Assembly (NCBI GenBank): GCA_945860335.1
Contig: CAMAQW010000002.1
Coordinates: forward strand, 1-37,943
Direction: 5' to 3'
Length of the DNA: 37,943 nt
Origin: Sediminibacterium ginsengisoli
GTDB lineage: Bacteria > Bacteroidota > Bacteroidia > Chitinophagales > Chitinophagaceae
The notes beneath the pieces were generated by a model. That model saw only the letters and a program-made list of their open reading frames with translations. It did not search any database and had not been told where the DNA came from. A program made the translations under genes and the position numbers. Positions 1 through 37,943 of this stretch are shown here, piece by piece. The first letter of the stretch is position 1. Every line of letters begins with the position of its first letter.

Positions 1-1404
1 ATACGGGATTGTAAAAGGAGTTTCCCCGGCCGAATGTAATATAATGGTGCACAAATGATGCGCCCGTAAAAAGGGGCTTGTTTTTATTTCAATGTGCTGG
101 ACGTTTTTAAAGTTTAACAGGGTTTGTTCACGCCCCCAAACGCCCTTTAAAATTTGAATACTATTTTGATGAAACCAAAAAGTATAATTGTGTTGAAGTA
201 GGATATTACTAATTGTAAAATAAATCAGTACAGCAAGCGGTATTAGTGTTAACCATGGCGATTTAAAGTACACAATAACGGCTGCTGTTACAGCTAGGGG
301 TGTAACAACAATGAGTGTATTACGCCATTTGTAAGAACTGTCAATACCATTAGCTGGGGCAACTTGTGATGGCCAGATACTTTGATAGATAGAACTTATT
401 TGTTCAAGCAAGCGCTCCCTCATAATAGGGATTCTAATCCACTGCGTTGGATTGGTTAACTTTTCGCCAGCCATAAAAACCCGTAAAATTTTAATCCCTA
501 ATATTTTTTGCAACAAATTGTTTTTCCAAGTAATGGACTGAATATTTTCGTTGAGTAATAATTTTCTTTGTGTTTGTAAAAATCCCCATTCTGTTTCAAA
601 ACCTTTTTCTGATATTTTTAGTTTCATATTGTAGAAGCGAAGAAGCACCCTAATAAACGAAACAATCAGCGTAATTACAAGTATGGTTAGTGTAAAAGCT
701 AATATGATATTGGTGGTATAATTTATTTTATCTGCTTCTTGATTGATTTTTTTTGCCGTATCGATACCAAATAAATTTCGGACATCATCCATTTTTGTAA
801 GCAAATAAGCGAGGATAATTAAAAACGTTTTTATATGGTTTTCGGAGATAGAAAGTTTTATGATATCCCAAAAGCCAACACCTAAAATGGTTTCAGGCTC
901 AGCTGTTGTAATGGTATCAATGGTTGCGGGTTTGTTTTTTAAAAGTTCCTGGAGCGCGTATGCTTTTTCCTGGTCAATGGCTTTAATTTCTACTTCGGTG
1001 TTTTCTTCTCCGGCAGTTTCTATTTTTAATTCGCAGGTTTCTGTAAAACGGTGTAAATAACTTTGTACCGCATGTACTGATTGTATTTTGTTGATTGGGA
1101 TATTGATCACTTTTCTAGTAAACAGTCCCTTTAATACAACGAGTTCGTTGTCTTTTATAAAAATTCTAAATCTAAAATATTGAATCACGTGCGGGATAGA
1201 CATGACAACAATAAAGCCGCCAACGAGGCAAACGAAATAGCCCATTGTTTTATCATCTGCACCGCCGTTATTTTTGAGTATTTTACTCCCAACAAATAGT
1301 AGTAAAAACGCCCATGATTGTTTGATGACTTTACCTACTATAAATAAAAAGGCGTAGGGTGACAATTTTTGTGGGGTATACCAATCAAATTGCTTCTCTT
1401 GCAT
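1..1404 (-). CDS. YdbT-like membrane protein with three bacterial PH domains (partial)
   Basis: This is an open frame of 468 codons read on the minus strand from the ATG at 1404 to the window edge without a stop, so the C-terminus is missing; that is why the ORF track lacks it. My own translation starts MQEKQFDWYTPQK and shows hydrophobic pairs alternating with three bPH2-type segments: one with GLFTRKVINIPINKIQSVHA, one with LLLNENIQSITWKNNLLQK, and one with LNFKNVQHIEIKTSPFLRA. This repeated arrangement is typical of the YdbT family, inner-membrane proteins that occur with a single-PH-domain partner (YdbS). The start overlaps the end of the upstream PH-domain gene by 20 bp, so the two are probably translationally coupled and form a membrane complex. 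The biochemical role of the family is poorly known; in Bacillus, YdbS/YdbT are linked to resistance to antimicrobial compounds from competitors. Confidence 0.85.
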   Translation of the reverse strand, partial: MQEKQFDWYTPQKLSPYAFLFIVGKVIKQSWAFLLLFVGSKILKNNGGADDKTMGYFVCLVGGFIVVMSIPHVIQYFRFRIFIKDNELVVLKGLFTRKVINIPINKIQSVHAVQSYLHRFTETCELKIETAGEENTEVEIKAIDQEKAYALQELLKNKPATIDTITTAEPETILGVGFWDIIKLSISENHIKTFLIILAYLLTKMDDVRNLFGIDTAKKINQEADKINYTTNIILAFTLTILVITLIVSFIRVLLRFYNMKLKISEKGFETEWGFLQTQRKLLLNENIQSITWKNNLLQKILGIKILRVFMAGEKLTNPTQWIRIPIMRERLLEQISSIYQSIWPSQVAPANGIDSSYKWRNTLIVVTPLAVTAAVIVYFKSPWLTLIPLAVLIYFTISNILLQHNYTFWFHQNSIQILKGVWGREQTLLNFKNVQHIEIKTSPFLRAHHLCTIILHSAGETPFTIPY

Positions 1405-1915
1405 GTTCTATATTTTTTTCCATGATCCAGCCCTTAATTTTTTCGGCATCTATTTGAGATAATCCGTTAATGCTTACGTCTCTTTGGTGGCTTGCGGCCG
1501 TCATAAAACGAAGTGATGCAAGTTTGTATCTGCGGCTTATGGGGCCTGTTTTTAAAATACAGTGTTGCACTTTTGTGAATGGAATGATATGGGTGCTCTG
1601 AAATAACCATCCATTTTTAAATAGGAAGTCTTTGTCTCTTAAGGCCCAGGATCTGTTTTTAAAGCCTATTTCGATAGAAGCAACCGTGATTGCCATGCTG
1701 CATACTACTGTTATCACAGCTATGGTTACCGCCCACCATGTATGGAGTTCTTTGTTTGAAATAAATACAGCAACCAAAATACCAATAACAATGGTAAATA
1801 CGATGCTCCAATTAAAATACAGTACTTTTTTGTAATCTGGCTCTACGCGTTGTAAAGGGATTTCTTGGAACTGCGGGATAGTTGCAATAGGTATGTGGGG
1901 GTTATTGTATTCCAT
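1385..1915 (-). CDS. YdbS-like membrane protein with one bacterial PH (bPH2) domain
   Basis: I place the start at the ATG at 1915 (MEYNNPHIPI), giving 176 residues. The track start is a GTG at 1948 that adds 11 residues (MKFKKYTIFIY), with no clear ribosome site for either. Two hydrophobic segments near the N-terminus (FNWSIVFTIVIGILVAVF and WAVTIAVITVVCSMAITVA) form a membrane hairpin. They are followed by a bPH2-type domain with IIPFTKVQHCILKTGPISRR and ending KGWIMEKNIEHAREAI. This is the expected size and layout of YdbS, the partner of the multi-PH-domain protein encoded immediately downstream with a 20-bp overlap. The function is inferred only from the pairing; a membrane complex is likely. 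Confidence 0.8.
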   Translation of the reverse strand: MEYNNPHIPIATIPQFQEIPLQRVEPDYKKVLYFNWSIVFTIVIGILVAVFISNKELHTWWAVTIAVITVVCSMAITVASIEIGFKNRSWALRDKDFLFKNGWLFQSTHIIPFTKVQHCILKTGPISRRYKLASLRFMTAASHQRDVSINGLSQIDAEKIKGWIMEKNIEHAREAI

Positions 1916-2032
1916 ATATATGAAAATAGTATATTTTTTGAATTTCACACATAATGGGTTGGGCTCACAAAATGCTAAACATCAATAACTTAATCGTATG
2001 TTTACACATTTCGCATATTTAAGAAAAGGTGG

Positions 2033-2800
2033 ATGTCTAAACTAGGGGTTGAAAATAAATTTATTGATGTATCGGACTATGGAAGACCTGTGGCTAATAT
2101 TATTGCAGAAGCGCTTACAAATACGCGCGTAACGGCTATTCATATTACCCTACTATTTGGTGTTTCTGGTATATTGGCTATTGTTTATATGTTAAAGTCG
2201 CAGTTTTGGCTTGCTGGCTTTTTTCTAATTTTAAAATCGATACTAGACGCTGCCGATGGTCAATTGGCCAGAATTAAAAATGAGCCATCCTATACTGGTC
2301 GTTATTTAGATTCTATTTTTGATAGCCTATTAAACTTTGCACTGATTATTTCAATTGCGGTATTTACTGGTACAAATACTTGGTTGGCGCTACTTGCTTT
2401 TATATGTATGCAAACGCAGGGTACAGTGTATAATTACTATCATGTTATTTTTAGACATCATACAGCGGGTGAAATTACCAGCCAAATTTTTGAAGATGAA
2501 GTTCCAACGGCTTACCCTGGGGAGCGTCAGGTACATGTAAATGTTTTATACTGGTTGTTTCGTGTGTTATATAAAGCGTTTGACAAGTTGGTTTATACTA
2601 TTGACCCGCGGGCTTCCATTCAGACCGAATGTCCTAAATGGTTTATGTTTTTAGTATCGTTTTACGGACTAGGATTCCAGCTACTTATTATTGCTGTTTT
2701 TATGGCTGCCGGATGGATTGGTATGATTATCCCATTTTTTATAGGTTACAGTATACTTATTCCGGTGTTTGTTGGGATAAGAAGGGTGTATTTGCGGTAA
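2033..2800 (+). CDS. CDP-alcohol phosphatidyltransferase family protein
   Basis: This 255-residue integral membrane protein carries the family signature D-x2-D-G-x2-A-R-x8-G-x3-D-x3-D as DAADGQLAR (residues 72-80) followed by GRYLDSIFD (89-97). D72, D75, D93 and D97 are the metal-binding aspartates, so the active site looks intact. Several hydrophobic stretches give about six membrane segments. The family transfers a phosphatidyl or similar group from a CDP-linked donor to an alcohol in phospholipid or phospho-inositol synthesis; the acceptor cannot be read from the sequence. An AAGGTGG just before the ATG may help ribosome binding. It is divergent from the PH-domain pair across 117 bp and is followed 28 bp later by the ABM-domain gene. 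Confidence 0.85.
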   Translation: MSKLGVENKFIDVSDYGRPVANIIAEALTNTRVTAIHITLLFGVSGILAIVYMLKSQFWLAGFFLILKSILDAADGQLARIKNEPSYTGRYLDSIFDSLLNFALIISIAVFTGTNTWLALLAFICMQTQGTVYNYYHVIFRHHTAGEITSQIFEDEVPTAYPGERQVHVNVLYWLFRVLYKAFDKLVYTIDPRASIQTECPKWFMFLVSFYGLGFQLLIIAVFMAAGWIGMIIPFFIGYSILIPVFVGIRRVYLR

Positions 2801-2828
2801 ATCAAAGTTTTGCTTATTTTACAGCATT

Positions 2829-3158
2829 ATGATACATTGGAAAAACAACGAGGCGCCTCAGCCACCTTATATTGCTTCTATTTTTAATTACTACTTGTCA
2901 GATAACTTAGATGGATATGCCGCCTATGACGATCTTACCTTAGAACTTGCAAAGCAAATGCCCGGTTATTTAGGGTACGAAAGTTTTAAGCACGATGGAA
3001 GAGGGGCTTTTATTAGTTATTGGAAAGATATGGATGCGGTGCGCGCTTGGGCAACTGAGCCAAAGCATATTGAGGCAAAAAAATTAGGTCAGTCTCAATG
3101 GTATAAATATTACCATAGTGTAATTGCTGAAGTTAAAACCATGCATGTGCATGGTTAG
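2829..3158 (+). CDS. ABM-fold (antibiotic biosynthesis monooxygenase-like) protein
   Basis: This 109-residue cytoplasmic protein has no signal peptide. The pattern MPGYLGYES...GAFISYWKDMDAVRAWATEPKHIEAKKLG is typical of dimeric alpha/beta-barrel ABM-domain proteins: a beta strand after GYLG, then the 'YW-D...W...HI.AK' helix. Members include quinone monooxygenases and haem-degrading enzymes, and many are uncharacterised, so no substrate can be assigned. It follows the CDP-alcohol transferase by 28 bp and may be cotranscribed with it. Its last codons overlap by 4 bp the end of the convergent DUF4198 gene, within a short inverted repeat that may terminate both. Confidence 0.75.
   Translation: MIHWKNNEAPQPPYIASIFNYYLSDNLDGYAAYDDLTLELAKQMPGYLGYESFKHDGRGAFISYWKDMDAVRAWATEPKHIEAKKLGQSQWYKYYHSVIAEVKTMHVHG
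3138..3155. terminator. Possible bidirectional terminator across overlapping gene ends
   Basis: ACCATGCA / TGCATGGT form a perfect 8-bp stem with a 2-base loop (TG), flanked by AAAA on the left and a T-rich stretch on the right. It lies in the last codons of the ABM gene and touches the stop of the convergent DUF4198 gene. The short loop and weak T-run make termination plausible but unproven. Confidence 0.35.
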
Positions 3159-3961
3159 TTATTATTAAAAGTGTATGATCCCCAATAACTTTCATAGTCA
3201 GCTTTATCGTTGGCTGTATATAATTCCATTTTCACTACAGAAATCATCCATTCTCCTTTTTCTTTGATTGGTAATTTTACAAATCCAGTGGCATCTGTTT
3301 GATGGAATGCCTTAACAATTAGTTTGCCGTTCTTTTTACACCAAGTTCTTACTTGGTAATTGGCAAGCGGCTTTCCTTTAAATTCAAAATAGACATTTAA
3401 TTCTTGTGCATCATTTGCATAGGGGTTGCTCTGAGGAATAATCTCAAGCTCCATACCTGTATGCATTTTATACGAAGCATCATTCTTGCCATCAACTTGT
3501 AAAAGTGTTTTGGCACATCTTTGATAATACTCTCTAGATCTTTTATCTTTTAAATTATTTTTCTCTCTGTAGGATAATATGTTAGCCATCCCATCTTCAT
3601 TCAAATAGTCATTAAATGCTACTCCTTCCATTTCGATATAAGAAGGTTTTGTACGAATAGCTATAAGATGATTTCCTGGTTCATTCAAAAACATGGGGAT
3701 CTTCACAGAATCTTGAGCTATGAATTTAGGAGTGATATCATTTATTTTGTTTTCATGGTATACTTTAACCTGTAAGGTCCTTTCTTTTCTTTTTGCCCAA
3801 ACCTCCTCTTTGAAGTCTTCTCCAACATAACAGTTAACAGAGAAGGCTTCTTTTGACTTAACCTTGTATTTAACTGGAGCTATCCAATATTCATGCGCAA
3901 CAGCAAACAGTGTAATAAAAATAAATGAAGTTACTAGAAGGTATTTGATACTCGATTTCAT
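3155..3961 (-). CDS. DUF4198 family secreted protein
   Basis: This 268-residue protein has a signal peptide (MKSSIKYLLVTSFIFITLFAVA) followed at once by HEYWIAP. This matches the 'AHEFW..P' opening of the DUF4198 family, which has been linked to nickel/cobalt uptake and is often found beside TonB-dependent receptors. Signal cleavage after AVA would leave histidine as the first mature residue, a possible metal ligand. The body is beta-rich, with a late carboxypeptidase-regulatory-like segment (LANYQVRTWCKKNGKLIVKA...TDATGFVKLPIKEKGEW). It diverges from the CNGKC gene across a 100-bp AT-rich gap. A metal-handling role is inferred from family and neighbours, not shown. Confidence 0.75.
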   Translation of the reverse strand: MKSSIKYLLVTSFIFITLFAVAHEYWIAPVKYKVKSKEAFSVNCYVGEDFKEEVWAKRKERTLQVKVYHENKINDITPKFIAQDSVKIPMFLNEPGNHLIAIRTKPSYIEMEGVAFNDYLNEDGMANILSYREKNNLKDKRSREYYQRCAKTLLQVDGKNDASYKMHTGMELEIIPQSNPYANDAQELNVYFEFKGKPLANYQVRTWCKKNGKLIVKAFHQTDATGFVKLPIKEKGEWMISVVKMELYTANDKADYESYWGSYTFNNN

Positions 3962-4046
3962 TTTTGTTTTTATTTATTGATAGCAAATTAGTAATAATCA
4001 TAGATATACCTTGTTCTAAAGTATTTTATTTTTTCAATTTTTTTTA

Positions 4047-4054
4047 TACCTTTG
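4047..4054 (+). promoter_or_regulatory. Bacteroidota-type -7 promoter element (TAnnTTTG)
   Basis: TACCTTTG matches the TAnnTTTG -7 consensus of the Bacteroidota primary sigma factor exactly. No convincing -33 TTG could be placed, because the upstream sequence is a run of A and T. The expected start site, a few bases downstream, falls at or next to the TTG start codon at 4062, so the transcript would be leaderless or nearly so. Confidence 0.5.
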
Positions 4055-4061
4055 CGCCAGT

Positions 4062-4430
4062 TTGAAATACACTTTAGTCATATTATTACTTGCAGCATTG
4101 ATGGCGCAAACCTTCTCTAGGTCTATAGCTATGGCCGATTATATGGTTAACTTAGAGGCATATAAGAAGGCTTGTATAAATAAAGCCAAGCCCAAACTGC
4201 AGTGTAATGGTAAATGTCAGATGCTTAAAAAAGTGAAAAAGCAAGAGGGAGATAGCGAGGCTAGTGCGCCAATTCTTAAGTTGAACCATCTCGAAGTAGT
4301 TTTGTCATCCAAATCTTTTTTTCCAAGCATCAGTGTTGTATCTACAAATAATTCATCTTCTTATTTCACCTATACTGATGATTATTCATCTGATTATTTA
4401 GGGGCTATTTTCCATCCGCCAAGCATTTAG
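4062..4430 (+). CDS. Small secreted cysteine-motif (CNGKC) protein
   Basis: This 122-residue protein has a signal peptide (MKYTLVILLLAALMAQTFS) and then ACINKAKPKLQCNGKCQMLKK, with cysteines near 38, 48 and 52. Similar short exported proteins with a C-x-GKC motif followed by lysines occur in Bacteroidota beside TonB-dependent receptors, but I know of no assigned function; metal binding is a guess from the cysteines. The only start that keeps the signal peptide is TTG at 4062, since no in-frame ATG or GTG lies between it and the TAA upstream at 4017. It is followed after 146 bp by a TonB-dependent receptor and is divergent from the DUF4198 gene, so the group probably works together. Confidence 0.7.
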   Translation: MKYTLVILLLAALMAQTFSRSIAMADYMVNLEAYKKACINKAKPKLQCNGKCQMLKKVKKQEGDSEASAPILKLNHLEVVLSSKSFFPSISVVSTNNSSSYFTYTDDYSSDYLGAIFHPPSI

Positions 4431-4506
4431 TGGGTTTTTACAACATCGCATTTTTTTAATGGTGTTACACGTAAGTCTTTCTAGGGGCTTATGTATGGAC
4501 TTTATG

Positions 4507-4529
4507 TACTATCAGTATTTCTGATAGTA
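4507..4529. promoter_or_regulatory. Inverted repeat in the leader of the TonB receptor gene
   Basis: TACTATCAG and CTGATAGTA form a perfect 9-bp stem around a 5-base loop (TATTT), 48 bp before the receptor ATG. There is no T-run after it, so it is more likely an operator or leader hairpin than a terminator for the CNGKC gene. Confidence 0.4.
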
Positions 4530-4576
4530 GTAGTCATATGCTCCTATATGAATTATTTCAAATTAATTATTAAACA

Positions 4577-6781
4577 ATGAAAAAAATAATTTTATATATA
4601 TTAAATATTGTATTGTCTATAAACGCAATGTCACAGGGTAAAGGGAATGGAAATGCAGATACGGTTCGATCCCATAAATTAGAAGATGTAATTGTCACTG
4701 CAAATAAACGTGAAGAAAGTATCATTAAGGTAAATACGTCCATTACATCACTTTCTTCAAAAAAAATTGAAGATACAAGAACATGGGGATTAAGTGGTCT
4801 TTCTGCTTTAGTGCCTAATTACAATTATCAAGAGCTAGGTGTTTCTTTTCAACAAATTCAAGCAATTAGAGGTATACAAGTATTTAGTGAAAACCCAGCT
4901 GTATCTACTTATATCGATGATGTAAATAATATTGATATTTTGGCAAATGGTTTTGCATTTACTGATATTGAAAGAGTTGAAGTGTTAAGAGGGCCACAAG
5001 GAACTTTGTATGGTCGTAACGCAATGGGTGGGGTTGTGAATATTATTACTAAAAAACCAACCAACAAAACAAGTGCTTTTGGTGAACTAAGCTTTGGTAA
5101 TCTTGGTTTGCAACGATACAGTGCTGGTTATAAATCGCCTATTATTAAGGATAAATTATTCTTTGGAATGAATGGCTTATATCAAACGCAAGAAGGTTTT
5201 CTTAAGAATGATATAACAGGAACCTCAGCTACGGATACAAAGTTAAATGGCAAAGCGGTTGGGGGAGAACAAAATTTCTATGGAAATATTTATTTGAAAT
5301 GGCTGCCAACTAGTCGCTTTAATGTAACATTGAATGTTAAAGGTCAAAAAGACAAAAGTGACAACTCTGGATTCATGGTATCACAGTCTAGTGACACTTA
5401 TGCATTTGAAAACCCTGACAGAATCAATTTAGCAAGAATTGCTAAACATGAAAGAAACATTTTGAATACTTCTTTGGTAGCAAAATATTTAGGTAATAAT
5501 TACACTTTAACCTCCATATCTGCTTTACAAACAATTGCTTTTGGCTTCCAAGATTTAGATTTCCCAGGTATTTACCATTCCTATTATAATGGTAAAATAG
5601 GGGAGTTGTTACCTCCTCAAAAAGTTTGGAGTGAAGAATTTAGAATCAATTCAAATTCTGAAGGAAAGTTACAATATACTGCAGGTGTTTATTGGTTTGC
5701 TCAAAAAGGGTATGAACCTACAACCAACACTGCATATGAATTATCTAATGCTGAGGCGACTATGTTTGGGTTACCTAGTGGCGCTTTTTTGATTAATAGA
5801 AATAGAAGTAATAATTCAGGTATTGCAGGATTTGGAGAATTAAGCTATTTGTTGACTCCTAAATTAAAAGCGACTTTTGGATTAAGATATGATCATGAAA
5901 AAAGAGAAGCCATCTTTAACGGTTTTGGAGATGCCATGTTATTGAATGGAGTTGTGACTGATATTAAACCAAACATAACTGCAAACGGAACTTATTCTGC
6001 AGTTTCTCCAAAATTATCATTAAGCTATGCTGTAAATGATCTTTCAAATATCTATGCTAGTTTCACAAGAGGGTTTAGAGCAGGTGGTATCAATGCGAGT
6101 TCATTACCTGCAGGTGTACGTCAAACATTTAATCCGGAATTTTCAAATAATTATGAACTTGGATATAAAGCGTTTTTATTAGATAAAAAATTAAGTGTTG
6201 GCGCTTCGGCATTCTTGATTCAATGGAAAGATTTACAATTCTATAATTTAGTAGCTCCGTTTACCTATGCTAGAGAAAATGTGGGCGATGCGCAATCTGC
6301 TGGATTCGAGTTGGAGATTAGTGCGATACCTGCAAAAGGACTTCAATTAGATGGAAGCTTTGGATACAATCCTACTGAATATAAAGGTTTTAACTTAAAA
6401 AGAGTCAATTTCGGAACTGGTGTTGAAACGACTACGGCAATTGGTGGTAATCAACTTTCTAATGCGCCAAATCACACCTTATTCTTAGGCGCTCAATATG
6501 AGCATCCTGTATCAAATACTTTAAAGTTGGTGGTTCGTGGTGAATTGAGAAATTTAGGTGCTCAATACACTGATATTCAAAATAAAATTGAACAACCATC
6601 TTATACACTGTTCAATTCTAGAGTTGGCTTAACTAGTGGAAGCTACAGTTTGTTTGTTTGGGTGCAAAATCTAAATAATGAGCGTTATTTAGCCTATGGC
6701 AATCCTGATAGTAGTTTTGGAAGACAGGCAAGAATTGGAGCACCAAGAACTTATGGTGTTACATTAACTGCAAAATTTTAA
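4577..6781 (+). CDS. TonB-dependent outer-membrane receptor
   Basis: This 734-residue protein has a signal peptide, a TonB-box-like LEDVIVTANKREESI at about residues 35-49, a plug domain with DIERVEVLRGPQGTLYGRNA and GGVVNIITKKP, and a 22-strand-type barrel ending in aromatic KF. It lacks the N-terminal carboxypeptidase-like domain of SusC proteins, so it belongs to the siderophore/vitamin/metal-complex class (COG1629) and not to a SusCD pair. No SusD follows. The substrate is unknown; the flanking DUF4198 and CNGKC proteins hint at a metal complex. A 10-bp-stem terminator separates it from the DJ-1/PfpI gene. Confidence 0.9.
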   Translation: MKKIILYILNIVLSINAMSQGKGNGNADTVRSHKLEDVIVTANKREESIIKVNTSITSLSSKKIEDTRTWGLSGLSALVPNYNYQELGVSFQQIQAIRGIQVFSENPAVSTYIDDVNNIDILANGFAFTDIERVEVLRGPQGTLYGRNAMGGVVNIITKKPTNKTSAFGELSFGNLGLQRYSAGYKSPIIKDKLFFGMNGLYQTQEGFLKNDITGTSATDTKLNGKAVGGEQNFYGNIYLKWLPTSRFNVTLNVKGQKDKSDNSGFMVSQSSDTYAFENPDRINLARIAKHERNILNTSLVAKYLGNNYTLTSISALQTIAFGFQDLDFPGIYHSYYNGKIGELLPPQKVWSEEFRINSNSEGKLQYTAGVYWFAQKGYEPTTNTAYELSNAEATMFGLPSGAFLINRNRSNNSGIAGFGELSYLLTPKLKATFGLRYDHEKREAIFNGFGDAMLLNGVVTDIKPNITANGTYSAVSPKLSLSYAVNDLSNIYASFTRGFRAGGINASSLPAGVRQTFNPEFSNNYELGYKAFLLDKKLSVGASAFLIQWKDLQFYNLVAPFTYARENVGDAQSAGFELEISAIPAKGLQLDGSFGYNPTEYKGFNLKRVNFGTGVETTTAIGGNQLSNAPNHTLFLGAQYEHPVSNTLKLVVRGELRNLGAQYTDIQNKIEQPSYTLFNSRVGLTSGSYSLFVWVQNLNNERYLAYGNPDSSFGRQARIGAPRTYGVTLTAKF

Positions 6782-6794
6782 TTAAATAATCAAT

Positions 6795-6827
6795 GCGTCA
6801 GTTGGTAATTTAATCAACTGACGCTTT
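6795..6827 (+). terminator. Intrinsic terminator after the TonB receptor
   Basis: GCGTCAGTTG and CAACTGACGC form a perfect 10-bp stem with a 10-base AT-rich loop, followed by TTT. It lies 13 bp after the receptor stop codon and 12 bp before the next gene. The short T-run suggests partial termination, which would reduce expression of the DJ-1/PfpI gene. Confidence 0.65.
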
Positions 6828-6839
6828 AAAATTAATACT

Positions 6840-7676
6840 ATGAATTATAAAAAGATCATCTTTACTTTATTTTTTATTTCCTCATTTTTTGGTGTTGGAT
6901 TCTCACAAAAAACGAATCCGGATAGTTTGGTAATTGGGACTGCAGATAGACATCAAAAGATGATGGATATTTTATTTACGCCAACAAAAGTTCCTATTAA
7001 AAAAATTGGCATTTTACTATATGACGGATACAATACTCTAGATGCAATGGGGCCATATCACACACTCGCTGAAATTATGGGTGCGAAAACTTATTTTATT
7101 GCCAAGAAAAGAGGGGTAGTTAAAAACCAGCGTGGATTAGAAATAAAAGTAGATAGTTCTTTTGACGATGTTACTTCTTTAGATATCTTGGTTATTCCAG
7201 GTGGTGCTGCAGAAACATTCATGCAAACTCAAGACACAGCTACCTTAAATTGGATCCGAAGAATAGATAAAACTACAAAATACACAACCAGTGTTTGTAC
7301 TGGATCTTGGATTTTAGGAGCCGCTGGTTTATTGAAAGATAAAAACGCAACATCTAATTGGTATCGTGCAAACGAAGTACTAAAAATGTATGGTGCTAAC
7401 TTTAAAGAAGCAAGGTGGGTAAGTGATGGAAAATATTGGACTTCGGCAGGAGTGTCTGCAGGTATTGACATGTCTTTGGCGATAATTGATGATTTGTTGG
7501 GCAGAAAATATACGGAGTCTGTAATGTTAGATTTAGAATACGACCCTAAGCCACCCTATAATGCGGGTGTCCCTAAAAAAACGGATCCATTGGTTTTAGA
7601 CATGATGAAAGAAATGTATGATATGATCATGCTCCCTTTGATTCAAGGTGAACAGTCTAAAAGAAAAAGATATTAA
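6840..7676 (+). CDS. Exported DJ-1/PfpI family protein (isonitrile hydratase-like)
   Basis: This 278-residue protein starts with a signal peptide (MNYKKIIFTLFFISSFFGVGFSQ), which is unusual for the DJ-1/PfpI superfamily because most members are cytosolic. The family core spans about residues 53-240: GILLYDGYNTLDAMGP, the strand LDILVIPGG, and the nucleophile elbow SVCTGSWILGAAGLL with C153. The conserved D68 (TLDAMGP) together with C153 resembles the Asp/Cys pair of isonitrile hydratase and of GATase1-like AraC regulator domains, but no helix-turn-helix follows. It lies 12 bp after the terminator of the TonB receptor, so a periplasmic role acting on an imported small molecule is possible. The exact reaction is not known. 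Confidence 0.8.
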   Translation: MNYKKIIFTLFFISSFFGVGFSQKTNPDSLVIGTADRHQKMMDILFTPTKVPIKKIGILLYDGYNTLDAMGPYHTLAEIMGAKTYFIAKKRGVVKNQRGLEIKVDSSFDDVTSLDILVIPGGAAETFMQTQDTATLNWIRRIDKTTKYTTSVCTGSWILGAAGLLKDKNATSNWYRANEVLKMYGANFKEARWVSDGKYWTSAGVSAGIDMSLAIIDDLLGRKYTESVMLDLEYDPKPPYNAGVPKKTDPLVLDMMKEMYDMIMLPLIQGEQSKRKRY

Positions 7677-7686
7677 AGTATTTGTT

Positions 7687-7870
7687 GGGGGCGTACACAA
7701 ACCATTCCAGGACTGCCGTTTTTCACTTCGTTCAAAACGTCTTTTTAAAATCAGGACTGTCGGCTCAATACTTTCGCCGACTTCCTTATACTTCTACGAG
7801 GGGCGTACTCAAACCCACAGGACTGCCGTTTTTCGCTTTGCTCAAAACGTCTTCCTAAAAGGTGGGTTTA
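7687..7870. repeat. Two tandem copies of a stem-loop repeat (copies A and B)
   Basis: Two related 42-bp cores at 7709-7750 and 7819-7860, 110 bp apart, differ at five positions. Each begins AGGACTGCCG and contains CGTTTT / AAAACG arms around an 11-base loop. Copy A is followed by a second hairpin, GTCGGC / GCCGAC, also with an 11-base loop, and both copies are preceded by GGGGCGTAC. A third copy lies at 32538-32640, beyond the other end of the PUL. The hairpin form suggests a REP- or MITE-like non-coding element. Confidence 0.75.
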
Positions 7871-7961
7871 CCCAAACCCTTACAACTAAATGCTACGCAT
7901 TTCGTTGGGTTTTTATCAGTGTCCGCGTTTGTGAGCAAGCTCACACCGCTTCCACAAATAA

Positions 7962-7989
7962 AAACCCCGTCACTTTCGTGACAGGGTTT
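7962..7989. terminator. Terminator-like hairpin
   Basis: AAACCC-c-GTCAC / GTGAC-a-GGGTTT gives an 11-bp stem with one mismatch and a TTTC loop, preceded by an A-run and followed by T-rich DNA. It could terminate transcription in either direction between the DJ-1 gene and the PUL. Confidence 0.5.
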
Positions 7990-8256
7990 GTGCCCTTTGC
8001 TGGGATGAGTTCGATTGAAATTGAGGCAGAATTGAATAAATTAATTTATCTGGAAATTAACTAAATCCTTCGTTCTGATTCCGATATCGATACAAATTTT
8101 AATTTGAAAATCAAGGACTTATGTTAAATCGGAGGCCCTTTGTTGTTTTTGCATAAGGTTTTCCATCCTTTTTTCTAAAATAGTTGCTATTTTTTTGGTA
8201 TGTATTAAGAAAAATGTGCTCTATCCTATTACGATTTAACTTGCTAATGCTAATTT

Positions 8257-8877
8257 GTGGATTTTTACCTTTCAAATGAAAATATTATTTGGGACAAAAT
8301 GCTTATGGGCGACCGTGATGCATTGGGAAAGCTTATGCATTCTTACTTCAGGCCATTAGCTAATTATGGTCTTCGGTTCACTACAGATAAGGAAGTAATA
8401 AAAGATTCAATTCAAGAGCTGTTTATCGTTGTCTGGGAGAGGAGGTCGCATTTAGCAGTAGCTGTTAATGTCAAGTCTTACCTTTTTTCTTCATTTAGGA
8501 GGTTATTACTCAGGACTCTCAAGAAAATGCATAAAACGGCTACACTGACACTCGATTCAAGTTATTTAGAAAATTTTGCTCTTATTCTAGGTGTTGATGA
8601 TAAAATCATCCAAACAGAACATGCTATAAAATTATCTAAACACTTTAATATTCTGATATCAAGCTTGCCGGAAAGGCAAAAAGAGGTGGTTTATTTAAAA
8701 TTTTTCGAATCATTGAGTCGGGAAGAAATATCTCATATTCTTGAGATTGCTCCTCAAACCGTTTCTAATATTCTTCAAATCGCGCTAGGTAAGTTACGAC
8801 AAGGAACGCCAGTTTCACTTTGGAAAGCATTATTGATTCCACTTTTTGTTTCATTTATTGAAATATTCATTAAATGA
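8257..8877 (+). CDS. ECF-type RNA polymerase sigma-70 factor
   Basis: This 206-residue protein has sigma region 2 at about 25-95 (ALGKLMHSYFRPLANYGLRF ... SIQELFIVVWERR ... YLFSSFRRLLLR) and region 4 at about 132-182 (LPERQKEVVYLKFFESLSREEISHILEIAPQTVSNIL). It is typical of Bacteroidota ECF sigma factors that work with FecR anti-sigma proteins. The GTG at 8257 gives an N-terminus of normal length; the next in-frame ATG would remove 14 residues. A hydrophobic C-terminal tail (LWKALLIPLFVSFIEIFI) is common in this subfamily. It is the first gene of the PUL, 55 bp ahead of the anti-sigma gene, and should drive the SusC-led operon when released. Confidence 0.9.
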   Translation: MDFYLSNENIIWDKMLMGDRDALGKLMHSYFRPLANYGLRFTTDKEVIKDSIQELFIVVWERRSHLAVAVNVKSYLFSSFRRLLLRTLKKMHKTATLTLDSSYLENFALILGVDDKIIQTEHAIKLSKHFNILISSLPERQKEVVYLKFFESLSREEISHILEIAPQTVSNILQIALGKLRQGTPVSLWKALLIPLFVSFIEIFIK

Positions 8878-8932
8878 TATGGTATGTTATTTATTTTTTT
8901 GTCTCTAGAACTTTAATAAGCTTTTATATTAT

Positions 8933-10072
8933 ATGCAAATCAATGATCCATACACTCAATACAGTCTTGAAGAGTTCATTTGGGATGAACGATTCAGAAA
9001 TGATGTATTGAAAGGCGAAGAGCGATTTGCGTATTGGGATAATTGGATGAAATTACATCCATCTAAACAACCTATAGTGGAGAAGGCAAGGTTGATTGTA
9101 CTATCTATTTATGTTAAAAACGTATATTTTCATGAAGATGAAATTCAGCGAATTGTCAAAGATGTACATATGATGCTGGATTCGGATCATGTTGAAGAAA
9201 CTACTTTTAGTACAACTTCGACCAAAAGAAATTCCTATAAATACCTATTTATTGCTGCTTCAGTTGTGGTATTATCTTTAATTGGCTGGATCTGGATTGG
9301 AAAGGATAAGGCAGTTGATTTTTCTTATAAGCCATCCTACGAAAATTTAATTAGGCAAGTCAATAAAAAATTGATAGAAAGAGAAAATCAAACCAACGCT
9401 CCTTTAATTATTACATTCCCAGACGGCTCTAAAGCAATGTTAAGTAAGAACTCAAAAATCAGCTATACTGAAAATTTTACAAGTTCAGAAAAGAGGGAAG
9501 TATTTTTAGTTGGAGAGGCTTATTTTGAAGTTACTAAAAATACGCAAAAACCTTTTTTTGTTTATGCAGATGGACTTGTGACAAGAGTGTTGGGTACAAA
9601 GTTTAGAGTAAGGTCCTACTCTGTAGACAAAGAAGTAGTTGTTGAGGTAACGTCTGGAAAGGTATCTGTTTTTGCTAACCCTGATTATTTGTCAGGGGAT
9701 AAAAAGGAGTCAAATCAGCTATCGAGTATTGTTTTAGTTCCCAATCAAAAAATAAGTTATTTAAAATCTGATGCATCCATTATTAAAACATTGGTTAATA
9801 ATCCAATTGTTTTACTGCCTCTCTCTGAAGGAAAAATGTCATTCGATTTCGATAATACTCCAATTTTCACGGTATTTAAAGTTTTAAAGGAAAATTATGG
9901 TATAGATATTGTTTTTGATGAAGAATTACTAAGTCAATGTTCACTAAACGCAAACCTAGAAGGGTATAGTTTGTATGAACAATTAAATGTAGTCTGTAAG
10001 GCATTAAATGGCAATTATGAGGTACTGGATGGCAGGGTTATCATTGTTGCAAAAGGTTGTATAAATAAATAA
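8933..10072 (+). CDS. FecR-family anti-sigma factor
   Basis: This 379-residue protein has a cytoplasmic N-terminal part (1-100) that should bind the sigma factor, one membrane segment (YLFIAASVVVLSLIGWIWIG, about 104-123), a periplasmic FecR domain (about 150-255; FPDGSKAMLSKNS ... GEAYFEVTKN ... VLGTKFRVRSY) and a C-terminal DUF4974 domain (about 300-375; MSFDFDNTPIFTVFKVLKE). It should receive the signal from the STN domain of the SusC encoded 14 bp downstream and pass it to the sigma factor encoded just upstream. Domain order and length are normal for the family. Confidence 0.93.
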   Translation: MQINDPYTQYSLEEFIWDERFRNDVLKGEERFAYWDNWMKLHPSKQPIVEKARLIVLSIYVKNVYFHEDEIQRIVKDVHMMLDSDHVEETTFSTTSTKRNSYKYLFIAASVVVLSLIGWIWIGKDKAVDFSYKPSYENLIRQVNKKLIERENQTNAPLIITFPDGSKAMLSKNSKISYTENFTSSEKREVFLVGEAYFEVTKNTQKPFFVYADGLVTRVLGTKFRVRSYSVDKEVVVEVTSGKVSVFANPDYLSGDKKESNQLSSIVLVPNQKISYLKSDASIIKTLVNNPIVLLPLSEGKMSFDFDNTPIFTVFKVLKENYGIDIVFDEELLSQCSLNANLEGYSLYEQLNVVCKALNGNYEVLDGRVIIVAKGCINK

Positions 10073-10086
10073 TTAAAAGGCTTTTT

Positions 10087-13000
10087 ATGAGAAAATCAAT
10101 GTTTCCTCTTATATTTTTGTTTTTTGTGCATATATATAGCTTTGCGAATTCGCAAAATGTAGCTGACAAAAAAATAACGATTCAGGTTAGCAATCTTGAA
10201 TTAAAAAAAGTATTTAGTTTAGTAGAAAAGCAAATTTCGGTTCGATTTGCATACAGTGCTGAAAAGATTCAGTCATCACGAAAAATCACATTAAGTATAG
10301 TCGAAAAACCACTTTCAGATTTCTTAGAAAAAGTTTCAAAAGAAATGGGATTTATTTATGAAGTAAGTGGAGGGATAATTATTTTAAAGCAAAATGATAA
10401 TGTATCATCTTCTGGCATTCTATCCGAAACTAATTTAGTAGTAGCAGGGGCAAAGGATGTTCGGATAATTTACGGTACAATTACTGATGAAAAAGGAGTA
10501 GCGCTATCAGGTGTTTCTGTACAAGTAAAGGGTGCCAATATTGGTACAACTTCTGATGTTAATGGAAAATTCTCAATAAAGGTATCTGATAATAATTCGG
10601 TCTTGGTTTTTAACTACACTGGATTTGCCGTTCAAGAAATCTTAGTTGGTGTTCAATCTGCAATTGGAATCAAGCTTCTTCCAAGCCTTGATAAGTTAGA
10701 TGAAGTAGTTGTTGTAGGTTATGGCACACAAAAAAAGGTTACCGTAACAGGGTCAATTGGAACAATTTCAAGTACTGATATATTGCGAGCTCCTGTTTCA
10801 AGTGTAGCTAATGCTTTGGCAGGAAGGGCGCCTGGAATTATTACCGTTCAACGCGGTGGAGAGCCTGGAAGAGATATTGCTGATATATTTATTAGAGGTG
10901 TTGCTACTTTTGCAGGTGGATCAAGTGCTAGTCCTCTTGTTTTGGTGGATGGTGTTCAAAGGAGCTTGAATGGTATTGATCCTTACACGATAGAATCATT
11001 TAATATTTTAAAAGACGCATCTGCTACTGCAGTTTTTGGAGTTAGAGGTGCAAATGGAGTAATTATCATCACAACAAAAACTGGTCAAGTAGGAAAACCA
11101 CAATTTACTTTTTCTAGTAACATTGCGATGCAAAATCCTATTCGACTTCCCAATGAATTAGATGCAGTTGATTATGCTATTTTGAGAAACGTAGCGGAGG
11201 CCAATGATCAAAACAATCCAAATGCAAGACGATTTAGTGATTATGATATTGAAAGATTTAGAAAAGGGGATGATCCAATTTTTCATCCTAACATTCGGTG
11301 GATGGATTATATGTTAAAAGATTTAGCTCCTCAGAAACAATATAATTTAAATATAAGTGGGGGTACCCAAGATGCGAAATACTTTGTATCACTTGGTCAT
11401 TTGAATCAAGATGGCATCTATACAACCGGTGGGCTTTTTCCTGAATTTAGTGCCAATCCAAATTTTAAAAGGTACAATATCAGAAGTAATTTTGATTTTA
11501 ATATTTCAAAAAATTTCACTTTATTCATTAAGTCTTCAGCGGAAATCCAAAATTCTAATTATTCGAATAGTGCAACGAGTGATATTTTTGGAACTATTTT
11601 ATCTGCGAATCCTATCATGACACCCGTTTTATATGATGGGAAATTAATCAGAAACATTGACGGTTTAGCTGCCTGGAATATTTCTAATACACCATTATAC
11701 CAAATGTTATTTAATGGATTTAATGCAAACTATAGTAGCCGCTTAAATATGAATATTGGCGGCAAATATAAATTAGATGCTATAACCAAAGGCTTATCAG
11801 TTAGAGCTATGGGGGCTTATGATAGTTATTATTTGCAAGCCGTATCTAGACGAAAGCAAATCCCAATGTGGGATCTAAGGAGAAATCCAAATGCTTTAAC
11901 TTTTCAGGATTCCATTGTCCCAATACCCGTAGTTAATCAGTTTGAGGGTCCTGTAAGTTTTGTTGGTGAAGGTTTTAGTAAGAATAGAAGGATTTATGGT
12001 GAAGGTGCCATTGAGTACAATCGAACTTTTGGTAGCCATACTTTTTCTGGATTATTTTTAGGAACTGCGGAGCGATTATATGATGGCGGCAATCAATTAC
12101 CATTCAATTATCTAGGACTAGTAGGTAGGCTTACATACAATTTTCAGAATAAATATTTTGCTGATGTAAATATTGGCTACAATGGATCGGAAAACTTTGC
12201 AGTAGGCAAACAGTTTGGTTTTTTCCCTTCATTTAGTGCGGCATATGTAATATCGCAAGAAAATTTTTTCCCGAAAACTGAAGGTTTTAGCTATTTAAAA
12301 TTTCGTGGTTCCATTGGAACCGTAGGTAATGATAAAATAGGAGGAAATCGTTTCTTATTCTTGCCATCTTCATTTGCATCTGGAGGCGCTTATTTTTTAG
12401 GGTTAGCTAATACTCCAGTTACTGGTTATCGTGAGGCTAGTATAGGAAATCCCGGAGTTACTTGGGAAGTTGCTAGAAAAGTCAATATTGGTGCAGATTT
12501 TAGATTCTTGAATGATAAATTAACATTTACTGCAGATTTATTTTCAGAGCGTAGAGAAAAGATTCTTTGGAATTTAAATGTGCCTGTCACTTTTGGCCCC
12601 ACTAATTTAATATCACCATATAATATCGGAATAGCTGAGAATAAAGGGTTTGAATTAGAATTAGGATATAGGAATACTATTAAGAGCGCAGGTCTAACAT
12701 ATTACGCCAATGGGAATTTCACGTATACTCAAAACAAGATTGTATACATGGATGAAGCCCCTCAACCCTTTTCTGGGTTAGCAATGACCGGAAATAGAAT
12801 TGGTCAACCAAAAGGTTTGATAGCCGAGGGTATCTACAATACGTTAGATGAAATCAATGATCCCAAAAGACCAAAGTCTACTTGGGAAGGAGCTGGATTA
12901 AAGCCAGGTGATATAAAGTATAAAGACGTAAATGGGGATGGTATAATCAATGATAATGATAGGGTAAATATAGGCAACCCTAATATACCTGGAATCATAT

Positions 13001-13479
13001 ATGGAGCAACTCTTGGGGCGCAATATAAAGGGTTTGAGCTCTCTGTATTTTTTCAGGGCGCGGGCAATGTTTCAACTTATTTAACAGGGGAGTCTGCATG
13101 GCCATTTATAGCAGGTACGAAAACAGCTTTCGAAAACGCAAAAGAAAGTTGGACAGAAGAGCGTTTCACGAACGGTAGTCCAATTTCTTTACCGCGATTA
13201 ACCGCTGCACCTGATGCAAATAGGCACAATTACCGTGTATCCTCTTTTTGGATGCGTGATGCTTCCTATTTACGATTAAAAAATATCGAATTTTCTTATA
13301 CATTCTCCAATAAGCTATTAGATAAATTATCAATGAAGTCTTTGAGAGTATATGTAAATGGTCAAAATTTAGCAACATGGACTAGTATGCCTTATTTTGA
13401 TCCAGAAATCCCTAGTTCAAACGGATCAGTTTATCCAATGATGCGCGTTTTTAATTTCGGATTTAATGTTCAGTTTTAA
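10087..13479 (+). CDS. SusC/RagA TonB-linked outer-membrane transporter with STN domain
   Basis: This 1130-residue protein contains a signal peptide, an STN (secretin/TonB short N-terminal) domain at about 29-101 (ITIQVSNLELKKVFSLVEKQ), a carboxypeptidase-regulatory-like domain at about 126-200 (IIYGTITDEKGVALSGVSVQ), the TonB box LDEVVVVGYGTQKK near 204-217, a plug (GVRGANGVIIITTK) and a large barrel. It imports oligosaccharides through the outer membrane together with the SusD-like lipoprotein encoded next. The STN domain marks it as a transducer: ligand uptake is signalled to the FecR protein, so the sigma/anti-sigma/SusC trio forms a complete surface-signalling switch. Confidence 0.95.
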   Translation: MRKSMFPLIFLFFVHIYSFANSQNVADKKITIQVSNLELKKVFSLVEKQISVRFAYSAEKIQSSRKITLSIVEKPLSDFLEKVSKEMGFIYEVSGGIIILKQNDNVSSSGILSETNLVVAGAKDVRIIYGTITDEKGVALSGVSVQVKGANIGTTSDVNGKFSIKVSDNNSVLVFNYTGFAVQEILVGVQSAIGIKLLPSLDKLDEVVVVGYGTQKKVTVTGSIGTISSTDILRAPVSSVANALAGRAPGIITVQRGGEPGRDIADIFIRGVATFAGGSSASPLVLVDGVQRSLNGIDPYTIESFNILKDASATAVFGVRGANGVIIITTKTGQVGKPQFTFSSNIAMQNPIRLPNELDAVDYAILRNVAEANDQNNPNARRFSDYDIERFRKGDDPIFHPNIRWMDYMLKDLAPQKQYNLNISGGTQDAKYFVSLGHLNQDGIYTTGGLFPEFSANPNFKRYNIRSNFDFNISKNFTLFIKSSAEIQNSNYSNSATSDIFGTILSANPIMTPVLYDGKLIRNIDGLAAWNISNTPLYQMLFNGFNANYSSRLNMNIGGKYKLDAITKGLSVRAMGAYDSYYLQAVSRRKQIPMWDLRRNPNALTFQDSIVPIPVVNQFEGPVSFVGEGFSKNRRIYGEGAIEYNRTFGSHTFSGLFLGTAERLYDGGNQLPFNYLGLVGRLTYNFQNKYFADVNIGYNGSENFAVGKQFGFFPSFSAAYVISQENFFPKTEGFSYLKFRGSIGTVGNDKIGGNRFLFLPSSFASGGAYFLGLANTPVTGYREASIGNPGVTWEVARKVNIGADFRFLNDKLTFTADLFSERREKILWNLNVPVTFGPTNLISPYNIGIAENKGFELELGYRNTIKSAGLTYYANGNFTYTQNKIVYMDEAPQPFSGLAMTGNRIGQPKGLIAEGIYNTLDEINDPKRPKSTWEGAGLKPGDIKYKDVNGDGIINDNDRVNIGNPNIPGIIYGATLGAQYKGFELSVFFQGAGNVSTYLTGESAWPFIAGTKTAFENAKESWTEERFTNGSPISLPRLTAAPDANRHNYRVSSFWMRDASYLRLKNIEFSYTFSNKLLDKLSMKSLRVYVNGQNLATWTSMPYFDPEIPSSNGSVYPMMRVFNFGFNVQF

Positions 13480-13516
13480 ATTATTGAAATATTTCTCCAT
13501 TACAAAATGTATTATA

Positions 13517-15457
13517 ATGAAATATCTTAGAAAATCAGTTCCTATTTTTACAGTATTTATTTTCTTAATAACCGTATCGTGCAATAAATTTTTAGAGCAG
13601 CCAAGCGGAAGTATCATTACTGTAGATTCTGTTTTTACTACTCCTGATGCTGCTCAAAGAGCACTTTGGAATGTATATGCTACTTGTGTTATCAATGGGT
13701 TTCCTACTGGAGATGGGGGTTCTGGGTTGAGCGATGCAGGTACTTTTGATGGTATGTTATTAGCAGCTAGTGATGAAGGCGATCAGTTTGGAGCTGGCGG
13801 TAGAGCTAATGCATTTAACGCAGGAACATGGGGACCTTCTTTTCAAGATGAATTTTCTTACAATCGAGTAACTATAGGCATGCGTAATGCGTGCATTTAC
13901 ATTGATAATGCAAATAAAGTTCCTTTGAGTAATACAGGATCGATTAATTGGACGGCTCAACTTAGAGATCAAACTATTGCTGAGGCTAAAATATTAAGGG
14001 CTTTGATGCATTATGAGGCTATGATTCGTTATGGTGGTATACCAATAATCGACCAAACTCCTGTTGTAAAAATCAACAATGTAAATGGAGTAAATCAAGC
14101 TCAAGTAATTCCTTCTGGAGCTAGAAGTAGTTTAAAGGCAACCATAGATTTTATTGTTAAAAGTTGTGATGAAGCAATACCTAGTTTGCCAGATAATTTT
14201 CCTGCTACAGATATCGGCAGAATAAATAAAGGTGTAGCACTTTCTTTAAAGGCTGTTACCCTATTATGGGCGGCAAGTCCTCTAGTAAACACAGCCACTC
14301 CTCCAGTTACAAGTGCAAATGATAGTCTTATTTGTATGGGTTCAAATGACCCTAATAGATGGACACTTGCAGCAAATGCACATAAAGTTGTTTTGGAATG
14401 GGCAATTAGTAATGGATATGCTTTACTTGATGATGGTGCACTTGGTAAAAGTGAAAGTTATAATTATGCTACTGGTGCTGCATTAGATCCAAGAAATAAA
14501 GAACTGATTTTTTATGATAAGTCACATGGACAACAAGCAGGAGGTGCAAATGTTGTAAGGTGGGGCTGTCCTATTTATTTTTCTTGGGGGAATACTGTAA
14601 TGGCTCTTCCTATGAATTTTATTATCAAAACATTTAGAGATATTGATGGTAATGACATTACAATTCCCATCAATGGAACATTTACACAGTTTAAATCAAT
14701 CATGAAAAAAATGGAACCACGCTTCAATGCAATAGCATGGTGGCCAGGTTCGGCATATACCAATACTGGATTAATGCCTGCTCAAGGTGGTAGCGACACT
14801 GCAAAATTTTTGTATAAACAAAAAGGGTTAACAGGAAATACAGTACAAATTGGAGCCGGTACTGCCTTAATTGGAAATGGAATCCCAAATGGCATTCACC
14901 AAAAGAAATTTATCAACTTAGTTAATCAGGTAAATGGTACCGCTAATTTTTATTGGCCAATATTTCGATTGGCAGAATTTTATTTGGGTTATGCTGAAGC
15001 ATTAAATGAAATAAACCCTACTAATCCTGAAATATTTACGGCCCTTAATGTTATTCGAAAAAGAGGCGGGTTGCCCAATTTAGCACCAGGCAATACAACT
15101 TATGCATCAATTTTTGGTGACAAAGTGAAAACTAGAGAATATATACAAAGAGAAAGGTCTGTTGAATTATATGGCGAAGAGCATAGATTTTTTGATGTTC
15201 GACGTTGGAAAATTGCAGGAAATGATGGGGTGATGAAAGGCACTTTTACACGAATATTTTTATACGAAAATAGCGCTGTATCTTATATAAATCCTACAGC
15301 CGCAATGACACCAGCTCAGCGTCTTGCAAATGACAATTCATTATCTTATCGGATTGAAACTTTTGAATCTCGTGTTTGGGAAGATAAAATGTATTTCTAT
15401 CCTTTTGCTCAAGGTGAGGTGAATAAAGGTTTTATTATACAAAACCCGGGCTGGTAA
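13517..15457 (+). CDS. SusD/RagB outer-membrane glycan-binding lipoprotein
   Basis: I place the start at ATG 13517 (MKYLRKSVPIFTVF), 17 codons inside the track ORF, because it gives a clean lipoprotein signal with lipobox TVSC just before NKFLEQP. The 646-residue protein has SusD hallmarks: NKFLEQPS, DAAQRALWNVYAT, the TPR-like LRALMHYEAMIRYGGIPII, the late RLAEFYLGYAEALNEI, ERSVELYGEEHRFFDVRRWK and a C-terminal QNPGW. It caps the SusC barrel and binds the glycan at the cell surface. The track start would place the first 14 nt inside the SusC gene. Confidence 0.93.
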   Translation: MKYLRKSVPIFTVFIFLITVSCNKFLEQPSGSIITVDSVFTTPDAAQRALWNVYATCVINGFPTGDGGSGLSDAGTFDGMLLAASDEGDQFGAGGRANAFNAGTWGPSFQDEFSYNRVTIGMRNACIYIDNANKVPLSNTGSINWTAQLRDQTIAEAKILRALMHYEAMIRYGGIPIIDQTPVVKINNVNGVNQAQVIPSGARSSLKATIDFIVKSCDEAIPSLPDNFPATDIGRINKGVALSLKAVTLLWAASPLVNTATPPVTSANDSLICMGSNDPNRWTLAANAHKVVLEWAISNGYALLDDGALGKSESYNYATGAALDPRNKELIFYDKSHGQQAGGANVVRWGCPIYFSWGNTVMALPMNFIIKTFRDIDGNDITIPINGTFTQFKSIMKKMEPRFNAIAWWPGSAYTNTGLMPAQGGSDTAKFLYKQKGLTGNTVQIGAGTALIGNGIPNGIHQKKFINLVNQVNGTANFYWPIFRLAEFYLGYAEALNEINPTNPEIFTALNVIRKRGGLPNLAPGNTTYASIFGDKVKTREYIQRERSVELYGEEHRFFDVRRWKIAGNDGVMKGTFTRIFLYENSAVSYINPTAAMTPAQRLANDNSLSYRIETFESRVWEDKMYFYPFAQGEVNKGFIIQNPGW

Positions 15458-15472
15458 ACATTAACTAATAAA

Positions 15473-18367
15473 ATGAATCTTATGGCTTTATATAATAATC
15501 TGCGTTGGTACTTATTGATTTCTTTTTTTGTAACGGCCTCCTTGAACTCGCTTAATGCGCAACGTTCGATTAATTTGGTAAATGATTCTGTTTTAATCAA
15601 AGACAATGATTTTAAAAACACTTTTATAGATCAAATTATTCAAGTTCCATTTGCTAACCGTGTTGAACGTAAATACATTACAAATTCGGTATCATCTGTG
15701 AGCGGCGAAAAATTAAAAAAAATCAATACACCGTTCCTTAGTAATACATTATTTGGCCAGTTAAGTGGTCTGCATGTACAACAAGGAGGTGGATCTCCTG
15801 GTAATACTGATTTTCCATCTTTATTTGTTAGAGGTAGGCAAACATTTCAAGATAACAGTGTATTGGTTTTAGTAGATGGTTTTGAATCTAATTGGTTCAC
15901 TTTACTTCCCGATGAAATTGAAAGCGTGACAGTACTTAAAGACGCGGCATCCCTGGCACAGTTTGGTATGGATGGCGCGAATGGCGTTGTAATGATTACA
16001 ACAAAACGGGGCGTTGAATCAAAAAAAACTAATATCAACTTCAGCTCTCGATTTGGCATTCATTCTGCTCGATATTTACCAAAATTAGTTAACAATGGAG
16101 ATTATGCTGAACTTTACAATGTAGGAATTGTCAATGACGGCCGATCAATTAGGGATGGTTATTTCAGAAACGATTCAATTGTTAATTTCTTCAAAAATCA
16201 ACAATATCCTTATTTGTATCCTGATGTTAACTGGTTTGATCAAGTTGTTCGTCCAAATGCATTAAGCCAAGATTATACTTTATCATTTACTGGAGGTAAA
16301 CAAGATGTAAAATATTTTCTTGCAATGGGGTATGCAGATTATAAAGGTTTATATGCCGGCACAGATAACGGCCGAACAACTAACACTAATTATAATCTTA
16401 AACGGTATAATCTAAGAGCCAACTTTGATGTTAATATTACTTCTTTCTTAAGTGCGCAAGCAAATCTTCGTGCCACTATGATGGATAAATATTTTCCTAA
16501 TACACCTGAAAATACTTTGTGGCGATCTATGTCATTGTTTACTCCTTATGCTGTAAAAACAGAACAAGGAAAATGGGGTGGCGCACAAGGATATGCCGAT
16601 AATCCTTCTGGTTCTATTTTACAACGTGGATTTCAGTCAATCAATGACCGTACAGTGGATGCAAATGTAAAGTTGATTGGTAATATGGATTTTATTACTA
16701 AAGGGCTTAAATTTTTCTGGCAATTAAACTTTAGCAATTTTTTCTTTGATACGTACAACAAAACAAGACCTTTGTACTTTGATGAAGTTACCCCTAGGCC
16801 AGATCTTGTTTCAACCCCTGGTGTTATTCCTTACGATATTTTCACAAGAGGAACAGTTGATAATAATTTTACAATTACTCAAGGGAACGGGAATCAGTTT
16901 AATAGAACCTCTTTATTAGGCGGAGCTGAATATGAAAATAAATGGAGTAAACATTCTTTATATTCATCTTTAATTTATTTCCAAGAAAAGTTTAATGGAG
17001 ATGGTTCTGATATGCCATTTGCCAAACAGCGCTTTATGGGAAGAGTAAGTTACAATTTTAATAAACGATATTTTGTCGATCTAAACGTTGCATATAGTGG
17101 ATCAGAAAATTTCCCTAAAGGTAACAGATTTGGCGTCTTTCCTGCGTTGTCTGCAGGTTGGGTAATGAGTAATGAAAAGTTTATGTCTAATCAGACATTC
17201 TTAAGTTTTCTAAAATTAAGAATGTCTGCAGGGTTACTGGGAAATGATAATACAGGTAATGCTGGTAGATTTATTTATAATCAGTATTATAATGGAACAG
17301 GTAACTATTTAATTGGTAATAATTTAGGTGTTAATGCTCCTATGTTTAACCAAAGTGCGCTTGCCAATCCAAATGTTACATGGGAAAAAGCTACAAGGTA
17401 TAATGTTGGGTTTGAATCAGTTATTTTGAAATCATTATCCTTATCAGCAGATTATTTTATTGAAAATCGCACCAATATATTTATTAACCCTAATAGTTAT
17501 GTTCCTTCTTTAATGGGTGCAACTTTTAGTAGTATCAATAGGGGAGAAACACGGACATCAGGCGCTGAGATTGAAATCATGTATAATCAAAAATTGGGTT
17601 CACTTAATTTTTATGCAGGTGGAAATGTATCATTCTCTCAAAATAAAATAATTGATATTGCAGAACCTGCCCCTTCAGACCCTTATTTAGCGGCAAAGGG
17701 CAATCCAATCAATCAGCCTTTTGTATTAGAGTTTTTAGGATTCTTTAAAGATCAAGCTGATATTGCTTCAAGCCCAACTCAATTATTTGGATCAGTTATG
17801 CCAGGAGATATTAAATACAAGGATCAAAATGGTGACGGTGTAATTGACAATAGAGACAGGAAAGCGTTTGGCTTAACTTCATTACCACAAATATTTTACG
17901 GTTTTAATGTAGGCGGTGATTATAAAGGACTTGACTTCAATATAAGTATTCAAGGAGCTGCAAAGAGAACAGTTTCTTTATTGGATAATAATATGATTAT
18001 TCCGTTCTTAAACGGTGGTGTAAAGCCTACACAATGGGTAAAAGACAATTATTGGACACCTACACGCGGTGATAATGCAAAATTCCCTCGTTTGACAACG
18101 ATACAAAATGATAATAACTATAGACAGTCAACATTATGGCAACGAAATGGTGCTTTTCTTAGAATCCAGAATATTGAAATCGGTTATACTATTTCTGAAA
18201 GAATTACAAAGAAAGCAGGGATGCATTCAATTCGTTTCTTTATTAGCGGTAACAATCTATTTACATTTGATAATATTCATGAAATCGATGTTGATCCTGA
18301 GGTTATGAATACTTTTGTTCATCCGCCAATGAAAAGTTTCAATTTTGGTTTTGCACTTAAATTATAA
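15473..18367 (+). CDS. Second SusC-like transporter, short N-terminus
   Basis: At 964 residues this is about 170 shorter than the first SusC. After the signal peptide (ending LNSLNAQ) it has only about 60 residues (SINLVNDSVLIKDNDF ... IIQVPFANRVERKYITNSV) before the plug (LSNTLFGQLSGLHVQQGGG, FVRGRQTF, DGANGVVMITTKRG). There is no STN domain, no carboxypeptidase-like domain and no canonical VVVVGYGT TonB box. The barrel looks complete, with the usual DGDGVIDNRDR-type loop near residue 780. Short SusC forms occur as second transporters in Bacteroidota PULs. It should form a transporter with the adjacent SusD (38 bp downstream), energised by TonB through an atypical box, but it is not expected to signal to FecR. 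Confidence 0.9.
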   Translation: MNLMALYNNLRWYLLISFFVTASLNSLNAQRSINLVNDSVLIKDNDFKNTFIDQIIQVPFANRVERKYITNSVSSVSGEKLKKINTPFLSNTLFGQLSGLHVQQGGGSPGNTDFPSLFVRGRQTFQDNSVLVLVDGFESNWFTLLPDEIESVTVLKDAASLAQFGMDGANGVVMITTKRGVESKKTNINFSSRFGIHSARYLPKLVNNGDYAELYNVGIVNDGRSIRDGYFRNDSIVNFFKNQQYPYLYPDVNWFDQVVRPNALSQDYTLSFTGGKQDVKYFLAMGYADYKGLYAGTDNGRTTNTNYNLKRYNLRANFDVNITSFLSAQANLRATMMDKYFPNTPENTLWRSMSLFTPYAVKTEQGKWGGAQGYADNPSGSILQRGFQSINDRTVDANVKLIGNMDFITKGLKFFWQLNFSNFFFDTYNKTRPLYFDEVTPRPDLVSTPGVIPYDIFTRGTVDNNFTITQGNGNQFNRTSLLGGAEYENKWSKHSLYSSLIYFQEKFNGDGSDMPFAKQRFMGRVSYNFNKRYFVDLNVAYSGSENFPKGNRFGVFPALSAGWVMSNEKFMSNQTFLSFLKLRMSAGLLGNDNTGNAGRFIYNQYYNGTGNYLIGNNLGVNAPMFNQSALANPNVTWEKATRYNVGFESVILKSLSLSADYFIENRTNIFINPNSYVPSLMGATFSSINRGETRTSGAEIEIMYNQKLGSLNFYAGGNVSFSQNKIIDIAEPAPSDPYLAAKGNPINQPFVLEFLGFFKDQADIASSPTQLFGSVMPGDIKYKDQNGDGVIDNRDRKAFGLTSLPQIFYGFNVGGDYKGLDFNISIQGAAKRTVSLLDNNMIIPFLNGGVKPTQWVKDNYWTPTRGDNAKFPRLTTIQNDNNYRQSTLWQRNGAFLRIQNIEIGYTISERITKKAGMHSIRFFISGNNLFTFDNIHEIDVDPEVMNTFVHPPMKSFNFGFALKL

Positions 18368-18405
18368 TCCCGCTATTTAAAATCGTCATTACTACAATTG
18401 ATGTT

Positions 18406-20205
18406 ATGAAAAAAAATATATTACTTATTATTGTATCCGCTATTTTCTTTTCTACTGCTTGTACAAAAAATCTTTTAGACACTCAAATACAGCAAAACTT
18501 TAGCGAGGATTTATTTTTGAATTCTGGACCTACAAATCTCAAAGCATTTGGTATGGGTGTTTATGACTATCTGCCACAGTTGAATAGATTTGGAGGCAAT
18601 GCCATATTGGCTGCAGGTTCTGACGAAGCTGATTATGCTCGATTTAATAATATTCAAAGGTTTAATGCTGGCGCTTGGGATCCATTTACAAACCCTGATG
18701 ATGTTTGGGCTAATTATTATCGTGGTATAAGACATGCAAATTTGTTTTTAGAAAAAACAAATGATTTTAGGAAACTAATTGTTGTTGATACTATCAATAA
18801 TAGAGCAAATTATATTTTAGATGTTGATGATTTTATTAAACTAAGAGCAGAGGTAAGATTTTTGCGTGCCTATTATTATATGGAGTTAATAAAACGTTAT
18901 GGTGGTGTTCCGATAGTTAAAAAAGTGCTTAGTCAAAATGAGGCATTTGGCGTAACTAGATCTACTTTTCAACAATGCGTTGACTATATTGTTGAACAAT
19001 GTGATTCTTCTTACGCAGATTTAACCAATCATTATATCAATTATGGCATACCCTCCGGACAAAGTATTGGAAGAGGTGATGCTGGCACTGATAATAATCG
19101 ATTAGGTAGAGTAGAAAAGCCTGCAGCAGTTGCGCTAAAATTGCGTGCATTGCTATTTGCAGCTAGCCCACTTAATAATCCTACAGGAAATGCATCACTT
19201 TGGCAAAAAGCTGCTGAAGCAGCCCAACAGCTATTTACAGATCCAAATTGTGCACATGTCAATTTTTTAAATTCATCCTATAAGGATTTATTTATGTCTC
19301 AAAATACCACCAATAATTTAACTCCACGTAAGGGAGCCAATTCTGGTATTATTTTATCTAGGCCATTTCAATTGAACTCTAACACTTTTGAAAGAGCAAA
19401 TTACCCGGTTGGGATGGTGAATGGAGGTGAAGGTGCGACCTGTCCATCACAAAACCTTGTTGATGCATTTGAGATGCGTACAACTGGTTTACCCATTTCT
19501 GATGTTGGTTCTGGATATGATTCAAATAATCCATATGCAAACAGAGATCAGCGTCTAGGTTGGATTGTTGTTTTAAATGGATCCTCAATGGGTTTGAACA
19601 ATAATAATACTGCTAGAATAGTTGAATCGTATACTGGCGGATCAGATGCAATAGGGTCTAAGGAAGGAGCTACTACAACAGGTTACTATTTAAGAAAATT
19701 TTGCGTTGAAAATTATAATCTTTCTTTAGCTGGTACAAGAGCAAAATCTTGGGTATTGATGCGATTTGCTGAAGTTCTGCTAAATTATGCTGAAGCTGCC
19801 AATGAGTCTTTTGGTCCTGATGCAAAGCCTGTATTAGGTGGAGCTGCAGCTGCTAGGTCTGCTAGAGAGGCTATTAATTTAGTTAGAGTTAGAGCTGGAC
19901 AGCCTGCTATCAATGCTGGAATAACTCAGGCCCAGTTAAGGGAAAGGATTCGCAATGAAAGAAGGGTGGAACTTGCCTTTGAGGAACATCGATTTTTTGA
20001 TGTTCGTAGATGGAAAATTGCAGAACAAACTGAAAATATTTCACTTGCTGGAATGCGGGTAAATGCTACAGGCCCTACTACATTTTCTTATCAAAGGTTT
20101 ACAGTTGAGCCTAGGGTATTTAGTTCTAAAATGTACTTATATCCAATTCCATTTTCTGAAATTGCAAAAAGTAACGGTTTGATTACACAAAATCCTGGGT
20201 GGTAA
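18406..20205 (+). CDS. Second SusD/RagB outer-membrane lipoprotein
   Basis: This 599-residue protein has a lipoprotein signal (lipobox STAC, then TKNLLDTQ), the SusD core (LRAEVRFLRAYYYMELIKRYGGVPIV), the late RFAEVLLNYAEAANES, RRVELAFEEHRFFDVRRWK and the C-terminal QNPGW. It partners the short SusC encoded just upstream. It differs clearly from the first SusD, so the two pairs probably handle different oligosaccharides or sizes released from one glycan. The gene ends 10 bp before the first lyase gene. Confidence 0.93.
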   Translation: MKKNILLIIVSAIFFSTACTKNLLDTQIQQNFSEDLFLNSGPTNLKAFGMGVYDYLPQLNRFGGNAILAAGSDEADYARFNNIQRFNAGAWDPFTNPDDVWANYYRGIRHANLFLEKTNDFRKLIVVDTINNRANYILDVDDFIKLRAEVRFLRAYYYMELIKRYGGVPIVKKVLSQNEAFGVTRSTFQQCVDYIVEQCDSSYADLTNHYINYGIPSGQSIGRGDAGTDNNRLGRVEKPAAVALKLRALLFAASPLNNPTGNASLWQKAAEAAQQLFTDPNCAHVNFLNSSYKDLFMSQNTTNNLTPRKGANSGIILSRPFQLNSNTFERANYPVGMVNGGEGATCPSQNLVDAFEMRTTGLPISDVGSGYDSNNPYANRDQRLGWIVVLNGSSMGLNNNNTARIVESYTGGSDAIGSKEGATTTGYYLRKFCVENYNLSLAGTRAKSWVLMRFAEVLLNYAEAANESFGPDAKPVLGGAAAARSAREAINLVRVRAGQPAINAGITQAQLRERIRNERRVELAFEEHRFFDVRRWKIAEQTENISLAGMRVNATGPTTFSYQRFTVEPRVFSSKMYLYPIPFSEIAKSNGLITQNPGW

Positions 20206-20215
20206 AAATTACAGC

Positions 20216-22324
20216 ATGAGATATGTTTTATGGAGTTTAATATTAATTATTATTAGTATAAGTTCATGTAAAAAAAAGGAAATAACACCAACTCCTCCAG
20301 TGGTAACAAATCCAATTACGCCTCCTACAACAGTTGGTGGTATTTTTAGTTCAACTGCTAAAATTCCTGTTAGCCCTAGTACTATCAGTGATTGTTTTAC
20401 TGGGATGAAAATGAAAGATATTCACCCTAGGCTACTATTTTCGTCATCTGAAATTGAACAAATTAAAATTTTGATTCAGTCGGACGCCTTTGCAAAAGCC
20501 ACTTATGATAATATCATTTCTCGAGCAAATAGTTTATTGACTTCACCAATATTAGGTTATGGATTAGATGGTGCAGGCTTAAGAATTACTAATATTCATA
20601 CATTTTCTAACAATCAGCTTCCATATTTAGTTTTAGCTTATCAGTTCACAAAAGATAGTCGTTATGCTGCTAGGTGCTGGCAGCAATTAGATGCAATGTG
20701 TTCTTGGCCTGATTGGGGTGCAAATAGACATTTTTTGGATGCTGGTATTGCAAGCAAAGGGGCAGGTATGGCCTTAGATGGCTTATTTGATTATTTAACC
20801 TCAGCTCAAAGACTAAGATTATACACAGCCATTAAAAATTTTGTTTTACAGCCCGGTAAAACTCAAATAGAAACAAATACAGGTGTTTGGAAATGGTATT
20901 TGTCTAACGATAATTGGAATGGCATTTGTCACGGAGGAATGATTATGGGTGCTCTTGCTGGATATGAATATGATTCAACTTTCAACGCTAATGTAATTGC
21001 TCAATGTGCCAATGGAATCAATAAATATATGCAATCACTTGAACCGGATGGGGCAAGTGAAGAGGGAATGTCATATTGGAGTTATGGTTTAATGAATACC
21101 TTTTTGGCTTTTGAGAGTTTAAAAAGATGTTTAAGTACAACTTATGGTTTAGCAGAAAATCCAGGATTTATTAAAACAGGTTGGTTTCCTTATTATATGT
21201 CTGGCCCTGTAGGGACAGCTTCCATTGGAGACGATTATTTATATGTAGGAAAATCCAATAAATTTTTATCATACTTCTGGTTTTCAAAATATTTTAAAAA
21301 TTCTGGGTTAGCAAAATCTCATTTTGATGCTTGCATGTCAGTGAATGCATTAGATGCTGAAAAAATGAATGGATGGACGGATTTGCTTTTTTATGATAAA
21401 TCACTTGTTTCACAGGGCAGTTCATCTAGTTTGCCCTTATCGGGCTACTTAAAAGGAATTGATTACATGTATCTGTTAGAAAATACTAGTAGTGACAATT
21501 CTTTATATGTAGGAATGCATGGCGGTGATAATAGCGCTAGCCATGGTCATTTGGATGCAGGAAGTTTTTATGTGCAAGCGCTTGGGGAAACATGGGCGCA
21601 GGGAAATCTTGGGCTAGAATCGCCATATCCACAAGACTATTTTAATATCACTTCTCCTTTGTATACAGCTGCACCAACAAACTTAGCAGTTAGTAGTGGC
21701 AGGTTTTACTATTATCGAGTTAGGTCAGAAGGAAAAAATTGTCTTGTTTTTAATCCTGATGCTAGACCAGATCAAAATCCTTCTGGTGCAGTTAATGTTA
21801 TAGGAAGTGCTAACGATAATGTAGGTGGTTTTTACATAGCAGATTTACAAAAATGCTATAGTAAGGATGTTTCATTATATCGACGTGGGATTAAATTAAA
21901 TAGGAATAGCGGTATAGTAAGTGTTCAAGATGAATTTATTCCGTCAATTGATAATTCAACTGTGTATTGGATTATGCATAGTCCGGCAACAGATGGGCTA
22001 GTGATAAGTAATGATGGCAAAATTGCCACCATGATTAAAAATGGTAAAACTTATTATGCTGTAATTAAATCTCCTTCAAATGCTGTATTTGAAAAAGTAG
22101 ATAGATCTACCAGTCAGGTTAATTATTTATCAGAAACAGCTTCGATTTTTTCCAACATGATGTCGGGGAAAAATTCTATCAATCAATGGTATGGTAAACT
22201 TCAAATAAAATTAACTGGTTTAGTCAAAGCCGCTCCTGTAACTATAAGAGTTGATTTTGTTAAAAATAATTTAGCAGTAACGCCACCCTTAGTTAACTTA
22301 ACATCTTGGTCAACCATTAACTAA
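20216..22324 (+). CDS. Heparinase II/III-like polysaccharide lyase lipoprotein (lyase 1)
   Basis: This 702-residue protein has a lipoprotein signal with Cys near 18 (SISSC), then a Pro/Thr-rich linker. The alpha-toroid domain runs from about 65 to 375 (IHPRLLFSSSEIEQI, WPDWGANRHFLDAGI) and a heparinase II/III-type beta-sandwich follows (SHGHLDAGSFYVQALGE onward). The toroid-sandwich layout matches the PL12/PL15/PL17/PL21 group of uronate lyases. Expected catalytic positions are Tyr near 287 (EEGMSYWSYG) and His near 443 (SHGHLD). At the usual Asn-His site the sequence is SNDNWNGIC, so aspartate replaces histidine. It is probably anchored to the outer membrane and acts early on polymer. The PL family number cannot be assigned by eye. 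Confidence 0.82.
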   Translation: MRYVLWSLILIIISISSCKKKEITPTPPVVTNPITPPTTVGGIFSSTAKIPVSPSTISDCFTGMKMKDIHPRLLFSSSEIEQIKILIQSDAFAKATYDNIISRANSLLTSPILGYGLDGAGLRITNIHTFSNNQLPYLVLAYQFTKDSRYAARCWQQLDAMCSWPDWGANRHFLDAGIASKGAGMALDGLFDYLTSAQRLRLYTAIKNFVLQPGKTQIETNTGVWKWYLSNDNWNGICHGGMIMGALAGYEYDSTFNANVIAQCANGINKYMQSLEPDGASEEGMSYWSYGLMNTFLAFESLKRCLSTTYGLAENPGFIKTGWFPYYMSGPVGTASIGDDYLYVGKSNKFLSYFWFSKYFKNSGLAKSHFDACMSVNALDAEKMNGWTDLLFYDKSLVSQGSSSSLPLSGYLKGIDYMYLLENTSSDNSLYVGMHGGDNSASHGHLDAGSFYVQALGETWAQGNLGLESPYPQDYFNITSPLYTAAPTNLAVSSGRFYYYRVRSEGKNCLVFNPDARPDQNPSGAVNVIGSANDNVGGFYIADLQKCYSKDVSLYRRGIKLNRNSGIVSVQDEFIPSIDNSTVYWIMHSPATDGLVISNDGKIATMIKNGKTYYAVIKSPSNAVFEKVDRSTSQVNYLSETASIFSNMMSGKNSINQWYGKLQIKLTGLVKAAPVTIRVDFVKNNLAVTPPLVNLTSWSTIN

Positions 22325-22345
22325 TTGTAATAATTTATTTAATAA

Positions 22346-24145
22346 ATGATCATGCAAAAGATTGGTACTTTATTTGTTACACTCTTTTTTATATTAAGTG
22401 CTTATTCGCAACAAAGTGAGCTTCCTTATTGGAATCGAAATACACAATTGATTCCATGGCGTCTAGTGCCCAGTATTTCAAATTGTATCCATATTGATTT
22501 AGATAAAGACGGCAATCCGGATATCTTAAAGGCATTTTTAAATGATTCCATTCCAATTTTATGGATTGATGATGATGATGACATGAAATGGGAAGATAAG
22601 GAAGGCGATACTGACAATGATTGCTTGCTTATTGATAAAAATAAGGACGGTGTTTTTGCTGGCCCCTTTGACTTTAGTATCGATTGGATTGATGAAGATC
22701 ATGATGGTAAAGCAGATATTCAATTAATTGTAAATAATGCAGGAACAAAAGTTAGAAATTATTTTGATTGGGGTGCTGATTTTATGTATGTGTTGGATGT
22801 AGACAAAGACCAGATAATGCATTATGTAGATTGGAATAAAATCATGATGCGGGCATGGGAGCATTACGGCCACGCTAACTTTTACAAAGATTATAGTGGC
22901 AATTCTACCTTTCTAAAAATGCATGCTTCTAGTTTTCGTATTAGTGATCTTAGATTTAATTGGGAGAATCCATTTATTTTTTATGATACAGACAAGGATG
23001 GGTTAACAGAATGGGCCATACGTTTAGTTGATACTCCTGTTTTTAGAGATAGTGCCAATAATAAAAAAAATGGTTTCAATTTAATTGATTCTAGTTTGGA
23101 TGTTCAGTTCACAAAAAAAATAGATTATGCTGCAGTTACTTGGGACTTGGATAATGATAATAGTGCAGGTAATGAATTTGATTTTGATATGAGTTTGCTG
23201 TTTAAAGGAAAAGGATTTTCTTATGAAGACCAGGGCCATCAATTCAAAGGATTGAGAGGTCTTGCAGCTGCAAATAGTTTTATGTACGATAGCCGTTGGC
23301 GCAATATTGATACACTTTTTTATCCGGATAGAGACACTGCGTATCAAATGATCTTTAAAAAAGGCGATTGGCAGCAATGCCGCTTGGTATTTGATGAAGA
23401 TGATGATTGCAACAGATGGGAAAGGGTTGAATTTTATGATCCACTCGATTTTTGGAAAACAGGGATAGAAGGTGGAGGCCTTGATAATAATGGACAGTCA
23501 GACGCAGTAGGGGACAGGGGTGAGTTTGATATGGATAATTCGGGGAAAGGAAAATTGTATATAGGTGCTTTTGACGGACGTATTCATTTATATGGAGCGG
23601 AATGGGGCGGATGGCGAATTGATCAAACCGCATTTTCCTACCAGGGTTTTGGAGGCTTTTATGAAAAATGGAATCGTAAAAGATTGCAATTAATGCCAGA
23701 AAAATTTGCGAGTGTAAAATATGAAGACAGTGATGGAAATGGGTTTATAGATCAAATACTCTATGACCTAGATGGTGATCATTTATTTGAAGATTCAGTA
23801 TCACTTATAAAATTAAAAATACCTGATCAAAGTAAAATTATAGAAAGCTCAAATATGAATTATGGAAGTTTTTCTTCTCTTTTTAGAGATATAACTGAGA
23901 AAAACTGGAGTAGGGCATTGTTGGCGATTGAGGTAGCGGAAAAGTATAAAATAAACACTACATGGTATTCATTTTATAAACAACCTCATTCATTGCATGA
24001 AAAATACGATTATTCATTTTGGTTAAACTATTACATTTATCAAGATATTAGATACCAAGCTAGAATTAGCAATGATTTTAAATTATTAGAAATAGTTGAT
24101 AAAGCTTATTACTCGGGTGATTGGGGTAGGTTAATCGATTATTAA
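22346..24145 (+). CDS. Secreted Asp-rich protein of unknown function with Ca-loop-like repeats
   Basis: I do not recognise this 599-residue family. A signal peptide (ending SAYSQ) is followed by many acidic loops of the DxDxDG type: DLDKDGNPD (about 51-59), DDDDDMKWED, DKNKDG, DEDHDGKAD (116-124), DVDKDQ, DTDKDGLTE (about 214-222) and later DSDGNGFID and DLDGDHLFED. Such loops usually bind calcium, as in FG-GAP/VCBS, dockerin-like or thrombospondin-3 repeats. Between them are aromatic-rich segments (WEHYGHANFYKDYSG, RFNWENPFIFYD, GAEWGGWRIDQ) that could form a binding or active surface. The gene sits tightly between the two lyase genes, 21 bp after one and 11 bp before the other, so it very likely acts on the same glycan as a binding protein, a lyase/hydrolase of a new family, or a lyase partner. 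The ATG two codons later is an equally good start. Confidence 0.6.
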   Translation: MIMQKIGTLFVTLFFILSAYSQQSELPYWNRNTQLIPWRLVPSISNCIHIDLDKDGNPDILKAFLNDSIPILWIDDDDDMKWEDKEGDTDNDCLLIDKNKDGVFAGPFDFSIDWIDEDHDGKADIQLIVNNAGTKVRNYFDWGADFMYVLDVDKDQIMHYVDWNKIMMRAWEHYGHANFYKDYSGNSTFLKMHASSFRISDLRFNWENPFIFYDTDKDGLTEWAIRLVDTPVFRDSANNKKNGFNLIDSSLDVQFTKKIDYAAVTWDLDNDNSAGNEFDFDMSLLFKGKGFSYEDQGHQFKGLRGLAAANSFMYDSRWRNIDTLFYPDRDTAYQMIFKKGDWQQCRLVFDEDDDCNRWERVEFYDPLDFWKTGIEGGGLDNNGQSDAVGDRGEFDMDNSGKGKLYIGAFDGRIHLYGAEWGGWRIDQTAFSYQGFGGFYEKWNRKRLQLMPEKFASVKYEDSDGNGFIDQILYDLDGDHLFEDSVSLIKLKIPDQSKIIESSNMNYGSFSSLFRDITEKNWSRALLAIEVAEKYKINTTWYSFYKQPHSLHEKYDYSFWLNYYIYQDIRYQARISNDFKLLEIVDKAYYSGDWGRLIDY

Positions 24146-24156
24146 ATCAATTTTTT

Positions 24157-26061
24157 ATGATAAATACACTATTTAAGTATATTTTAAATATTGGTTTTCT
24201 TTTTTTTGCGAATGATAGTTTAGCCCAAAATTCCAATTTCACTCCAGTAACTGCTAAAATGATCCAGGAGCGTTTGAGTGTTTCTGAAGTAGTGAATATT
24301 CATCCTCGTTTATTTTTTTCACAAGATGATATTCATAGAATAAGAAAATTAAACGAACAAGGCGATACACTTATTCATATTGGATATTTACAAAATCAAA
24401 TTGAAGCAAGTAAAATATTAAAAGAACCATTACTTAGTTATTATTTAGATGAAGCAAAATTAAGAGTACCCTCTATACATAAATTTGCTGTCCAGTTGCC
24501 TCATTTGGTTATGATGTACCAATTAACTGGTGATACATCATTTGCCCGTCGAATCGTCAACCAATTCAAAAAATTAAATGATTTTCCTGATTGGGGTGCA
24601 AATAGACATTTTTTAGATGCAGGAATTGGGGGATTTGATTTTGCTCTAGCATATGATGCATTATATGCGTTTCTAACTGCCGAAGAAAAAAAAATGATGA
24701 GAAGTGCCGTTTTAAAGAACGTGCTAATTCCAGGAAAAGAACAACTGCAAAAGAAAATCTGGTGGTCTACTGCGAATCATAATTGGAATGGGATATGTAA
24801 TGGGGGAATTATCATGGCTGCTTTATCTATGTATGAAGAAGATCCAAAGGAAATGAGTGAAATTATTGCTTTAGCAATTAATGCGCTGCCGAAATATATT
24901 CAATCATTTGATCCTGATGGCCAGAGTGATGAAGGTTTAATGTATTGGGGGTATGGGTTAATGTACACAACAATTGCAATGGAAAGTATGCAGAGGGTTT
25001 TAGGTACTTCATTTGGGTTAGATCAGTTTACAGGATTTAAGAAAACAGGCTGGTTTCCTGCATTTGTATCAGGACCGGTTAGTAGTTTAAATATTGGCGA
25101 TGATCCAATAAAAAATGGGAAAAGTCGCACTTTTTTCTGGTTTGCTAAAAACAATAATGATACTGCTTTAGCAAAAATGCAATATGATTTATGTAAAGAA
25201 ACAAATGAAATGAATTGGATGGACATGTTATATTATAATCCTAAAATGGTTACATCTAATTTAAAGAATAATATTCCATTAGAGAATCACATACATGGTA
25301 TAGAACTTATGTCTTTGAGAAGTGGTTGGGACAATAATGCTTCATTTATTTCATTGCATGGTGGATATAATAATGCCAATCATGGGCATTTAGATGCAGG
25401 AAGCTTTGATTTGCAAGCTAACGGTGAAATTTGGGCTTATGGCAATCTTGGCCGAGACGAATATACATATCCAGGGTATTTTTCTAAAACAACATTGCCA
25501 TCTTATGTAGATACAAATTTGACTCAATCTGATGCAGGTAGGTGGCATTTTTATCGTTTAAGGGCGGAAGGGAAAAATTGTTTAGTTTTCAATCCAACTG
25601 TAAGGCCGGATCAGAACGAGATGGGTATTGCTACTTTGTTAAATAAGAATATTGGAATTAACGAAAGTTCTTTTACAATTGATTTAACTAATTGTTATAC
25701 TCGAGATGTTTCTTCTTATACCAGGAAAATTCTTTTAAATAAATCTACAACTGCTATGACTGTTAAAGATGAGTTTGTTTCTAAAGATACTTCTATAGTT
25801 TGGTGGGGTATGCATACCAAGGCAGATATTACTATTCGGCCTGAATCAAATTCTGCTTTGCTGCAGCAGAATGGAAAAAAAATGCTTGTTACCATTAAAA
25901 GTCCATCTAATGCGGTGTTTCAAGTTTTAGATGCATCCTATTTGCCAGATGAGTTATTCCCTTTTACTAGAAATTCACTAAACGTAGGGTTTAAAAAATT
26001 AGCTATTCATTTGCCAAAAGTATTATTTGAAAAAATTGAAGTTATTTTCCAACCTCAATAA
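24157..26061 (+). CDS. Heparinase II/III-like polysaccharide lyase (lyase 2)
   Basis: This 634-residue protein has an ordinary signal peptide (ending SLAQ) and no lipobox, so it is periplasmic or secreted. It is a clear paralogue of lyase 1: IHPRLFFS, FPDWGANRHFLDAGIG, DEGLMYWGYG and NHGHLDAGSFDLQA align directly. Here the catalytic set looks complete: N207-H208 (ANHNWNGICNGG), Y263 and H409. The spacings (H to Y 55, Y to H 146) are close to those of heparinase II and PL17 alginate lyase as I recall them. It probably degrades oligosaccharides imported after cleavage by lyase 1. The substrate is a uronic-acid-containing glycan; more cannot be said. Confidence 0.83.
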   Translation: MINTLFKYILNIGFLFFANDSLAQNSNFTPVTAKMIQERLSVSEVVNIHPRLFFSQDDIHRIRKLNEQGDTLIHIGYLQNQIEASKILKEPLLSYYLDEAKLRVPSIHKFAVQLPHLVMMYQLTGDTSFARRIVNQFKKLNDFPDWGANRHFLDAGIGGFDFALAYDALYAFLTAEEKKMMRSAVLKNVLIPGKEQLQKKIWWSTANHNWNGICNGGIIMAALSMYEEDPKEMSEIIALAINALPKYIQSFDPDGQSDEGLMYWGYGLMYTTIAMESMQRVLGTSFGLDQFTGFKKTGWFPAFVSGPVSSLNIGDDPIKNGKSRTFFWFAKNNNDTALAKMQYDLCKETNEMNWMDMLYYNPKMVTSNLKNNIPLENHIHGIELMSLRSGWDNNASFISLHGGYNNANHGHLDAGSFDLQANGEIWAYGNLGRDEYTYPGYFSKTTLPSYVDTNLTQSDAGRWHFYRLRAEGKNCLVFNPTVRPDQNEMGIATLLNKNIGINESSFTIDLTNCYTRDVSSYTRKILLNKSTTAMTVKDEFVSKDTSIVWWGMHTKADITIRPESNSALLQQNGKKMLVTIKSPSNAVFQVLDASYLPDELFPFTRNSLNVGFKKLAIHLPKVLFEKIEVIFQPQ

Positions 26062-26080
26062 TCATAATTTATTTATTAAA

Positions 26081-28057
26081 ATGTGTAAAATCAAAACAGT
26101 AAATAATTATTTCAAAAAGTTATTTTTAAGTACATATTTTTTCATTTGCTTTTCAGGTATTTCTCTAAATGCCCAACTTAAAGTAGCGGGTATTTTTGGT
26201 GATAATGCTATTTTGCAGAGAAATATTGCTATTCCGGTTTGGGGAAGTGCAACCCCTAATTCTAAAATAGCTATTTATATTGGTGTAAATCGGGTACAAG
26301 TAATATCTGATAGTGTAGGCAAATGGAAGGCCTATTTACCATCAATGTATGCTGATGGCAAATCTTATGAATTAAAGATTATTTCAGAAAATGATACCAT
26401 TAACTATAAAAATATAATGATAGGAGATGTTTGGTTGGCTTCAGGTCAATCTAATATGGAATATCGGATGGGGTCTGATTTGTTGAATAAAGATGTTGAA
26501 ATCAATAATGCAAATTATCCGTCCATAAGATTTCGTATAGTTGATAATGTTACATCTATTGTACCAATTAGTGATATTGTTCAAAAGGAATGGAAGATCT
26601 GTAACTCAAATAACATTTCCTCATTTTCAGCAGTATCTTATTTTTTTGCACGGGCTCTTTATCTTGATCAAAATATACCTGTAGGAATTATAGTAGCTTC
26701 AAGAGGTGCTACAGGAATTGAAACTTGGATGAGTAAAGAATCGCTAGCAGCGAACCCAGATTTTACGGCCTTATTAAACAGCCGAAATGAAGACTCAGTA
26801 AATTGGAGTCAGTATGTAAAAAAATCGCTACAATTAGAATTAGATAGATCTGTTATTGCTAAAACGTCCTTTCAAGGCGTTAAAATAGGTGCCACTCAGG
26901 TTGGTTATAATGATTCTGCATGGTCGAAAACGAACTTTCCATTAAGCTCAATAAAAATGGGTTATGGCAGTTATTGGGGTCTAATTTGGTTTCGGAAGTC
27001 TTTTACAATAAACGACACAGCCTCCATAAATATGGATAGTCTATTTCTTCCATTAAATGATCAAAACGATCACGTGTATATTAATGGTGTTGAAGTAGCA
27101 ACGAATGTTTCTAAGTTGAAAAATAAAACTATAAAAATTCCGTCAGGGCTGATAAAACTTGGTATGAATGTATTATCAATACGTATGTATGTTAATTGGG
27201 GTACTGCTGATATTGGTGACCGATATACAAATAGTTATTTTAAAAATACCTCAGGCGAAAAAATCATATTGGATAAAGAATGGTTACATAATAATGCAAT
27301 TGAACCAGCTGTTGCTGGTTGGCAAGATTATTATAATAAAGCTACAGTTAATTATAACGGAATGATAAACCCTATAATTCCATTCGGAATTAAAGGGTTT
27401 ATATGGTACCAAGGTGAGAATAATGCTTCTAAATGGAGACAATATACTGCTTTACAAAATAGGTTAATTAAGGATTGGCGGAAGTATTGGAATCTTGGAG
27501 ATATTCCGTTTTTATTTGTTCAATTAGCAAGTTTTAAATCCAGATCTGAGGTTCCGCTTAATGATGATGATTGGGCGCAGTTTCGTGACGCACAAAAAGG
27601 TACTTTGTTGACTTCAACAAATACAGCCATGGCTACTACTATCGATATTGGTGATGAATTTAACATTCACCCTGCCAATAAACAAGATGTTGGCTATAGG
27701 CTTTACCAGGCTGCAAGGCAGCATGTATATCATCTAAATGTTATTGGTACGGGTCCAACTTTTAAATCTGCTTTTACAGAAGAGAGTCATGTAAGGATTT
27801 CTTTTGACAATATTGATGGTGGATTACTAAATAAAGGCAACAGCCTTGTACAAAATTTTGCACTTGCTGATTCAACTGGCAAGTGGTTTTGGGCCGATGC
27901 TTTTATTGATGGACAAACTATTTATGTACACTCTAAATATGTTCTACATCCCGTTCGAGTTCAATATGCTTGGCAATCTAATCCTATAGCAACTCTTTAT
28001 AATAAGGAAGGACTTCCAATGATTCCTTTCAATGAAAAAGTTGTTCAATTAAAATAA
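26081..28057 (+). CDS. Sialate O-acetylesterase-like SGNH esterase
   Basis: I prefer ATG 26081 (MCKIKTVNNYFKK) to the track start at 26027, because it gives a normal signal peptide (ending GISLNAQ) and avoids overlap with lyase 2. The 658-residue protein has the family's early IFGDNAILQR and VWGSA, the nucleophile block GDVWLASGQSNMEYRM (Ser near 124), WYQGENNAS and the late catalytic DEFNIHPANKQDVG. A beta-sandwich, galactose-binding-like segment (YNDSAWSKTNFP ... WGLIWFRKSF) is inserted in the middle, which is normal for this family. The enzymes remove acetyl esters from sugars; in PULs lacking sialidases they act on plant or microbial glycans. There is no sialidase here, so sialic acid is not the likely target. 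Confidence 0.88.
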   Translation: MCKIKTVNNYFKKLFLSTYFFICFSGISLNAQLKVAGIFGDNAILQRNIAIPVWGSATPNSKIAIYIGVNRVQVISDSVGKWKAYLPSMYADGKSYELKIISENDTINYKNIMIGDVWLASGQSNMEYRMGSDLLNKDVEINNANYPSIRFRIVDNVTSIVPISDIVQKEWKICNSNNISSFSAVSYFFARALYLDQNIPVGIIVASRGATGIETWMSKESLAANPDFTALLNSRNEDSVNWSQYVKKSLQLELDRSVIAKTSFQGVKIGATQVGYNDSAWSKTNFPLSSIKMGYGSYWGLIWFRKSFTINDTASINMDSLFLPLNDQNDHVYINGVEVATNVSKLKNKTIKIPSGLIKLGMNVLSIRMYVNWGTADIGDRYTNSYFKNTSGEKIILDKEWLHNNAIEPAVAGWQDYYNKATVNYNGMINPIIPFGIKGFIWYQGENNASKWRQYTALQNRLIKDWRKYWNLGDIPFLFVQLASFKSRSEVPLNDDDWAQFRDAQKGTLLTSTNTAMATTIDIGDEFNIHPANKQDVGYRLYQAARQHVYHLNVIGTGPTFKSAFTEESHVRISFDNIDGGLLNKGNSLVQNFALADSTGKWFWADAFIDGQTIYVHSKYVLHPVRVQYAWQSNPIATLYNKEGLPMIPFNEKVVQLK

Positions 28058-28083
28058 ACCTTTTAATACTTTAAACCTGAACT

Positions 28084-30951
28084 ATGTCATTAAATAAAGT
28101 AAATATAAATAGCTTATTCATAATCATTTCTTTTAGTTTTATTGTCTCATCAAAAAGCTTTGCTCAAAGTAAATTAAATTTCGGTTTAACCAGGCAGCAA
28201 CCATCTGCAACGTTGCCAGTTGGATTATCAAAATATGATATCCCGCAGAAAAAAAGTAAAACTGTTATTCTAACTAAACTTAAAAAAAATTCACAAGGCG
28301 ATTATTTATTAGATAGCGGTTGGGAGTTAGCCGAAAATAATATTGTCACTTCTAATACTCAATCCATTTTTTCTCAAGTTTATAATTCTACTAATTGGTA
28401 TAATGCTGTAGTGCCAGGTACAGTATTGACATCCTTGGTCAAAGAAGGTATTTATCCCGATCCTTATATTGGCTTAAATAATAGAGCAATTCCAGATGAT
28501 CTATGTAGGAAGGGTTGGTGGTATAGAATTTCGTTTTCTGCACCTGAAGAAGATAACAATAAATTGGTTTGGTTAAAATTAAATGGGATTAACTATAAGG
28601 CTGATATTTGGCTTAATGGAAAATTATTAGGCACAATGAAAGGAGCTTTTGTTAGAGGGAATTTTGATATTACAAGTCTTATGGATAAAAGCAAAAAAAA
28701 TATTCTTGCAATTCATATTTATCCGCCACCTAATCCTGGTATCCCTCATGAACAATCTAAGTTATCTGGTATGGGCCCCAATGGTGGCCAGCTAACATTG
28801 GACGGGCCCACTTTTATTTCCTCTGAAGGTTGGGATTGGGTTCCTGGCATTCGTGATAGGAATATTGGAATATGGCAGGATGTTCAACTTCATTATACTA
28901 GGGCAGTTACTTTATCCAATCCACAAGTAATTACTGATCTTCCTTTGCCAGACACTTCTTCAGCTGAAATTACTATTAAAGTAGGGGTAAAAAATAATAG
29001 CAACATGGAACAGTCCATATTAGTGAAAGGAGCCATCGGTAAGATGAGTGTGGAAAAGCGAGTTAAGTTAGCAGCAGGCGAAAATCAACAAGTTATATTT
29101 TCTCCTGCAACCCACCCTTCATTGCGATTGGTTCAACCAAAACTTTGGTGGCCCAATGGTTATGGTAATCCTTCATTGTATCAACTGGCATTGACGGTTA
29201 CGGATAACAATAATCGCATTTCTGATGAACAACAGGTTCGTTTTGGTATTCGTGAATTTTCTTATGAAATGATGATCGATGCACCTCAAAAAAAGGGTTG
29301 GCGGGTTGCCTATAGTCCAACTGATGTAAAAGAAAAAAAGCCCATATTTGATAATGTTAAGCGTAGGGACTTTGAGAATAAAATATTCATTCCATCTTTA
29401 AGAGAAGGGGTTGATACCAGTATTTTTCAAACAATATCACAAAGCAATAATCCTTTCCTAGTCATAAAAGTAAATGGACAATCTGTTTTTTGTAGAGGAG
29501 GAAATTGGGGAATGGATGATGCAATGAAAAAAGTATCCAGAGAGCAATTGGAGCCATCCTTTCGATTACACAAAGAGGCTAACTATAACATGGTTCGAAA
29601 CTGGACTGGTGAATGTACTGAGGAAACATTTTTTGAATTGGCTGATGAATACGGAATGTTAGTTTGGAATGATTTCTGGATTTCTACTGAAGGGTATAAT
29701 TTGAATCCTTTAGATCAACAACTGTTTTTAGAGAACAGTTTTGAAACAATCCGTCGTTTTCGTAACCATCCTTCTATTGCTATTTGGTGTCCTCGCAATG
29801 AAGGGTATGCTCCGGTTGGTATTGAAGATGAGTTGTACCAGCAATTGATGGAGGAAGATGGTACACGGCATTATAATGGCAATTCTCGGGAAATCAATCT
29901 GCGTCAAAGCGGAGACTGGCACTATATTCAAGACCCTGCACTTTACTTTACTAAATATGCAGAAGGATTTAGCACAGAAATAGGTACTTTTTCTATTCCG
30001 GTTGCTACTACGCTAAAGAAATTTATAAAACCTGCAGATCAATGGCCAATTAATGATGTATGGCATTATCATGATTTACATTCAAACAATCAAAATCTTT
30101 ATGGCTATCTAGGTGCCGTAGATAGTTTATATGGCAAGGCTAACGGAATTGATGAATTTTCTAGGAAAGTACAGATGGTCAATTATGATAGTCATCGTGC
30201 CATGTTTGAAGCATGGAACAGTAAAATGTGGGATAGAGCTAGTGGTGTTTTATTGTGGATGACACATCCTGCATGGCCCAGCATGATCTGGCAAACGTAC
30301 TCATGGGATTTTGAAACGCATGGTTCCTATTTTGGTGCCATGAAGGCCTGCGAGCCGGTGCATGTACAAATGAATTTGCATGATAATAAAGTTATTGCGG
30401 TTAATAGTACCTTGCAAAGTTACCAATCTGTAAATTTAATTTTTTCGGTTATCGATTTAAATGGAAAAATACTTTTTACAACTACTAAAAAAACAGACTT
30501 GCTTCAAAATAGCAAGACTGAATTATTTACACCGGATTTGGTTGGTATTAATTTACCTCAAGTGTATATGGTAAGATTGCAATTAAACGCTTTAGATGGT
30601 AAAGTATTATCGACGAATGAATATTGGAAATCAAATAAGGAAACCGGTAATTTTCTCGCTTTTAATAAGCTGTCAAATGTCTCATTAAATATTTACAAAA
30701 CCGGTTTAAATAATGGGAATACTGTATTAAGTATAGAAAATAAATCTAATACACCTGTTGTTGGGTTAAAGTTGAATCTAACAGATTTAAAAAATAATAT
30801 CATACTTCCTGCTTATTTTAGTGATGGATATTTTACTTTAATGCCTTCAGAAAAGCGTTTGATTGATGTAAGATATTCTGGAAATATGGATAACCTAAAA
30901 GTACGAACTGAGGCATACAACAGCCTACCAACTTTCCATCCAATAAATTAA
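28084..30951 (+). CDS. Glycoside hydrolase family 2 enzyme (exo-beta-glucosaminidase/mannosidase-like)
   Basis: This 955-residue exported protein has a GH2 sugar-binding domain (about 60-270; GWWYRISFS, LNGINYKADIWLNGKLLG), an immunoglobulin-like domain (about 275-395), a TIM barrel starting near NGQSVFCRGGNWGMDD, and C-terminal beta domains. The opening and the barrel block resemble exo-beta-D-glucosaminidases and beta-mannosidases more than LacZ-type enzymes. The acid/base candidate is E573 in IWCPRNEGYAP, where most GH2 enzymes have G-N-E and this one has R-N-E. The nucleophile candidate is E632 in GFSTEIGTF. It should release a terminal sugar from lyase products in the periplasm. The gene ends 6 bp before the CE7-like gene. 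Confidence 0.87.
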   Translation: MSLNKVNINSLFIIISFSFIVSSKSFAQSKLNFGLTRQQPSATLPVGLSKYDIPQKKSKTVILTKLKKNSQGDYLLDSGWELAENNIVTSNTQSIFSQVYNSTNWYNAVVPGTVLTSLVKEGIYPDPYIGLNNRAIPDDLCRKGWWYRISFSAPEEDNNKLVWLKLNGINYKADIWLNGKLLGTMKGAFVRGNFDITSLMDKSKKNILAIHIYPPPNPGIPHEQSKLSGMGPNGGQLTLDGPTFISSEGWDWVPGIRDRNIGIWQDVQLHYTRAVTLSNPQVITDLPLPDTSSAEITIKVGVKNNSNMEQSILVKGAIGKMSVEKRVKLAAGENQQVIFSPATHPSLRLVQPKLWWPNGYGNPSLYQLALTVTDNNNRISDEQQVRFGIREFSYEMMIDAPQKKGWRVAYSPTDVKEKKPIFDNVKRRDFENKIFIPSLREGVDTSIFQTISQSNNPFLVIKVNGQSVFCRGGNWGMDDAMKKVSREQLEPSFRLHKEANYNMVRNWTGECTEETFFELADEYGMLVWNDFWISTEGYNLNPLDQQLFLENSFETIRRFRNHPSIAIWCPRNEGYAPVGIEDELYQQLMEEDGTRHYNGNSREINLRQSGDWHYIQDPALYFTKYAEGFSTEIGTFSIPVATTLKKFIKPADQWPINDVWHYHDLHSNNQNLYGYLGAVDSLYGKANGIDEFSRKVQMVNYDSHRAMFEAWNSKMWDRASGVLLWMTHPAWPSMIWQTYSWDFETHGSYFGAMKACEPVHVQMNLHDNKVIAVNSTLQSYQSVNLIFSVIDLNGKILFTTTKKTDLLQNSKTELFTPDLVGINLPQVYMVRLQLNALDGKVLSTNEYWKSNKETGNFLAFNKLSNVSLNIYKTGLNNGNTVLSIENKSNTPVVGLKLNLTDLKNNIILPAYFSDGYFTLMPSEKRLIDVRYSGNMDNLKVRTEAYNSLPTFHPIN

Positions 30952-30957
30952 TGGACA

Positions 30958-32259
30958 ATGAATTCTGCAATTAAAAAATCAATATTACTAGTAATAGTTT
31001 CTCTTTCTTTTTTCTTTCAATTGTATGCTCAACCTACTGAACAGCCGATTAAGTTATTGATAACCCCTAATCATCAAAATTGGCAATGTAAAGTTGGTGA
31101 CTTATCCAATTTCAAAATTATTGTAATGATAAATGGAGTTGCAATTAAAAATGCAAAGATTTTTTATCAAATAGGGCCTGAGAGAATGAAACCGTTTATT
31201 AGTGACTCTATCCGAACATCTGACACAGGTTTTATGACACCAAGTTGTACAATGAAAGAACCTGGTTTTCTCCGATGTATTGTTACTACTACTTGGCAAA
31301 ATAAGCAGTATAAAAATCTAGTAACTATAGGATATGATATCGAAAAGATAATGCCTACTGTTACAAAGCCAAATGATTTCGATGCATTTTGGCAAAAAGC
31401 GAAAGAAGATTTAAGTAAAATTCCAACAGATGCACGATTAACCTTGTTGCAGGATAAAAGTACTTCATTGACTAATGTGTATCATGTAAGCTTGCAAAAT
31501 TATGGGTCTTCAAAACTTTATGGGATTTTATGTGTGCCAAAGAAGTCAGGTAAATACCCGGCTATTTTACAAGTTCCAGGAGCAGGAATCAGGCCTTATT
31601 TCCCAGATCTTGAAATGGCGGATAAAGGCTTTATTGTTTTTACAATAGGGATTCATGGAGTACCAGTAAATATGGATCAGGCAGTTTATAATGATTTAAA
31701 CAATGGAGCTTTAAAAGGCTATTTTTTCTTCAATGCAAATAATAGAGATAATTTTTATTACAAGAGAGTATATATGGGTTGTATTCGAGCCAACGATTTT
31801 ATTACTAGTCTTCCTGAGTTTGATGGCAAAAATCTTGCAGTAAGCGGAAATAGTCAGGGTGGAGCTTTAAGTATTATAACAGCAGCCATTGATGATAGAG
31901 TAAAATATTTAGCGTCAGTACATCCTGCATTATCAGATATGTCCGGGTATCTCCATGAACGTGCTGGAGGATGGCCGCATATATTCGCTCCCAATAACCT
32001 TTGGTTTAGTAATGATACTTTTGTAAAACAAACTATGCCTTACTACGATGTGGTTAATTTTGCCAAAAATGTAAAAATACCAGGGTATTATACATGGGGA
32101 TTTAATGATGAAACTTGCCCGCCAACATCAATGTATGCAGCATATAATGTTATTAAGTCAACAAAAGAAACCGCTGTATATCAAGATTCTGGTCATTGGA
32201 TGTATGCAGAGCAGAAGCAGGCTTTTAATAATTGGATTATTAAAATGTTGGCTAAATAA
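30958..32259 (+). CDS. CE7-like acetyl xylan esterase / alpha-beta hydrolase
   Basis: This 433-residue protein has a signal peptide (ending QLYAQ), an N-terminal beta domain (about 28-125) and an alpha/beta hydrolase domain. The catalytic triad is visible: S299 in SGNSQGGALS, D384 in GFNDETCPPTS and H413 in DSGHWMYAEQ. These, with FDAFWQKAKEDL and KLYGILCVPK, match the acetyl xylan esterase/cephalosporin deacetylase (CE7) family. It should remove acetyl groups from oligosaccharides, complementing the SGNH esterase two genes upstream. It is the last gene of the PUL, and its stop codon lies inside the 16-bp stem of a terminator hairpin. Confidence 0.87.
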   Translation: MNSAIKKSILLVIVSLSFFFQLYAQPTEQPIKLLITPNHQNWQCKVGDLSNFKIIVMINGVAIKNAKIFYQIGPERMKPFISDSIRTSDTGFMTPSCTMKEPGFLRCIVTTTWQNKQYKNLVTIGYDIEKIMPTVTKPNDFDAFWQKAKEDLSKIPTDARLTLLQDKSTSLTNVYHVSLQNYGSSKLYGILCVPKKSGKYPAILQVPGAGIRPYFPDLEMADKGFIVFTIGIHGVPVNMDQAVYNDLNNGALKGYFFFNANNRDNFYYKRVYMGCIRANDFITSLPEFDGKNLAVSGNSQGGALSIITAAIDDRVKYLASVHPALSDMSGYLHERAGGWPHIFAPNNLWFSNDTFVKQTMPYYDVVNFAKNVKIPGYYTWGFNDETCPPTSMYAAYNVIKSTKETAVYQDSGHWMYAEQKQAFNNWIIKMLAK

Positions 32260-32278
32260 ATTATTTAGCCAACATTTT
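32242..32278 (+). terminator. Terminator of the PUL operon, overlapping the last codons
   Basis: AAAATGTTGGCTAAAT and ATTTAGCCAACATTTT form a perfect 16-bp stem around the loop AAATT, with CTT following. The left arm encodes the last residues (KMLAK) and its final base is the first base of the stop codon. The A/T ends on both arms suit termination in both directions. Confidence 0.85.
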
Positions 32279-32312
32279 CTTAGATACTGTTGCATCCTCC
32301 CTAAAAAAGATG

Positions 32313-32324
32313 CACCATAAACCC
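32313..32324. repeat. Left copy of a 12-bp direct repeat (possible island end)
   Basis: CACCATAAACCC occurs here and again at 36422-36433, just outside the tRNA-Leu gene, so the two copies bracket the recombinase island about 4.1 kb apart. The flanks match poorly, so an attachment-site role is only a possibility. Confidence 0.3.
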
Positions 32325-32367
32325 GCCTTAGATCGTCCCAAATCTGATTAGAATGAATTATTTCATA

Positions 32368-32403
32368 GGCTTCTATATTATTCTTGCGAATAATATAGAA
32401 GCC
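32368..32403. repeat. Perfect 16-bp inverted repeat
   Basis: GGCTTCTATATTATTC and GAATAATATAGAAGCC pair perfectly around the 4-base loop TTGC. Its last CC is shared with the next hairpin, so the two structures cannot fully form at the same time. Confidence 0.8.
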
Positions 32404-32436
32404 AAAAAAGCAGGTATTAATGGCCTGCTTTTTTGG
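32402..32436. terminator. Bidirectional intrinsic terminator
   Basis: CCAAAAAAGCAGG and CCTGCTTTTTTGG form a 13-bp stem around a 9-base loop. The A-run on the left and the T-run on the right make it a terminator for both strands: a back-up for the PUL on plus, and a possible end for the minus-strand genes at 32846-33551. Confidence 0.75.
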
Positions 32437-32537
32437 GATTAAAGAATTTCTCAAAGACACCTACCAAACTGTAAACTCTCCTCAAATCATTCCAGATTTG
32501 GTTAAAATGTAGTTCAATTGTGGCTAAATGAAAATCA

Positions 32538-32640
32538 AGGATTACCGTTTTTCACTTCGTTCCAAACGTCTTTTTAAAAACAGGACTGCTGGCTTCATTT
32601 CACCGTCTTCCCTAATTTCTACGAGGGGTTTACCAAAACA
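32538..32640. repeat. Third copy (C) of the stem-loop repeat
   Basis: The 42-bp core at 32538-32579 differs from copy A (7709-7750) at only three positions. Similarity continues through a second unit (CAGGACTG ... CTACGAGGGG) to about 32640, in the same orientation. The first hairpin is slightly weakened (CGTTT / AAACG) and the second is degraded. Copies A/B and C lie on opposite sides of the PUL, about 24.8 kb apart. Confidence 0.75.
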
Positions 32641-32727
32641 TTATGGTTAGCCATTTATAGCATTTGTAGTGATAATTGGGATATAGAACATTCTCTCAGA
32701 AATGGTTGTTTGGACTTTCTATTTTTC

Positions 32728-32827
32728 TTACGAGAACACTCGTGAATGTCCTAGAACGATAAAGTACGTTCCCGAATAGTAAATACCGTTCCAGAACGGA
32801 AAAAACCATTCCGGAACGGTATATTCC
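32728..32827. repeat. Array of 20-bp direct repeats with GTTCC-n-GAAC dyads
   Basis: Four head-to-tail 20-bp units lie at 32748-32767, 32768-32787, 32788-32807 and 32808-32827, with a weaker fifth at 32728-32747. The best unit is GTTCCAGAACGGAAAAAACC. Each contains a partial palindrome; units 3 and 4 carry CCGTTC-CA-GAACGG and TTCCGGAA. The 20-bp period, close to two helical turns, would place bound dimers on one face of the DNA, as in iterons or operator arrays. It ends 18 bp from the 3' end of the minus-strand gene at 32846. Confidence 0.75.
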
Positions 32828-32845
32828 TTTGTTTTAAAGGCCTAA

Positions 32846-33130
32846 TTATGAGGTTTTGAGGTCTGTTTGAGACAACTGTTCCATTAATTCTTGTTTGGTT
32901 CTATGAAGTTCGTCAATAATCTCCCTTTGTCGATTATTTCGAAAGCTTAGGTCATCAATCTTTTGTTTAGACCTAATATATTCACCTTTTAAATCTTTTA
33001 AGGATCTGTACTGCATGTATAAACATCCCCCTAATACTAAGCTTGTTATGATGAGGCCTAACACTGTATTGTTTCTGTCATCTGCTTTGGAAAGTTTGCG
33101 GCCTAATGCCATGTATTCATAGTTAGTCAT
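32846..33130 (-). CDS. Small single-pass membrane protein with coiled coil
   Basis: I do not recognise this 94-residue protein. It has a short N-terminal part, one membrane segment (TVLGLIITSLVLGGCLYMQY, about 22-41) and a charged heptad-like tail (LKDLKGEYIRSKQKIDDLSF ... RQREIIDELHRTKQELMEQL) that should form a coiled coil. The layout recalls small assembly proteins such as FtsL-type or phage i-spanin-type proteins, but that is only shape. Its ATG overlaps the end of the zinc-finger gene by 8 bp, so the two are cotranscribed and probably coupled. It belongs to the recombinase island. Confidence 0.65.
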   Translation of the reverse strand: MTNYEYMALGRKLSKADDRNNTVLGLIITSLVLGGCLYMQYRSLKDLKGEYIRSKQKIDDLSFRNNRQREIIDELHRTKQELMEQLSQTDLKTS

Positions 33131-33551
33131 TTTTTATAATTTTATGTGTGTTCAATTTTGGGTTAGATATAATTCTGAATCCAAGAAATTCGGCATAAAG
33201 AAGGCCAGAGTGATAACCAAAGTTTAGATTCTCACCTAGTTTAACATTGTATGCGTTAAAAACCTCAGTAGACACTTCATTGCCATGATCAGCTAAAATC
33301 TTTTCGATTTGTCGCTTGGTTTCTCTTTGTACTGACGAAAAATCTAGTAGGATGTCATCAAAGGGTTGTGTTTTTAAAGCATGTTTTTGCCTCCTGCAGT
33401 CATGAATAACGCCATACTCGTCTCTCCATCGAGAGCAGTGTGTTTTTGTAGCTCTATCCTGATCTGCGATGGGTTCACCGCAATTTTGGCAAACGCGGCC
33501 CAGATGGTAGGTTTTTGCTTTTTTTTCTGGAAATTGATCTTTTTTCTTCAT
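33123..33551 (-). CDS. Small zinc-finger-like protein of the recombinase island
   Basis: This 142-residue cytoplasmic protein has an N-terminal CQNCGEPIADQDRATK followed by HCSRWRDEYGVIHDC, a C-x2-C ... H-C ... C pattern (cysteines near 21 and 24, then HC and DC) that looks like a treble-clef or zinc-ribbon site. The remaining residues (SVQRETKRQIEKILADHGNE ... NFGYHSGLLYAEFLGFRII) are helical then beta-like, and I do not recognise them. Its start faces the MerR-like gene across 51 bp that carry a 9-bp inverted repeat. It may bind nucleic acid and serve the element as a regulator. Confidence 0.65.
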   Translation of the reverse strand: MKKKDQFPEKKAKTYHLGRVCQNCGEPIADQDRATKTHCSRWRDEYGVIHDCRRQKHALKTQPFDDILLDFSSVQRETKRQIEKILADHGNEVSTEVFNAYNVKLGENLNFGYHSGLLYAEFLGFRIISNPKLNTHKIIKND

Positions 33552-33555
33552 ATTA

Positions 33556-33581
33556 GGGATATTTTATTTGTTAAATATCCC
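33556..33581. promoter_or_regulatory. Operator-like inverted repeat in the divergent gap
   Basis: GGGATATTT and AAATATCCC are perfect 9-bp arms separated by 8 bp (TATTTGTT). The repeat fills half of the 51-bp gap between the zinc-finger gene (minus) and the MerR-like gene (plus), so one bound protein could control both. The MerR-like protein next to it is the obvious candidate. Confidence 0.55.
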
Positions 33582-33602
33582 ACAAGTTAGTAATTTAGAT
33601 GT

Positions 33603-34508
33603 ATGAAAAAAATTAAACTAAGCAAAATCCAAAAAAATGATCTTGAAGGTGTCTCGCTTCGAGGTAGCCTTTTGGAGAGGAATATAAAGCTAAGAGATAC
33701 CGACTTTAAGTCCAAAACATTTCACTACTGGAAGATGAATGGTCTCATTTCATTCGTTGCTGAGGGTAAATGGGCTGAAATTAGTTTTATTGAGTATCTG
33801 TGGCTAAAAGTGCTGGAGTCGATGCGAGATTTTGGTTGTTCAATAAAGCTGATGCAAAAAATTTATTATGATCAATTTATCAAGGCATATGAAGAAGACC
33901 TAGGAAAAAATACACTAATTGACAATATTGCTTTTTTAAAGAGCCTTAGTAAGATTAGGTATCTTGATGAACAGGAAACTTTACAATTAAATCTTTGTGA
34001 ACAAACCCTGAATGACCCATATATAAATATTATACTTCGAACTGAAATTAGTTATTTCTATCAAATGGTATCTAGGTGTATTGAAAGCGGGACAGAAGCC
34101 GGCATAATAATTTATCAAGATGAAACATACGTTATGCTGGGGGATAATGATATGGAAGTAGATAAATCAAGACCGCATATTTATATTCCAATTTCCCATT
34201 TCATAGCTGAGTTATTTATTGATGAAGAAAAAGTCAACTTCATAAATCAGTTAAAGTTGTTTAGTGAAGATGAATTGCGACTGGTAAAAGAGCTGCGAAA
34301 CAACAATATTGAAAGGGTTACTATAGTGTATGATAGGGATGCCCGTAAAGTTACCAAAATTGAATATGATAAGACAGGTTTGATGAACGGTGACAAAGCA
34401 AAAGAAGTTATGCGTATACTTGGATTAAAGAATTATTCTACTATCCAACTAAAAACAAGAACAGGAACTTCACTTTCATTTACAAAAACTGAAACAAAAT
34501 ATTTTTAA
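33603..34508 (+). CDS. MerR-like winged-helix protein of the recombinase island
   Basis: This 301-residue protein has an N-terminal segment (about 33-90; TFHYWKMNGLIS ... KWAEISFIEYLWLKVLESMRDFGCSIKLMQKI) that follows the MerR pattern: a YYW-x-x-x-GL wing, an aromatic/serine-flanked helix and 'LR-x-x-G-x-S-I-x-x-I'. The rest has no recognised domain; the C-terminus (VTIVYDRDARKVTKIEYDKT ... TIQLKTRTGTSLSFTK) is beta-rich and could bind a partner. The gene diverges from the zinc-finger gene over a palindrome and is followed by the structured leader of the recombinase. It is a likely regulator or excision factor of the element; this role is inferred from position. Confidence 0.6.
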   Translation: MKKIKLSKIQKNDLEGVSLRGSLLERNIKLRDTDFKSKTFHYWKMNGLISFVAEGKWAEISFIEYLWLKVLESMRDFGCSIKLMQKIYYDQFIKAYEEDLGKNTLIDNIAFLKSLSKIRYLDEQETLQLNLCEQTLNDPYINIILRTEISYFYQMVSRCIESGTEAGIIIYQDETYVMLGDNDMEVDKSRPHIYIPISHFIAELFIDEEKVNFINQLKLFSEDELRLVKELRNNNIERVTIVYDRDARKVTKIEYDKTGLMNGDKAKEVMRILGLKNYSTIQLKTRTGTSLSFTKTETKYF

Positions 34509-34546
34509 AGATCCGTTTGCTACGGCTCAGTATAGTAATTGGGTCT

Positions 34547-34579
34547 CCTCCATTTGAAATGGCGAGGCCTCAACTGAGG
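34547..34579 (+). promoter_or_regulatory. Leader hairpins holding the ribosome site of the 42-residue ORF
   Basis: CCATTT-G-AAATGG forms one hairpin, and CCTCA-AC-TGAGG (34568-34579) forms a second. The second includes most of the GAGGA ribosome site located 4 bases before the ATG at 34584. GAGGCCTC (34564-34571) is itself an 8-bp palindrome that allows other pairings. A strong Shine-Dalgarno site is unusual in Bacteroidota, and here it can be hidden by structure. Confidence 0.5.
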
Positions 34580-34583
34580 AAAA

Positions 34584-34712
34584 ATGAAACCCAGTAATGA
34601 GTATGAAAAATTAATAAATGAATTAACGGAAGAAGAATTACTTAAACAATTTGCTAATTTAATAATCGATATTTATTTCGATCAGCCTTATGAAAAAGAA
34701 AATCAGCAATAA
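34584..34712 (+). CDS. 42-residue ORF overlapping the recombinase start
   Basis: This ORF is too short for the track. ATG 34584 is preceded by GAGGA at a good distance and encodes MKPSNEYEKLINELTEEELL, then KQFANLIIDIYFDQPYEKEN, QQ and TAA. The peptide is acidic and helical and could be a small partner or antagonist of the recombinase. It overlaps the recombinase ATG (34690) by 23 bp in another frame, a typical sign of translational coupling, so its main effect may be to time recombinase synthesis. Confidence 0.6.
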   Translation: MKPSNEYEKLINELTEEELLKQFANLIIDIYFDQPYEKENQQ

Positions 34713-36375
34713 TGCACTTCAAGCAGAGCTTGAAGCACTGTCTACCCGAAAGTACAAAAGCATCTCTAAAGTTAGAGGTGCTGATGCGGTAGTATACACA
34801 AGAGTTAGCAGCCAAGAACAAGCCGAAAATAACGGTAGCCTGGAGGTTCAACTTAAATATTGTAATAACTACGCAAAAACCAATAGTATTCAAATTAAAG
34901 AATACTTTGGTGGTTCTTACGAAAGTGCTAAAACAGACGGTCGTAAGGAGTTTTTACGAATGATTGAATATGTAAAAAAGCACAAAAATATTTCTTACAT
35001 CATAGTGTTTAACTATGACCGGTTTTCCAGAACTGGGGCTGCAGCATCACACATAAGTGAAGAGTTAAGTAGACAAGGTGTAACTGTAAAATCTGTAACT
35101 CAGGATATAGATACATCTACTGCTATTGGTAGATTACAAGAAAACTTTTTTCATCTCCTAAATAATTTCGATAATCGGTTAAAAAGTGACAGAACCATAA
35201 TTAATACGAAAGAGGTTATGTTAAAAGGTTACTGGCCTTACCAAACGCCACTCGGATACCTTAATCTTAAGCCAAAGCATAGGGCATGCTTTCATGAGTA
35301 TGTAATTACAGAATCAGGCAAACACCTTAGGAAAGGGTATCAAATGCTTACCGAAAGAAAATACTTTTATTATGAAATAGTGGATTATTTGATTCAAAGA
35401 GGTGTAGAGATATCTACAAAGAACTTTCGGAATGTATTTAGCAATCCTTTTTATGCAGGATATGTTACTGGGAGCCTTGTGGGAGGCAAATTAATAGAAG
35501 GTAAGCATCCTAAATTAATTGATTTAAAAACCTTTCTAGCAGCACAAGATGTTTTAAATAATAACCCATTTGTTGGTGTTGCAAAAGTATTTAGACATGA
35601 TGAGGTTCCACTCAAGATATTTGTAAAAGATGAAGTAAGTGGAAAGCCATTTACTGGGTATACAGCAAGGGGGAATTGGTACTATAAAACAAAAGATGCA
35701 GCAATTCCGGTTAATGTAAGTTCAAAGCTGTTAAATGGTCTGTTTGTAAATCTTCTTTCTAAATACGAATACAACCCTACTTTAAAGAAGAAGTTTGAAG
35801 CCATTTTAACGAGTGAGCTAAAAAGTAGGTTAAGTGGAAAGGCTAGCGATAAAACGCTATTAAAAAAGAAAATTGCCGAAAAGCAAGGCTTGCTTGAAAA
35901 AGCGGAGTTAAAGTACATAAGCGATCAAATAACGGAAGATATTTATAATAAACACGCCGAGCAGCTCCGAAGCGAGATCGGAGTATTAAGTAAAGGAATT
36001 GATTCTGCCACACTGAGTAGTTCGAACATAGAAAAAGTAGTTAAAAATTGTTTGGCGATTTCACAAAACCTAAGCCAGGCATGGATTTCAGCAGATTACG
36101 AGAAGAAACAGCACTTGCAAAAGATGGTGTTTCCGGAGGGTATTATGTATAACAAGCAAAATGGGGTAGTTCGAACTTCTAAAGTAAACCTAATATTTAA
36201 CGAAATCCCTTTACTGGTAAGCCTTTGCGCCGAAAAAGAAAAAGGCGATTCTGTTAAGAATCGCCTTAAATCTAATTATGTGCCCAGAACAGGAATCGAA
36301 CCTGCACTACCTTGCGATAACCAGATTTTGAGTCTAGCGCGTCTACCAGTTCCGCCATCTGGGCCTTTGTATTAG
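34690..36375 (+). CDS. Large serine recombinase, C-terminus read through antisense tRNA-Leu
   Basis: This 561-residue protein has a resolvase catalytic domain (about 31-165; VVYTRVSSQEQ with S40 as the nucleophile candidate, NYDRFSRTG for the arginine block, RLQENFF), a recombinase domain (about 190-300; GYWPYQTPLGY, VFSNPFYAGYVTG) and a long coiled-coil region (LLKKKIAEKQGLLEKAELKY). The zinc-ribbon part (FTGYTARGNWYYKT) has no cysteines, as in many Bacteroidota members. It cuts and joins DNA at attachment sites and should integrate or excise the island. From about residue 518 the frame runs through the tRNA-Leu terminator and then, at 531-558 (VPRTGIEPALPCDNQILSL), through the tRNA gene itself on the opposite strand. 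The natural C-terminus before insertion is therefore uncertain. Confidence 0.88.
   Translation: MKKKISNNALQAELEALSTRKYKSISKVRGADAVVYTRVSSQEQAENNGSLEVQLKYCNNYAKTNSIQIKEYFGGSYESAKTDGRKEFLRMIEYVKKHKNISYIIVFNYDRFSRTGAAASHISEELSRQGVTVKSVTQDIDTSTAIGRLQENFFHLLNNFDNRLKSDRTIINTKEVMLKGYWPYQTPLGYLNLKPKHRACFHEYVITESGKHLRKGYQMLTERKYFYYEIVDYLIQRGVEISTKNFRNVFSNPFYAGYVTGSLVGGKLIEGKHPKLIDLKTFLAAQDVLNNNPFVGVAKVFRHDEVPLKIFVKDEVSGKPFTGYTARGNWYYKTKDAAIPVNVSSKLLNGLFVNLLSKYEYNPTLKKKFEAILTSELKSRLSGKASDKTLLKKKIAEKQGLLEKAELKYISDQITEDIYNKHAEQLRSEIGVLSKGIDSATLSSSNIEKVVKNCLAISQNLSQAWISADYEKKQHLQKMVFPEGIMYNKQNGVVRTSKVNLIFNEIPLLVSLCAEKEKGDSVKNRLKSNYVPRTGIEPALPCDNQILSLARLPVPPSGPLY
36242..36267 (-). terminator. Terminator of the tRNA-Leu gene, inside the recombinase ORF
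   Basis: AAGGCGATTC and GAATCGCCTT form a perfect 10-bp stem with a 6-base loop. Read on the minus strand, the stem is followed by TTTC and a T-rich run, 13 bp after the tRNA 3' end. On the plus strand the same DNA is coding sequence for the recombinase C-terminus. Confidence 0.75.
36281..36364 (-). tRNA. tRNA-Leu, anticodon CAA
   Basis: This is a complete class II tRNA of 84 nt on the minus strand. The acceptor stem GCCCAGA / TCTGGGC is perfect with discriminator A. The D-loop has AACTGGTAGACGC, the anticodon stem-loop CTAGA-CTCAAAA-TCTGG gives anticodon CAA (codon UUG), the long variable arm has TTATCGCAAGGTAGTG, and the T arm CAGG-TTCGATT-CCTG is perfect. CCA is not encoded. A terminator follows at 36242-36267. 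The plus strand over the whole gene is the C-terminal coding part of the serine recombinase. Confidence 0.95.
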
Positions 36376-36421
36376 GCGGGGTGCAATATTACAAGATTCT
36401 GTGTTTTTTGCCAAAAGAAAC

Positions 36422-36433
36422 CACCATAAACCC
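36422..36433. repeat. Right copy of the 12-bp direct repeat
   Basis: CACCATAAACCC lies between tRNA-Leu and hscB and is identical to 32313-32324. If this pair marks the island ends, the tRNA would be inside the island. See the left copy for the reservations. Confidence 0.3.
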
Positions 36434-36446
36434 AAACAAATAGGGC

Positions 36447-36953
36447 TTATCGGAGTTGATCCGCTATGCGGTCTAGATATTTCTTTTTAAAATAATAGTC
36501 TTTTACCTGCAACAACGCTTCTTTTGTGGTAATACCCACTTGATAGCTTTCCAACAACCCTTTAATAGGTTCAAAAATGTCATCTTCTAATTGTTTAAGT
36601 TGTACATGTAGCGCTGCCTTTTGGGAGTCATCTTCAACTTCCATAACCTGCTCGTTTAAATCCATCACTTCCATTAAAAAACTAGGAGGGAGCTGGTATT
36701 TTTCGTCGGGTATTAATACCTCATTAATTTCTAAAACGTAAGGGATAAGTAAGGCCTGATCTTTTAATACCCTTAATGCTTTATTAGCTGCCGATGATAA
36801 TGACAGTGCTTCTGCTTGTTCATCTTCGGAACTATTTGCAAAAAAATCAGGATGGAACTTTTTTTGGAGCATCAAATACTTTTTGGATACCAAAGCGGTG
36901 TCTGGGAAAAAACTAACCGGTATGTCAAAAAGTTCAAAATGATTCATAGACAT
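36447..36953 (-). CDS. hscB: Fe-S protein assembly co-chaperone HscB
   Basis: This 168-residue protein has an N-terminal J-domain with the key HPD motif (QKKFHPDFFA, H34-D36) and a C-terminal three-helix domain (MEVMDLNEQVMEVEDD ... YYFKKKYLDRIADQ) that binds the IscU scaffold. It stimulates the HscA chaperone in moving iron-sulphur clusters to target proteins. The J-domain opening (HFELFDIPVSFFPDTALVSKKYLMLQ) and the length match HscB. A second ATG two codons in is an equally good start. It follows trmN6 by 16 bp, and tRNA-Leu lies downstream on the same strand. Confidence 0.92.
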   Translation of the reverse strand: MSMNHFELFDIPVSFFPDTALVSKKYLMLQKKFHPDFFANSSEDEQAEALSLSSAANKALRVLKDQALLIPYVLEINEVLIPDEKYQLPPSFLMEVMDLNEQVMEVEDDSQKAALHVQLKQLEDDIFEPIKGLLESYQVGITTKEALLQVKDYYFKKKYLDRIADQLR

Positions 36954-36969
36954 TAAAATTACAACTCCT

Positions 36970-37680
36970 TTATAAAAACAGGTAATAATCTTTTAAGTAA
37001 GCAGCAAAACCAGCAGTGTACTGCTCATTTTCTTTAATAATAATTTGTTCTACTGCATCGGGGCTTGTTACAGCGCTACTTAATATATACATGGCCCTAA
37101 AAGGGTCGTGTGCGGGTGTTTGTTGTACCAATGCTTTTTTAAAAATAGTGAGTCCAAATTGCGCGGCTAATTTTTCAAGTTCGGTGGCCCTCGCATAGGG
37201 GACAAGCACCGAAAAGCTTCCGCCTTTATCCAGTAGTGTATCAACACAAGTAAACAGTGATGCTAATGTTAGTGTGGTGCTGTGCATGGCCGTGTTACGG
37301 AGTGCATCATCACTTTTTAAATCGTTGCTAAAAAAAGGAGGATTAGAAATAATATGCTGGTAACGAGTGCCGCTAAAATTTTCGATGGCACTGTTGTGGA
37401 CCTTAATATTCCAACCGGTTGCTAATGCATTGCTTGAAGCTTGCGCGGCTGCGGCAGCATCAATTTCGACAGCGTCTATTTTTGCAGCTGGTATTTTTTG
37501 CGCGAATAGTAAACTTAAAAGTCCAGTGCCCGTGCCAATATCTAAAACATTTGTAGGGGCATCATCTTTTACATGTGCAGCAACCCAGGCACCAAAAAGG
37601 CACGCATCAGTGCATACTTTTAGTGCGCAGTCCGATTGCCAAACTGTAAATTGTTTGAACGAAAAATAGTTGTTAGACAT
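36970..37680 (-). CDS. trmN6: tRNA1(Val) adenine-37 N6-methyltransferase TrmN6-like
   Basis: This 236-residue protein has a Rossmann methyltransferase fold. The S-adenosylmethionine loop is VLDIGTGTGLLSLLFAQ (about 45-61), the acidic end of strand two is VEIDAAAAAQA, and the N6-adenine catalytic motif is ISNPPFF (NPPF about 113-116). The opening FSFKQFTVWQSDCALKVCTDACLFGAW is characteristic of the YfiC/TrmN6 group, which methylates N6 of A37 in tRNA1(Val). It begins 11 bp after the sdhB stop and sits in a run of minus-strand housekeeping genes. Confidence 0.9.
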   Translation of the reverse strand: MSNNYFSFKQFTVWQSDCALKVCTDACLFGAWVAAHVKDDAPTNVLDIGTGTGLLSLLFAQKIPAAKIDAVEIDAAAAAQASSNALATGWNIKVHNSAIENFSGTRYQHIISNPPFFSNDLKSDDALRNTAMHSTTLTLASLFTCVDTLLDKGGSFSVLVPYARATELEKLAAQFGLTIFKKALVQQTPAHDPFRAMYILSSAVTSPDAVEQIIIKENEQYTAGFAAYLKDYYLFL

Positions 37681-37691
37681 CTAATAGATGC

Positions 37692-37943
37692 TTAGTCTGC
37701 AAAGCTTGCAGCTATGTATTCACTATTTAAGCGGGCAATATTTGTGATGGAAATTTCTTTAGGGCATGTAGCTTCACAAGCACCTGTGTTGGTACATGAT
37801 CCAAAACCTTCTTTATCCATTTGAGCCACCATGTTTTGTACCCTTGTAGTACGCTCAGGTGCACCTTGTGGTAATAAAGCGAGGTGAGAAACTTTTGCAC
37901 TTAAAAATAGCATCGCAGAACTGTTTTTACAAGCTGCTACACA
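37692..37943 (-). CDS. sdhB: Succinate dehydrogenase/fumarate reductase iron-sulphur subunit (partial)
   Basis: Only the last 83 residues are in the window. The track begins at an internal ATG (37913), but the frame continues to the window edge as [10 protein letters not shown], so the true start lies outside. Cluster ligands are visible in C-x3-C (CVAAC) and in [16 protein letters not shown], and the ending [15 protein letters not shown] is typical of SdhB/FrdB. It carries electrons from the flavoprotein subunit to the quinone site in the inner-membrane complex. trmN6 and hscB follow closely downstream. Confidence 0.93.

Follow-up and report, generated by a model that had tools for sequence, protein, structure and literature searches.

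A conserved, unnamed protein family of PULs, encoded between two PL35-like lyases in Sediminibacterium ginsengisoli

The gene at 22346..24145 (+ strand) of the window, by which we mean the whole 37,943-nucleotide stretch of Sediminibacterium ginsengisoli DNA that was analysed, encodes a member of a real, PUL-linked protein family that has no name in Pfam or NCBIfam. We refer to the gene and its product as Q, and we put the chances at about even that Q is a periplasmic, Ca2+-stabilised and probably catalytic protein that acts on acidic, ester- or sulfate-decorated oligosaccharides.

The window contains a compact PUL on the + strand, which runs from an ECF sigma factor through an AXE1 esterase (8257 to 32259). 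The ECF sigma factor (8257-8877, +) and a FecR-type anti-sigma factor (8933-10072, +) are its likely regulators. Two tandem SusC/SusD pairs are present in this one PUL (10087-20205), and the SusC and SusD sequences are distinct between the pairs: the first consists of a SusC of 1130 aa (10087-13479, +) and its SusD (13466-15457, +), the second of a SusC of 964 aa (15473-18367, +) and its SusD (18406-20205, +). Lyase 1 (20216..22324, +), Q and lyase 2 (24157..26061, +) come next, and are followed by a SASA-type carbohydrate esterase (26027..28057, +), a GH2 exo-glycosidase with Ig_GlcNase and mannosidase-Ig domains (28084..30951, +), and the AXE1-type acetyl esterase (30958..32259, +). The coordinates given for the SASA esterase are those of the longest ORF, whose TTG start lies inside lyase 2; translation more probably begins at an ATG within this ORF. 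A serine recombinase with Resolvase and Recombinase domains (34690-36375) lies approximately 2.4 kb past the PUL and may be a sign of mobility.

The genes that flank Q had been called as polysaccharide lyases in the original prediction, and both match solved PL35 structures by PDB sequence comparison, with E values against 8khv, 8khw and 9o3q that range from 1e-49 to 1e-28. Lyase 1, which carries DUF4962 and a Hepar_II_III C-terminal region, matches 8khv (E=7.3e-43), and lyase 2 matches 8khw (E=1.6e-49) and 9o3q (E=5e-42); by sequence, both can be named as PL35 (GAG/uronate lyases). Because its N-terminus includes a lipobox-like ISSC (by eye), lyase 1 is probably a surface lipoprotein; lyase 2 has an SPI-type leader (by eye). 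Characterised PL35 lyases have hyaluronan, chondroitin and heparan sulfate (GlcA-containing GAGs) as substrates, and one cuts polymannuronate alginate (PMC11262172). Given the PL35 identity of both lyases, the target of the PUL is probably an acetylated, GlcA-like uronate polymer, an assignment that names the class rather than the exact polymer.

Q is an intact ORF of 599 aa that begins with ATG and sits between the two lyases with gaps of 21 bp and 11 bp, exactly as was originally described. In the closest relatives (loci L002, L003 and L029) a sulfatase gene is found between lyase 1 and Q, where the window has only the 21 bp (22325-22345), which suggests that a desulfation step has been gained or lost. 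The protein consists of a signal peptide (approximately residues 1-22), a body rich in beta structure that bears 11 or more Asp-rich loops of the Ca2+ type (44-486), and a C-terminal helical hairpin (506-597). At least ten acidic loops had been predicted, and we located 11 separate sites (residues 51, 75, 88, 97, 116, 151, 214, 267, 350, 461 and 474) as well as an extra variant loop at residue 395. These loops are not a simple product of composition: Q contains 14 DxDxD-like pentamers against 2.6 +/- 1.7 expected (5000 shuffles of the Q protein, maximum 11), and 6 DxDxDG-type hexamers against 0.33 expected (5000 shuffles, maximum 4). Judging from the loop pattern, they probably bind Ca2+.

Consistent with the prediction that Q is secreted, its N-terminus has a signal-peptidase-I-like leader and, as in the homologue N-termini that we inspected, lacks the lipobox Cys of SusE/F-type surface glycan-binding proteins (leader and lipobox were judged by eye and pattern). 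The periplasm is its probable location. A conserved-looking aromatic block had also been pointed out, and this block, WEHYGHANFYKDYSG at residues 171-185, is conserved in fact: across 43 homologues there is no change at W171, F179, D182, Y183 or G185, and almost none at H173 or G175.

The family was unrecognised in the original prediction and remained so in our searches. Q matched no Pfam family at E<=1 and no NCBIfam family, where the sole match was a chance one of 13.7 bits, and in neither database was there a sequence match to a known polysaccharide lyase or glycoside hydrolase family. Against PDB sequences, the single sequence yielded no matches and a 43-sequence profile yielded one chance match only (E=0.71). 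A described family with the features of Q was not found in the open-licence literature. We considered the distant homologue at L080 as a bridge from Q to known structures, and rejected it when it gave no credible match.

A scan of 84,980 species genomes identified Q homologues at 45 loci, 33-88% identical to Q. Most are in Bacteroidota, including Pedobacter, Chitinophagaceae, Parabacteroides, Bacteroides stercorirosoris, Maribacter and Mariniflexile, and two are in Planctomycetota. The distribution is sparse and patchy: Q is present in 2 of 394 other sampled Bacteroidia genomes, in 10 of 125 and 4 of 201 genomes of the families to which genomes G107 and G315 belong, and in 3 of 294 genomes from the phylum of the Planctomycetes locus L042 (query genome counted).

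Nearly all 45 loci are PULs, which contradicts the possibility that homologues lie mostly outside them; only L025, on a 5-kb contig, and L031, in which an alpha/beta-hydrolase adjoins Q, are without a PUL-type label. We counted the genomic company of Q over 49 loci, with genes labelled by seed searches and the labels supported by Pfam scans. SusC is present in 21 and SusD in 19, a sulfatase in 15, SASA in 12, GH2 in 9, AXE1 and BD-FAE in 5 each, and GH92 in 4; PL8, PL6, GH29, GH95 and others were also found, with fucosidases and GH38 among the partners. It had been asked whether homologues always sit beside heparinase II/III-like genes. They do not, and we rejected such genes as obligatory neighbours: a PL35/heparinase-type gene or domain occurs in only 18 of the 49 loci, whereas elsewhere the partners are PL8, PL6, GH92, GH2, fucosidases, esterases or sulfatases. 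Partnership with PL35 is mainly a feature of the clade of Q to which the window belongs. In some loci no lyase was seen.

Several other genes in these loci are worthy of mention. L043 encodes an FGE-type sulfatase-maturation enzyme (PF03781; 6931-7968) beside a sulfatase and Q in a PUL. A conserved PUL protein of about 417 aa, with no Pfam or PDB match, is encoded upstream of Q at L033 (5218-6468) and has relatives in 8 loci. In L018 (1928-3559) and L023 (4534-6165) a sodium:solute symporter-family transporter is directly 5' of Q, with SASA 3' of Q.

Q is mostly a stand-alone protein, yet its domain is also fused to several types of enzyme: to PL35 and SASA in L013, to AlgL/HepII_III lyases in L026 and L040, to a HepII_III lyase in L074, to a sulfatase in L024, and to a BD-FAE esterase in L028 and L032. 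The PL35 lyases (GAGases) are thus both operon neighbours and a fusion partner of Q, though unrelated to it in sequence. In L078 and L080 the Q domain is joined to DUF4861 (PF16153), a separate C-terminal domain (the C-terminal half of the L080 protein) that does not match Q itself; because of these fusions the two probably act in common pathways. We found no paper on DUF4861 in the open-licence literature. Because the fusions are scattered over the Q tree, in which some deep forks are weakly supported, several of them look independent.

Sequence conservation provides the main argument for a catalytic role. Across 43 homologues, with identity down to 35%, 68 alignment columns are invariant. 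R226, R357, E359, R391, E393, Y405 and H414, which lie outside the loops, are invariant even when distant relatives are included; together with W358 they are kept in the far subfamily L080/L093, which also retains the main loop aspartates. (L080 encodes two distant Q-like proteins, at 6548-9130 and 13227-14000, in one locus with SusC/SusD; the two share approximately 54% identity along their length, and by Pfam scan it is the first that is fused to DUF4861.) Where a locus retains orthologous partners, the conservation of Q exceeds that of lyase 2 in 8 of 8 cases, lyase 1 in 6 of 7, GH2 in 7 of 7, AXE1 in 5 of 5 and SASA in 4 of 4, and is below that of SusC/SusD.

We obtained AlphaFold2 models of Q (pLDDT 87.3, pTM 0.86) and of a Planctomycetes homologue that is 37% identical to it (pLDDT 82.6, pTM 0.83). 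The two models have a common strand order and both end in the C-terminal helical hairpin. Confidence in the Q model is lowest in loops 173-179 and 433-443 (pLDDT below 50), and the equivalent stretches are also of low confidence in the Planctomycetes model. These loops contain or adjoin conserved residues and would fit a reading as mobile substrate loops.

On the catalytic proposal, a PL35 lyase at the cell surface would cleave a uronate-containing polysaccharide that is acidic and acetylated, and the fragments would enter the periplasm through the SusC/D pairs. There, Q would work on them alongside the other PL35 lyase, both esterases and GH2. Its reaction would most likely be of the exo type, either a cleavage or an elimination, and would take place at or close to the uronyl end or the residue next to it; for this Q would use R226, R357, E359, R391, E393, Y405 and H414 along with the two conserved, putatively mobile loops. 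It is conservation that points to catalysis here, as Q matched no catalytic family or fold by sequence or structure, and two features call for caution: much of the conservation is in the Ca2+-type loops and could be structural, and a carbohydrate-binding module would likewise be found fused to enzymes of several types. With so varied a set of partners (PL35, PL8, PL6, GH92, GH29, GH38), a single narrow substrate is also less likely.

These same features bring us to the main rival, which excludes an enzyme: that Q has no catalytic role and instead serves as a Ca2+-dependent glycan-binding protein or scaffold, holding acidic oligosaccharides in place for lyases, sulfatases and esterases, which would explain its fusion to several of them. 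Q resembles carbohydrate-binding modules and surface glycan-binding proteins in its modular association with several enzymes; it is attached at either end of unrelated enzyme types, its acidic loops extend across the whole protein, and the lack of a matching catalytic family is as a binding module would have it. However, approximately 570 residues, 68 invariant positions and conservation above that of the neighbouring enzymes would be unusual for such a module, Q is without the lipobox of typical surface glycan-binding proteins, and the invariant Arg/Glu/Tyr/His residues lie outside the loops. Conservation above the partner enzymes and this residue set favour an enzyme over a binding module, without amounting to proof, and we consider the latter somewhat unlikely.

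A special case of the enzyme proposal is that Q is a new enzyme for removing unsaturated or terminal uronyl residues, filling the role of GH88/GH105 or of a uronate dehydratase on lyase products. There is precedent for overlooked enzymes at this step, since GH154 members have been recast as uronate dehydratases (PMC12269599) and P29_PDnc is another new enzyme for the uronyl end (PMC8511951); along with the GH88/GH105 hydrolases, these are possible functional analogues of Q, which has no Pfam match to GH88 or to any other family. The PUL in the window has PL35 lyases and no GH88/105, which was found in only three retrieved Q loci (L022, with weaker matches in L019 and L081), and a genome search of G1015 and G1017, which bear Q and PL35, gave no GH88/105 match at all, although these genomes may be incomplete. 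As a control, we examined 10 PL35 loci lacking Q, and GH88/105 was present in 2 of them; because it is also missing beside PL35 in the other 8, its rarity in Q loci does not discriminate, and the elimination argument drawn from it is weak. Moreover, 20 of 22 Q-bearing genomes have GH88/105 elsewhere, L022 has both Q and GH88/105 in one locus, and some Q loci show no lyase. We judge this specific role to be improbable, as a particular form of the enzyme proposal.

A further alternative concerns the fold and is compatible with either an enzyme or a binder: Q may be a divergent FG-GAP/VCBS-like Ca2+ beta-propeller, such as a PL11-like lyase, that was missed by Foldseek. Like the FG-GAP/VCBS Ca2+ repeats (PF13517) and the PL11 propellers, Q is secreted and beta-rich, with repeated DxDxDG-type loops between short strands, and the Q regions of L028 (E=0.021) and L078 (E=0.0015, below cut-off) have marginal FG-GAP_3 matches. 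Propeller proteins also appear, with beta-meander proteins, among the weak, sub-threshold Foldseek matches, for which the rmsd is mostly above 12 A. In contrast to these families, Q has no Pfam match and has a C-terminal helical hairpin. Neither confident model had a PDB match at E<=0.001, although a regular propeller would be expected to match many entries; the best TM-scores were approximately 0.1-0.15 by query length, and the matches that contained propellers had an rmsd above 14 A with a TM of approximately 0.1. One model was also compared with viral structures, where there was no significant match. A beta-propeller, the fold suggested for checking in the original prediction, was therefore not recovered. 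The search results do not support a recognisable regular beta-propeller, may indicate a new fold, and leave the divergent propeller a slim chance.

That Q is dispensable cargo or a spurious ORF with no role in the PUL, for which its patchy occurrence might speak, is contradicted by an intact gene that is conserved across phyla, tightly packed in an operon and repeatedly fused to enzymes, and we give it practically no credence.

Taking the enzyme proposal to its full extent, we would suggest tentatively, and with less than even confidence, that Q founds a new family of carbohydrate-active enzymes whose Ca2+-laced beta fold is also new, and which acts on uronate-containing oligosaccharides in the PULs of Bacteroidota and Planctomycetota and is repeatedly fused to lyases, sulfatases and esterases. 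PULs are read through the enzymes that are recognised in them, and where they serve acidic, esterified or sulfated glycans, the recurrence of an unnamed family leaves a step of the pathway blank. An enzymatic role for Q would fill that step and add a CAZyme family, perhaps a fold, and a tool for trimming uronate-containing oligosaccharides; as a binding module, Q would stand out for its size and conservation. The invariant residues and the partnership with PL35 make the question of its function directly testable.
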